A stretch of 64,000 bases of DNA, taken from Persicaria tinctoria (Eukaryota; Streptophyta; Magnoliopsida; Caryophyllales; Polygonaceae). This document shows positions 1 to 64,000 of this stretch, in pieces. The position numbers and the translations under genes are program-made. Every line of letters begins with the position of its first letter. Position 1 is the stretch's first letter. The stretch lies in contig JBANSL010000004.1 of the NCBI GenBank assembly GCA_037127255.1, positions 19,909,967 through 19,973,966 on the forward strand, written 5' to 3'. The notes beneath the pieces were generated by a model that had not been told where the DNA came from, made no database searches, and worked only from the letters and a program-made list of their open reading frames with translations.

Positions 1-2189
1 CATAACCTTTCAAGATTTTCATGTATCGTTCAAATGGATACATCCATCTAAGATAAACTGACCCACAAAGTTTAACTTCTCGAACCAAATGAACAGCTAG
101 ATGTACCATGATGTCACAGAATGACAGTGGAAAGTACATCTCCAATTGACAAAGGGTAACATCAATCTCTTTCTGTAGATCAGACAATTCTGCAGGGTCA
201 ATCACTTTGTTACATACTTTTCTAAAAAAGAAACAAAGTCTGGTTATGGTATACCGCACATGCTTAGGTAAGATGGCACGAATCGCAACCGGCAACATTT
301 GTTGCATGAGAATGTGACAATCATGCGACTTCAAGCCAACTAATTTTGAGTCTTTCAATGACACCAAACTCCTAATATTGGAAGAATATCCTTCTGGAAC
401 TTTTACACCATGAAGAAATTGACAAAAAATTTCCTTCTCCTTCTTTGAAAGTGTATAACATGCCGGTGGTAAATAAGTACGTTGTCCCCTCTTTTGCGGC
501 GTCAATTCTTCTCTAATATTCATATCTTTATAATCAAGTCTAGCCTTAATGCCATCTTTTGTCTTCCCTGGCATGTTCAGCAGTGTACCAACTAGAATAT
601 CACAAATATTTTTCTCAATGTGCATCACATCTAGACAATGTCTCACAATTAGATCTATCCAATAAGGAAGTTCAAAAAATATAGACCTCTTTTTCCAGCC
701 ATCTTCTGATATTTTAGGCAAACATTTTTTTACCATTACTCAGTGCCAAATCTTTCACCTGGTCAAATATTTGATACTCAGATAATGGTACTGGAGCTTT
801 TTCTTCTTCTGAACACCCGTTAAAAGCTTTGCGCAATCTCCGATATCGATGGTTTGGATGCAAAAATCTGCGATGCCCAAGATAAACAATCTTCCTACTA
901 TGCTTCAAACGACAAGAGGACGTGTTTTTTCCACATATAGGGCATGCACTATATCCTTTTACACTATATCCTGAAAGATTTCTATAAGCCGGAAAATCGT
1001 TTATAGTGCAAAATAGCATGGCTCTGAGATAGAAATTCTCTTTTTGATGTGCATCAAAAACCTCAATACCATCATTCCACATGATCTTCAAGTCATCAAT
1101 GAGTGGAGCCAAATATACATCAATATCATTTCCTGGTTGTTTGGGCCCCGAAATCAACAAAGATAACATCATGTATTTACGTTTCATACACAACCATGGT
1201 GGGAGATTATAAATAACCAAAATAACTGGCCATGTACTATGACCACTACCAAGATTACCAAAAGGGTTCATACCATCGGTAGACAGACCAAGGCGTAGGT
1301 TTCTACAATCGCATTCAAACTCAAGGTACAAGCCATCAATTGTTTTCCATTGAGGAGAATCAGTCGGGTGTCGCAGCTTACCGTTGTCCTCTCTTTCATT
1401 TTTGTGCCACGTCATTAACCTAGCATCTTCAGCATTACCAAACAAGCGTCGAAACCTTGGTATGATAGGAAAATACCACAACACTTTTGATGGAACTTTC
1501 CCCTTTTTATATCGCGGTGCTAGGCAACTAGGATTTGGGCAACGATCCAATGATTTGTATTCCTTTCGATACAAAATGCAATCATTAGGGCATGCATGTA
1601 TCTTTTGATAATCCATTCCCAAAGGGCGCAACATTTTTTTGGCTGCATATATACGATCAGGAAGACAATTGGTTTCTGGAAGCATTTCCACCAGAAGTTC
1701 AAGTAGGGATGTAAAGCTCTTATCTGTACAACCACGACGAGCTTTCAAATTGTACAACTTAAGGGTAGCGGAGAATTTGGTAAACTTGGTGCAACCAGAA
1801 TACAATGGCGTGTGAGCATCAGTATTAATATCTGCAAACATATCACTGTGACCTTCAAAGCAATTCTCAACATCATGCAACAAATCATCAATTCGATCAC
1901 CATCTAATTTATCAAGAGTCTCAAATTTAGCTGCGTCATGACCTAGTTGATCAGAGTTAACTTTTTCTCCATGCCATATCCATCGTGTATAGTCCTGATT
2001 TATGCCGAAAAGAAAGAGATGATCCCGTATTTCCTCGACACTAACTTGTTTCACATAAGAACAATCGACGCATGGACAAAGTATCCTTGTCGGATCAGCA
2101 CCATGATCAAGTGCAAACTTGATAAATTCCTCCACACCAGCCTCGTATTCTGATGACAAACGACTTTTTCCCATCCATTCTCGATTCAT
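1..2189 (-). pseudogene. TNP2-type CACTA transposase, frameshifted, runs off left edge
   Basis: The ATG at 2189 opens a 491-codon frame. It begins with the transposase-associated domain (MNREWMGKSR..., CPCVDC cysteine motif near residue 40) and continues into the TNP2 transposase domain, roughly residues 200-440 (DGMNPFG, CPICGKNT). The frame stops at 714, but coding continues in another frame to position 1 with the DUF4218 region (ELPYW, RHCLDVMHIEKN, CDIMVHLAVHLVREV). The break coincides with a run of seven A residues (725-731 on the plus strand), so a one-base slip is the simplest explanation; an unrecognised intron is less likely. The product would cut and join the CACTA termini. The C-terminus is outside the window. 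Confidence 0.88.
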
Positions 2190-2254
2190 CCTTCTAAGAA
2201 TTACTCAAGATATTATAATAGTTAAAAAAAAAGATAATAGAAAGTTTTACTTTC

Positions 2255-2412
2255 TTATTATCTAGCTAGATCGAGCTTAGTTGTATCTTGATCTAGCTAG
2301 ATAATATCTTGAGTATCTTGATCTAGCTAGATAATAGAAAGTTTCTTATACTTTCTTAGTATCTTGATCTAGCTAGATAATAGAAAGTTTCTTATACTTT
2401 CTTATTATACTT
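2255..2412. repeat. Tandem repeats with TCTAGCTAGAT palindrome
   Basis: The palindrome ATCTAGCTAGAT occurs four times here. The last copies lie in nearly identical tandem units of about 55-60 bp (GTATCTTGATCTAGCTAGAT plus AGAAAGTTTCTTATACTTTC). The block sits in the untranslated 5' part of the CACTA element, just upstream of the transposase start. Confidence 0.6.
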
Positions 2413-3784
2413 TCTTATTTAAGCTATGTTAAGATTAATTGTAGTTAACGATTATCAAGCTAATTTTATGCACAAGGATTACTTCATGCTCGCAATTGTG
2501 AAATTTAAAATCTATAATTGCTTCAGGAGATGTTTCTAACTTTATTAACATACCCCTAAACACAAGGTACACCATATATAGTTAAACAAAATAATATCTT
2601 CTCTTTATAGTGAGGTCAAAAGAGAATGTTTTCATTCTTTGTCAGAATTCCTTTTTTATCAAACAAAGTAAATGAAATTTTACTTGAATAAAACAAATAG
2701 AATTAGAAGTTTAAAGATAAAAAGCATGGGTAAGATAAAATACCTCAAAGGGATCGATGAGCAGTACATGAATGGAAAGAATGAGATATGTGGTGGAGAG
2801 TCTGGAGACGAACAGAGACCGGCGATCGAAATGAAAGGGTAAATGATACTGAGGAATAGATTACGGAACAAATTTCAGCAATGATGTCAAAAAAATTGTA
2901 CTGAAGCAATTTTAAGTTCTACCATAATGCCCAACATCAAAGAAATCTTGAAAACAGAAATTGCTAGACAGAATCAAATCTTATACAAAACGGACTCTAC
3001 AAGTCTACAAGTTATGATCAGAAGCACTGTAAAACTATGTTCAATTCAGATTGCTTGCCCACTTGAATTGATTGCCATCGTTTAGACACAAGCAAATCTG
3101 ATACAAGCAAATATGATCATCAAAAATTGGTTTTACAGTGCTTCTGGTCATAACACAAAGCGCCTGCAAGTTTAGACAGAAGTCATAAAACCCCTTTATA
3201 TGCTCTAGAAACCAAAGAAAAAATTCAAAGGGTTTCAGGAGAGCAAAATTAGCAAATAAGTCTCCCTCCCACCAACTAAAATAACCTGAAAGCAGCCCGA
3301 ATTTAGTTTCAGGAGAGCAAAATTTACATCATGCAAGCATTCCCAGCGCACAAGATGAAGAAATAGGTTAAGAGAGGAAGGCCAGAAATTCAGGTGGAGA
3401 GAATACATAGATGAAGAAATAGGCGAAGAGAGGAAGGTCTAGACAAACCTGTAGGAGGAGATGAGCGACGACGAAGATGAAGAAAAGCTGATGTCGAAAC
3501 AAAATTGAAGACGACTAACTACACCGGCCGACTCCCAACAATCGATTATGAGAACAATTAAAGATGAGATGAAGCAAATGAAGAAGAACTCGTGCCAGAG
3601 AAGTCAGTCTTGCGGAAATTCTGGAAGAAATCGAATAAGTGTTGGTCAATTGAAAGTTGAAACGACGTTTACCCTATTCAATTGAAAGGACGACCGAACT
3701 AGGTTAATTAGGATTAGATGTATAGGTGAGTGTGGGATAATGGAGTAAATAAAAATTAAATCGCCCGCCAAAATTTTGATGTTT

Positions 3785-4030
3785 CTTACATCGGCTACAC
3801 ATCTTGTGTTGTATATAAGACATCATCAATACACACAAAAACTTTATACACTACTCATTTTACATCGGTTTATTTAACATTCAATGTATATACTTTACAC
3901 ATCGGTTATAAATATTTTACGAACACTTATTACACCGGTCATAAAAAATAACCGATGTATAAAAGCGAAACGTGATTTAATACATCAAATGGACATAGAA
4001 CCGAAGTCTATTTAGTGATGTAAAATGGTA
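3785..4030. repeat. CACTA sub-terminal repeats
   Basis: Short motifs of the form ACATCGGTT/AACCGATGT occur at least six times in 250 bp next to the CACTA terminus. In En/Spm elements such sub-terminal repeats are where the element-encoded binding protein docks; that role here is inferred from position. Confidence 0.55.
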
Positions 4031-4044
4031 TTTTTGGCCTAGTG

Positions 4045-4665
4045 TCAAAACATAACTTATTAGAAGGTACGACTTTGGTATTGAAGTCAACATGATTCTC
4101 TTCTCCCTTAATTATCTTCTTAATGTCAATCTCAAAGGCTTCTATCATATTGCGAATAAAGTGGACCCTAACATATACTCCCTCCGTTAAAAAAACATGT
4201 CTTTTTAGGGTGTAAATCTTGTTAAGAAAAACATGTCGTTGTAGATATTTTGACATCCACTTTATAAAATTGCTCTTGTAATGATTAGATATGTTTTAGT
4301 TGTAGTTTTCAATAAAGTAAAAAAGTGAGTAATAATTAGGGGTATAAATATATTTTTGTTTGTTTTATTAAAAAATGTGCAGATTTCTAAAATGACAAGT
4401 TTTAATTAACGAATGGAGTATATGTTTGGTTCACTCATGATACATAGGATCCTTACAAAGATATAAAGCACTCTGACTATCAATAAAAATAATGGGCTTA
4501 AAACTCTTCCTAATTATGCCCTATGATTTCCTTTAACCATATGGATTCTTTAGCTTCTTCTGTAGCAGCTATATATTCAGTCTCGGTGGAGTAACCTATA
4601 ATAGTTTGTAGTTGCGATTTCCAAGAGATACAATTCCCAACCCAAGTAAAGTAATAAATTGTGGT
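4045..4665 (-). pseudogene. Copia retrotransposon RNase H fragment
   Basis: Minus-strand translation shows the end of a Ty1/copia polyprotein: GNCISWKSQLQ, then TETEYIAATEEAKESIWLK, then, beyond a Stowaway insertion, VRVHFIRNMIEAFEIDIKKI. These match the copia RNase H motifs around EAEYIA and the HIDVRYHFIR block. The frame has stops and is cut by the MITE at 4178-4418 and by the CACTA terminus at 4044. It is a dead remnant. Confidence 0.8.
4178..4418. mobile_element. Stowaway-type MITE
   Basis: Left end CTCCCTCCGTT, right end AACGAATGGAG, flanked by TA on both sides (4176-4177 and 4419-4420). The interior is AT-rich with facing halves (ACATGTCTTTTTAGG and a diverged partner). It interrupts the copia RNase H frame exactly between the HI and VR of the conserved block. 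Confidence 0.78.
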
Positions 4666-4699
4666 GGATTTATATTATCCTTGTTACTAGCACAAAGTC

Positions 4700-6017
4700 A
4701 ACAAATTCTTAGAGAATTCTTAGAGATTGTTTGTTTGATGATTTCACTTGCTGCTCGGAGAAAGTGGAAGGTTTATCAGAGTTTATCAGACTGATGTGAA
4801 ATCGGCATTTTTAAATGTCGTGCTTCAAGAGGATCTTTATGTTGAACAACCTCATGGGTATCTCATCAAAGGCCCGGAAGGTAAGGTGCTGAAATTGAAG
4901 AAAGCTCTGTATGGCTTAAAACAAGCACCACGAGCATGGAATAGTAGGATTGACAAGTATCTGTAGGAGAATGGGTTTGTCAAATGCCTGAATTAGTATG
5001 CTCTCTATGTCAAGGTATGTGAAAATGGTAAAACTCTATTTGTTTGCTTGTATGTTGATTATCTGATTTTAACATGTAACAACTCGAGAATTTTTGGAGA
5101 TTTCAAGCAAGCCATGACGAAAGAGTTTGAGATGACTGATCTTGGCCTTATGTCTTATTATCTCGGCATTGAGATTAAGCAATCAGATAAGGGGATTTTC
5201 ATTTGCCAATAAAGATTTGCTAATGAGATTCTGAAGAAGTTTGGAATGGATGACTGTTTGCCTGTAGGTACACCAACTGGATTGTAGAATCAAGTTATCA
5301 GAGTATGGCAAAGGTGAGAAGGTTGATTCTGCAACTTTCAAGAGCATTATTGAAAGTTTGTGATATTTGACATGCACTTGCCTCTCTATATATATGGAGT
5401 TGGGCTTATGAGTCAGTTCATGGAGACAACGACTTCAACACATTTCAAAGCAGTAAAATGTATTCTCAAGTACATCAAAGGTACCATCAGGTATATATGG
5501 TTTGCTTTGTTCTTTTACAAATGAGTATAAGCTTGTGGGTTAAAATAATAGTGATTGTGCCATAGATGTTGATGATTTAAAAAGTACTACTATTTTTTTA
5601 TTTCTTCATGGGAGATAATGCTTTCTCTTGGAGTTCTAAGAAGCGGCCTATTATTACTCTTTCTACGTGTGAAGCTGAGTATATTGCTGCTAAATCTTGT
5701 GCTTGTCATGTCATCTGGTTGAGAAGATTATTAGAAGATTTGCAATTGTCGCAACTAGAAGTGGTGGAGATTCTTGTTGATAACAAGTCAGCCATTGCTT
5801 TGACTAAGAATCTTGTGTTCCATGATCGTAGCAAACACATTGACACAAGGTATCATTTTATTCGTGAGTGTGTTTTCGGGAACGATGTGGAAGTCAGGTA
5901 CGTAAAGACTCAAGATCAACCAAGTTGGGGATATTTTTACGAAGCCTCTGAAAGCATAAACATTCATCAAGCTGCGGTCTATGCTCGGAGTTACGAGAAA
6001 TTAAGTTTAAGGGGGCG
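4700..6017 (+). pseudogene. Copia retrotransposon RT-RNase H remnant
   Basis: Plus-strand copia polyprotein pieces in order: RT start ([45 protein letters not shown]), the palm motif with CLYVDYLI, EMTDLGLMSYYLGIEI, then RNase H (STCEAEYIAA, VDNKSAIALTKN, KHIDTRYHFIREC) ending near 5930. The frame is broken by several stops and by a 10-bp tandem duplication (TTTATCAGAG, about 4770-4790) just before the TDVKSAF block. A polypurine tract (AAGGGGG) ends at about 6015, followed by a TG-starting LTR. Confidence 0.85.
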
Positions 6018-6281
6018 TGTTGAAAAACATAAACTTAATGAACGCATTAGGTTCCTTCTTTCTCATTAAGAGGTATGTTTCAAGTAATTTTATATCTTTA
6101 AGTTTCCTACATTGTGAAATAAGTTGAAGTGTTAAAGCTAGTCCTTGTTAATAACTCAATGTTTTGGAGAGTGTTTCATGTACTAGCATCCTATAAATGT
6201 GTACCCTTTGTAAGCATAAGATAGATCAATAAGAGTGAAAACACATTTAAATAAGCATTAGAGCTTCTCTTACTCTTCAAG
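6018..6281 (+). repeat. Probable 3' LTR of the copia remnant
   Basis: Starts TGTTGAAAAAC directly after the polypurine tract, carries a TATAAATG box near 6190, an AATAAG signal near 6228, and a plausible end ...CTCTTACTCTTCA at 6281. The right boundary is a guess, because no partner LTR remains in the window. Confidence 0.5.
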
Positions 6282-6819
6282 TCGTCTCTTCTTATATTAT
6301 TTACTCGCCAAATTCTATCCGTCTCACTCTCTCTTCCCCTCGATTAGGGATCTGAAACCCGACGAGCTTTCTCGATCGGGTTTACGACTAATGCTATATC
6401 CGCGTGACTAGTATAGGAATATATATTTGGATTCAAACTCCTTTTTGGATTTTTTTTCTCGGATTCAATCTCCTTGATCTGCTTACATTTGGATGTATAG
6501 TGACCCTTTATGAATGTTCAATTTGGTGACCGTACTATTGCGAGAGAAAAAAAAATGATCGACGTACATGCAATCAATCAAATATCAAGTCAGTGCAAAA
6601 TGAAAATAAATACTAGCTGCTGATCCGAAGAGAAGATATATACCATCTATATTGTTTACTGGGCAAAAAGAATAAGCGACGGTCAAATAAAAATGATCGT
6701 CTACAATATTGTTTATGATCACAAAGCTTATGTGAATAATATAGATGGTCTACATAGATGAATCGACATAAAAAAGTCCCTAAGTAACATTGCTGAAAAT
6801 TAAAATTGGCATCCGGGTT
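6282..6819. other. Intergenic; SWEET 3' flank with an inverted repeat
   Basis: No gene seen. ACCATCTATATTGTTTAC at about 6641 is matched in inverse orientation at about 6732-6750 (two mismatches), giving a hairpin about 110 bp across. It may be a decayed MITE or sit in the 3' UTR of the SWEET gene. Confidence 0.4.
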
Positions 6820-8471
6820 TTACACGTTAGGGACTTCGATGTCTACCGTTTTTTCCCAATTAGTTGATTTGTAGTACTTGGCATACAAGGCCAGCTGAAT
6901 CACTCCTGATATCGTACCTAAACCATTTGGAATCTGCAGTCATAGAGGCTCGGGTGAGTAAGGATGTGTACATCCATCAACGTACTCCTATTTAACTCAT
7001 TCACTACTACTCCATCTAAAACCAAAATAAATCAAAAGTTGAGAATGTTATATATATAATGTATAGTTACCGCAATCCAAAGATCAAATTTGATCAGCGC
7101 GTAACAAAGCCAGACAATGCTATTGCAAAAGGTAGCGAGAGATAACCAAAATGGCATGTACTTTACGCTTTTCGTCCTGATTACAGTTTTCTAAAATGAA
7201 AAAAAAAAAGAACATGTCAATAGTTAGTTAAGATTAAATAGTTTATTTTTAATGCAAGTAATATATTTTTGTGATATATATATTCTTAAAAAAGTAATGT
7301 TGGTATAGGAAAAATAATTACCATAACACCTAACGGGGAAATGTACATGAGGACATTGAGAACAACACAAATAGCACCCACAAATATGGTTCTCCAGTGT
7401 GTGCCATGGATCCAATTCAACGTAATTACTACCACAATCGCATAAGCTACAACTTCAAATGCCAACAACCCTATCATCTTTTTCTTATGGATATTTACAA
7501 GAAAACAAGAACTTGTATTAAAAATATTATACGGAAAATAATACTCCTATATGTGTGTGTGTGTTGTATGTTTGATGTTTATATAAATATGGTACGTACC
7601 CATTTGTGAAAGGGAGAGTAAATGAAAAAGATTGTAACATAGATGATCTCAAGGAAGAATCCGGCACCATTGATTGTGACGACAAGTGTGCTACCTGGAT
7701 GGACGAAGGGCATCCCGTAAAACACCCACATCGCACAATTTAATGTTGTCGCGAGGTAAGGCAAGGGTTTATACTTTTGCACTGATTTCGACTTTATTAT
7801 CTGCAAAAATGTCGGTCTGCCCACATACATATATGCATACCCAACCCAAATAAGATTATCAAAATTAACCGTATGAGTATGTATGAATAATCATATTGTT
7901 ACAAATAAATATTTTTTCTCTTCAAAATTTCATGTAAACTAATACAATTTTATTATTGTATAATGTTATTCATATGTGATGATACATTAAATATGAGAGA
8001 GGTTGGATCCAGCATAAACAGGCCTTACTGTGTAACTTGACCAATCTGGAGCGTCCGGTTAAGAAAATCAAACAATTCTGTGTACAATGAAATTATTCCT
8101 AGATACTAAGTGATTATTCGTACTATTGTATATTGTTTGACCTTTTTAATCCGATGCTCTAGATTTACTCACACGTACATTACACAATAAGATCCGGTTA
8201 GATGGGATATATGTTAGAATAAGCTTTCAATATTTCATCAAACTATCTATACAAAACCAATTAATTGAACTTACACGGGGGCGAGAAAGAGGCCCATGGA
8301 AATGACATTTCCTGTAGAAAATGACATTTGAAAATAAAAATAATATATCAAGCATCTTAAATCGGAAATCTTGGGGATTGATATAATTAATTAACAAATA
8401 TATATTAAGATCATAATAGAGGATTTACCAATAATGCCTACAATTGTTCTTGCAAGGCCACTATCTACCAT
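6820..8471 (-). CDS. SWEET: SWEET sugar transporter, clade II (SWEET4-7-like), six exons
   Basis: Membrane facilitator of hexose or sucrose diffusion. Exons on the minus strand: 8471-8429, 8311-8275, 7816-7600, 7483-7322, 7190-7071, 6933-6820. All junctions are GT-AG, all phases agree, and the joined product is 230 residues, within the usual range. It has two MtN3/saliva triple-helix repeats: the first from [16 protein letters not shown] through [19 protein letters not shown] to [12 protein letters not shown], the second from KKMIGLL through [28 protein letters not shown] and [10 protein letters not shown]. Conserved Pro and Asn residues in both repeats are intact. The N-terminus ([15 protein letters not shown]) and the KYMPF motif favour clade II. 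The cytosolic tail after the last helix is short (about 17 residues). No lesion is seen, so it is probably functional. Confidence 0.93.
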
Positions 8472-9442
8472 TTTAATTTTTGCAGCCCTGATTTCCAACT
8501 ATTATATATGTTTAGAAGGAATAAGTAGAATGACAATGAGGGGTGATGGCCGATGGTCGGCGTCGTCGTCCTTGTGGTCGTGTAGCTGTAAAGTGGAGAC
8601 CTTTGCGGCACTGGTGGTTGTAAGTTGCATGTGTCTAATAACCAATTATAATCAGAATGTTGATGAAGTTTGTGTAGGGATCAGAGAATTTCTCTTTCTA
8701 ATGCCTGTAATGTAATGTAACAAAGGTGAGTATGTTGTTATTTATTGCAAGTTTCCAAGCTCTTTAAGAGATTTGAGATCAGTGTTGTTGTCTACTATCT
8801 AAATTTAGAACGCCATATCGATTAAGGAAATTCTTTCTATTTTTGGTGATTTTTTTTATCTTTTTTTTCCTTTTTTTAATTATCCTTAATTATCGATCTC
8901 TCTGTCTCTTACGTAGCTAGCCTTTTCCCTCTCTCCTAGTTTTACTAAGTGAATGTGTTCCCAATTTTATCGGCAGATTCATATAGTTCTTGGCATAAAT
9001 TGTTTCAATATTTTGGATGATATTGTCTTGAAATAGAATCTTTTTGTTCAACTTTATAACATTTTTGTTGTTGTTTTTTTCTATTTTATACAATATTAAA
9101 TCAATGGTTAATGTGATTTAGACAAGTGCGCTACCTTTTTTGAACAACTTTTGTTCGGTAAAACATACCGTTTTCGTTTTGAGAAGAGGAATAAGAACAA
9201 GAAAATCGAAATTGGGTGTTATTGGAGGAGGGAAAAAAGTACATATCACAATAAAAATCCAACATATTATTATTATTTTATTATTAGGTAAAAAAATTGA
9301 GATACTAGACAACATGTTGTCTGATTGCTCAATAGGTCAACAATTGGGGGTCGTTGCTTTGATTTGTTCACTAAAAGAAATCTTTTTAAGTATCATCGTG
9401 TGACATTTGATAGACATACTTTCCCATTCTCCAAAGACTTGC
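8472..9442. other. Intergenic; SWEET promoter side
   Basis: AT-rich with no supportable gene. The part next to 8471 should carry the SWEET promoter and 5' UTR, but I see no clear TATA box that fixes a start site. Confidence 0.4.
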
Positions 9443-9921
9443 TAGGATTGGGTCGGTATGATACCATAAAAAATGGGGTTACCATATATCGTACCGACCA
9501 TACTCGGTATGGTGTTTTTGTACCATCTACCAACCGAAACTCTTGATAACCAACTGTATCGGTAACTGATGTACCATCTACCAATGGTGCGGTACCACAA
9601 TTACCAAAATATAATTCAGATATAATTTTTTTGTATTTTTTATGGGAAAACATGGTAACCAATGGTATCCATGGTACCGTGATTGCTATCCACCATACCA
9701 ACTCGTATATATAGTCGGTACCACGGTACTAACTCGTACATATATCATGGACCACAATTACATGGTAGTATTAGGAGAGATTACTAACTCGTATTGGTTA
9801 CCGAACCGATCGATGGTTACCAACTTGTTGGTTATCGAATCGACGGAAACCAATATTCTTTGGTATGGTTCGGTAGTCGGTTGGTTTGGTACGGTAAAAA
9901 AATTACCATGAGCCAACCCTA
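9443..9921. mobile_element. Non-autonomous hAT-like element rich in GGTA/TACC
   Basis: Ends are TAGGATTGGGTC and (reverse complement of the right end) TAGGGTTGGCTC. The flanking octamers AGACTTGC (9435-9442) and AAACTTAC (9922-9929) agree at six of eight positions, as an aged 8-bp duplication would. The interior is filled with GGTACC, GGTTACC and ACCGTACC-like words in both orientations, so the strand could fold extensively. No coding capacity. Confidence 0.5.
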
Positions 9922-9950
9922 AAACTTACTCACCCTCAAGCTCTATATTA

Positions 9951-10463
9951 GGGCTCGTTTGTTATAAGTGTGTAACGAAAATTGGAATAAACCATTCACA
10001 AAGCATGTTGTTTGATATAATATCGGAATGAAAATTTCACAAATCCATTATAAAAATACATAAGTTCAACCAACCAAATTTCAGAAGTAAACAAATTGAA
10101 ATCTTTTAAATTACGCATAAAGATACAAAAATAAATTTGAAAATTCATCATAAAGATAAAAATTTCTAGGAAATTTTGTAGATATTGAAATTGGGAAAAG
10201 GGGGATTGAGAAAGGAAGTTGGGCGCCGAGCAGAAGAATGGTGATTGAGATTTGGTGGGTGGTGATCATCAACTAGTGGTGTTGGCAAATCTGACAGTGG
10301 TGGTCGACTGAAAATCGAGGGTTAGCAATGATGTTCACTTGGCGATGTCGATGATTGAGATATGGTAGGGGAAGTTGAAATAGAGACAAAGAGGAACCTG
10401 CGACTGCACATCTGTAATCGATGATTGAGATACTGTGGATGATGGCGACGATGGACGATTCAA

Positions 10464-10534
<71 letters not shown>

Positions 10535-10770
10535 CTGGTGGAGATGTGGGACGCCGGTGGAGACTAGGGAGGAGATGGACACATAATGGTGTTTTGTGGG
10601 AATGAGAGATTCCTTGGGTTTTTTTAGGGGAATGGATCGAAGTGACTAAAAAATGGGAATGAGAAGATTATCGGGAATGATTTAAATTCTAGACTTTGGT
10701 ATAACAAACACCAAAATGGGAACCACTCATTCTCATTCCGATTCTCAATTTCGTTGATACTAAACGAGCC
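9951..10770. mobile_element. Tourist-like (PIF/Harbinger) non-autonomous element
   Basis: An 820-bp element with terminal inverted repeats GGGCTCGTTTGTTAT and GGCTCGTTTAGTAT, flanked by the trinucleotide TTA on both sides (9948-9950 and 10771-10773), the target duplication of PIF/Harbinger elements. The inverted similarity extends about 50 bp inward. The middle is GC-richer, without an open frame of note, and includes a microsatellite. Confidence 0.75.
10463..10533. repeat. Compound microsatellite (CG)n(AG)n
   Basis: About 16 bp of CG repeats run into about 54 bp of GA repeats, inside the Tourist-like element. Confidence 0.9.
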
Positions 10771-10799
10771 TTAATTTCTTCAATGACTACTAGACTATC

Positions 10800-11215
10800 T
10801 TCATCACTTGTCCAACCAAAACCACATGTGCTTCCTCCCCTATCCTAATCGATCTTCCTCACCTTCTTTGTCACATGCAATCAATCATCACCAAGCATAA
10901 TCACCACCAATGTCTCCTTTCGACCTAGCTCTTCTTGATCATATCCCTCCTATAACCCAGGGATCCGCCACTTGTAGCCTCTTAGGTATTTACAAATCCA
11001 TTAACTACCTTAATCTTCACACATCTATAGACATTTCGCCTACATATACCTCTGACAAGCAAGCCATCCTTGATCCTCGTTGATTTGTTACTATGACTGA
11101 CGAATATCAAGCTCGATCTTAAGTAGAAATGCATAACTTGTCCATAAGCCACTAACTTGGAACGAACATTATTCGGTGCATGTGGTTATTTCCACCTCTT
11201 GGTTCTCGAATAAGA
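10800..11215 (+). pseudogene. Copia polyprotein scrap (integrase-RT junction)
   Basis: Plus-strand reading gives MTDEYQA near 11093 and GTNIIRCMWLF near 11160-11205. These match the opening of copia reverse transcriptase (AMxxEYxAL ... PxxxNVVxCRWLF). Upstream, SPFDLALLDHIPP is compatible with the preceding linker. Stops are frequent; only a decayed fragment remains. Confidence 0.6.
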
Positions 11216-11621
11216 TTTATTCCTTATTGTCTAAATTCTACAATAAGATATTGCCAAAAATCGTTCTTTGTTCCATTGTAATCTTATCGAAATTTTTTGT
11301 CATAATATTCTTCATACTTTTATTATCTTTGTCAGTGTTTCTTTCCGTTCTTTCAATATTTTCGTCCACTTTTTTAATCAATCTTAGTGTTAAATTACAT
11401 GTAGTTAAAGGGTGTATCGAGTCCTCTTCCCTTTGATTGTATAATGCAAACTCAAGTGGTATATTTATTCCCTTGTTTCTATGTTTTATCTTCATTGGGA
11501 TCCATTAATTAAAACTTTCCAAAGAAAGTTTTTCACCTATGGATAGCAGTCTATCTTCTAAATCCAACCAAAACTGCTAATGTTGGGTGTATCCATCTTT
11601 GTTACATCTTCCATTTTTTTC
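11216..11621. other. Unassigned AT-rich spacer
   Basis: No gene or repeat recognised between the copia scrap and the LINE poly(A) tract. Confidence 0.4.
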
Positions 11622-14190
11622 CTTTTTTTTTTGGCAGTAGGCAAACATTAGAATGCCTTACCAAGGCAAGGTTCACTCATGATCATCCTTGCAGATGATG
11701 TTAAATTAATCCACATGCAAGGGGAGAGTAGACATATTACAAGTACCCCTATGTCTAGCAATATAATCGATCGTTGCGTTTGATTCTCTGAAGCAATGTT
11801 GAAATTCAATCTTGTCAAAGCTGTCTTTCATCAGGTTGATCATCTCGATTGTTCTGTAGATCTCCCAATCAATCTTGGTGTTGTCATAATAGCTTGTACC
11901 ACCTTCAAATTATATCACCTTCAATAATGACCTTCCTCAATCCTTTATCCCTGGCTTTTTGAACTCCTAAGCAGAATGCGAAAGCCTCTGTCTGCAGAAT
12001 GGAACCCGAACATGCTTTTTGTTGAAAGATGTCAATTACCTGTCCCATACTATTCCTAATAATACCCCCCAAATTGCAATCGGTGGGGCCTCTAACCGAA
12101 CCATCTACATTTATTTTGTAGATGGTGAATGGTGGTTTGGACCACCCAGACGTCCTCTTCTTATTTTTTCTTATAGTGTGTGGTTTGGGTGGGGCAGCTT
12201 GGTTCCAATTGTTCACTTGTTGGAGTATTTTATGGACTATGGAAGTATTTGTTTCTAATTGTTGGCTGTCAATGATTTTATTCCTAATTTCCCAAATAGT
12301 GTGTCATATAAAACATAACTCCTCAAAGTTTTGATTATTACAGTTGATGGTACAAAGGTCAGTCTGAATGAACTGGTTTACACATAAGTTAATAAAGCTT
12401 CTACCGGTTGCATATTCGTATGAAGATATGATTGATCTCGTGATTGGACATTCTAAGAGGAGGTGATTTGCGTCTTCATCATGGTCTTGGCAAAGAACAC
12501 ATTGCGCTGGGACTCTGTTAAAGTGTTTATTTAGTCGAGCTTTGGTGGGTAAGCCATCAACTAAAATTTTCCAAATAAAGTTTTGTGTTTTTGGTGGTAA
12601 ACAGAGCTTCTAGATCCACTTTAAGTCTTTATTGATCTGATCATTATTGTGTTTTATTTTGTGAGTTGATTTTGTTGTGAATTCACCATCAGTATTAAGT
12701 TTCCAAATGAGTTTGTCAAGTGTGTTCCATGTCGGAATTGGGATATCCTTAATGGAAGATACCACTTGAGGAAGGGGGGGGGGGGGTTCTATCTTAATAA
12801 TGGTATATTCCATTCTTTTTGATGAGTGAACAGATCTGCTACGTTCATGTTAGAGTTGTTGTTTCCTTGATAGCACCGAAGAGGCAAGTTATTTATCCAT
12901 GGGTCCGACCAAACATTTATAGAGTTCCCATTTCCCACAATCCAGAGAAGGCATTTACCAAAGGTATCTCGCAGATGGAGAAGTCTTCCAAATTGCCAAG
13001 ATACAATTTGTTTATTGTTAAAATAAAATAAAAATAGTGTCATTTTTTAGATACTTTTCCTTTATTATTCTAACCCAAATATTGTTAGGTTCCGTGATTA
13101 TTTTCCAGAGTAACTTTAGTTGAAGGCTGGTATTTGTATCTTCAGCCGTCTTAATTCCTAATCCACCATTTTCCTAATTTGTGCAAATTTTTTCCCAGCT
13201 AATAAGAGGATTATACCGTTCAGAGTTAAGTTTATTCCAGAAAAAGTTTTTGTTGATCTGGTCAATTTGTTGAAGAAAATTTTACATAAGATAGTTAACT
13301 TTGGAGCTAAGATTAGCACGGATGAGCACAACCCTCCCTGCTTGTGATAATGTAGAGGCCTTCCAATTAGGTAATTGTTTCTTCAAACTCTGGATGGCTT
13401 CTTCGAATACACAGTTTTTAACTCTACCTTTGATAATGGGAATACCTGAGTATTTTTCTATGCCAGAGGAGAGTGGAATATTCAAATCTTGGGAAAACGA
13501 ACGTGCCAGATTTGTATTTACATTTGTTGAAACTTGCAAAGAGCTTTTCTGATAGTTGATGATCAGGCCAGATTGATTAGAGAAATTATTTTGAATATTT
13601 TGAATTGTGTGAAGGCTTTTATGCGAGGTGTTTGCAAATATAAGCGTATCATCTACAAATGTGAGAATAGGAGTTCCATTGGTGGTTAATTTAATCCCTA
13701 TGAGTGCGTCATCCCTTTTGACTTCCTCATGGAGTTGTCTAGAAAAGTTTTCCATAGAGCATCGGCATTCATAGGGTTACCCCATCCATCTCTCTCTTCG
13801 TAATATTTTGACACCTCATTCTCCACTAACTCTACCCCATCCTTTAAGAATTTTAACTTTTATCCCACATCCATAAGTTTACCCCATTACTATTTTTTTA
13901 ACTTTAATTATACCCCACCACATATTTTAACCAATCAAAACTTAACCCGCTTAATAAAAAAATAAAAAAACAACACTTTTATTGATTTTAGAAAATTAAA
14001 TGGGATGGAGAGGGGATGGGTTTAACCCATTCCACTAGGGTTGCCCCTTCCCCTTGGTGGAATGGGTTTTATTCCACATCCATGGGTTTACCCCATAGGA
14101 GGGATGGGGGAGGGTTAAACCCATGGATGCTGATGCTCTTACTATGACAAAAATATAGGGGGCTAAGGGGAACCAATCATTTTTTCCTTG
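11622..14190 (-). mobile_element. L1-type LINE, 5'-truncated, decayed ORF2
   Basis: Minus-strand non-LTR retrotransposon. In coding order: RT motif with PLSP near 14160; RT palm TFVDDTLIFANTS near 13640-13665; thumb region (SSGIEKYSGIPIIKGR, LPNWKASTLSQAGRVVLI); zinc-binding RT-associated region about 12610-13043 (NGNSINVWSDPWI); and RNase H at 11905-12216 (KINVDGS, LQTEAFAFCLG, KVIIEGD). A poly(A)-like tract (plus-strand T run 11622-11632) marks the 3' end. The frame is split by stops and shifts and by the MITE at 13757-14139; the endonuclease and ORF1 are absent. Confidence 0.85.
13757..14139. mobile_element. MITE inserted in the LINE RT frame
   Basis: Terminal repeats GAGCATCGGCATTCATRGGG on the left and, inverted on the right, GAGCATCAGCATCCATGGG. 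Flanking TA (13755-13756 and 14140-14141) reads like a 2-bp target duplication. If the element and one TA are dropped, the LINE frame runs straight through, which supports these borders. The interior repeats TACCCCATCC/GGATGGGG words. The superfamily is uncertain. Confidence 0.62.
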
Positions 14191-14499
14191 TTCTCCAATA
14201 AATCAAAGTCAATAGTCGGTAAATAATTTGATTTTTCAACCATCTCCATTGACAAGTTCTCCCGTAATGTTTTTTATTTTTCTCTCTCTATTTTTCTTTT
14301 AATAAAAAAAATCTATTTTAACCCTAAAATAATAAAATAATATCGCGTTGGCCCTATTATTGTGCAAAGGAAATCAATTTTAAGGGTGATTTCTTGCAAC
14401 TAAGAGTGTTTTTCAGTAAAAAGCTGCATTTAAAGGGTGGTTTCATGCAATTTTGCCGAAAAATAATTAATTAGGTTGATGTGGGGGGTAATATTTACC
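14191..14499. other. Unassigned spacer
   Basis: AT-rich. Contains GGGTGATTTCTTGCAA and GGGTGGTTTCATGCAA about 60 bp apart, a loose repeat. No gene seen. Confidence 0.35.
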
Positions 14500-15260
14500 A
14501 TTCAATTATGTCGAGATGGTTAAGATTTCTTCAACTTTACTAAGCAGTACTTGAGAAGAGCACATTCCCCGTCAGAATCTTCCAAATAAGTTTTATTTGT
14601 GACGATTTGTTCATATCTTTCATCTTGTGTAGTTCTAGCGCCCACATTTTTTTGTTTACATATTTTATTCTATCCTATTAGTGGCTTGTAATTTTGATCT
14701 TTAATCCAAAAGAAACATCTATTTCTCTGGTCAAACTCCTTATACATGTTTGTTGGGAATATGAAATTATGCATTATATAACTTGGTTTAGTAGCCAAGT
14801 TCCCTTTAATCAATATTGTTATTCCTTGTTTGGACAACGATCGAGTTGCCTTTCCATTTGGTCAATTAGGTCTTAGTTTGCCCATTGTTTCTTCAAAGGT
14901 GTCCTTATTGACCTTACCATTTATGATGGGACATCTTAAATATTTGTCTACCACAATTTAGTTTGTAATATTAAGTGAGCTTTGAATGTTTAACTTTTAT
15001 CGGTTTGATACCCCTTTTGTTATTTGAAAAGCAGATTTGTGAAAGTTTACTTTTCGTACTGAGATGCTTTTGAAAAGATCATCATGTCATCTATAAATGT
15101 GAGAAATCGAGTTCTTATTCCATTTTTGTGATATTGAAGTCTACTCATATTCTGTTATAGTTTTTTTTTTTTGCCACCACCTCTACATCGGTATCGATGC
15201 TAAAGAGATATGGAGAAATCGAGCCCTCTTGTCTTAATCCATTTTCTGATCTTAATGTTT
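14500..15260 (-). pseudogene. Second LINE reverse-transcriptase fragment
   Basis: Minus-strand reading shows SISPYLF near 15190-15210, RTRFLTFIDDMMIFSKAS near 15060-15115 (the RT F-x-DD palm motif), and further downstream QIKLIWKILTGNV near 14560-14600, as in the C-terminal region of plant L1 ORF2. Stops are numerous. The palm motif resembles that of the neighbouring LINE (LTFVDDTLIFANTS), so the two are probably related copies of different age. Confidence 0.65.
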
Positions 15261-15523
15261 CTATGAGTTCATATATTATTAACCCGCCTGAACCCGTTGA
15301 CCCGGACCCTTTAGGTCATTGACCCGTAGGGTTACTGACCCGTACGACTCGCCGGGTCACGGGTCAACTCGTAACCTGTGGTCAGGTCTAGTTTGAACCT
15401 TAACTTGAATGTTGACACATGTCCAATATTAAATATGTCTGACATTAAAAAAATGATGAACGGATCTTTTGATCCGTTCAATATAAGTAACGGATTCGTG
15501 ATCCATTCATATTAATTTTTATT

Positions 15524-17173
15524 GGATGATTTGCACCAATATATCAATTCACACCCAACTTTGCAAAAATAACCATGGGGGGATTATTTGCATGGGAATG
15601 ACAAAATGTCATTTTTGCAAAAATTTTGGGCACCTTCCCAACAGGTTGAAGGTAACCAAGGGAGAGAGAGGGAGACCCACTTTAATTGTTTCAAACTAAT
15701 TTTTGGCCATTTTTATTTGTTAAAATTAAAAAATAAATTTATTTTTTAACTATCTATAGACACCCACTTTATACATGTTTATGAAAAAAATATTTTGAAG
15801 TAAAGTTGGTTCTACAACGTATCTTGATCTCAATTTACGATTTACACTTACTAGCCAGTAACTACTGTTGCCTAGCCACTGACTACGATCTCTTAGCCAA
15901 TATAAGACTAACCCCTGTTAAACCCTCCGCTTCACCTTGGTGTCCGACGAGGCAAAGAGTTGTCGTGGCCGGAGTGAACCCTCTCCATCCATCACTACCA
16001 CCCTTCCTCCACAAATCTCCCTCCATCTCCACAAATCCGACCGACCTCCACACATTTCCATTTTCCCTTTCACTAAATCCAAAAAAAAAAAAAAAAGAGG
16101 AAGAGCCACCACGACCGCCACCCTCCACCCCGTCGTCGTCAGCCTCAGGCCTCCACTTCCCCGTCTTTCTTTTCCTGTTCGGCTGTTGTGAAACCTCTCT
16201 CTCTCCCTCACTCTCCCTCATTTGCTTTGTCTTAAATTCCACCCAAACACACCTCCGAAATTTCAAACTCCCACCAAAGAAGAAGAAGAAAAAGTTACGA
16301 TTTATGCTTACTAGCCAGTAACTACTTTTCCCTAGCCACTAACTACGATCTCTTAGCCAATATAAGACTAACCCCTGTCAAACCCTCCACTGTTCAACCA
16401 TCCGCTTCACCTTGGTGTCCGGCGAGGCAAAGAGTCGTCGTGGTCGCAGTGAACCCCATCCATCCATCTCTACCACCCTTCCTCCACAAATCTCCCTCCA
16501 TCTCCACAAATCCGACCGACTTCCACACATTTCCATTTCCCCTTTCACAAAATCAAAAAAAAAAAAAAAAAAAAGAGGAAGAGCCACCACGACCATCGCC
16601 CTCCACCCCGCCGCCGTCAGCCTTAGGCCTCCACTTCTCCTTCTTCCTTCTCTTGTTCAGTTGTTGTCAACTCTCTCTCTCCCTCCCTCTCTCTCCTTTG
16701 CTTTGCCATAAATCTCGCACAAACCACCTCCAAAATTTCAAACTCCCTCCAAAAATTTTAACCCACTATAATGGGTAAGGGTGACTTATTATTTTTGCAA
16801 ATAAAAGTTATTTTTTGACATTTAACTAAGGATGATTTGCATGAATATACCAATTCATGGCCAACTTTGCAAAAATGACCAAGGGGTTGAAAATTTGCAA
16901 GGGCATGACAAAAGGTCATTTTTGCAAAATTTTTGGGCACCTTCCCAACAGGTTGAAGGTAGTCTAGGGGGAGAGAGAGGAGGAGAGAGGGAGACCCACT
17001 TTAATTGTTTTAAACTAATTTTTGGCCATTTTTATTTGTTAAAATTAAAAAATAAATTTATTTTTGAACTTAATTTAATTTTATCTATCTATAGACACCC
17101 ACTTTATATATGTTTATGAAAAAATATATTTTGAAGTAAAGTTAGGTCTAAATCGTGTCTTGATCTCAATTTT
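15524..17173. repeat. Composite repeat: flanking direct copies around a tandem pair
   Basis: 15524-15836 and 16830-17173 are direct copies of one sequence (GGATGATTTGCA..., then GGGCACCTTCCCAACAGGTTGAAGG without interruption, ending ATCTTGATCTCAATTT). Between them, 15837-16296 and 16297-16756 are tandem copies of a roughly 460-bp GC-rich unit beginning TTACGATTTA. The second copy differs by small indels and substitutions. Open frames inside (proline-, serine- and lysine-rich) follow from CT-rich and poly(A) tracts and overlap on both strands, so I do not call them genes. It may be a MULE- or Helitron-like carrier of captured sequence. Confidence 0.6.
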
Positions 17174-17464
17174 GAGTATGGCATGGATAACCATTTGGAT
17201 GACAAAGACAACAATTCAGCTGGCACAGAAATTTACACAACTGGCAAGATAAACCATAAAACCTGGGCAGAACCGACAATCGTTGCTCCGAAGATGAAAG
17301 TGGACATGGAGGAGGGGACAATGCTCATAGAGGAGAGCATGTTGTTTGGGTCAGTCAGGAGTAAGATAATGGAGACAAGCGGGTACCCGTCTCGGGGCGG
17401 GTACCCACTTGTTACAAAGTAAAAAAAAATACTAACTAGCTAGGTGCTGAAACACAAAAAAAAA

Positions 17465-18380
17465 GGGTAAATTCCTTTGGTGGTCCCTAACCTTTAAGGG
17501 TTAGCCACTATTGATCTCTAACCTTTGTAAGTGTTACTTTTAGTCCTTAACCTTTTAGATATTGCTACTATTTGGTCCTCCCGTCTATTTTCTAATTAAA
17601 CTAAATAATAAAATTATTTAATTTTCTAAATAAATCCAAGAGAGATTAGAAAATGGTTCCGTGACTTCCGTCTAATGAATTTTAGGGGCCCCGTTCAATA
17701 TTACCTTAATCTTAAAATATTTGATTTTTTTCCCACTTGCTAATTATTAAAAAAATATTTTATGTGTAGTTTTTAACTTATTAAAAAATGTGTCAACAAG
17801 TTAAGCATCCACTATTTTGATACGAATAAAGTACTTATTACATTTACCAATCTTTCAAAAACATGTAGCATATAAATTATGTAAAATAAATGTATTCCTT
17901 TAAATAGGATAATTAAAAAAATGCCCAAATAAATTTAATATAGGACTTCTTCCTATTGGATTTTAAGTCATATATTTTAACTTTTTTAATTATGTATCAT
18001 TGCCCAAATAAATTTAATATGCCCAAATAAATGTATTCCATTAAAAACTCATTCATTGTGTGAAGTTATAATTTACAAATAAAATTTTGAATATATATGT
18101 GAAAAATCTTAAAATATAATAAATTATACTCTAATACAAGAGTTTGTATTAAAATAACAAATAAAAATAGTTAATAAGGAGGTTCAATAACTAAAATAGT
18201 TTTTCATTTAGAAAAAACAATTATAAAATGTACATTTAATAAAATGTTGGCATTTAATTGGATGGAAGGACCAATAGTAGCAATATGTAAAAGGTTAGGG
18301 ACTAAAATTAACACTTAAAAAGGTTAGGGACTGATAGTGACTAACCTTTAAAGATTAGGGACTACCAAAGGAATTTACCC
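17465..18380. mobile_element. Non-autonomous MULE with long terminal inverted repeats
   Basis: Ends GGGTAAATTCCTTTGGTGGT and, inverted on the right, the same with one base differing. The inverted similarity continues about 110 bp (CCCTAACCTTTAAGG, CTAACCTTT, TTTTAGTCC blocks). Both sides carry a run of nine A residues (17456-17464 and 18382-18390), fitting the 9-bp target duplication of Mutator-like elements. The interior is AT-rich and non-coding. Confidence 0.7.
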
Positions 18381-19740
18381 CAAAAAAAAATTCCATACAA
18401 CCCTATACATGATTTCACTTGGCCTAAAAAAAGAAAAAGCTACGATTTACACTTACTAGCTATTAACTACTGTCGCCTAGCCACCGACTATGATCTCTTA
18501 GCCAATATAAGACTATCCCCTGTCGGATCTCGTCTACCTCAGGAACTTCCCACCTCAAGGATAGTTAGGATAAATGACATTCTTTGAGTTGCTGAAGGTT
18601 GGTTTTTGTCATTCTGCATATATGTACGTCAGTTACAGTATGTGGTTGTCCGTTCTGGTTGGCTGAGATGCGAACCCCGAATATATGCGATTTACGCTTA
18701 CTAGCCAGTAACTACTATTGTCTAGCCAATAAAACCGATGTCTCAGCCAACGGAAGACTAAGCCCTATCAAATATTATTAATCTCATAAACTTCCCACGA
18801 CATTTACATAAACTGAAAATGAGTAAATGTTCAAACAAAGATGCAATTAGAAAAAGATGAAAAAGTGCACATTCACATCCTAAATACTCAAACACAGCAG
18901 CCTCCCCTTCTGTCTTCCTTCACCGAATCCTTCTCTTCTTTCTTCCTTAGCTCTGCAACTTTGTGACCTGCAGGCAAAACGACATGAAACGGATGGAGTT
19001 TTAGGGTTTCACACCGAAATCCCCATTCGAAAATCACACATTTCAGACCAATTTTTGTTGGGATTTAGTTAGGGTTTGCTTACTTGTTTCGAAATGGTAG
19101 CCGGATTCTCGTCGGATCCTTCGCATCCGCCTCTCAATCGCCGCCTCCACACTCTTCTCTCACCGGAAGTCGCCGCTGCCTCTTCTTAGCTGCCGCCTCC
19201 GTCTATGCTTCTCAGTCGCTGCCACCGGAAGTCACCACCTCTCAATCGCCTCCTCCACTTCTCTCCTCCTCCTTCGCGATCTCTCTCTCTCTCCATATCT
19301 GCAGATTTGATTTTGTGAGAATGAACTCTCTCTCTCCTTTTCTAATCCCTTAAATCTCACCCAAAGATTTCCAAAATTTCAAAAGCCCGCCTAAATTACT
19401 TAACCCATAATACAAGGTCACTATAACCGGTTAGTTTTGCAAAAAAAATTCACCTTTTGACATTTACTACATTTTATGGGGAATGACATTTTTGCAAAGG
19501 GTGAGAATTTTTGGTATATTGAGTACCATTTTCTCTTTAACTAATTTTTTTTTTACGAGATAGAGACATTTTTGCACAGGAGGATAAAATGGTACTATTG
19601 GATACAATTTTTTCATTTTTATTTTTAAAGTTACTTGTCAAATTAAGGTTCAAACCAGCCGTATTTCCGTTAAGTCTTCCGTTCAGTCATATATAGCAGT
19701 AATCTCGGTTGCATATACCCTGCCGAAAATTCATCTCGGG
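18381..19740. other. Repeat-derived spacer upstream of PDV1
   Basis: No gene supported. Two more copies of the TTTACxCTTACTAGC-GTAACTAC word lie near 18441-18520 and 18690-18770, matching the start of the 15837 and 16297 units. The stretch 19084-19530 (CT-rich with TCGCCGCCTCC, then CCCATAATAC..GGTCACT and TTTTGCAAA words) resembles the end of those units. This looks like another degenerate member of the same family. Confidence 0.4.
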
Positions 19741-19932
19741 CGTAGAAATTGAATACCCACAGAGTCTCACGACTCACACTTCCCCATCCCTCTCCCTCAA
19801 CAAAACCCTTTTGTCAAGAAAGGAATAAAGCGAAGCGATTGGAAACTGGAAAGAGAACCCCCACCCCAACATTTCCCTCCAAATCAAATCCAGTTTTCGC
19901 TTCCTCTAAATTGGTAATTTCTACCTCCTCAA

Positions 19933-22900
19933 ATGGTGGAGATGGAGATTGCAGAAGTGGAAGCCGTTCTCGAGAAGATTTGGGACCTCCACGACAAGCT
20001 CAGCGACGCCATCCACTCCATTTCCAGAACTCACTTCCTCAATGCGCTCAAACCCCCCTCCTCTGACCCCCGCAGGAAGCCTTTCCCCGCCTCCGCCGCT
20101 CCCGATGATGACAACCCCAAGGGCTTTGTCTATGTCAAGGACTGGGATAAGGATTCTGCCATTACCGAAGCTAGGAGCCTCAATTCTATCCGTACCGCCC
20201 TTGAGGATCTCGAAGACCAGCTCGAGTTCTTCCATGTGAGTCTTTTCTGTCTTTGTAATTATTTCCTGGAATTTTGACTTTTTTTTATGTTTATTTCTGA
20301 ATTCTCATGTTCTTCGTTCTCCTCATTTGAATTTGGTGTTTTCCTGCCGTTTACGCTTGGATTTTGGGCTTTGTAGTTAGGGTTTGTTATTTTGCGGAAT
20401 CCTCTATAGCTTAATTGTACGTTTCTGAGACGATCGGTTGCACTTGGAATGCAGAAATTGGAGAGATAAGAGAGGAAGGTTACGTAAATATAACAAACTA
20501 CACAAACTACCCTTAGTATCTGAGCTTACAGAAAAGCATTGTCTTAATATGTGGTATTTTGACTTCTTCCCCCCCTTGTTGTTATGCAAGGGCAAATGAG
20601 TTTAGGTGTTGAATTGTTGATTGCTAGAAACAGTATGAATAAATGGGTGATTAATGTAATTCTGTTTTATAGATGCTGGTTTTGAGCAAATAAGGCTAGA
20701 TTAAGGGTTGTTTGCAAAGTTACCGTTTAGAATTTTTTATTTTCTTGGGCTGTTTAGAGGAAGGAGATAAATGGTTTACCAATACATTCTTTCATCATAC
20801 GCCTGTTGTATTGGAGATGAATACTTGAGTATCAAAATTATCTTGTAACCAACATGGTAAGGAGGTCGGTGCTTATATTCTCTGCATTTTATCTATGCTT
20901 CTTTTATTTTTGTACATTTTTTTTAACTTGCTAGTTTCACATGTATTGATGATTGAGGTCCTCTTTTATTTTCATGCTCTCCCAGCTAATACGCTGCATG
21001 TGAATACTTGATTCTGTGTTCAACAATAATTTATCCTTAGATTTTATGTTCTATGCTTGGCATTTATTCTCTCATCTCATTTACTGTGCATTTGCTAGCA
21101 TACTTTTGTGCCTCTTAGACTTTCTTTTTGAACATTCGGCTCTTTAAGTTTTCTAATATCTTTGAACCTTTGTGTTATATTGGTAATATCTGCAATCGTT
21201 CCTTGATTTCTTGAAAATAATTGCTGAAGCATGCTCTGCTCTTGTTGATGGTATTAACTTGGGCTGTTGGAGATTTGTTTCTGAGGCAATTGTGATGTAT
21301 TTCTTGCAAGAGTTTGACCAAATCTAGGTGATGCTGTATGATTAAAGCAGAAATGAATTTATTGCAAGAGCTTGACCAAATGTAGGTTTTCTTAAAACTG
21401 AACATGAAGAATTCTAGAAGCTTATATTTTATGGTGAAATTTGGAAACTTCAATGTAAAATTGCTTTCTAACATGTTATACCTTCATATTAAATTGACTA
21501 TTTTTTTTTGGGTTTTTTGTCTATGCCTTTTTCCCTTTCTGTTCCAATATCTTTGGGTGTGCTTAAGAAATCTATCCTTTTCTTGAGTTGAAAGTAGTTG
21601 TCTGGCAATGCTTTTAGGCTAGTTAATGTGGTGGTGGACTGTTTTTAGTGAAGGATATTGTTGGATAAATTGATTTTACTTTTATGTCACAAGTTTGTTG
21701 GTGGTTACATTTAATGTGTTGCTTTAATTTAAATTATTTTCTAGCCTAGGTTTATATTTCCTAGGGTGTTTTTCTAGTAGTTATTGTCTTTTGTAGCTTT
21801 ATTTTCCAAGACTTTATAGCTTCTCTTGTAAGCTTTAAGTCATCTCTTATCTTTAAATAGTTGTTTTCTCATTGAATAATATGATAAGACAATATGAAGA
21901 AGATCTTAAACTTCTCTTTGTTCTTCCTCAAGATCCTCCCAAGATTAGTTGTCTCCGCTGCCATGATTTCAGTTTAGAAATCTAACAAGTATGCTAGACT
22001 TGCTAGTAGTTATATCTCAGGCTCTGAGTTTCTTCTGGATGCTTTCAGTGTATTATTTAATTTTATTTTTCCTTTTTCCATCTCAACTCTGAAGACATCC
22101 ACTACTTCAGAAAAACTATTTTACAGTATGATACTAGCCGTGATCCTGGCTCTAGTAGGATGAACATGCCACCTTTGTCAAATCTAGTGGTAGAGAAACC
22201 TATATTCTTTGAAACAACAGTCTCTATGTTTTTCACTTAGCTGGCTTATGAAATCTCAGGATATTTTCTAGATTGATCTATTATTTCAAATTTTCGTACA
22301 GCCTGCTATACAAGTTATCCCTTGTGCAGCAGATGTAATTTACTGTGGGTTATATTCTTATTTGGGTTTTATCGGGATTCTATTAAATATTCTAGTGGTA
22401 CTATCCTTTTTGACAAACTCACTTTTGCTTATATACTTGGGTGTCCAAAACCAAGTCTTGTTTCTAGTTTTTCATGCAATGATTTTTCTCATAGCTAGAT
22501 TAGTTTCCATTATGTTAAATCTCTAGATGATATCTATGACTTCTAGTTAAGAATCCTTCTGTAGATGGCAAACATTCTTCTCTTCAAATTTGTTTGAAAA
22601 GCATTACATTTTAAAATAGGTAGAGGTATTGAAATAAATAAGTCAATTTATTCTACAATCAACATCCAAGTTCCAAGCAGAACCACCAGCGAGTCTAGAG
22701 ATCTAGTTACTAAAGGATCTTTTAGTTTCTCATTTTGTGGACTTTAGCAGCTAAGCCTATACATGATCAAATGGACAGCGAAGCTTTGTGGTGAAAATGA
22801 AAGTTCAAATATAGCACATGTTAGGTCGGAACTGCCCACTCAAATATTTCCTTCATTTTTTCAGATATCTAGTTTAGTACATTCTAGAAACCAGGCGGCT

Positions 22901-25900
22901 AAGCATAAAGTTGGGAAAGAACTGCCAGTACAAGTAAGTTGGTGGACATCATCTACTCATAGTATTGCTTCAACTCCAGAAATGATGTCAGCTTTGCTTC
23001 CACAAAATGCCCAAATGGTTGACATGACTTTTTTACAAGCTCAAGTGTGTGTGGATTTTAGATAACATGCTTGTTGATGTGTGAGCTTTACTACTGTTTA
23101 TTACTGCTGGTTCCTGACAAATTGTTACCATTTCTTCATGACACATGCTATTAAGAACCTGTGAGTATTTCTTTCACGTTGATCACACTTAAAAAGTAAA
23201 ATGATTTCCAACTAATTGCTGATAGAGTCAGACTAACTCTATCAGTCAGTAATGTATTAAGCACATACGGAGTATTATTTTAATATTAAAAACAATTTTA
23301 CTAGTTCTAGAAATATCATCTTAGGAAAATTCTGTGTCAGGCTGTCAGGTATTTTTTTATTTTTGATTAGTGCTAAAATGAGACTGGCTTGTATGAGTAT
23401 AGCAGGAAGTGAAATACTGTGTTAGTTTATCTGGGATAGACTCTTCCTTCTCAAGATTCTGGCTTCGACTAGAAACTCTTTCAAACTCGATTTCTTGAAC
23501 AGGTAAATTTATAGACAAGTGATCAAAGATCTAGTTACAAAGGTCGGACCAAGTGCCCAACACCAAAATGGCCAAAGAAAGGCCGTATCCCCTCTCAAAA
23601 TCCTACTCACAAAATATTACTCAATCCTACAATCTAGTCACTCTCTACTCCCTACCCTTGTAATCTTCCAAGCTCAATTTCTGTGAAATAATGAAACTTG
23701 TCTGGTGTTATAGCCATGCAACACGAGAATATCCACTGAAGTCGGCACATTTTGATTTTAGTGGCTGCCTTATTTTGGTGGCAATGCTTGAATCGGCAGA
23801 TTTCCGTTTTCTATTTAGTAGAGTCAAAGGTTTCATCATATACAATCCAGGGACTTCGAAATTTGCTCACTGTGTAGTGCTCTAGTGGTAGAAGTTGACC
23901 ATGCTGGTATTAGCGGTTTAGGAAGTATGCATAATTCTGGGTGAAGTATCACATTCATTCGTTTAAGTACTTTTTCATCCTTGTTCATGGCTCGAGGTTA
24001 GGATCCCATTTCATTATTTATTCTTCCTTTTCATTTTTTCTAATCAGCTCATTTTCAGCCCCTTGTACGAAAGCAGCACACCTAATTCTACACAATGAGT
24101 GTCCTATTTTACATTTTCAGCTCCTACACTAAGTTGTGTTGTTGAATAATTTTTTACCACTATAGTCCATGAAACCGTTTTATTGAAAGTAAGTTTGTTT
24201 TGAAGCTTTGATCCTCAGGCTTCTTCCTATTACAATCATGACCAATATAAAACCTTTTTGATGCCCAATTAAGTAATTTACCCCATTTCTTAGGCCAGAA
24301 GACCCTCTCGTGTGAAACACTGAAACATGTATGCTTCTCTAACAGTTTCGCTCCAAAAATCTACCTTCTTGCTAATTTTGCTTCAGGGCATTCTGAGCAT
24401 AATTTCAATACCTCGTTTAGACAACAAGCTGAAATATTAGGTGATACTGAAATGAGTACGGTAATTTCTTCCTTCTGAAAAACAATATTCCCCAGAAAAG
24501 CCAAAACTCCCTAAAAGCCAAAGCTCCTGAAAATCCGAAGCGCTCGAAAATGCAAAAACCCTTGAGAGCCAAAGCGCTCAAAGAAGCTGAAGCACCCAAA
24601 AGCGCCTACTGTAAATGTTGCCTTTGAAAAATCCTAAATGGCTGAAAAGCCAATGTGTGACAACTGACAAGAAAAGCCAAGCACCTGAGCCCAATCACTT
24701 CTAGAAAGGGGAAAAAACTGATTTAACAAGCTAAGCTCAATTGCCTGTTGAAAGTTTTTCTCTTTGAGAAGCATAATATTTTCATGCAATCTTCTGTGGA
24801 GGGCCATATATTCCTGTACTTCATTTTCTGTTTGAATGAATGGCCCTCGGTATCTAATTGTAGGATTTCTAAACTAAAGCATGTTAGCTGCAATTTCATG
24901 TTTCATATCATGATTATCATCTCTGACTCCTACCTGTGAACATTTGCAGTTTGGCCACTTAGCAACAATCTTGCCATTTGTGAAAAAATGATTAGAAACT
25001 TCCTAAACCCGTTTTACTTGATTTGAAAATTTACATAGCCAGATTGGATTTTGCCATTCTAGAGGACATGAAAGTGACATCAATAGTAAGTCTTACATTG
25101 GTATCAACTTCTACGCATTCCTTATGAAAATGTATATGTCAGATAAACGGGATTCTTCTAGTGAAAGCATGGAAAAATCTTATGTACTAAATCCCCATGT
25201 ATAAACCAATCTGCCTTGGATTTGTCTCAAGTTTCTCAGCTTGCTTTATTTTTATCCAATGTCTCAATCTCAACTAGTATATTTGAGCTTCAATATACTG
25301 CTTGTTTCTGTAGCTTCCTATTTTTTTTCTATGTTACACATCAGAAAAACCTTTTTGCGGGATATACTGGGTTGTTGTTGTTGTTGTTGATGATGATGAT
25401 TTCATTCCCTGTCTTTGTTGCCTCTGCCACTTGAGATGACTGTTTACTGAAATGGTGTTTGGGTGTCTTTGGATTTCTTTAATCTAGTTATGAATGCAAC
25501 GGATGTGGTTCTTTGTGAGATGCTTCTCACTTAGTTGAGCCATTTGACCGCCTGTGATTCTGGGATTGTTTTCTTAGCAGAAAACGAATAACTATGTGGA
25601 AATTGAACCAATATAGTATTACTGTTGAACGTTCCTCGTATTTCATCCTCTTTGAGCTATCTTTATGGTCTGTATTCCTTCAGACTGTGCAGATTCAGCA
25701 GCGTGCAGAAAGGGATGCTGCATATGCACGGTTAGAACAAAGCAGAATCATTGTTGCTCTTAGACTCGCTGAACACCACGGAAAGAGGTACAAGGTGATC
25801 GAAGAAGCCTTAGATTTCATAACAGACGTGCAAGAAGCAAGTTGCTTTGTTTCACCCAAGAACCTGTCGTGTCCACCTGCAACTGCCCCTGCTGAGCACT

Positions 25901-26196
25901 TGATGCAACGACAAGATGCGAAGTCAAATATTTTCACGAGAGTTCTTTCCATTGGCATTGGCTGTGCTAAAAGAACCCTCAGTTACGAAGCCGTGGGCGG
26001 GGCTTTAGGAAATGCTGCCCTGTTCGCCATCAGCATGATCGCGGTACTTCATTTTCAGCAGGTCGCTTACAAGAACAACTATGCAGTTGACATAAACTCG
26101 AACAGCGGCAAGACTTTGAAGAAGGCCTTTGGACATGAAAACACCTCACCGGACAGTTGTGACTGGAGCTTGGATGTACTCTCAGCTAGAGGCTAA
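19933..26196 (+). CDS. PDV1: PLASTID DIVISION 1 (PDV1), two exons
   Basis: Outer-envelope plastid division protein that helps recruit the dynamin-related ARC5/DRP5B ring to the division site. Exon 1 is 19933-20235 and exon 2 is 25684-26196, with a GT-AG intron of 5448 bp. The product is 271 residues, about the length of Arabidopsis PDV1. It starts MVEMEIAEVEAVLEKIWDLH and continues with a cytosolic coiled-coil region (SLNSIRTALEDLEDQLEFFH, then QQRAERDAAYARLEQSR and LRLAEHHGKRY). One transmembrane helix lies at about 210-229 (GNAALFAISMIAVLHF), and the short intermembrane-space tail ends in SLDVLSARG with the terminal Gly known to be needed in PDV1. Exon 2 could start later at ATTCAG, but the 25684 acceptor keeps the TVQIQQR residues expected from homologues. 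The 5' UTR is CT-rich, about 19750-19932. No lesion is seen. Confidence 0.95.
21659..21987 (+). repeat. Solo LTR in the PDV1 intron
   Basis: A 329-bp segment with inverted ends TGTTGGA and TCTAACA. It has a TAAATAG box near 21856 followed by an AATAAT signal and a CT-rich stretch, the layout of a plant copia-type LTR. The flanking pentamers GATAT and AGTAT match only at three positions, and no primer-binding site follows, so it is read as an old solo LTR. Confidence 0.55.
21988..25683 (+). other. Remainder of PDV1 intron 1
   Basis: AT-rich intron sequence with short open frames that do not resemble known proteins. A patch at 24480-24610 repeats AAGCCAAAGC/AAGCGCTC-like words on one strand. 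There is a TTG-GTTGTTG-GATGATGATG microsatellite at about 25370-25400. Parts of 22000-22760 may be retroelement remnants, but I could not anchor them to a domain. Confidence 0.4.
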
Positions 26197-26558
26197 GCTC
26201 AAGAACGTCTAAGTTTAATGTTCGAATGATTTTTGATATCTCTGGTGGCCTTACGATTGTCCTTAAATTGTTTTTTTCTTCCTGAGATTTATTCACAGAC
26301 TCGTCAGCTTGGTATGTGAATAGGTTGTTTGCTAGCCGTTTTTGTTCTCGCATTTGAGGGTTTTCATATAAGATACTTCTATATGTAAACTTAATGTGTG
26401 CATATTCAGAGAATACAGCGAGCGAGTTAATTTGATTGGAAATTGTTTTTTTTTTTGTTTCCCAGTAAGTAGGGTTTCAGGTTCTTGGCTACTTGTTCTT
26501 GACTCGTGCAGTCGTGCTTGTTTCCCAGTAATTAGTCAGTGATTAGTGTTGTAATATA
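26197..26558 (+). other. PDV1 3' UTR and flank
   Basis: T-rich sequence after the TAA stop, without another gene. No canonical AATAAA signal stands out. Confidence 0.4.
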
Positions 26559-26791
26559 CTCTCTGTTAATTAAAACTTGTCGTTTATTATTTATGCACGC
26601 TTTTTTAGAAGGGTAAAAATTATATAAAATATTAACATTTTTCTATATTTGTTTTTATAAATTCATACTTAATTGTAATAAGTATAAAATTATTAAAAAA
26701 ATTATTAAAAAAGTTAATATTATATATAGTTTTTAACACCTCAAAAAGCGTGCATAAATAGTAAACGTCAAGTTTTAATTAACGGAGGGAA
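26559..26791. mobile_element. Stowaway-type MITE downstream of PDV1
   Basis: Inverted ends CTCTCTGTTAATTAAAACTTG and CAAGTTTTAATTAACGGAGGG, flanked by TA on both sides. The arms continue with TATTATTTATGCACGCTTTTT and its inverse, so almost the whole element is one hairpin. Confidence 0.85.
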
Positions 26792-26989
26792 TAGTGATTA
26801 GTACTCTCTCTCCTTAGTTTCTTGTTCTTCAATTCTCTCAATCTTCCATCGATTTTATGATCATCGTAGTATCATATGTGGGTTGATTGTAGATTTATTA
26901 TCTTTCACTTCTTCGATTCAATCTTTGTCCCTTCAAGCTTGAATCATTGCAATTTCTTTGTAAATCAACATCACAAAGAGCATCGGATG

Positions 26990-27720
26990 ATTTCTCTTGG
27001 ATTTGGAGTCTTGACGCCCCTTCAAAAGTTAAAAACTTTATATGAAAAAGAAAACAAAAAGACATTGCCACGGCTACCCGTTTATATCAAAAGGGGGTGG
27101 CGGTGTCAAAACACGTGTCTTTTGCAACCAGTTTGCGGAAGATTATATTCACTTATTAGAATGCCCCGTCAACAATTTCCAACAACAATTTCCCGGAAAC
27201 ATATCTCAAGGACTTCGTCTCCTAAATGAAAATAGAGACATGAACCAAATTCTACAAATATTAGGCTCCACTCTTCCGGTGGAGAGGAGACAAAATATAG
27301 CAATCAGATGGTGGACTATATAGTTTGTTAGGAATCAAACTATCTTTAGAAACGAAAACATCCCCTATGCAGAGGGTTTCAAGAAAATAATCAGGGATAA
27401 TATTGAAAATTGGAAAAGAGCTAGCAGATGGAACATGACTGAAAACGAAGGGTTAGCGAAACAGAACAGAGAAAAAAGCCACACTAAAAACAATGCAAAA
27501 GCCTGCCACTAGAGGAAGCCTCCTGCTGGCAAATATAAGTTAAACTTTGACAGATCATTTATATCGACCTCAAACAGCTCGATTGGTTACATCATTAGGG
27601 ATTGGTGTGGTGATCCGATTAACATTGGTGGTAATGCTATTGGTGGACAATCCCCCCTATGGCAGAAGCGCTAGCCCTCCGTCTTGGATTGTCCACCAAT
27701 AGCCTTACCACCAAGAAAAA
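26990..27720 (+). pseudogene. LINE C-terminal scrap: zinc-binding and RNase H
   Basis: Readable pieces include SCNQCAEDYIHLL-ECPVNNF in split frames (the C..C...H..C zinc-binding region of plant L1 ORF2), then KPPAGKYKLNFDRSF, IGYIIRDWCGDPI and AEALALRLGL. Together these are the RNase H H1 pattern D...E. Frameshifts and stops are frequent. The end is disturbed by an inverted repeat. Confidence 0.65.
27625..27714. repeat. 29-bp inverted repeat inside the RNase H scrap
   Basis: 27625-27653 and 27686-27714 are reverse complements with one mismatch (TTGGTGGTAATGCTATTGG against its partner), separated by 32 bp. The right arm reads as normal RNase H sequence (LGLSTNSLTTK), so the left arm may have been copied from it. 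Confidence 0.75.
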
Positions 27721-27744
27721 TGAGGATTGTCCACCAACTATTTT

Positions 27745-28410
27745 AGCACAACTGTTGTGCTAAAATAGAGAAAAATGAGGATTTTAGAGAAAATTGTCAT
27801 TTTTCCTCCCCAACAGATTCTCTAAACACATCTCTAAAATAGAGAAAGGGATGAAAAGAGGGAAAAAATCTCTAAATTTACAGGAAGAAAATTGATCTGT
27901 ATAATACAATGTGCACTCCTCTATATTGAATTTATTGATGCAAATCCTTCAACATGTTGCTTTTGAATTTTTTTCTTCGAGTGTTTTGGGCTGAAGTTCT
28001 TCTGGATTGCTCTTGTTGCTTCTAAATTTTGGGTTGTTGCATTTTTTTTTTTTATCTAGATGAAGAATTTGGGCCGTTGCATTATTCTGAATTTTTGGGT
28101 TGTTGCATTTCGTTATGTTGTATGTAATGGACGATTACCATATATCGATTATATTATGCATGACTTTATTTTCACATTTCATTAGAAATATGAACTAGGC
28201 TAAATGTTAGAATTATGTTTATAAGAATTTTTTTAGAGATGTAGAATTAAATATCTTTAATAAATACATTTATTATTATAGTATATAATAAATGTAAAAA
28301 TCTGTAAAATAGAGAACCTGTTAGAGTTTGAGTGAATTTTTTTTTGGAGATTTTGACATTTTCATCTCTATTTTAGAGATTTTTTAGCAAAGCTGTTGGG
28401 CTTGCTAATC
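27745..28410. mobile_element. Possible MITE with AGCACAACAG/AGCAAAGCTGTTG ends
   Basis: The left part has CAACTGTTGTGCTAAAATAGAG and the right part CTCTATTTTAGAG..TTTTAGCAAAGCTGTTG in inverse orientation. Repeated TCTCTAAAATAGAG words occur between. Target duplication and exact borders were not resolved. Confidence 0.35.
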
Positions 28411-29335
28411 CCAAAACCATCTTTTCTTATAATCAAATTTATAAATATAGCCCTCTCTATTAATTATTTTCATTCTACGATTACATTATTATATTTACTT
28501 TTAATTAATAAAATATTATTTTTATTTAGAAATGACTATAGTATGCACATATTTAATAAAATAAATTTATAACAGCTTAATTGTATCTTAAGAATTTTTT
28601 TTTTCAAAATATAATCAAACATGTGCAAAATTGATGTCCACGTGCAGAGAAAAATGAATTTAGTATTTTGATAAAAAAAATTACATATATATGTAAAATG
28701 TTTCACCCAAGAATTAAACGTACTTGTCGGTTCACTTGTCGCTCATCCACTCAGTCTCTCTGTAACCTAATCAAGCCTCGACAAGTGTCCCCCTCTCTGC
28801 CACAATGTTGCAACACTAGTAGAAGTGTAACTCTGCATTTCACTAACCTAGCGAAATGACGTCATTTTAATCACTTGCTTTGGAAGAACAAAATTGCATT
28901 ACTGGCCTCTCCCACAAACGGAAGCATTGATGGTAGTCCAAGCATTGTTTGGGCCGATGCTTCCTCCAAACCCATTATTTTATTCTTTTGTTTCCAAGCA
29001 TCAATGCTTGTTTGGAGTCCGATAAAAGTGCTCTTATATATGAAGTATACATAACTAAGACACACTAAGATGCCATAGGTACGAATACCTTCAACTTCGA
29101 ACCACCTCAATTATGGTTGTATTCTTACTTGTCTTGTTCTAAAGTTTTCATCCTTTTAACTGGAAATCCTCAGTTTACTTGTAGTTTTCACTATATAATT
29201 AGTGTTTTTCCACCTCTCTCTCTTTGCATCTCTTTACTCATTGCCCGATTTCATTTAACCTAACATTGGATTTGACGATGATTCTGCTTTAAGGATATAA
29301 GAGTGAAACCCCTTTCATTTTTATCCAAAACATTA
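28411..29335. other. Unassigned AT-rich spacer
   Basis: No gene recognised. AAGCATTGATG at about 28922 and CATCAATGCTT at about 29001 face each other about 80 bp apart, a possible small palindromic element. Confidence 0.35.
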
Positions 29336-29468
29336 CTCCCTTCGTTCCAAAATTGATAGTTGTTGAATTTTGATATATTTTTTAAGGATTTAAAAACAAT
29401 CTTTTATATAGTTTTTAGCTTCTAAAAAAATGTATCAAAAGGGAATGTCTATTTTAAAACGGGAGTGG
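29336..29468. mobile_element. Short Stowaway-type MITE
   Basis: Begins CTCCCTTCGTTCC after TA (29334-29335), ends AACGGGAGTGG before TA (29469-29470); 133 bp with partly complementary halves. Confidence 0.55.
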
Positions 29469-30687
29469 TATGTACTAATATTTTTAAGATTTTTATCCCA
29501 AGTGAACTCCATAGGTAACTTAGAATGTGGGTTGGTTTAGGTCGCAACATAATACAAGTTATCACATATAATTGTATTAATTACTATGCATTATGTCGAG
29601 ATCGACGAATGATTTGAATTTTTAAATAATGGGACGTACCAAATTGTCAAGATTTTGCCATGATTGAGGGGGCTAAATTTTTTATTAATAAAGTCTTTCA
29701 ATTGGACAAACATATGTACACTTCATAGTCAAGGTTTAAAAACTTTTTTTTTGGTCAGAAGGTTTAAAAACTAACATAACCGTCGAGTCTCTCCGCCATC
29801 GCACATCCCGATCTGATGACAGTGCTCACCACTCGCGATCTGATGATGGCAATCGCCCGCGTCAATTCTGATCGACGGCGACGGATATGCGATTGTAGAC
29901 GCCGACAAGGAAGATGGATGAAGATCTATTTTCGAATCACTCTCAGGTACGCCGACAGGGAAGATGGATGAGGATCTGCTTCGTAGTTTTGTTTATCTTA
30001 TTGAATTGGCTAAAATTTAATCAATTTCGACGGAATTGATTGATGAAGTCTGGACTAGATCGATCGTTTAGCCATCGGAATCTGGGCTGGATCGATCGAT
30101 CGATTATTCAGCAAGCTCCGATTTTTGCACTTGCATTTCCATTATCAAATTGTCTGAAATCTCGTGATTTCGGATTTAAAAGCAAGCTCGTGCTGAATTT
30201 GTGCGATGGTGATTTCAATATTTCATATACATGTACAAGCTGGTGAGCGGATTGGTTGCCTTAAGCAGTGTACCAGCTGAAGTGATCTTTGTCTGTCTCC
30301 AATCATTGTACATTGTTTACAGCCTTACAGGTTAGGAGAAGATTCAATTGATTTACGTTGCCTTTGATCTATTTAAGCTCTACTTGATATTTCCCCTTTT
30401 ATGTAGTTGATATAAGTGAAATTTGCTCTGTCATCAAATTTTATGCCGAAGTTGAACTGCTGGAATCTTAGGAGTCATGTTGGCATCAATTTGAAATGAG
30501 ATGTGTACATCCATTGACATGGAGATGTGAATCTGCACTATCGTCAAATTTTCTATATCCTTGTGCACATCCATTGACAATGTTCCTCTCATTTTCTAGT
30601 AGTTATCAACTGATGTGGTTTGAGCTTTTGTGATGTACATTGATTGAATCTGATATAAGTTAATTCATTCTTACATGCCCGTAAATG
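29469..30687. other. Unassigned spacer
   Basis: GC-richer patch 29780-30000 with a repeated GACGCCGACAAGGAAGATGGATGA-type word (two copies about 70 bp apart), possibly a captured gene fragment. No convincing coding frame. Confidence 0.3.
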
Positions 30688-30775
30688 TTTGATTATACTA
30701 TATTTTTCGGTGATATTGTGTTTGGTTACACTATATTTTTCAGTGATATCGTGTTTGATTACACTATATTGTAAC
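30688..30775. repeat. 33-bp tandem repeat, 2.6 copies
   Basis: Units start at 30688, 30721 and 30754 (TTTGATTAYACTATATTTTT plus CRGTGATATYGTG). The last is partial. Confidence 0.85.
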
Positions 30776-30839
30776 CACATGTATCACCACCGACAATGTC
30801 ACCAAGTGATCTCATAAAAAAAAACTAAAAACAAAGGTG

Positions 30840-31797
30840 TCACCACAATGATAAGGGTGGTGACAGTGATAGGGGGTGGTGGTGACAGTGATAGAGCTAG
30901 TGGTGACAGTGATAAGGGTGGTGGTGAGAGCGATAGGGGTGGTGGTGACAGCGATAGGAGTGGTGACAGCGATAGGGCGGTGACAGCGATAGAGGTGGTG
31001 ACAGCAATAAGGGTGGTGACAGTGATAGGAGTGGTGGTGACAGCGATAGGGGTGGTGATGACAGCGATAGGGGTGGTGATGACATCGATTGAAGTGGTGG
31101 TGACAGCGATAGGAAAGGTGACAACGATAGGGTGGTGACAACGATAGAGGTGGTGACAACAATAAGGGTGGTGACAGCAATATGGGTGTTGGTGACAGTG
31201 ATATGGGTGGTGGTAACATCGATAGGGGGTGGTGACAGTGATAGGAGTGGTGGTGACAACGATATGATTGGTGGTGACAGCGATATGAGTGGTGGTGACA
31301 GCGATAGGAGTGGTGGTGACAGCGATAGGAGTGGTGACATCGATAGGGTGGTGACAACGATAGAGGTGGTGACAATAATAAGGGTGGTGACAGCGATGGG
31401 AGTGGTGGTGACAGCGATACTAGTGGTGACAGCGATAGGACGGTGACAGCGATAGAGGTGGTGACAACAATAAGGGTGGTGACAACAATATGGGTGGTGG
31501 TGACAGTGATAGAGGTGGTGGTGACAACGATAGTAGTGGTGGTGACAGCGATACGAGTGGTGACAGCGATAGGGCGGTCACATCGATAGAGGTGGTGACA
31601 ACAATAAGGGTGGTGACAACAATATGGGTGGTGGTGACAGTGATGGAGGTGGTGGTGACAGTGATAGAGGTGGTGGTGACAACGATAGTAGTGGTGGTGA
31701 CAGCGATACGAGTGGTGACAGCGATAGGGCGGTGACATCGATAGAGGTGGTGACAACAATAAGGGTGGTGACAACAATATGGGTGGTGGTGACAGTG
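30840..31797. repeat. GGTGGTGACAGCGATA minisatellite, left block
   Basis: About 960 bp of variable 15-18 bp units of the form GGTGGTGACAGCGATAGNG. Higher-order order is visible: near 31440-31560 and 31580-31720 a run of several units is repeated almost exactly. The period is a multiple of three in many units, so long false open frames appear on both strands. Confidence 0.95.
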
Positions 31798-31805
31798 ATT
31801 GAGGT

Positions 31806-32777
31806 CAGGGCCGGACCTGAGAAATTAATTGCCCGAGGCGAATTACGAAACTTGTGCCCCTCACGATAAAAAAAAAACCCAAGGCATCAAAAAAACGGAA
31901 GACAAAATCAATCCAAATCCAAATCCTAAATCCTACAAATTCAATTCTACAACCCTACAAATTCAATCCTATATCCAAAACAAAATCAATCTATATATCC
32001 AAAACAAATTCAAATCCTAAATCATACAAAATCAATTCCGAATTCCTAATTCCAAAACCCTAATTTCGCACTCTTAAATCCAAAACCAAATCAAATCCAA
32101 ATAATTCGACCAACATAAGATAAAATTGAGAAATTATACCTGATTTCGTCTTCAACCATTCACTTCAAGAGACGAGAGGGAGCCGAGAAGCTGTCACCAT
32201 GGCAGGCCGCAGGCAACTTCATTTGCGAAGAGCCGAAGACGGAAGACGGCTCACTGCGCCAGAAACTAGACCGACGGGCGATGGAGACCGACGCCAGGAG
32301 GGGAGCCTGGATGCCGGATTTCCGGCCGGTGAATGGATGCCGACGTTCTCTTGCGAATCGCCCTGCACCTGCTAGAACCCTCCTGTCGAATAACTGTTCA
32401 AGTTCATCGTTCTTTTCTTAATTCTTGAAACGCAGCGTTTCTTACCCTTCCTTTTCCTTTCCTTTTTTTTCAGCGTGCCCTTCCTTCCCATTGGTAAGTA
32501 TCCGCTTTTTTTTAATATATATATATATATATATACTACCTCCGTTCCATAATACATGGGCTTTTCCTTTTTGACACGTTTTTTAAGGAGCGAAAAACTT
32601 AATGAAATATTATTTTTTTAATCAAATTTTTTATATCATTTGATACTTATTACTAATAAGTATCAAATTATATAAAAAATTTAATTAAAAAAATAATATT
32701 TCATATAGTTTTTCACTCCTTAAAAAGCGTGCCGAAAACTAAAAGCCCATGTATTTTGGAACGGAGGGAGTATATAT

Positions 32778-32830
<53 letters not shown>

Positions 32831-32893
32831 GCCCCCTGGGCCTTTAGTGCCCGAGGCCAAGGCCTCTTGGGCCTGTATTCAGGTCCGGCCATG
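31806..32893. mobile_element. Non-autonomous hAT element inserted in the minisatellite
   Basis: A 1088-bp insert with ends CAGGGCCGGACCTGA and, inverted on the right, CATGGCCGGACCTGAAT. Flanking octamers ATTGAGGT (31798-31805) and ATAGAGGT (32894-32901) differ at one base, the 8-bp target duplication of hAT elements. The minisatellite resumes in phase on the right. The interior is non-coding. Confidence 0.8.
32536..32770. mobile_element. Stowaway MITE nested in the hAT element
   Basis: Ends CTACCTCCGTTCCATAATAC and, inverted on the right, CTCCCTCCGTTCCAAAATAC; 235 bp and nearly fully self-complementary, including a central ATACTTATTA..TAATAAGTAT core. TA dinucleotides flank it and have grown into (TA)n tracts on both sides (about 32515-32535 and 32771-32828). 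Confidence 0.9.
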
Positions 32894-33080
32894 ATAGAGG
32901 TGGTGGTGACAGTGATAGAAGTGGTGATGACAGCGATAGGAGTGGTGGTGATAGCGATAAGAGTGGTGACAGCGATATGGAGGTGACAACGATAGAGGTG
33001 GTGACCGCAATAAGGGTGGTGACAGGGATATGGGCGGTGGTGACAGCGATATGGGTTGTGGTGACAGCGATAGGGCGGTG
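32894..33080. repeat. GGTGGTGACAGCGATA minisatellite, right block
   Basis: Continuation of the left array after the hAT insertion, with the same units. Confidence 0.92.
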
Positions 33081-33727
33081 ACACTAATCTCGTAAAAAAA
33101 AAAAAAATTGTCACCCAAAAATTTGTTTATCATCATACATGTGTCACCAAAGCCATAGACCGGTGTCACCACTTATAAAGGTGGTGACACTAATTTCGTA
33201 AAAAAAAAAAAAAAAAAAAATTCGAAAAAAAAAACGTGTCACCAAATTATTTTTTTGTGTTACCAAAGTTGTGTTATCAATTCATTGACTTTGACCGGTC
33301 AATGGTCAAAATAAAAATGGGAAGGAAGGAAGGAATGGGAAGGAGGGGTAAATATGTAATATTAGGACATTTTGCAAAAGGAGAAATAAAAGTGGACATT
33401 TTGCAAAAGACCTTGTAGAAAATGGACACTTAGCAAAAAAATCCATAAAAAATTATTTTAAAATTATAAGATACATTTATGGTAAAGTTTTTGTTTTTAT
33501 CTTAACTTCTATTAGTATTTTATAATATATTTATATATATTATTAATATTTTAGTTTTAAAAAAACGCGCCATGACGCGGAAATTGTACTAGTTTCTATT
33601 ATTTTAAAAAATTATTTAAAAATTAATATTTTATATATTTTTTTACCGTCCTAAAATAAGGATATCTGACTTGAAAAAGCCATTTATTTACTAATAGATG
33701 GAGTAATTATTATTATTATTTTTTTTT
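33081..33727. other. Spacer with TTTTGCAAA motifs
   Basis: GTGTCACC/GGTGACAC words flank poly(A) runs at 33085-33240. Further on, GGACATTTTGCAAAAG occurs twice near 33366 and 33394. AT-rich sequence follows. No gene seen. Confidence 0.35.
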
Positions 33728-33955
33728 TGGACGTGGGGGGTTCCGAGGTTATCGACTAATCCCCCCACGGGTCCGGGCCCTAGCCTGCAAAGGACGCGAA
33801 CCGGTTTAGCCAGGCGGCAAGCCACTAGGCAGGCTCACCCAAGCCAATGAAGGCTTGAGCACCCACTAATACACAAATTGTGTAAGAAGTGGGATTTGAA
33901 CCCTTGACCTCTTGCAAGGGCCACCTCTCCCTAACCACTAGGGCAAGGGGTCATT
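33728..33955 (-). mobile_element. tRNA-derived SINE
   Basis: On the minus strand it starts near 33955 with a tRNA-like head: A box TAGTGGTTAGG (33931-33943) and B box GGTTCAAATCC (33891-33903), about 30 bp apart. A GC-rich body follows and an A-rich tail (AAAAAAAAAATAATAATAAT) lies near 33711-33730. GGAGTAATTA on the left and GGAGTAGTTAATTA on the right could be an aged target duplication. It would be transcribed by RNA polymerase III and is not a functional tRNA gene. Confidence 0.72.
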
Positions 33956-34147
33956 GGTTAGAAGGAGTAGTTAATTAAATTTTGGAGATACGTTGTTCTA
34001 CATCTAATTTTCTAACCATTATATCCTCCGTTTCCTAATTTTGTTGTCAACCATTATTTATACATATATATTTTTTAACATGAATTCCGTTTAGCGCAGG
34101 GTATTTTTTCTTTTTAGCGCATAGTTGTAATGACCATGGTCACAACA

Positions 34148-34354
34148 TGTTGAGAGAAAGAAAGGTGTGAAGAGACCAAACGAGTCTCACATCTACAATA
34201 TGAACAAAGGAGGTTTAGTATATAAGCTAGTGGGTTACTCCTCCTATTGCCAATTGGTTTTAGGATGGAACCCCGCTCGATTTATGTGCTAGGCTATTAG
34301 CGCAAGGGCGCACGCGTGCACATGACCCCCGATCCCGAGTCCCAACGGACTTCA
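34148..34354 (+). repeat. TRIM LTR 1
   Basis: Full-length LTR of 207 bp, TGTTGAGAG...GGACTTCA, with a TATATAAG box near 34220. Confidence 0.82.
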
Positions 34355-34490
34355 GAATGGTATCAGAGCGAAAAAGCCAAACGGCCCGACTCTCGATCCT
34401 GGGCTAGCTAAAAAGAGAATGAGATTCTAGACCCGTTATTCAAGTGTCAACTAGAGGCGAAAGACGACCCTAGTTGCACTTGCGGGGGCG

Positions 34491-34563
34491 TGTTGACAGA
34501 ATGAAAGATGTGAAGAGACCAAAAGAGTCCCACATTGACAATATGAATAAAGGAGGCTTAGTA
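34491..34563 (+). repeat. TRIM LTR 2, truncated
   Basis: Only the first 73 bp of the LTR remain; it breaks off before the TATA region and joins a repeat of the internal AAGACGACCCTAGTTGCACT sequence. Confidence 0.8.
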
Positions 34564-34593
34564 AAGACGACCCTAGTTGCACTTGCGGGGGCA

Positions 34594-34800
34594 TGTTGAG
34601 AGAATGAAAGGTGTGAAGAGACCAAAAGAGTCTCACATCGACAATATGAACAAAGGAGGCTTAGTATATAAGCTAGTGGGTTACTTCTTATATTGCCAAT
34701 TGGTTTTAGGATAGAACCCCGCTTGACTTATGTGCTAGGCTATTAACGCAAGGGCGCACGCGTGCACACGACCCCCGATCCCGAGTCCCAACGGACTTCA
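34594..34800 (+). repeat. TRIM LTR 3
   Basis: Full-length copy, about 93-95% like LTR 1 by eye. Confidence 0.82.
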
Positions 34801-34907
34801 GTACAACGATCGCATGTGGAGCCCCAATCCCGAGTCCCAACGGACTTCATTACAACGATCGCATGTGGAGCCCCGATCCCGAGTCCCAACGTACTTCAGT
34901 ACAATGA
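34801..34907. repeat. About 50-bp tandem repeat derived from the LTR end
   Basis: GTACAACGATCGCATGTGGA followed by the last 28 bases of the LTR, repeated twice after the TRIM. It seems to have spread from the LTR 3' end. Confidence 0.75.
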
Positions 34908-34914
34908 CCACATG

Positions 34915-35030
34915 TGAAGTTGGTCGTAACGACCATGGGGTAAATGGGTCGCAACGACCAAGGAGTGTCGGACATGTGGTATGTTGGTCGCAACGACCAC
35001 ATCCTATGATGGTCGCAACGACCAAGGGTT
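34915..35030. repeat. Four copies of palindrome GGTCGYAACGACC
   Basis: Near-perfect 13-bp palindromes at about 34921, 34948, 34987 and 35010, spaced by unrelated sequence. Confidence 0.8.
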
Positions 35031-36016
35031 TTTAGTCCGGGTCTTTAAAGAACTGAGCTAAAGCCCAAATAACCGGATTAAAAAGGTGAATTAAATTTTT
35101 TAAAAAAAGAAAAGAAATAGAGAGAAGAACAGGCGCGAAGCATCTTCTCCCCCAAAACTCCATGGGTAAGTAATGGAGTTCATGATTTTGGTTCAATTTT
35201 CTTTTTCTAATTGAAAAAAGAATTAAAATAAGATTTGCCACAAAAGCTCAAGTGACGTGATGAATGGTGTGCTCAACTTCCCTCCTGCTTATCGATTGTT
35301 CGATCATGGCGTACTGACATCCTTCAAATTCGAACTGATTTTCCGAATTCAGAGGTAATCGGCCGCCGCCATGGATCCACAACTTATCTTGTCGGACGAA
35401 TCGCGTGGAGTGACTCTTGGAATGGAGCAGCAAGCCGCCGACGACCATTTCTGAGATTTGGGGATTGTTGTTCTTCGGCTAGGGTTCTGTGTGAGAGAAA
35501 GAGAGAAGGTCGTGAATTGGGTGGGGTGGTATAGGGGTGTAGAATTTAATTTATTTGCAGGGTTATTTTTGTCCTGTTCTAAAATTTTTTTTTAGAACAA
35601 TCCTTTTTTAATAATAATAAAAACTATTTTATTTTTCTAAATCTCAAAAACATTGGCAAAAAAAGGCCAATTAGTTAGCTCCGTAAAGTTGTTCGATTTT
35701 TCTATAGGGCATAGTTAGGATAATAGCACTAATTTGAAAATGTTTTTGAAATTATAATTAGTTTAGTTTTTTTTAAAAATTAAATTCATAGAGTCGCTTG
35801 CTTTTTTGGCAGAGAATTTTTTCCAATTTAGATTCTTATCCTATATTCTAAGAGCATAGAATAGAATACCCGATAATTGTTTCCTAGCGATGTTGTGTTT
35901 ATTACGGAGTATCATCTTTCTAAGAGTAAAAGGGGCCAAATCAACGTAACTATTTTTACAAAATTTAATTGCATGCATGATTAGAACGAGTGGGGTAAGA
36001 TTCAATCCGAATATAG
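35031..36016. other. Spacer left of the giant MULE; weak ORF at 35248-35448 (minus)
   Basis: A 66-codon minus-strand frame (35448-35248, MVVGGLLLHSK...) follows a CT-rich leader containing AACCCTAGCC that looks like a plant 5' UTR. I recognise no domain and no downstream exon, so it may be a gene fragment or chance. The rest is AT-rich. Confidence 0.25.
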
Positions 36017-36026
36017 AAATCTAATC
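36017..36026. other. Left target-site duplication of the giant MULE
   Basis: AAATCTAATC, identical to 53211-53220. Confidence 0.85.
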
Positions 36027-36072
36027 GGCGCGGATATCTACACCGCTAATTTTTAATATTTTCAACGCTAAT

Positions 36073-36308
36073 CACCGCATAGATATGCGGTGAGTTTAAT
36101 GACAGTCAACGCACCCACCGCATGTATATGCGTTGGGTCGACCTGTATAGCCACCCACTGCATTACGATGCGGTGGGTGTGTTCGTTCCGTTCAAACCCC
36201 ACCGCATACCCATACGGTGGGTTTCGAATAACCTGATTTGTGGTTAACTATTTGGAGGACCGGACCGGACCGGTAGAGGGTCGAGACGCACCGCATACCT
36301 ATGCGGTG
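36073..36308. promoter_or_regulatory. Palindrome cluster A at the MULE left end
   Basis: Five copies of the CACCGCATAnnTATGCGGTG family, from 36073 to 36308; the first and last are perfect and the middle three are diverged. Next to it, an approximately 50-bp unit (GCGGTGTGTTCCTTTACA..ATATAGGGGCA) is duplicated up to the LTR insertion point. Confidence 0.75.
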
Positions 36309-36395
36309 TGTTCCTTTACATCGAATTTAACATTAAATATAGGGGCATATGCGGTGTGTTCCTTTACAGCAAATTTAACATGTAATATAGGGGCA

Positions 36396-37791
36396 TGATA
36401 GCATGCATTTAGGTAGGCATAATAGGTTGCATTTAGCTTAGTTAAGATGCATTTCATGGATGGATTAAGAATGATTTGCATATTAGTTCTCTATGTTGTC
36501 GGAGTCGGAATCTACACGCTTTTATTGATTATTTCAGGTAATGGTAGATCCGAGGAGAAGACATGAGTTGATAACGCATTTGATGAGAATGTCTAGTTGA
36601 TCGAAGAAGCTTACATGAAGATCTCAAGAGGTCCTGAGAAGAAGAAGCGAACCTAAACGAAGAACAAGTCTGCAGAAGTTGTCGCCGGACATGCTGAACT
36701 TGTTTTGCACTTTCTGGAGGCCTCGGTTGTCCGATCGACTATTATGACCATGCGTTGGAAAGCTCTTTCAGAGAGCTACAACCTTCATGTTGACGTCGAG
36801 AGCTAATTCGTGACGGAAGTTTTGGGAAAAAACAATGCAGCGGCCGCCGCATGGTATGCTGCGCCCGCCGCCAGGGGCGGTATTCATGCTGCGCCCGCCG
36901 CAGCTGCCGTCAGCGCGCAACGTTTTTGGAAAAAAACCCTAGATGTTCTAATTTGCTTTGAGGGCCGACTTGGATGTCTTTTAGGCCGACTTTTATGTTA
37001 TTTTTCATTACTTCCATTCTATTCTTTGAACCATCAGACAATTAGAGGGAGAGCGATGTTCGCCATAGGCGGCTAAACTCTCTTCGTTCTACTTGCAATT
37101 TGAAGCTTTGTTTGGATTGATTGTGAGTTTCTAATTCTTGTTCCTTATTTCCTATATTGAATGCTTCAACTTCTTTGTGCTTGATTGTTTATTGTGTTGT
37201 TCTTTCTCGTCTGGCCAACTAGTTAGATCAATTCAATTGCTAGGGTTTTGTAGATTCCTGATTGCGAACCTTAACCCAAGTGGCAAACTTATTCCTTTAG
37301 GGCTGATTGAACTAATTGGATTGGTAGGAAGTTGGATGTGTTGTTAAATCCCTCTTTAGGGACTGCAAATACCTTGGTTAATCTCTGAACTTAAAGCTAT
37401 CAATTGGGTTAAATCCTTCTTTAGGGACTGTTCGATTGATAAGGGTTTCTAGGACTGATTGGACTAGTAACTATATTAGGTCGGGACAAGGGCATTCACA
37501 GGAAGACTAAAAGGACAAGAGGAAGTTACAATATCAATTCAACCAAATAAAGTGGATAGTTGTAGGTAGAGCGATCTTCTCTAAATTATTTTGCATCAAT
37601 TTGTTTTTATTTTATTTTGTTTTCTTTTCAATCTCAATCAACCAAAACCCCCCTTTCTTCTAATTGGTAAATACACATTGTTGAGAAATACTTGATTCTC
37701 TGTGGGATCGACCTCTTACTTGCTTGCTATACTAGTTTGTAGGTTTGAGTTTTATTTTGATACGGTTTATGCGACTAAAAACCGCTCATCA
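36396..37791 (+). repeat. 5' LTR
   Basis: 1396 bp; lacks the extra 20 bp of GCGCCCGCCG-type repeat present in the 3' LTR near 40958-40977. Confidence 0.93.
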
Positions 37792-37794
37792 AAT

Positions 37795-37812
37795 TGGCGC
37801 CGTTGCCGGGGA
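37795..37812 (+). promoter_or_regulatory. Primer-binding site
   Basis: TGGCGCCGTTGCCGGGGA, three bases after the LTR end; this form is typical of Tat/Athila-lineage gypsy and related non-autonomous elements. Confidence 0.85.
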
Positions 37813-37917
37813 ATCAAGTTTTTTTTTTTTGTGTATTTATTGATTTTTGTGCATATATCTAACCCATTGTGAGCCTATCTTACGGTTCACAACACCCTTG
37901 CTACTAACTTTTTCAAG

Positions 37918-39057
37918 ATGTTGAGATTAGCGCAGTTTGAAGGTGAGAACTTTCACCAATACTTCAGGAGATTGCATGAGTATGTTGACGACCTTGGTTC
38001 ATGGGGTTATCAATTCAGCATCCGGGATATGATTATGTGCATAATTGATGGGATGACTGTTGAGACACGAGCGCTTGCTGAGCACCTGAGTAACGGAGGC
38101 CTGAAGCGGTTAGGAGGATTGTCGGGGTTGTGGGATTTTTTCTGTTATATGGATTACCATGTTGCACAAGAAGAATTGCTCACCATGTCCCCTCCGCCAA
38201 TGGAGAACTCTGTCACATACCTGGAGGATCCATTCCATAGCCTTACACAGAGGTTGCAAGAGCAAGCTGAGACTCCTGAGAGTAGTAAGAACTTGGAGAA
38301 TCAGTTGAACAAACTCATTCAAATTTTAAGTGCAAAACGTGAGAAGGAAAGGGGCTTAGAAGAAGGAGTTGAAGTCATAACGGAGGGTGAAATTTTTGAG
38401 GAGCGGCAACCGTCGCAGGAGGGCGGCGATCACCGTACTGCTACTAATGAGCCCCCATCGACTTCCCTTGATTTTGAGAAACCCACCCCACCACCCCTTG
38501 AGTCTTTAAAGGATGAAAGAATGGAAGATCCTATCGAAATCATTACACTTAGTTCAGTCCCTCCTATGTGGTTTCAACATGACAATGACATGCCGAATGA
38601 GGAGGAATTGGTTGCAGACAACGATAGTTTCTTAGATGATGGAGGAGATGGTCTAGTGCTTCCTGGGTTGGAATCTCATGAGTCGACGCATGAGGTTACA
38701 TGTGATGTGTCTCCTACTCCATCTGCAACATCCATTCTGAGCTTGTCCATTGATGAACCAAGTCTAGAGCCATCAGTTGAGGTGCAAGAGGTAATAAAGG
38801 TAAACTTTTGCAATTTTGAAGTTAATGGTGTATATGTTGATCCTTTTGATTGCTATTTTGAAAAGTCACCAGCGGAACTGTGTTGGTGGTATCATATTCC
38901 TTCTGCAGAGAGTCATGCTAGACTCTTTAATAGATTGAAAGGGTTCGTGAGTTCCACATTTTATGCTTTCAATTTATTGTGCTATGATGTGCCTTGTAAG
39001 ATGTGTGCACAGGAATATGATAGGCTACTGAGGGCCTTGACGATGTCTGAGAGATAA
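37918..39057 (+). CDS. Gag-like protein of the non-autonomous LTR element
   Basis: 379 codons, uninterrupted. The N-terminal 80 residues (LRLAQFEGENFHQYFRRLHE, then FSIRDMIMCIIDGMTVETRA) follow the helical pattern of gypsy gag proteins; a glutamate-rich middle (about 130-260) and a C-terminal Cys/Trp-containing segment (ELCWWYH, CYDVPCKMC) follow. No zinc knuckle of the CCHC form and no protease motif are seen. It may help package the RNA into particles supplied by an autonomous relative. The intact frame agrees with the young age of the insertion. Confidence 0.7.
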   Translation: MLRLAQFEGENFHQYFRRLHEYVDDLGSWGYQFSIRDMIMCIIDGMTVETRALAEHLSNGGLKRLGGLSGLWDFFCYMDYHVAQEELLTMSPPPMENSVTYLEDPFHSLTQRLQEQAETPESSKNLENQLNKLIQILSAKREKERGLEEGVEVITEGEIFEERQPSQEGGDHRTATNEPPSTSLDFEKPTPPPLESLKDERMEDPIEIITLSSVPPMWFQHDNDMPNEEELVADNDSFLDDGGDGLVLPGLESHESTHEVTCDVSPTPSATSILSLSIDEPSLEPSVEVQEVIKVNFCNFEVNGVYVDPFDCYFEKSPAELCWWYHIPSAESHARLFNRLKGFVSSTFYAFNLLCYDVPCKMCAQEYDRLLRALTMSER

Positions 39058-40437
39058 GGTCTTGAGATTGAGAATAAGTCAAGCCAATGACATTAAAGAA
39101 AGGCGCTTCTCGGGAGGCAACCCGAGGTAATTTTTTCTTTCTTTTTCCTTTTTCTTTTCCTTCACCCTGATTATATTTGGTTTACTTTTGTTGTCTTTAT
39201 TGTTTCATTGAGGACAATGAAAACTTTAAGTGTGGGGGAGAGGAATTCTATATATAGATGCATATAGGAGATCATATTTAAATTTATGCATAATGTTTAA
39301 TTTCTGTAATCATTTTTATTAATTTTTGTTTATTTTCGTATTAAAAAAATTCAATTCAAAAATCCCAAAAATAGAGCATGCATTGCATATATATATGTGT
39401 TATTCAAATACCCATCTTGCTTAGTTTGTCCTCTATTTTAAATTTCAAGCATGATTCATAAAAATCCCATGGAGTTCTGGATGTTTTGATTATTATGTCT
39501 ATATTTGATTTTTGTGGAACAAGAGCTAGCAAATATAATTGAGCATGTATGATTGAGCTAAAAGTATGATTGAAGTGCTAAAAACATGACCCTGTGAGAA
39601 TGTTTGGCCTTATTTGAATTCTTTTGCTCAGTTGTGTGAATTACTCGCCTAGTGTTGCTACCTCTTGGCATTGACTGCAATATCTATTTTTAAAGATCGA
39701 CTCACATGTCTGTTGCTTGCGGAGTTTATGTTTATATTTTGAGTCTTTTGGTTTGAATTTGTGCATATTTAGTGAATAAGGTGGCAATGGTTGATGCACT
39801 GAGTAACCGGGTCTACGCATGACACCCACGGGTATGATTCGCGCAAAAAGGTGTGAAAACTATCCACTAGGAAAGAAAGCTTGATCATTGAGTAACCAGG
39901 TTCATTCATGACACCCATGTTTGCAACTTGCGTCAAAAGATGTTCAAGTGGAATTCATATTAGTAGGTTGAGGTGCTGATAGACCGGGGCCATTCATGAC
40001 ACCCATGTTTGCGCTTCGCGTAAGGAAAGCACCAAGACAAGAAAAAGAAAAAAAAAGAAAAGAAAACCAAGACAAGAAAAAGAAAAAAAAGTGTTGCATT
40101 TTATTTTCTTTATTGTGTCCCGCAAGTACTGACATTTCGGTAGAGAATTGGTGATATGGTGGTCAATGTCTATGAGCTTAGTGCATGATTGGTTTGAGTT
40201 GAGAGTTGTACCTTAAAGCCTAAACACATGAGTGAAACACATATTTTGGGTGAGGTTGGATGATGTCTACTTCTAAGCTTTGATCACTGGAATACATGCT
40301 ATGACGTTTGTTTGCTTGGTTTATGTTTTCACCTACTATGATGTTGCTTTTTGATGAGGTTGAAACTTGAAGGGATTTCCTGTGGGATGCGTTGATTCAT
40401 GTTCATTCTATCATTGCTTGAGGACAAGCAAAGATTA
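39058..40437 (+). other. Non-coding 3' interior of the LTR element
   Basis: No coding frame. Three imperfect direct repeats containing CATTCATGACACCCATGTTTG or a close variant lie at about 39795-40030. TTGAGGACAATGAAA..AAGTGTGGGGGAG at about 39210 and TTGAGGACAAGCAAAGATTAAGTGTGGGGAAG at about 40420 are related purine-rich words, so the first may be a duplicate polypurine tract. Confidence 0.6.
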
Positions 40438-40451
40438 AGTGTGGGGAAGTT
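40438..40451 (+). promoter_or_regulatory. Polypurine tract
   Basis: AGTGTGGGGAAGTT directly before the 3' LTR; primes plus-strand DNA synthesis in LTR elements. Confidence 0.82.
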
Positions 40452-41867
40452 TGATAGCATGCATTTAGGTAGGCATAATAGGTTGCATTTAGCTTAGTTA
40501 AGATGCATTTCATGGATGGATTAAGCATGATTTGCATATTAGTTCTCTATGTTGTCGGAGTCGGAATCTACACGCTTTTATTGATTATTTCAGGTAATGG
40601 TAGATCCGAGGAGAAGACATGAGTTGATAACGCATTTGATGAGAATGTCTAGTTGATCAAATAAGCTTACATGAAGATCTCAAGAGGTCCTGAGAAGAAG
40701 AAGCGAACCTAAACGAAGAACAAGTCTGCAGAAGTTGTCGCCAGACATGCTGAACTTGTTTTGCATTTTCTGGAGGCCTTGGTTGTCCGATCGACTATTA
40801 TGACCATGCGTTGGAAAGCTCTTTCAGAGAGCTACAACTTTCATGTTGTCGTCGAGAGCTAATTCGAGACGGAATTTTCGGGAAAAACCAATGCAGCGGC
40901 CGCCGCATGGTATGCTGCGCCCGCCGCCAGGGGCGGTATTCATGCTGCGCCCGCCGCTTATTTGCTGCGCCCGCCGCAGCTGCCGTCAGCGCGCAACGTT
41001 TTTGGAAAAAAACCCTAGATGTTCTAATTTGCTTTGAGGGCCGACTTGGATGTCTTTTAGGCCGACTTTTATGTTATTTTTCATTACTTCCATTCCATTC
41101 TTTGAACCATCAGACAATTAGAGGGAGAGCGATGTTCGCCATGGGCGGCTAAATTCTCTTCGTTCTACTTGCAATTTGAAGCTTTGTTTGGATTGATTGT
41201 GAGTTTCTAATTCTTGTTCCTTATTTCCTATATTGAATGCTTCAACTTCTTTGTGCTTGATTGTTTATTGTGTTGTTCTTTCTCGTCTGGCCAACTAGTT
41301 AGATCAATTCAATTGCTAGGGTTTTGTAGATTCCTGATTGCGAACCTTAACCCAAGTGGCAAACTTATTCCTTTAGGGCTGATTGAACTAATTGGATTGG
41401 TAGGAAGTTGGATGTGTTGTTAAATCCCTCTTTAGGGACTGCAAATACCTTGGTTAATCTCTGAACTTAAAGCTATCAATTGGGTTAAATCCTTCTTTAG
41501 GGACTGTTCGATTGATAAGGGTTTCTAGGACTGATTGGACTAGTAACTATATTAGGTCGGGACAAGGGCATTCACAGGAAGACTAGAAGGACAAGAGGAA
41601 GTTACAATATCAATTCAACCAAATAAAGTGGATAGTTGTAGGTAGAGCGATCTTCTCTAAATTATTTTGCATCAATTTGTTTTTATTTTATTTTGTTTTC
41701 TTTTCAATCTCAATCAACCAAAACCCCCCTTTCTACTAATTGGTAAATACACATTGTTGAGAAATACTTGATTCTCTGTGGGATCGACCTCTTACTTGCT
41801 TGCTATACTAGTTTGTAGGTTTGAGTTTTATTTTGATACGGTTTATGCGACTAAAAACCGCTCATCA
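40452..41867 (+). repeat. 3' LTR
   Basis: 1416 bp, about 98.8% like the 5' LTR by eye, with a 20-bp extra copy of a GCGCCCGCCG-containing unit. Confidence 0.93.
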
Positions 41868-42092
41868 GGGCATTATCGGAACTAGTCTCTATGTTGACTT
41901 CAGAAGAAAGATAACGTAGCGGGACAATCCACAATAAGAATAGTTGAACATGAAAGTACGATAAATGTCCTGGATGACAAAAAGCGTCGGTCGGAAAATG
42001 TCATAGAACATAGTTTGTGAAATCGCACAGACAAAGATACAACCCAATCGAACATATGGAGTTCGAAAAAAGACACCAGAAAGTGGAAAGTG

Positions 42093-42990
42093 CTAATACG
42101 ATAGGGGACGGCCACCGTCACGACGGCGGTAAGCTCTATATCGTGCAATCCTCGCCGCAAACTGCTCTACCCAACCGTCGACCGGGCGATCGTGATGTCG
42201 TGTCCATGTAACGTAGACTGGAGGTAGAGGTGAACCAGGCAACAACCAAATCTGTGAATAGAAGATGAATATTGACATCAGAAAAGAGAAACAAAACATT
42301 AACAAATCAATGAATATGAAATACGAAACGTACCGGAACGAAGTGGTTGCTGTTGCCGACTAAAGCTATTCCATCTAGCTCCTCATAGGCCGGTATTGAC
42401 GGGCCACCGGTGGCGTACAGAGGTAGGCACAACATCGGCGTCATCTATGACACAATCACCAAAGGACGCTGGTGAAGCGTGGCAAACACCTCGCCCATGA
42501 TCGGAATCTCCATCCAATACGTAGCATCATGACACGTGCCGAAATAGTTGACCCTCATGATGAGCTCATCTAAGGCAGGATAGTAATGGTACCAATCTGA
42601 ATGCAGCTGCAACTCAACGGCCAGCTCTCGTGGAACTCGAGGCCATGCGTCTTGTCCCAAGTTCAGAAGACAAGCAAAAGACCTATACCCACAGTGACCA
42701 TCACCTGCAACATTTGTGACGGCTCGTACGAAAGTAATCATGAATTCGTCGATGTTGCCATTGCCCCAATTGAAATCTACGTGAGGTAGATTCTGTGGTG
42801 GAAGCGTCGTAGGTGCTGGCATAGGAATGTCACCTACAATATCCGGAGCTGGCTCCGACGCTGATCGACCTTGCCCACGTCCCCTCCCACAACCCCGTCC
42901 TCGACCTCGTCCTCTACCTACTCCTCGGCCCCTAGGAGGGTCGTCGATGGCAATGGCGTTGGACCCAGTGACCTCCTCATTGCCTTCCAC
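42093..42990 (-). pseudogene. OTU-type cysteine protease of the MULE
   Basis: Exon 42990-42334 and exon 42251-42093, GT-AG intron of 82 bp. After an RG-repeat segment (GRGRGRGRGCGRGRG) comes the OTU core: DGHCGYRSF with the catalytic Asp-Gly-x-Cys near residue 97, then a helical region. After the break the catalytic His lies in VGNSNHFVP, and PGSPLPPVYVTW follows as in plant MULE-linked OTU proteins. An in-frame TAG (42445-42447) lies between the Cys and His halves. No ATG is found in frame at the start: 42990 is a GTG and an in-frame stop lies shortly upstream, so an upstream exon or a mutated start is likely. OTU enzymes cleave ubiquitin-type linkages; a role in protecting the element's proteins would be speculation. 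Confidence 0.8.
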
Positions 42991-43244
42991 GTCATCTGTT
43001 TCGTTTGATGACGGTTGACCCCGACCTCAGCCTTGACCTCGTGCTGATCCACTGGTCGCCTCTCTATCTGCCCGATGTTGAGCCCTAGCACGCTCACGTT
43101 CCTAAGGTAGAGGGTTCGTCTGACAGGGGTGGCGAGTCCTCGGTCTCCCGGACGGTCTACGGTCATCCGAGTCAGGGGGGTCAACGAGGTATGGGAGGGA
43201 TGATCACCGTCGTTGAATGTGCATGGGAGACCGTAGACGTCCCT

Positions 43245-44995
43245 TCAGTATCTATCTCTGCATGGTTGCGAAGGTGGCTCGGCTTCCATCTTCGTGTAGA
43301 TTTCGAACAACATGTTGAAACATTCCTTTGACACAATATTCCGAATTCGATCGAAAATCCATAGGTCGTAGGAGTCTGTAGGCCAGGTGTTGTTCGCTCT
43401 CCCCATCGTATTCTTCACCTCACTTATTTGATCCGCCATCATCAGGTCAATTGTGTTGATCACATGAGTGAAATCACCGACTGCAGAGTTTAAGGTCTTT
43501 TTCAACACATAATGAGCAGACTCCACCCTATAAGATAAGTGAGACTCGCATATGAAGATCGTTATATGTAAATAAATTACGTGTATAATGAATTTTATAA
43601 GGAAAAAGTAGGTGCACCTGTTCGTCGTGGTCGTACCAAAATGCTGGATTGCGTATGTCCATGCACGAACTATATTCTCCGAGTAATCTCGTAACCACGT
43701 CGCCTCCAAATACGGCATAAGCCCTTTGATATGCCCCCACTCTGCATGCATACCCCTCCTTCTAGCGGCGAAAGTTTCAACCGATCTGGATTGGAACAGG
43801 CCAACACATGTGTTCTTGAAATGCCTAGCAACATCAAGATTCTTTGACTTTTGGAAAACAGCTTCTTCGCATCGTCGGAGGACATGCACTGTGCACAACA
43901 TATGCCTGACACTGGAAAGAACTACTCGTAGCGCCGCAATCAACCCCAACTCTCGATCTGTGACAACAATGTTAGGAAGATTACCTCGCATGAGGTAAAC
44001 GAGCTGCCCCAACACCCAAATGTACGTATCTGTGTTCTCGTCCGACATTAAGCAGAACCCGATGACGAAGTTCTTCGTTGTGCAAGTGAATCCAACGAAC
44101 TCACACAAAGGGATCCCGTAACTGCACCATGAAATATTTGACTTTGCAAACCCTGGTGGGAAGGGGTAAAAGAATAAATGTAGATAGAAACGTACGCATT
44201 CGTCCGGTATGTACTATCGATGAGGACGACGTATGGAAAGATGGCTAGAAGATGGCGAGCGTTTGTATGGGCGATGAATAGATCTTGAAGCTTGTTGGGA
44301 TCGTCAGGGGATCTCCTCGTAGAGTAGAAGTAACCCTTCTCCCGCAAAATGAGGAGTGCTTCCTAGGTGACTGTTCGATCTCCTCTCGCTTCAGCTTTAA
44401 ACTTTGCCCTCGCATTGTACACTTGGCGCCGCGATGTGAAGTTCAACTTCTGCCGTGAGTCAGTTGTCTTCTTCAAGGTGGCTAAAATCAGTTTTGGTGG
44501 GGTACCAGCCACGGTAAGGGCCATCGTAGCGTCCCTTTCCTCTGTATCCATCCGTCCGACATACGGGTGACCGTTCAACGCACCGGGGAGTTGATGGTTG
44601 TGCTTGCCATGAAGAACGTCCAGGCCCCATTCACCCCGTTTGAACTCCACGCCAGACAATGCAAACAGACACCCCTCTATCTTCGAAATAGCTATGCGCG
44701 TGTTCCCGCTTGCATCATCTCCGGCAACTCGCGGTCTCTTACGGGGAGTGTACTCGCCATACTTCTCAAATGCGAGCAATAGACTCCCACGCCTTGTAGG
44801 AGTGCTCCCCCAAGAATGCTTGATTGTCAAAACCATATTAAGCTTTAAGGCGGTGCCACGACAGTGCTGTAGGAGATCGTCGCGATTGGTCCACGTCTGC
44901 GATGTAGAAAAATCGGAAGTGTAATCGCGGTACTCCTGGTTACGGGGCTGAACGTCCTCACCGTCGTCCGACATCGGATCAGCCTGCTCCTCCAA
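43245..44995 (-). pseudogene. MULE transposase (FAR1/MuDR type)
   Basis: Exons 44995-44196, 44121-43618 and 43527-43245, with GT-AG introns of 74 and 90 bp that restore the conserved junctions. The N-terminal zinc-finger-like region carries KIEGCLFALSG and WGLDVLHGKHNHQLPG. The MULE catalytic domain follows, with VLIDSTYRTNA (first Asp), NIVVTDRELGLIAAL (second Asp), the CTVHVLRRC Cys-His motif and NRVESAH (probable Glu). After it comes LKKTLNSAVGDF. There is no SWIM finger before the stop at 43245. One in-frame TAG (44363-44365) breaks exon 1, so this copy cannot make a full protein without readthrough. It would bind the element ends and catalyse transposition. Confidence 0.88.
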
Positions 44996-45238
44996 TGGTA
45001 GCTGTCGAGATGCAAACAGTACATATATATTAAGTGACCCATTTATGGTTTCCGTTCGCTCTAATTCATAAACTAAGTTATTCGACTACATTTAAAAGCC
45101 GGTACCTATATTTTGGTTTCCATTCGATATGATTTTACTACATATATTCTGGTTTCCATTCGATATGATTCCACTACCTATATTCTGGTTATTCCACTAC
45201 CTATATTCTACCTATAATGTCATTGTAAATAATAAACA

Positions 45239-45334
45239 TTAATTACATGCCGGAAGACGAGGGGGTGGTGGAGTACTTGTAGGTGCTTCATCCGCTGGGC
45301 TTGAAGGTCGTCCATTGGTGTCGTCGTTTGCCAT
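45239..45334 (-). CDS. Possible first exon of the transposase gene
   Basis: ATG at 45334 (MANDDTNGRPSS, proline-rich) with a TATA-like TGTATAATAAG about 55 bp upstream and a palindrome copy beyond that. It may be a leader exon joined to the transposase frame (which reads upstream of its own ATG as LPLEE after a CAG acceptor at 45001-45003). The phases of the donors I tried do not fit, so the link is unproven. Confidence 0.3.
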   Translation of the reverse strand: MANDDTNGRPSSPADEAPTSTPPPPRLPACN

Positions 45335-45402
45335 ATTAGAAAATGAGGTGTGGGGGAATGGATGGATTCCAACGGAGAGCGGAAGACTTATTATACAGTA
45401 AC

Positions 45403-45560
45403 ACCGCATAGGTATGCGGTGGTGGTTAATTACCGTTGACACGGAATTATTTCAATATGCGGTGAGAGATACACCGTATGAGTATGCGGTGTGTACCACC
45501 GTATAGGTATACGGTGGTATACACTGCATAGGTATGCGGTGTAACACCGCATAGGTATGC
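45403..45560. promoter_or_regulatory. Palindrome cluster B, transposase promoter side
   Basis: Five copies of the CACCGCATAnnTATGCGGTG family in 160 bp, two of them with matched changes in both arms (for example CACCGTATAGGTATACGGTG), which keeps the dyad. TATA-like CTATATATAG follows at 45572. Confidence 0.8.
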
Positions 45561-45589
45561 GTTGGGTGCCTATATATAGTCCATGCCCG

Positions 45590-45898
45590 GGGAGTGAAAA
45601 TTTTCATGGCGGAAAAGCAATGATAATCCAGGCAGACTAGCCACGGCCAAAGATTTGTGTCTTCGGATCGAAATTTTTGACTGTTGACTAGTTTGCTTGG
45701 GTTATATCCCTACGCCCCATAAAATAAAATCCGTATGTATGTATTTTTCTTGGCTGAATAGCGATGATAGCCTAGGCAACATGCCACGTCTGGCGATTTA
45801 TGTCTTTTGATTGAAATCGCAGGGCGTTGGCATGTTGCTCGGGTTATATCGCTTCGATCTGGGGTTATATCGCTTCGATCTAATAAAATGCAATAGTT
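45590..45898. repeat. Diverged direct repeats in the MULE intergenic region
   Basis: Segments near 45617-45690 and 45768-45830 (GCAATGATAATCCAGGCA and GCGATGATAGCCTAGGCA, each followed by GCCACG and a TTTGTGTCTT/TTATGTCTTT word) are diverged copies. GGTTATATCGCTTCGATCT occurs twice in tandem at about 45840-45880. Confidence 0.6.
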
Positions 45899-45974
45899 AT
45901 CCGCAGGATAACGTGAAAGACGTTATGATAGTACACATGTACGTCCATAACGTCTTTTACATTATCCTGCGGAT
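45899..45974. repeat. Strong hairpin, 29-bp arms
   Basis: Arms 45899-45927 and 45946-45974 pair with two mismatches (ATCCGCAGGATAA..GACGTTATG). The loop is 18 bp and itself contains GTACACATGTAC. It lies between the transposase and P1 genes. Confidence 0.85.
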
Positions 45975-46274
45975 GACTTTTGCTCATCCAATCAAAACCG
46001 TACGTAAATGCTTTGGAAACGTACCGGTACGGGTACACCGTGATCTTCGTCCGTCATCGGAGTTGGCGCCCAAATTACATCAGTCGAGGGGGAATGAACC
46101 TCTTACGAGAGGACGAAGCTGGGAATTTCCATCGGAACGCACGACGGAATCTCTCATATTCGTACTTTTATAAGATGCTCGCTCTCCCCCGACCGATGGA
46201 ATTTGGACGACCAACTCCAATGAAGGACACATATCACGATGTCCCCGTGCCGGTACGTTTCCTCATCTTACTCT

Positions 46275-46372
46275 AACACCGCATACCTATGCGGTGGTAT
46301 ATACACCACATAGGTATGCGGTGGTACATACCGCATAAGTATGCGGTGGTACATACCACATAGGTATGCGGT
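46275..46372. promoter_or_regulatory. Palindrome cluster C, P1 promoter
   Basis: Four copies of the CACCGCATAnnTATGCGGTG family in about 100 bp, followed by TATATAAAG at 46389, 42 bp before the likely start codon of P1. Confidence 0.8.
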
Positions 46373-46430
46373 GTGTACACAATGAAAACTATATAAAGAG
46401 CCTATGGCCCTGTCTCCAAATGTAAACACT

Positions 46431-46919
46431 ATGTCCACTACCAAAGTGTATGGTGTGGAGACAAGATCGGGCAGTAGGTTTAGACTTACAGTCGAAACTT
46501 TTCGTACGCCAACTGACGATTTATTGTGCAACTGTCAGCACAAAAGCTGGAAAGGATGGATGTGCTGCCTTTTCCAAGTTGTATGCGGAGAACTCAATAC
46601 AGCGAGGGTTTCCCATTCGGTTGACCTAGAGTGCGTCCAAGGAGTGACTTACGAGGATATCCGCATGACCAGGGTGTACTCGTATAGCGATAACCCTGCC
46701 GCATATTATGTTTACGTGACGGATGCAATTACGAAGCTTGTTAGCGACTTCTTCTCCGATTTGGGATTGGCCAGTGCATCACAGGTGGCAAGATACGTAG
46801 TGGAAAAAGTTGTGCAGCGTGCAAACACCAAGCTTACAAAGTACTCATTCCACCAAATAGAGATTCACATTTTGCCGAGCAATGTAGAGGAGTCGGTTGG
46901 TAGTTGTTATGTACCATAG
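46431..46919 (+). CDS. MULE small protein P1 (unknown family, copy 1)
   Basis: 162 codons from ATG 46431. An in-frame ATG at 46404 lies only about 10 bp after the TATA box (46389), too close to be transcribed with normal spacing, so the later one is preferred. Visible features: CNCQHKSW at about 33-40 (C-x-C-x-H), CCLFQVVC, SVDLECVQG, an acidic-aromatic YYVYVTDAI segment, and VVQRANTKLTKYSFHQIEIHI near the C-terminus. No signal peptide or membrane helix. It is paralogous to P2 and P3 in the same element. I know no family for it. The Cys/His cluster might bind metal, and the SxxLAS..ARYVVEKVVQRAN stretch looks helical. Role unknown; a regulatory or DNA-binding role is conjecture. Confidence 0.78.
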   Translation: MSTTKVYGVETRSGSRFRLTVETFRTPTDDLLCNCQHKSWKGWMCCLFQVVCGELNTARVSHSVDLECVQGVTYEDIRMTRVYSYSDNPAAYYVYVTDAITKLVSDFFSDLGLASASQVARYVVEKVVQRANTKLTKYSFHQIEIHILPSNVEESVGSCYVP

Positions 46920-47045
46920 GTAAAATGTTGTCGGTTGGTAGTTGTTATGTATCATTTATGGTTAATTTATCAGGTGCCGTGTTAAACCAACAACTATAAT
47001 TATCACGTACATCATTTGCACTACATAATTGATAATATACACCTA

Positions 47046-47556
47046 TCAACCGCTTCCAGGTAATGGGTCATACCTATACAGTACAGGCTCTTCGGAACAA
47101 CTACCTACTGACTCCTCGAGAAGACGTGGGTTAATGTGGATCTCAATGCGGTTGAATGCGTACTTCTTCACTTTGTCGTTCGCTTGACGGACTGCGTTGT
47201 CGACAGTGAACCTTGCAATTCGAAGTGCGCAGCTTAGCCTGACATCGCTGAATAGGTCGCTGATTGCGCATTTGATTGCCTCAACCGCATCGCGGTAGTA
47301 TGACTCAGGGTCCTCAATGTGTAATTGGTGACCTTTCACACACGCCAATTCAACCGGCTCCGAGAATGCGTAGGTATTGCCTTCAACGCCTTTATAGCAT
47401 ACAACGTGAAAAAAGACAGTAGGAAAATGATTGACACCACGTCTTGTGCTGGCAATTGCACAAATAATCCTCGTATGGACGCGAAAACTTTTCAAGTATA
47501 ATTTTGAATGACACACCACTATCTGTCTCACCTTCAAACTCATCTACTCTCACCAT
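47046..47556 (-). pseudogene. MULE small protein P2 (same family, copy 2, frameshifted)
   Basis: ATG at 47556 (MVRVDEFEGETDSG), TATAAA at 47625-47620 about 65 bp upstream. The first frame reads DYLCNCQHKTW and SYCLF, then breaks at a run of six A on the plus strand (47409-47414). The rest continues in another frame with HVVCYKGVEG, EPVELACVKG, YYRDAVEAIKCAISDLFSD, NAVRQANDKVKKYAFNRIEI and LEESVGSC. Each block lines up with P1 (CLFQVVC, VDLECVQG, RANTKLTKYSFHQIEIHI, VEESVGSC). One extra base in the homopolymer explains the shift. The frame upstream of 47556 translates palindrome repeats and is not part of the gene. Confidence 0.78.
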
Positions 47557-47653
47557 TTGCTTCGATTGTTGTGATTCGTAGTCTTGTAACGCATGAAACC
47601 GTATGAGGTGGTTGTCCCATTTTATAGCCAATGGGTTGGGTTTGAACGACGTA

Positions 47654-47870
47654 CACCGCATAGGTATGCGGTGGTACCACCGCATACCTATGCGGTGTGT
47701 GCATGGCTGCCTGGGCATTCGGTAACCCGGTCCGGTCCGGGTCACACCGCATGTGTATGCGGTGTGCATACACCGCATGTGTATGCGGTGTGCATACACC
47801 GCATGTGTATGCGGTGTATGCATACACCTCATGGGTATGCGGTGTGAACACGCCGCATACACATGCGTTG
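47654..47870. promoter_or_regulatory. Palindrome cluster D, shared promoter of P2 and P3
   Basis: Seven copies in 217 bp between divergent P2 and P3. Three are consecutive identical units (CACCGCATGTGTATGCGGTG with a 7-bp spacer, 27-bp period). TATA boxes flank the cluster: TATAAA at 47625-47620 for P2 and CTATAAAT at 47877 for P3. Confidence 0.85.
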
Positions 47871-47925
47871 TGTGGCCTATAAATCCTGACGGCAACACCA
47901 CTGCGGCTGTCCAGGGAACCACAAA

Positions 47926-48369
47926 ATGGTCAACTCCTTAGACACTTACCGGCGAACGGCAGGTTATTTGGAGTACAAGGTTACGTTAATTCGATGCACG
48001 GAGCCACGGTGGCCGGAGGAATACACCTGCAGGCATCCAGCTTACATTGCGGGAAATTTGTGCGTCATACTTCAGTGTCAATTCGAGATGGACACTGACG
48101 TAGCATATCCGATCGAGTTTTCTTGTGCGCATTGTTATGACGACAGAGGGTTTCCGGAATCGTATTACTTAGATGCGGAGGCGTGGATCGTGAATCACAT
48201 TAGGAGATATTGTCGTTACGATCTTTACATTCAAGGGGCTGAGGGGCTATGTGATCATGTCATCCGAAAGCTGAGAGCATTCAATGCATGCGAAAGGTGT
48301 TATGCGTTCAACCAAATAAATATTGTAATTTCCATTAATGAGAGGTCATCGGCCAAAGGTAGTGACTAG
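47926..48369 (+). CDS. MULE small protein P3 (same family, copy 3)
   Basis: 147 codons, intact, with a TATA box 45 bp upstream. It is the most diverged copy: EEYTCRHPAY (C-x-H), LCVILQC, YPIEFSCAHC, ESYYLDAEAWIVNHIRRYC, then FNACERCYAFNQINIVISI. The order and spacing of the Cys/His site, the V/I-E-x-C block, the YY-x-x-A helix and the final Y-x-F-x-x-I-x-I block match P1 and P2. It has extra cysteines (about 12 in all). No known domain recognised. Confidence 0.78.
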   Translation: MVNSLDTYRRTAGYLEYKVTLIRCTEPRWPEEYTCRHPAYIAGNLCVILQCQFEMDTDVAYPIEFSCAHCYDDRGFPESYYLDAEAWIVNHIRRYCRYDLYIQGAEGLCDHVIRKLRAFNACERCYAFNQINIVISINERSSAKGSD

Positions 48370-48698
48370 GCGTGAATTACCAAGTATGTAGTGTGTTGTG
48401 CAAATGTTGTATTTTCAGTTGTAAGCAATTAAACCTTTTAATCAAAATCTCCTTCGGATTCAGATCGGTGAATTTCATGTCATATTAGTTAAAATGTTGC
48501 AATGGAAATGATAAATATGTTGCAATAGGAAACATATGACACAAAGAGGGTACGAAGCCGACATATTATTACAACAACATTGTTACAACTACAAAGACGA
48601 CAAACAAACAACTACACGGACAACAATAACAACGACTTCATCACACGAGCACAAACAAACCACTTCAACTTCGTGTGATAACGCATAACGCATAAATC

Positions 48699-48887
48699 CT
48701 AGATCTTGTCGGCATGCTTGTTGTTGATGTGCCTCTTCAGATGACCGTGCTGCAAATTGTTCGCCACTGTGTAGCGATGGCCGCAGTGACGACACGTTGC
48801 GGTGAAAGCGATGCCTCCTAGTGCCTCCTTGTTGTAGTGTTTGGTGAACAGGTCTTCACGTGGAACTTGGGCTGGTTCGGAAGACAT
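48699..48887 (-). CDS. Small BED-like zinc-finger protein of the MULE
   Basis: 62 codons: MSSEPAQVPREDLF, then CRHCGHRYTVANNLQHG and LKRHINNKH. This is C-x2-C followed about 20 residues later by H-x4-H, the pattern of BED/C2H2-type fingers found in transposases and their relatives. A single finger with nothing else suggests a DNA-binding accessory protein or inhibitor. TATAAAATA lies about 45-50 bp upstream (near 48935), and a palindrome copy (about 48945) sits between it and the divergent coiled-coil gene. Confidence 0.65.
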   Translation of the reverse strand: MSSEPAQVPREDLFTKHYNKEALGGIAFTATCRHCGHRYTVANNLQHGHLKRHINNKHADKI

Positions 48888-48942
48888 TGTCGCCGATCAG
48901 GTGTGTTTCCGGCGACGGTTGGGGTCGGTATTTTATAGACAC

Positions 48943-48966
48943 ACCCACTGTATGGGTATGCGGTGA
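48943..48966. promoter_or_regulatory. Single palindrome copy E between divergent small genes
   Basis: CACTGTATGGGTATGCGGTG, a diverged copy, between TATA boxes of the BED-like gene (minus) and the coiled-coil gene (plus, CTATATATGG at 48974). Confidence 0.7.
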
Positions 48967-49016
48967 TCCCACCCTATATATGGCTGCATTCCCTCGATAA
49001 GTTACCACACATCAAC

Positions 49017-49289
49017 ATGCCGGACAACAGCGGCGACAGCTCAAGCAACGACATAATACGTCAAGGCACGATGGAAGAGTTTGAGGTGGTTCTGTACACT
49101 GGAAGTCCACGCTCACAGACGGTGGAGTCGATAATAAAGAGGCTACGGGATGAAAATCGGTCGTTGCTTGTCGAAAACCAACAAGCCCGTTTGCGGGTTG
49201 ATATCCTGGAGAGTCAAGTTGCAGTTCTGGAAGAGGGAAAAAAGGCTCTCGCCATGAAGCTAGATCAGGCTAGTTTACGTAACCCATGA
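49017..49289 (+). CDS. Small coiled-coil protein of the MULE
   Basis: 90 codons from ATG 49017, 43 bp after a TATATA box. The Ser/Asp-rich start MPDNSGDSSSNDI is followed by a leucine-zipper-like heptad stretch, about residues 38-80 (IIKRLRDENRSLLVENQQAR, LRVDILESQVAVLEEGKKAL). It probably oligomerises. No basic DNA-binding region precedes the zipper. Function unknown. Confidence 0.6.
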   Translation: MPDNSGDSSSNDIIRQGTMEEFEVVLYTGSPRSQTVESIIKRLRDENRSLLVENQQARLRVDILESQVAVLEEGKKALAMKLDQASLRNP

Positions 49290-49582
49290 CTATATTAGGC
49301 TTGTATTTGGTCAAATGTAATTTAGAAAGTTCGTTTCGAATCATGATATTTAAGCGCTAACTTAAGAGCGAAAAATGGAAGCTCTGAACGGGCATAATAT
49401 GCAAATTTGAAATCGATCCAAAGCGGTAACAAACCAGCAAATCCACACCGAAAACACCAAATACATAATCCCATATCAAATCACCAACTACTACCAAAAA
49501 TCAATCCAAACTACCAACTACTACACAAAAAGTCATCTAACCGCTAACAGAACAACCAAATAAACCATCCCAGATCGAAACG

Positions 49583-52500
49583 TCACGGTGGGGGAGGACC
49601 CCAAAATTGCTCATAGATGCGCGCCAAATGTGCATCTGTCAACTGAACTCCTAGGGACCTGAGTCGCTGAATCTCCAACCCAGCAGCATGATGTCGCTGC
49701 TCGATAATGGTCGGCGGGGGTGGCAGCGGCGAGATGATGGGCTGGTGTCGAGGAGTGTCAGGAAGTATGTATGGATGACTATGGCGGTGTAACCACTCTA
49801 CATAGTCATCGGCCACGCCATATGGGTACTCAGCAGAGGTCCTTGGCAACTCCTCCATGGGGAACAGATGATCGAACCTATGCGCCCAGTGGTTGTCGGC
49901 CGTGTGGAACGACGCCTCCTTCTTGGCCTTGACGGACTTCGGTCTGTGCGCTTTGCTAGGTCTGATTGGATCAGTAGGAATGTGCTGAACCCGACCAAAC
50001 TGTCGCAGCACACGGTCTGGCATATACGGCTCCTCCTCGAACAACCACCGGATGGTGCCCCTATATCGAGACAGACGCAGATCTCCATCAAAATCCAAGT
50101 GCCTACCAAAAGGCATGAACTCGATCTGCAATGGAAAAGAAATTATTTATACGACTCAAATGTTGAAAATCTAGTTTATTGTCTCACAAATGTAAGTGCG
50201 GAAGTACAATGTGTTCGTACCTCATCGACGGTCATCTCATCCAGCCTCCGCCGCATAACACCCAGTCGCTCAATGCGAGGCCTATCATCCCGGGACATCG
50301 TAGTGGAAAATGGCATCGCCCCCAGGACGTACCTCACCCCGTGTCGCGGATCCCGGGCTAGCCTCCGATCGAGCATCATGCCAACCTTGAACACCGGAAA
50401 ATACAGCCATATCCACACCTACAATGGAACAATACTATCAGAAACATAGTCATTGTCACTTAGTTATAAAACTGGAAAAAATTCAGGCATCAGAGAACGA
50501 ATGACTTACCTCCAGCAGTTTCGTACAACCGTCCATGTCTTTGGCCAACTCCCTGGTCGCCTCGCCCAATCCTCGATACAAGCATGCCAAGACCCCTACC
50601 GCTAAAGAAAGATTCGGAACCTCTGCTGCATCCATAAACCTACGAAGCACCTCCGGACGCAATCTTCCGCCCGACTTGTCGATGAACAGCGTCGCATTCG
50701 CAATAAGCCCCATCGCAACAGCCACGATGCCCTCCATATCATGCTCTAGTGGGGCGCCATCTCGAATCCGCTGTCGCATCGGTTCTATCTTCTGAAGGAG
50801 GAGCTGAACAGTGGGGCCTCCATGGTTCCATGCGCTCTCCCGCTCGTGCTGAGTCAAGCCGTACAAGTCCCCAACTCTCTCCCTCCCGGCGGCCACGTCA
50901 TCCACATGAATACACTACTCTCCGTCCAAACCAAGCCCAAGTATGAAGAACACATCGTGCAGTGTGATAGTGATCTCTCCCCATGCAAAGTGGAAATTGT
51001 TCGTCTCGGGGTGCCAGTGCTCAACAAACGCACTGATTAGACTGTGATCCACATGATCCCACTCAAAATCTCTCAGCTCCCAGAGCCCAGTGTCATGCAC
51101 TGCGGGAAACCAGGACTCCCGTCCATCCACCTCCAACAACGCCTCTACCCGGCCCAGCAACTGCCCCCGTCTCTGCACACGCACACCCCTCTGCAAGGCT
51201 ACCTCCTCCCGTCTCCAAACAGCCTGTGCAATGTGGGCCTCGTAATCTCTCAAAAGTGAAACGGTGTGTGGCCCCCCGGCCATTCGGGCAGAACTGCCCG
51301 AACTACCCCAGCGCTGCTACGCTCGCCATGCTGCCTATCACCTCCTGCACTACTTCCCTCGCCATTCTGCCTATCACCGCCTGCCCTACTGCTCTCGCCA
51401 CGCTGTCTCTGCCTCCGCTTCACTACACGGACGGGGGCATGTGCCGCTTGATCTCCTCCCCTGTCCTGACCAACATTGTCAGATGTCCCTCACATCGGAT
51501 CATGCCTCTCCAGACCCCCAGCAATCGGCTCAGCCTCCAAGTTCCTAGGTGTCGTCGATGGCGCCGCCTACTGACTCCCAGTAATCGGTTCAGGCTCCGA
51601 GTTCCTCGGCGTCGACGATGGCGCCGCATGCTGACTCCCAGGCGTCCTCCCTCCACCCGTAGATACTAACGGTGTGAACGACGCAAAATCTATCTGCCCA
51701 ACGACCCATCGCTCCTGGTCGCCCGCTCGAGCATGACTCGTCCCAACACCTGCATCTCCGAGCAGAGCTGACGTGTCGTCATACGAGTTCAATTGGTCGC
51801 TCTCAAACGCAGTCCCAAAGTACGCCTGATAACCGTCGTGTTGAGTCTGCAACTGCTCATCCACTCTCTCAGCTCCAGCCTGCTGTGCTCGGTCCCCTCG
51901 TAGGTACTCCTGCATCATCCTGGTCTAGACTCTTCGGTCGACTGCACCACTGGGTCATTCGTGTGGTCAGACATCAACTCCAGCTCAATCTGCACCAGAC
52001 TATGATATGTCTCTATAGACGACTTTGACGTATGCCCCAAACCGTCACTTTGGTCAACACGAGACTGAGACGATGGCTCGACCCCAGTATCAGCTCCTAC
52101 CGTCTCACTATCCCTCTCCGGAGGATCCACTACATCCTCCAACGTCTGGCTCTCCCTGACGGCAGCCCCAGTATCATCACCTACCGCGTCACTATCCATC
52201 TCCATAGGATCTGGTACATCCTCCAACGAATGTCTCTAACTCCCTAGCGACAGCCCTCCTAGCAGATTGCAAAACCACCCTCTCTCATAACCCTCTCGAT
52301 AACGTGGATTGTGTAAATTAAAATATATTTGTCAGAATCCTATCGCTCGAATACGATACTATATCGTATGACTGACTAAATGTTGCAAGACTTTCCTAGG
52401 GTTTATTAATGATTTCAACTTAATACTATCGATTCCTAAGAAAACAGAAATATACTTATTCGATTTCAATTTCCCTACACCTAGTAATGATTTTAACATA

Positions 52501-52755
52501 CCTTAGGTTGAGGCTATGTCTGTGGTTGTTGCTCAGGCTGTGGCTCAGGTTGTGGCGGGACATCTGTCGTCCTCCTCCTCTGTATAGTCGGTTCGGCCTA
52601 CATTATATATAACAATTATAGGTTAACACTATCTCATTCCGCTTAAAAATTAATGCAAATTGATTTTTATATAGGTTCAATGTTACCTGTAACGGATGTC
52701 TCCGAAAAGGACCGACACCATCAGACGCATCTTTTCTACGATTGTCTTTCACCAT
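49583..52755 (-). pseudogene. Plant mobile domain (PMD) protein of the MULE
   Basis: The core exons are clear: 51283-50510 (GGPHTVSLLRDYEAHIAQAV, WELRDFEWDHVDHSLISAFV, FHFAWGEITITLHDVFFILG, then GLIANATLFIDKSGG and LACLYRGLGEA), 50418-50221 (VWIWLYFPVFK) and 50125-49583 (IEFMPFGRHLDFDGDLRLSR to QFWGPPPP), joined by GT-AG introns. This is the PMD (aminotransferase-like) fold shared with the domesticated MAIN/MAIL proteins. An in-frame TAG (50915-50917) interrupts the core. Upstream, acidic low-complexity frames (52226-51568) with internal repeats and leader exons (52755-52687 MVKDNRRKDASDG; 52597-52502 QPEPQPEQQPQ with a TAG) probably form the N-terminus, broken by shifts. TATAAATAGG lies near 52890. 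Confidence 0.75.
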
Positions 52756-52917
52756 CTCAACACTCGGGTACAAAGTGGGGGTAGAAAGAGGGACGGGAGA
52801 ATCGACGGAACCAAAAGTCGGGCTCGGAAAGAAAGGAATCGGAGAAGAGTCGGAAAGTGTGTCGAAGAAATGGGGCCCGCACGCCTATTTATAATGGGCC
52901 CCCTCCGCGGTTACAAC

Positions 52918-53165
52918 CCACCGCATACCCATGCGGTGAGTTGTTACATAATCTTTTAAAATTGTAAAAAAACCCACCGCATAGGTATACGGTGGGTTGC
53001 TTATATCTTCGAACCAGTCGAATTTATGTATAACGGACTCCGTTGTACCCTAACCTACCGCATATACATGCGGTGAGTTGCCATACGGTCAACGCACCCA
53101 TCACATGTATATTCGGTGGATCAGGGGAAAATTTAATTACGCCACCGCATAGGTATACGGTGGCT
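52918..53165. promoter_or_regulatory. Palindrome cluster F at the MULE right end
   Basis: Five copies, several with matched arm changes (CACCGCATAGGTATACGGTG), close to the right terminus and upstream of the PMD leader exon. Confidence 0.75.
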
Positions 53166-53210
53166 TTACGGTGTGAATAGTAAAAATTAGCGGTGAACTT
53201 ATCATTACCC

Positions 53211-53220
53211 AAATCTAATC
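53211..53220. other. Right target-site duplication of the giant MULE
   Basis: AAATCTAATC, identical to 36017-36026. Confidence 0.85.
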
Positions 53221-54581
53221 CCAACATAATTGATTCAAAAAAGAATCGACTGAAAACATACCTGAACTGAAAAGGACCTCATCTCGAAAATTGAAATAAA
53301 CAAACCTCTAATCTGATAGACTTGAATCAAAATAAGTCTATTTATTAAGCTTTGTAATATCATTGTTCAAAATAATTGAAAATCCGAAATATCTAAAACT
53401 CCAACCCAAACCAAAATGTTAATATTGATTCAAAATTACCGAAACCCAAAATAAACCGAAATTAATTAATTCGACTCATATCTAAACCGATTCACCCTAT
53501 TCTCACTTCGATCTTCATTTCGTGCACAACTAAACATCATTCAAGCATGCAAGAAACGTCAATGATTGGTTAAACATTAATTTGTTATTTCATACTATTG
53601 CATTTTTTTGGTAGGAATTTCATACTACTGCATAACTTGTGTTGCACCCCAACGCTCCCTTGAGTAATTATTACGCGCGAAATTAGCTCCCTCAATCATT
53701 CTTTAAGGTTCATTTAATTATTAATTTATTAATATCATGGTTTTGTACGTATATCATGTTAACTCATTTGAATCATTAAATTAAGAAGATCAATGGATAA
53801 TATTAAAAGTAATAATTTTTAATTATTCGATGTACTGATTATTCAACGGAGTAGGATAAAATTTATATTTTTTACACTTTTTATACATGCAAATAATTAC
53901 TTTATTTTACACGAAAAATTATGCAAAAACAGACGAATAATGATGAGAAAATAAATGAATAAATTTTGTGTACATCTCTCTCTATATATCTATAGTTTAT
54001 GTTTAAATAAAAAAGAGTTAATTATCTAGGTAATCTCTTGGTGAAGATGTAACGGAATAATAATTAAGCGGAGGCCAAAAACATGAAGAATTATAACATG
54101 GTCAAGTTGCAACCTTATCCCACACAAAATAGGTATCAATCTCAACGTACTTTGTGCGCTAATGTTGAATGCTTGGCCTTTTGTCACAAAGCAACATCTG
54201 AAAACATGAAGAATTCATGCCAAGATGTCCTTGGGTTATCAATGTCAAACCTCCTAATTGCCTAGTATTTACTAAGGGTTGATGTAGGTCAGAGGCCAAG
54301 CATTTAGCTAGGACGAACTGGAATTGACAATGATCATCTTAATTAAGCGAAGAAAAGGAGAAAATAAAAACATATATTCAAACATCGATCATCGATCGAT
54401 CAATCAATCAATTATATATAATAAGATAGGTAGACTTATTTGAAAATTCTTTTAAGGCAAGGGACGTAGTAGTTTACAATTTACATGTTTATGGTGCTTA
54501 ATGGATTGAGGTTTTCTACCGTAAATTACTTGTCCTTTTTCCGCCTAAAATACTTTAGCAGCACTAACATACATATAGTCC
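53221..54581. other. Intergenic spacer right of the giant MULE
   Basis: AT-rich. No gene or repeat that I can support. Confidence 0.4.
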
Positions 54582-54640
54582 AATAGTGATGATGCTTTAG
54601 TAGTGTGTATTCTGCTAGTGAAGTATCTAAACGCTCTCTT

Positions 54641-55629
54641 ATGGATGAGGAAATGCAATTGGTGCCCACGTCGGCTCCTCCCCCGCCGGGAGACCCGGGT
54701 GGGAACAAAGACGAGGAAATGCATACGGTTCCAACGCCCCCCCCCCCCCCCTCCCTCCGCCTAAGAATCCGTGTGGAGATAAGGACGAGGTGATGCAGCC
54801 GGTGTCCACGACGGAGCCTCCTCTGACGGAGAAGCCGGTTGGGAACAAGGATGCTGAAACCTCTGACAGTGCTACTCCACCAGAGAAGTTCGGGGGGATG
54901 AAGGAGGATGCTGAAAACACTGGCAGCGCTACAGCTCCGACACCTCTTTCCTGGAGAGACAAGGTGGTCTTCGGGGGAACCAACATGTGGAAAGAGGGAG
55001 CGAAGATTCACGTGATCGACCTACCTCATAGGAACTTCCTCGTTCGATTAGAAAATAAGGAGGATTGCATGAGAATTCTCACAGGAGGCCCCTGGTCACT
55101 CTTCGAGCGTTGTCTCATTATCAAGGCTTGGTCGCCAGATTTCAAGCCGTCGGAAGTTATTAAGACCGCCTCGGCCTGGCTGAGAATTTTGGACCTTTCT
55201 CTAATCTATTACCAAGAAGATGTGCTTCTGAAAATCGTCGAGGAGCTGGGAAGACCTATCAAAGTCGATCATCGGACGATCTACACCAACAGAGGTAACT
55301 TCGCTAGAGTTTGTGTCGAGGTTGATCTTGAAGAACCTTTGAAGGGGGCGATAAGCATCAATGATGAGAGGTACAAGCTCGAATATGAAGGGATCCCTAG
55401 CATTTGCTTTGGTTGCGGTCGTCACGGTCACCTGAAAGTCAACTGCAAGTTCATATCCCCGGAGGTGGAGATGATGGGTGCTAAGGATAACGGTGGGAAG
55501 CAGGTGGTGGCTTCGTCCAGTCCTGGGCAACGTGAGGAAAGGGCCGAAAACGGAGGTGAGGGGGACTCCTATGGCCCCTGGATGGTGGTGGCGCGCCGGA
55601 AGAACACCGGCAGCCGGAAACCTAGGTAG
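54641..55629 (+). pseudogene. LINE ORF1 (DUF4283 and zinc knuckle)
   Basis: Likely start ATG 54641 (MDEEMQLVPTSAPPPPGDPG). The frame shifts at a 15-C run (54737-54751) and continues through MQPVSTTEPP to 55629. After N-terminal repeats of the NKDxE..PPP type come the DUF4283 region (LSWRDKVVFGG, FLVRLENKEDCMRIL, GGPWSLFERCLIIKAW) and a CCHC knuckle CFGCGRHGHLKVNC, with a basic C-terminus. It would bind LINE RNA. The C run may differ in length through polymerase slippage or sequencing error. Confidence 0.85.
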
Positions 55630-56385
55630 CCCGTCTCAGCGGCGATTCAGGCCGGGAATGGAAAGCGCCAACCTAGGGATACGCATGTGCCGCGTGATAA
55701 CTCCTCGACCGTTGGGCGTGGGAAAGGAGAAGAAGGACATCGGGATGGAAGTAGCAGTTATGTGCCCCCTAGCAAAACTAAAAGGAATGATTGCTCGACC
55801 ATTAATGATAAGGGGTTAGAGAAGCCGGGAAGAGCAGAGTCCAAGGAGAAGGCCGTTGCGAATGGAAGTAGTTAGGGTGATAAAGGCAAAGAACCCCAAA
55901 TGGGCCAGACGTCGGGGCCTGTCTCTACTGAGCCGGAGTCCAAGAAGAGTAGCAGTAAATGTGGTCTATTTACGATGGGTTACTCTTGTGATTTGAGTGG
56001 GCCACATGCCCAAACCCATACGGGTGGGAAGAAAACCTACAAACCCAAGGTTATTGGAAGGAAATGAAGTAAAGGAAGAAATGGGCAACCCGATTCGTCG
56101 GCGACTGAAGACCCAAAGAAAAGACCCAGGCCCTCCTCCCAAATCTCGCCCTCCCCTTTGAGCGATCAGAACTCTCCCAACGACCAGGTCTTTGCGATAA
56201 ACTGGACGAGCAGTCCATCTTTGGGAAGTTTTGGGTCGCCGACACGAGTGGGGAGAAGGAGTCCGATGGAGGGGTTGCTACTACCAAGGCAACCGGAGCC
56301 GCGGAGGGGAAAAAAACATCCATCAGTCAAAACTCCTAATTCTTTTTCTTTCCCTCTTCCGTTTTTCATCTTCCCCTTTGTTTTC

Positions 56386-59300
56386 ATGGATAACAAAATT
56401 AACATCCTTTTTTGGAATTGTTTTGGTGCAGGTAAGAAAATTTTTGGGAGAGCAATCCGTTACATCAAGAAACAATACAGAATCGATGCTCTTGCCCTTA
56501 TGGAAACTCGCATCTCGGGGGAAGAGGCTCAAAAGGCTTGTGATAAACTGGGTTTCTCCAGTTGTGTTCGCATTGAGGCCTCAGGTTTTGTCGGAGGTGT
56601 GTGGCTGCTCTGGGATGCCGAGAAGTTTGACATCACCATACATGAGAGTACTGCTGATTTCATTCACGCCTCTTGGCGGGTTGGCAAGGGCAACTTCCAT
56701 CTGGTTGTTGTCTATGCCCCCCCTCCCCCACTGTTGCCAGGCGTGTCCCGTTTTGGACCAACCTGAAAGCGCCGCTGGAGGCCATCTTTGAACCGCTTGT
56801 CGTGGGAGGGGATTTCAATTGTATTACCAGTCCGAGTGAAACGAAAGGGGGCTCCGGGAACGTTCACCTTGACTCCAGCAAATTTTGCGATCTGATTAGC
56901 AGTACTGGGCTTATTGATTTGGGGTTCACTGGTCAGGATTATACTTGGAGCAAATTTTGCTTGGGCGGGAGGCTGATCTCTAAAAGATTGGACGGAGTTA
57001 TGATGAACCATGAGGGGCGGATGCTCTGGCCCGAGGCTAGAGTTAGGTATCTCCCTCATTATTCGTCTGATCACAGCCCCTTGCTCTTGGAGCTGAACCC
57101 GAAGATCAGGAAAGACAAAAGTAGAAGACCGTTCTAGTTTGAGACTGCTTGGTTGACCCATGATAGCTTCCCGGATTTCCTAGACGCTAAATGGAACAGG
57201 GATTGTGATACGCCGGAGGCTCTTGGGGCTCTCTGTGTGGACCTTACTAAGTGGAACAAAGAGGTGTTCGGGATGATTCAAGCTCGAAAGGATGCCCTCC
57301 TAAAGGCTCTTGACGCTGCTCAGAGGAACCTTACCAAGAACCCGACTCCTGCCGCTTCGGCCTGGGAAGCACACATCCGCGGCGCTCTCGATACCACCCT
57401 TGAGCAAGAGGAGATCATGTGGTACCAAAAATCCCGGGAGAAGTGCCTCGTTTTCGGAGATCGTAATACCAAATTCTTTCATACCTCTACTATTGTTCGC
57501 CGTAAGCGCAACATAATTGAGGGGCTGTTGGCTGAGGATGATAGATGGGTGGAAGAGAAGTTGGAGTTGGAGAACCTGGCGCTTAATTACTTCAAGAACC
57601 TGGGAGCATGTGGAAGGAACTCGGCAGAGCTTCCCCAATCTGTTCCCGAGACTGGATTCTGACGAGTGGTCTAGCCTGGAGGGGGCGATCTCGGACGAAG
57701 AAATTCACAAAGGCTTTTGCAATATGGTGGCCTATAAATCGCCAGGAACTGACGGGTTTCAACCGGTATTTTTCCAGAAATGCTGGAAAGTTGTTGGACA
57801 TTCCGCGACGCGTTTTGTTAAGGAGTTCTTTGTGACGGCCAAGCTCCCGGTAGGTGTGAATGATACATTGATTGTCCTGCTGCCCAAAGTAGGAAAGCCT
57901 GAGCTGATTACCCAATTCCGCCCTATCAACCTCTGCAATGTCTTGTATAAAGCGATTTCTAAGGTCATCACCTCTAGACTGCATCCGATCATGGCGAAGC
58001 TCGTGGGACCTCTGCAGGGCAGTTTTATTCCTGGAAGGTTCATTTCGGACAACATCATCATAGCACAGGAAATCGTCCACTCGATGAGAAAGAAACAGGG
58101 GCGTAAGGGGTGGATGTGCCTCAAATTGGACCTCGAAAAGGCATACGATAGGCTCAACTGGGACTTTATTGAAGAAACCCTTGTTTGTGTGGGTATGTCG
58201 AGGGAATGGATAGAACGGATAATGGAGTGTATCCGTACTCCGAAAATGCAGGTTCTTTGGAATGGTGAGACGTCAGATCAATTTCTCCCTACCAGAGGCA
58301 TCCGACAAGGAGATCCTATATCTCCTTACATCTTTATCCTTTGTATGGAAAGATTGGGTCACATTATTACGGAAGATGTGGAAGAGGGTGAGTGGAAGGC
58401 GATTAAGGTTGCTAGGGGAGGGCCTATGTTTTCGCATCTTTTCTTTGTGGATGAGATCTTGCTCTTTGCCGAAGCATCCATATCGCAGGTCAAGGTCATC
58501 AAGAAGTGTATTGACAAGTTCTGTGGCAGCTCCGGTCTCAAAGTCAGCCAGGCCAAGTTGAGAGTAGATGTTTCTAGGAACGTGAATGGGGCTTTAAAAA
58601 CAGAATAGAGGAGGTTGGTGGTATTGAGGTGACATGCGACCTCGGTAAGTACTTGGGAGTTCCTATAATCCACAAAAGGGTGAACAAGGCCGATTTTACT
58701 CCTGTCTTGGAGAGGTTCACCTCTAAGTTGGCAGAGTGGAAGGTTAATCTGTTAAGTTTTGCCGACAAGGTGACTCTAACCCGCTCCGTTCTTACTTCTA
58801 TTCCGATCTACTCCATGTCAACCATGATCTTTCCGGAAACAGTGTGCAATAAGCTCGAAAAATGTTGCAGGAGTTTCCTGTGGGGTTCTACCCCCGAAAG
58901 AAGAAGAATGCACAAGGTTGTGTGGGACGAGGTGACTAAACCGAGAGCCCTGGGGGGTCTTGGTATAAAACGTTTGTTCGAGATCAATCTGTCCCTTGTG
59001 GATAAGCTCAGTTGGAGGCTGCTAAGCTGTGACGAGAGCCCCTGGACGGACGTTCTGTTCAGCAAATATGTGAATCGCGCCCTCGGGAGGTCCTCCGGGG
59101 CTTCACATATTTGGAAAAGCATTTCTAAGGCTTTGAACGCTATTGTGCAACCTAACGTCAATTGGAGCCTTGGAGACGGTACGAGCATCCGTTTCTGGGA
59201 GGATAAATGGGTTTAAGGGGTGCCTCTGCGCTCGCTGGTTAATTGCACCGATGAGCAGGTCCCTATGTCGGCGAGTGTTGTTGATTTCTGGAGGGAGGGC

Positions 59301-60416
59301 GAGGGCTGGAAATGGAATTCTTTTTCCCACCTCCTCCCCACGGAAACGGTCATGAAGATGATGGCGCTCCACATCTTTGACGCTGAAGACAGAATCGTTT
59401 GGACGTCAAGCAACGATGGCGATTATTCTGTCAAATCTGGGTATGAAAAAGCCTCAGGTGAGGAGCACCACCAGTTCAACGATGCCTCTTTCTTCTCCAA
59501 TATTTGGCGTATGAATGTTACGGAGAGAATTCGCACCTTTATTTGGTTGGCGAGCAAAGGCGGAGTTCTAACGAACGTCGAGAGAGCTCGAAGACACATG
59601 GGTAATTCTAGTACTTGCTTCGTTTGTAACTCGAATGATGAGACTTTGATTCACCTATTCAGGGACTGCGTTACTGTGAGGGAGTTTTGGTTGCAGGTTG
59701 AAGGCGCCGAGCGGAAAGGGGAGTTCTTCTCTCTCCCGTTCGCTGTGTGGATTAGAAGTAACGTCACAACCGGCCAGCTTGGCCTTGGGGGTGAGAACTG
59801 GAAGGATTTCTTCGCCGCCGCGCTCTGGAGGATTCGGCTCAGGAGGAATAAAGTGGTATTCAAGAAGGAGAGCACCATGCTGCTCATGACCCAGATATGT
59901 TGGGATCTCGTCAAGAGTTGTACCGACGCTAAGAAGCACTTCTTGGGAACCCCAAGTGTCCAAAGCCGGGTGCAAGTTACTGTGCACTGGGAGCCCCCGG
60001 ATCTCGGCTGGGTTAAACTGAACACTAATGGCTCGGTGAGGACGACAGGGTGCGCTGCTGCCGGGGGTGTCATTCGCAACGAGAAAGGTGAATGGGTCAC
60101 CGGTTTCGTCCATAATATTGGCATCTGTCATGTGGATGCTGCTGAACTTTGGGGGATTGCTTCTGGACTCGAGTGGGCCTGGAGATGTGGCCACAGAAAG
60201 GTGATGTGTGAGGTGGACTCGAGGAAGGTGCTCGACCAGGTGCGTTCGTGCCAAGGCTCCCTTAGTAGGGACTGGCTCGTTCAGTTCCGTCTCATCTTTC
60301 GTGAGGCAAACCGTCTTACCAATGGTCTTGCCAGTTTTGCGTTTTCTTTCCCTATTGGTGTAACTTTTCTAATTAAACTCTATTCCTATTGGCTTGGTGC
60401 AACAACTCAAGGATGA
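56386..60416 (+). pseudogene. LINE ORF2: endonuclease, reverse transcriptase, RNase H
   Basis: ATG 56386 (MDNKINILFWNCFGAG). The AP-type endonuclease has ALALMETRIS, VVGGDFNCI and SSDHSPLLLEL. Then RT: SPGTDGFQPVFFQ, FRPINLCNVLYK, GSFIPGR, LKLDLEKAYDRLNWDF, GIRQGDPISPYIF, and a palm motif FFVDEILLF where FVDD is expected. Thumb and zinc-binding region follow (GKYLGVPI, HLFRDC), then RNase H (VKLNTNGSV, AAELWGIASGLEWAW, CEVDS). Breaks: a shift near 56715-56730 at C-rich sequence, TAG at 57136, a shift near 57600, a shift near 58597 and TAA at 59214. The RNase H first Asp (LNTDG in relatives) is Asn. Confidence 0.92.
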
Positions 60417-60542
60417 TGCAGGAGGAGTTTCTTATCCCGAATGTGTTATTCTTAGGTGTGGTGGTTAAGCCTTAATAAAACTCTACGGAGCGGGGCTTCG
60501 TCCCCGTCTTTCTCTACCAAAAAAAAATAGTGATGATGCTTT

Positions 60543-61093
<551 letters not shown>

Positions 61094-61120
61094 ATGGTTG
61101 GAGGAGAAGAAATTGATTGA
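61094..61120 (+). promoter_or_regulatory. Short upstream ORF in the NAT leader
   Basis: ATG GTT GGA ... TGA, eight codons, out of frame with the main ATG at 61206. It could lower translation if it is part of the transcript. Confidence 0.35.
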
Positions 61121-61154
61121 TAGAATCGAAGAAGATCAAAGAAGAAAGGCGCGT

Positions 61155-61157
<3 letters not shown>

Positions 61158-61197
<40 letters not shown>
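61158..61197. repeat. (AT)n microsatellite next to the NAT start codon
   Basis: About 20 AT units ending some 10 bp before ATG 61206, hence within the probable 5' UTR. Confidence 0.93.
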
Positions 61198-61202
<5 letters not shown>

Positions 61203-61205
61203 AAA

Positions 61206-63910
61206 ATGGCGGGGAAGGAAGAGCCGGCACCCCACCCTCCAAAGGATCAGCTCCCCAACGTCTCCTACTGCATCACCAGTCCCCCTCCTTGGCGTCAGTT
61301 TCTCTTTACTTACTATTGCTTTTCCATCTTCCATCACTCGATCAATTCATTTTTGAGTTTCAGCCTCAGGTTTATACATTACATACTCTTACTCTGTATG
61401 CATGTATTTCATATTTCTCGTTTCTATCAGTTTTTCAATTCTCCTATCCACTCTCTTTTCTTTCTCTACTTTTCATTGGGGATGGTTTCTTTGAATATTC
61501 TCCTTTTTGTGTTATCTTTTTTACTTTTGTTTTATGGGGAATATTAATCCGTATATTAAATAGCCCCACCTTTTATACTCATACAATACAATCTATCCAG
61601 TATCCACAACTCAAATTAATTTCTTAATTTCAGGGTTGACATTCAGAGATTCATTCTTTCCTTTTTTTTTTTTTTTTACAACACAATTGCCAATTCTGGC
61701 TCATGATCTTGTTAAAAATCTTTAAAGTAGTTGTTGAAAAATTAGTAAAAATTTTAAACTCTCATTTGGCCCTCTTTAAATTTCATCCTGTCTACAACTA
61801 AATGATAACGTTGTACGTGGATCAATATGGCGGATAAAAGATTTAATCTAGAGGTGCTAAATTAATTTTGTTCTTAATTTTTGTATGTATGTATATAATT
61901 TTGCTTAAATATTTTGGAAAAAACCTTCAATTTCTAATTTAAAAAGTCATTTTACGTGAAAATAACTTAGATAAAGTTTTTTCTGATAATTTTTTTGTAT
62001 ACATAAATAAATAAATTGCATAAATTTATTGAAAAGAATTTTAAATTTATGATTTAAATAATCATTTTAAGTGAAAAAGAACAAGAGAAATAAAAATTAT
62101 TAAAAAAATAAGGCTAAAGAGAACTGAATCAATGACCTTATAGTCTAAGTATTTGCTCTGTACCAAATAAATTTTGTTGAATTTTCTTAGTGATTATTTA
62201 TTCTTTTTGTACTCTTTTACTCCTAAAAATAGTAAAAGTTACCAAAAAAAAAAAAAACACATAGCCTTCATTCAAACACAGAACTATAAGTTCTCATTCG
62301 AAAACATTTATATATTATTAAAAAAAAATCCTATAACCTAAAAGTATGTGATCAATTTTGATTTTCAATATATTGTGGTGCTAAACACTATTCCATTAAA
62401 GATTGATGACTCCTCTGATAAGATCTTTGGTTGATCAAACATTGCAGCTGAAGCCATATTACTCGGTTTCCAGCACTATCTAGTGATGCTGGGAACGACT
62501 GTTCTCATTCCCACCGCTCTCGTTCCTCAGATGGGAGGAGGAAATGTAAGCATATTGCTTGATCAATGAACAAATCCTGGTCTTCCTTCTTTAGAATGAC
62601 TCTTTCATCTCCGTGTTAGCAGAAAGAAAAGGCTGAAGTGATTCAAACTATGTTGTTTGTTGCTGGTTTGAACACATTTCTACAATCGCTGTTTGGGAGT
62701 CGGTTGCCTGCTGTGATGGGAGGCTCTTACACATTTGTCGCGCCTACAATATCTATTATTTTGGCTGGTCGATACAATGACATTTTGGACCCTGTTGTGG
62801 TTTGTTACTTAGTCCTGCCTTATAAGTCAGTCTGTAGATTTCCAGATGAACTAGCTTGATAATTGTGATCGAAATGTGTAAGCTTCTTTTTGCATATGCA
62901 GAAATTCAAGAGGACAATCCGGGGAATCCAAGGCGCTCTTATTGTGGCTTCGGCTTTTCAGATTGTCGTGGGCTTTAGTGGCCTCTGGCGCAATGTGACT
63001 AGGTCTGTTTTTCAACACCATTTTTTTTCTTAAGAAACAACTTCTTTTTGGTGAATGACAGATAGTTAGATTTAGGGTGGACGAAGGAAATTTTTTCGGT
63101 TACTTTTGACATTATAAGTGTGCTTCTTGCTCGCTTTTTTGTTGCTTTTTGACAGGTACCTGAGCCCTTTGTCTGTTGTTCCTCTGATTTCTCTAGTTGG
63201 TTTCGGGCTTTATGAACTCGGATTTCCTGTGGTAGATACTTTGTATTGAATTTTTATTTATTTTTCGGTGATGTCTAAATCATCATCAGCTCGTTTGCTT
63301 ACAAAGATATGGTTCTTTTTGTTCAATTTTAGGTGGCTAGGTGTGTTGAGATTGGCCTACCGGAGCTAATACTTTTGATGCTGATCTCCCAGGTTTTTTA
63401 ATAGATCTCTCTACCATACAAGTGAATATTGTTATACAGAATCATTTTGCATTTTGACTGTCTTGTATTTGATTACATAATGTATTGAAGTTTTATTCAC
63501 TTTGCAGTATCTAGGCAATGCAGTTAAGGCGGGAAAGCATGTTTTTGAACGCTTTGCTGTTATATTCTCTGTAGCGATTGTGTGGACATATGCTCTCATT
63601 CTCACTGTTGGCGGAGCATACAATCACGCTATGCCAAAGACGCAAGCCACATGTCGTACTGATCGTGCTGGGCTTATTGGTGCTGCTCAGTGGTAAGCTA
63701 AGCTGTTGCCTGCAATTTACCCTATGCTTTATCAGGTGGAGAACTTTGCAACATGTAGTTAGCATTCATGAATCTTGTGTCTATCATTTGTTGTTGTTTT
63801 TCCTTGGCTGCAGGATAAGAATTCCTTACCCATTTCAGTGGGGACCGCCTACATTTGACGCTGGTGAAGCATTTGCTATGATGTTTGCTTCAGTTGTTGC
63901 TCTTGTTGAG
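61206..63910 (+). CDS. NAT: Nucleobase-ascorbate transporter (NAT/NCS2), N-terminal 294 residues
   Basis: Plasma-membrane permease of the NCS2 family. Exons: 61206-61293, 62448-62545, 62623-62799, 62902-63002, 63156-63231, 63333-63392, 63508-63692 and 63814-63910. All are GT-AG with matching phases, and the gene continues past the window after 294 of about 530 residues. The start MAGKEEPAPHPPKDQLPNVS and the CITSPPPWPEA block fit plant NATs. The helix with GFQHYLVMLGT carries the QH motif. Then come RLPAVMGGSYTFVAPTISII, LVGFGLYELGFPVVA, IVWTYALILTVGGAYN, TCRTDRAGLIGAAQW and FQWGPPTFDAGEAFAMM. The NAT signature motif should lie beyond the edge. No lesion is seen in these exons. Confidence 0.94.
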
Positions 63911-64000
63911 GTTAGTGTTCTTTTATGCATAAGCTGACAACATTTTCAATGGGCAGTCTTGATTGTCATTTGAAATTCATATGCGACGAAATTTATGGTT

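Follow-up and report, generated by a model that had tools for sequence, protein, structure and literature searches.

A Mutator-like element (MULE) lies at positions 36026-53210 of the window (the whole stretch of Persicaria tinctoria DNA that was analysed, 64,000 nucleotides), a nested LTR element included, and a full-length copy on C17 has its ends at the corresponding termini. The target-site duplication, AAATCTAAT, is 9 bp long and was located at 36017-36025 on the left and 53211-53219 on the right. A 10-bp duplication had been proposed in an earlier note on this DNA; the 10-mer AAATCTAATC was indeed found at 36017-36026 and 53211-53220, with no further occurrence on either strand of the window, but the length of 10 bp was dropped and the tenth base (C) attributed to chance, because the duplications around two other copies, C18b and C20, are perfect at 9 bp, with which a length of 9 bp agrees better. 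Target duplications in the MULE superfamily measure 8-11 bp, mostly 9 bp. The terminal inverted repeats (TIRs) at 36033-36060 (plus strand) and 53176-53203 (minus strand) match at 24 of 28 positions, a score reached in none of 2000 shuffles and none of 5000 random window pairs, and only a start of the element at 36026 makes them equidistant from its ends. The LTR element nested at 36396-41867 (about 5.5 kb; LTR divergence K80 0.012) is outside the unit proper and is flanked by a 5-bp duplication, GGGCA, at 36391-36395 and 41868-41872; since this insertion is real, a unit of 11.7 kb remains. Both the imperfect inverted repeats and the nested element with its unit of about 11.7 kb had been described in the earlier note and were borne out.

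Protein genes of the unit

Seven protein genes were annotated, encoding a transposase with an OTU-like end, three small proteins (S1, S2 and S3), a zinc-finger-like protein, a probable coiled-coil protein and a plant mobile domain (PMD) protein. The transposase gene occupies several exons on the minus strand (42307-45336, ends approximate) and has in-frame stops in the window copy. Its MULE transposase domain, already recognised from the sequence, was confirmed using Pfam (PF10551, E 5.7e-13, above cut-off); PF21056 also matched, below its cut-off (E 3e-5). With the 9-bp target duplication and the TIRs, this domain identifies the element as a MULE, and the anatomy of the full copies shows that its predicted transposase makes 9-bp target duplications. 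An OTU protease had been proposed as well, and searches of the window's OTU-like piece against Pfam and PDB returned no match. Of its OTU-like boxes, DGHC was kept in all four copies compared and NHF in three. Most simply, the OTU-like part belongs to the transposase gene as its C-terminal end, which makes seven protein genes; a further unit, non-coding, is also present.

S1 (46431-46919, plus strand, 162 aa), its paralogue S2 (47046-47556, minus strand, frameshifted in the window copy) and a third paralogue, S3 (47926-48369, plus strand, 147 aa), are followed by the zinc-finger-like, BED-like protein (48699-48887, minus strand, 62 aa) and the probable coiled-coil protein (49017-49289, plus strand, 90 aa). 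Paralogy of the three small proteins was upheld for S1 and S2 (E 1e-25) and for S2 and S3 (E 2e-4), whereas no direct alignment was obtained between S1 and S3. None of S1-S3 or the coiled-coil protein matched a Pfam family above cut-off, and the S family gave no clear fold match. The proposed BED-like finger yielded C2H2 matches below threshold only. The PMD gene (49583-52755, start approximate, minus strand, several exons) has an in-frame stop in the window copy; its assignment was verified using PF10536, which matched three exons (E 2.3e-16, 5.3e-7 and 2.9e-8), the first above cut-off. The dN/dS of the finger protein was 0.14-0.17 in three of three comparisons, resting on about 10, 3 and 20 changes. 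For S1, values of 0.59 (against copy K17), 1.44 (K14a) and 1.11 (K14b) were obtained, so the S proteins evolve fast and show little constraint in these comparisons.

Palindromes ahead of TATA boxes and the hairpin unit

The window contains 26-27 copies of a 20-bp palindrome, CACCGCATANNTATGCGGTG, every one of them inside the element; all 27 sites scoring above 8 bits fall within its borders, and the best score outside them is 5.5. None was found in the nested LTR element or in the three regions between convergent genes of the window. Palindromes are present at both ends of the element and 6-27 bp upstream of the TATA box in all eight units (distances counted by eye). Five form a left-end array at 36073-36308 (start-to-start distances 43, 40, 44 and 89 bp), five separate the transposase gene from the hairpin unit (45402-45564), four precede S1 (46277-46373), seven are common to the S2 and S3 promoters (47654-47870), and one is common to the finger and coiled-coil promoters (48946-48965), where the other full copies have two to four. 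The right-end array, which is also the promoter side of the PMD gene, consists of four strict palindromes and one weak one (52919-53162). In three other copies a strict site was located within 420 bp of 20 of 21 protein-gene starts (transposase and S2 starts being estimated). Strict sites were also found near S1 at 23 of 30 loci, a sample that includes two loci with a misplaced reading frame, L018 and L024, the latter reversed in orientation as well. The palindromes ahead of every unit, like the hairpin unit, had been missed in the earlier note.

The hairpin unit (45571-46264, plus strand) begins with a TATA box at 45571-45578, which is followed by four hairpins; no conserved protein is evident. 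An open frame at 45811-46173 was considered as a gene and rejected, as it spans hairpins and varies in length between copies. The hairpins are h1 (45620-45708; z -6.8 for 45612-45712), h2 (45758-45855; z -10.1 for 45760-45856; 96-99% identity in four copies), h3 (45889-45984; z -14.8 for 45886-45988; some compensatory pairs) and the long h4 (46013-46264; 97 pairs), all on the plus strand. Folding of 45600-46270 gave -329 kcal/mol, compared with -182 for 20 shuffles. In four other copies all four hairpins are kept without a change of place, with the TATA box ahead of them at a near-constant position. Over 12 copies, identity to the window was 0.91-0.96 in the hairpins and 0.78-0.84 in the three spacers, a level of hairpin conservation that does not exceed the mean of 93% for S1 coding sequences at 29 loci. 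Covariation was modest: among these related sequences, cells with double changes exceeded all 500 shuffles and the covariation score exceeded all but 4, while pairs with double changes and further pair types did not stand out (173 and 357 of 500 shuffles, respectively, were as high). Rfam matches to the unit were all sub-threshold and were to animal and viral miRNA families. As is asked of plant miRNA genes, h1, h2 and h3 are each predicted to form a stable foldback whose long stem is almost fully paired, and the hairpins may yield putative small RNAs.

Full-length copies and the unity of the cargo

Three further full-length copies were found in the same genome, on C17 (11,905 bp), C18 (12,896 bp) and C20 (13,099 bp), each with termini as in the window and with the protein genes in identical order and orientation. 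The copies C18b, on C18, and C20 are bounded by perfect 9-mers (ATTACAAAT and AATATAAAT, respectively), and K17, the copy on C17, by a duplication that matches at 8 of 9 positions and lies within poly-A; the sequence adjoining the ends is different in these copies. A search for full copies with other 9-10-bp duplications, proposed earlier as a check, was thus successful, and the cargo, whose unity the earlier note had inferred, forms one unit, because the full copies keep the ends, gene order and orientation at different target sites. A transposase gene is present in the window, K17, C18b and C20, which places the element outside the Pack-MULE class (no transposase, gene fragments as cargo).

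The copies could alternatively represent one large segmental duplication, in which case their common gene order would be uninformative on transposition. Some duplication of this kind has occurred: K14a, on C14, has the left flank and target duplication of the window and is the same insertion inside a duplicated segment (no empty site was found), and C10 has its right flank in common with C20. As the sole explanation it was rejected and can hardly be true, since K17, C18b and C20 differ beside their ends and each has its own target duplication. As far as sequence can tell, the full copies elsewhere are evidence of past transposition. In-frame stops occur in the compared pieces of all four full copies, and S1 was detected at at least 150 genomic places (72-100% identity; 150 scored of 1447 candidates). 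The window copy is old and now decayed, and belongs to a large multigene MULE family.

A proposed common regulon and its relation to known systems

The reading favoured here, to which a probability of about two in three is given, is that of a multigene MULE with a regulon of its own; a protein that binds the palindrome and is encoded by the element probably controls this regulon, in part as a means of resisting host silencing. The eight units each stand behind one kind of promoter, with one or more palindromes a few bp upstream of a TATA box. Most likely, an element-encoded protein would bind these palindromes as a dimer and would switch the units on together and/or protect them from silencing marks; it may, in addition, tag the ends for transposition. 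Among the candidates for this binder the 62-aa finger is preferred, since it changes least; the transposase and the S proteins are alternatives. The hairpin unit would be transcribed along with the other units and then cut into small RNAs; the analogous case of miR820, found in rice CACTA elements, suggests that these could counter host silencing. A virus-like programme, in which one element factor acting on one palindrome at all promoters and both ends would activate the transposase, counter-silencing proteins and four hairpin RNAs giving small RNAs against host silencing genes, is put forward only tentatively.

Long, near-perfect foldbacks such as those of the hairpin unit are typical of MITEs, MITE-derived miRNA genes have reportedly been described, and MULE inverted repeats can silence the MULE, as in maize Mu killer. 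On these grounds the hairpins might be MITEs of the foldback kind, nested here, or else an inverted repeat giving rise to siRNAs that silence its own element, a reading judged rather unlikely given their constant place behind a near-constant TATA box in four other copies and their better conservation than the spacers. Hairpin 21-mers, allowing up to three mismatches, had no match elsewhere in the window, and a shuffled control gave none either; this result speaks against self-silencing beyond the unit; MITE target duplications were sought by eye around h3.

The palindromes themselves admit other explanations. Arrays of short motifs in non-coding parts of its own family are bound by VANC21 of VANDAL21, according to the accounts of this protein in PMC5735166 and PMC10398659, and the arrays here, too, lie in non-coding DNA, are specific to the family and recur about every 25 bp, so they could be targets of a VANC-like anti-silencing protein with no promoter role. 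Their location directly before TATA boxes, however, suggests such a role; the motif here is a palindrome, which the reported YAGTATTAY is not; and Pfam scans gave no named family for S1-S3 or the coiled-coil protein; this explanation is considered unlikely. Less probable still is that the palindromes are only transposase-binding subterminal repeats that spread inward in an ordinary MULE with passenger gene fragments captured in Pack-MULE fashion. Palindromes are present at both ends, every full copy seen has in-frame stops, and for MULEs of many clades captured genes and PMD genes are listed (Table 1, PMC6446971). Against this reading stand the position of a palindrome just ahead of the TATA box in every window unit and its absence between convergent genes, a layout repeated at nearly all starts in three copies, as well as the full gene set and order in four full copies and the low dN/dS of the finger protein.

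In this family, eight units behind a common palindrome-TATA promoter have been kept together in independent copies, compared with the one or two ORFs and few motifs tabulated for plant MULE groups in PMC6446971. With such a family one can test directly if dedicated regulons are run by DNA transposons, and by what means these resist silencing; the palindrome is a ready bait for its candidate binding protein, and the conserved hairpins are candidate transposon-encoded small RNAs.

Among known systems, MuDR and related plant MULEs with a PMD gene, often antisense (groups 42 and 45-50 in Table 1, PMC6446971), have in common with this element a MULE transposase, a 9-bp duplication, a TIR of tens of bp and the PMD gene. 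Those groups are tabulated with one or two ORFs and extra motifs (PMD, unknown ORF, DUF), whereas the Persicaria element has a hairpin unit besides seven protein genes, with a palindrome promoter common to all of them. VANDAL21 (Hiun) is likewise a multigene MULE with family-specific short motif arrays in non-coding parts (here, all 27 sites are inside the element). VANDAL TIRs are degenerate, short or absent; the window TIR is short and imperfect, but clear, and some VANDAL-group members are listed with TIRs of 46-174 bp (Table 1, PMC6446971). The arrayed motif of VANDAL21 is the target of an element protein, VANC21, which removes silencing marks (PMC5735166, PMC10398659); the palindrome here would likewise be bound by an element protein. 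The VANDAL21 motif has 9 bases and is not palindromic, and a VANC gene is present; the palindrome of the Persicaria element measures 20 bp and goes with TATA boxes, and Pfam scans brought up no VANC relative. Kaonashi (KI) MULEs, described as having captured a ULP1 protease domain (PMC13317346), also have a protease-like cargo gene, OTU-like in the present case, but the protease family is a different one, and they are not known to have a comparable gene set. Rice CACTA elements with pre-miR820 resemble this MULE in being DNA transposons that contain a hairpin RNA, predicted hairpins in the present case; they belong to another superfamily and have a single precursor, possibly derived from its target OsDRM2 according to PMC3459959, whereas four hairpins stand in one unit here.

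Borders and mobility of the element

The element occupies positions 36026-53210 of the window. The flanking repeat that had been described from the sequence was located at 36017-36026 and 53211-53220 and is otherwise absent from the window. The element ends agree as inverted repeats at 24 of 28 positions, and none of 2000 shuffles or 5000 random pairs of window segments was as good. The earlier note took the repeat as a 10-bp target duplication; the duplication stands but its length is revised to 9 bp, because the perfect duplications of other copies are 9 bp long and because 9 bp places the terminal repeats equidistant from the ends. A nested LTR element was confirmed at 36396-41867, flanked by a 5-bp duplication (GGGCA) and with a K80 of 0.012 between its LTRs; without it the unit is 11.7 kb, as had been estimated.

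Copies were sought in the 1.68-Gb assembly of 221 contigs, in which the window is C4:19909967-19973966. The gene for S1 (46431-46919), a small protein with two paralogs in the element, has matches at 72-100% identity in at least 150 places (150 of 1447 candidates scored). Three neighbourhoods of approximately 13.8 kb, the end stretches of eight more, and the interior of two of those eight were sampled. K17, the copy on contig C17, aligned end to end with the unit, with large blocks 88-94% identical and differing flanks, and C18b (contig C18) and C20 are likewise full-length copies. Their lengths are 11,905, 12,896, and 13,099 bp, respectively. K17 is inserted in poly-A, where 8 of 9 target positions agree, and C18b and C20 are flanked by ATTACAAAT and AATATAAAT, both perfect 9-bp duplications. 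All three share the gene order and orientation of the window: transposase with an OTU-like end (-), S1 (+), S2 (-), S3 (+), a zinc-finger-like protein (-), a probable coiled-coil protein (+), and a plant mobile domain (PMD) protein (-). The proposal that the cargo forms a single unit had called for further full copies with other duplications, and these three show that the element is one unit, mobile as a whole.

K14a, on C14, is the window's own insertion inside a duplicated segment, since the left flank is common to both; its match stops within the last PMD exon, and the rest of the unit is absent from the stretch fetched. K14b, also on C14, matches from S1 through PMD up to 71 bp short of the right end, and its left part was not recovered. 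Only the left end was recovered on C5 and C9, and only the right end on C10, where the right flank is common to C20; the right end of C18a is broken, and no element end was found in the stretches of C13 and C16 examined. Insertions common between contigs, flanks included, were observed for the window and the S1 loci L039-L040 (C14), and for L050 (C20) and L058 (C10), which points to duplication of segments or of the whole genome. The same 9-mer, ATTACAAAT, precedes the left end at L061 (C18) and L062 (C5), where the flanks differ, possibly reflecting target preference.

Elsewhere in the window, a 491-aa open frame at 714-2189 (-) resembles a CACTA (En/Spm) transposase by eye. Directly right of the element, 54790-60416 holds LINE-like frames with a DUF4283 match (E 3.6e-28), followed by reverse-transcriptase-like sequence identified by eye. 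Minisatellite-like tandem repeats at 30845-31805 and 32890-33088 recur further right, and the long palindromic stretches at 32515-32792 and 26555-26793 are possibly foldback MITEs.

Protein genes and their decay

Pfam recognised the MULE domain (E 5.7e-13), and three exons matched PMD (E 2.3e-16, 5.3e-7, and 2.9e-8, the first above the cut-off). The OTU protease proposed earlier gave neither a profile nor a PDB match, although its DGHC box is present in 4 of 4 copies and its NHF box in 3 of 4. This part and the transposase probably form one gene, since no palindrome lies between them; the nearest protein matches found were from Saponaria MULEs (25-32% identity). Close relatives of S1 (80-83%), S2 (76%), and S3 (74-84%) lie on short public contigs. 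The fold predicted for S1 with moderate confidence consists of strands, then two helices and a strand, for which no clear structural match was found; by eye, the Cys-rich CNCQH...CC stretch in its first part is reminiscent of SWIM fingers.

The dN/dS ratios, from which the out-of-frame rows tp_c and tp_d were left out, are given against K17, K14a, and K14b, respectively. They were 0.17, 0.14, and 0.16 for the 62-aa finger protein (resting on approximately 10, 3, and 20 changes), 0.59, 1.44, and 1.11 for S1, and 0.19, 0.63 (80 codons only), and 0.24 for the last PMD exon.

The window copy is broken: its transposase-OTU gene is interrupted by two clear in-frame stops (at 44363 and 42445) and probably by two others (at 43245 and 43027), its PMD gene has one clear stop (50915) with others possible upstream, and S2 is frameshifted. 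In-frame stops were also present in the transposase, OTU-like, coiled-coil, and PMD pieces of K17, the transposase and S2 pieces of C18b, and the transposase and PMD pieces of C20, so that none of the three is stop-free in the pieces compared.

A shared palindrome-TATA promoter and a conserved hairpin unit

The window contains 26 instances of a 20-bp palindrome (consensus CACCGCATANNTATGCGGTG) with no more than two core mismatches, plus one weak instance. All 27 lie within the element and none in the nested LTR element; sites score 12.5-36.3 bits, compared with 5.5 bits for the best outside, and the pattern has 51 matches on both strands versus a mean of 0.58 in shuffled windows. Each end of the element carries five of them, the weak one being at the right, and the other 17 are between genes, with none in the convergent regions 46920-47045, 48370-48698, and 49290-49582. 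For all eight window units, counted by eye, the nearest palindrome ends 6-27 bp upstream of a TATA box, and in the seven protein genes the predicted start follows approximately 40-132 bp on. A strict palindrome lies within 420 bp of 20 of the 21 protein-gene starts in K17, C18b, and C20, some of which are estimates (the exception is S1 of K17), and within 420 bp upstream of 23 of 30 S1 loci fetched. This promoter layout is common to the units. Most adjacent palindromes are approximately 25 bp apart in promoters and approximately 43 bp (about four helical turns) or double at the ends (36073-36308 and 52919-53162); the two spacings could correspond to two binding modes.

The eighth unit is non-coding. 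A rightward palindrome-TATA promoter lies between the transposase gene and S1, its TATA box (45571-45578) holding a near-constant place in K17, C18b, and C20. The 671 bases at 45600-46270 fold at -329 kcal/mol, compared with -182 in 20 shuffles, into four hairpins, h1-h4 (z of -6.8, -10.1, and -14.8 for h1-h3). As h1 and h2 are 71% alike, one may derive from the other. Each of the four hairpins persists in K14a, K17, C18b, and C20, and the unit is conserved: in 12 copies of 29 offered, identity to the window was 0.91, 0.96, 0.94, and 0.91 for h1-h4, versus 0.84, 0.80, and 0.78 for the three spacers and 0.85 for the leader, and 0.93 for the S1 coding sequence in 29 copies. In h3 (25 sequences, 24 distinct), 17 cells were changed on both sides versus 9.7 in shuffles, reached by 0 of 500; the covariation score was reached by 4 of 500, and two pairs alternate between C-G and U-A, one in 6 sequences and the other in 8. 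Neither the count of doubly changed pairs, equalled in 173 of 500 shuffles, nor that of additional pair types, equalled in 357 of 500, was outstanding in h3. Rfam gave only sub-threshold matches to unrelated miRNA families, and the three open frames tested matched no Pfam family. Between this unit and S1, C20 and C18b (loci L021, L033, and neighbours) carry approximately 0.8 kb more than the window, including an extra palindrome pair, and the window copy may therefore have lost a further unit.

Proposed mechanism and comparison with known systems

MULEs with PMD genes, with an additional ORF and, in one case (MuDR-6_HM), with OTU are described in PMC6446971, and motif arrays in VANDAL in PMC5735166. 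With the terms used in open-access full text, no earlier report was found of the gene set of this element, of a palindrome that precedes every unit in a transposon, or of clustered hairpins within a MULE.

We suggest that a protein of the element binds the palindrome, which would tie the units into one regulon and counteract silencing, and that the hairpins may give rise to small RNAs. An anti-silencing role was suggested earlier for captured PMD proteins (PMC5418596). For the palindrome arrays, the nearest parallel is VANC of VANDAL21, which removes silencing marks and binds to arrays of short motifs located in the non-coding regions of its own family (PMC5735166, PMC10398659). For the hairpins, the nearest parallel is miR820, found in CACTA elements of rice; this miRNA reduces the methyltransferase OsDRM2 (PMC3459959).
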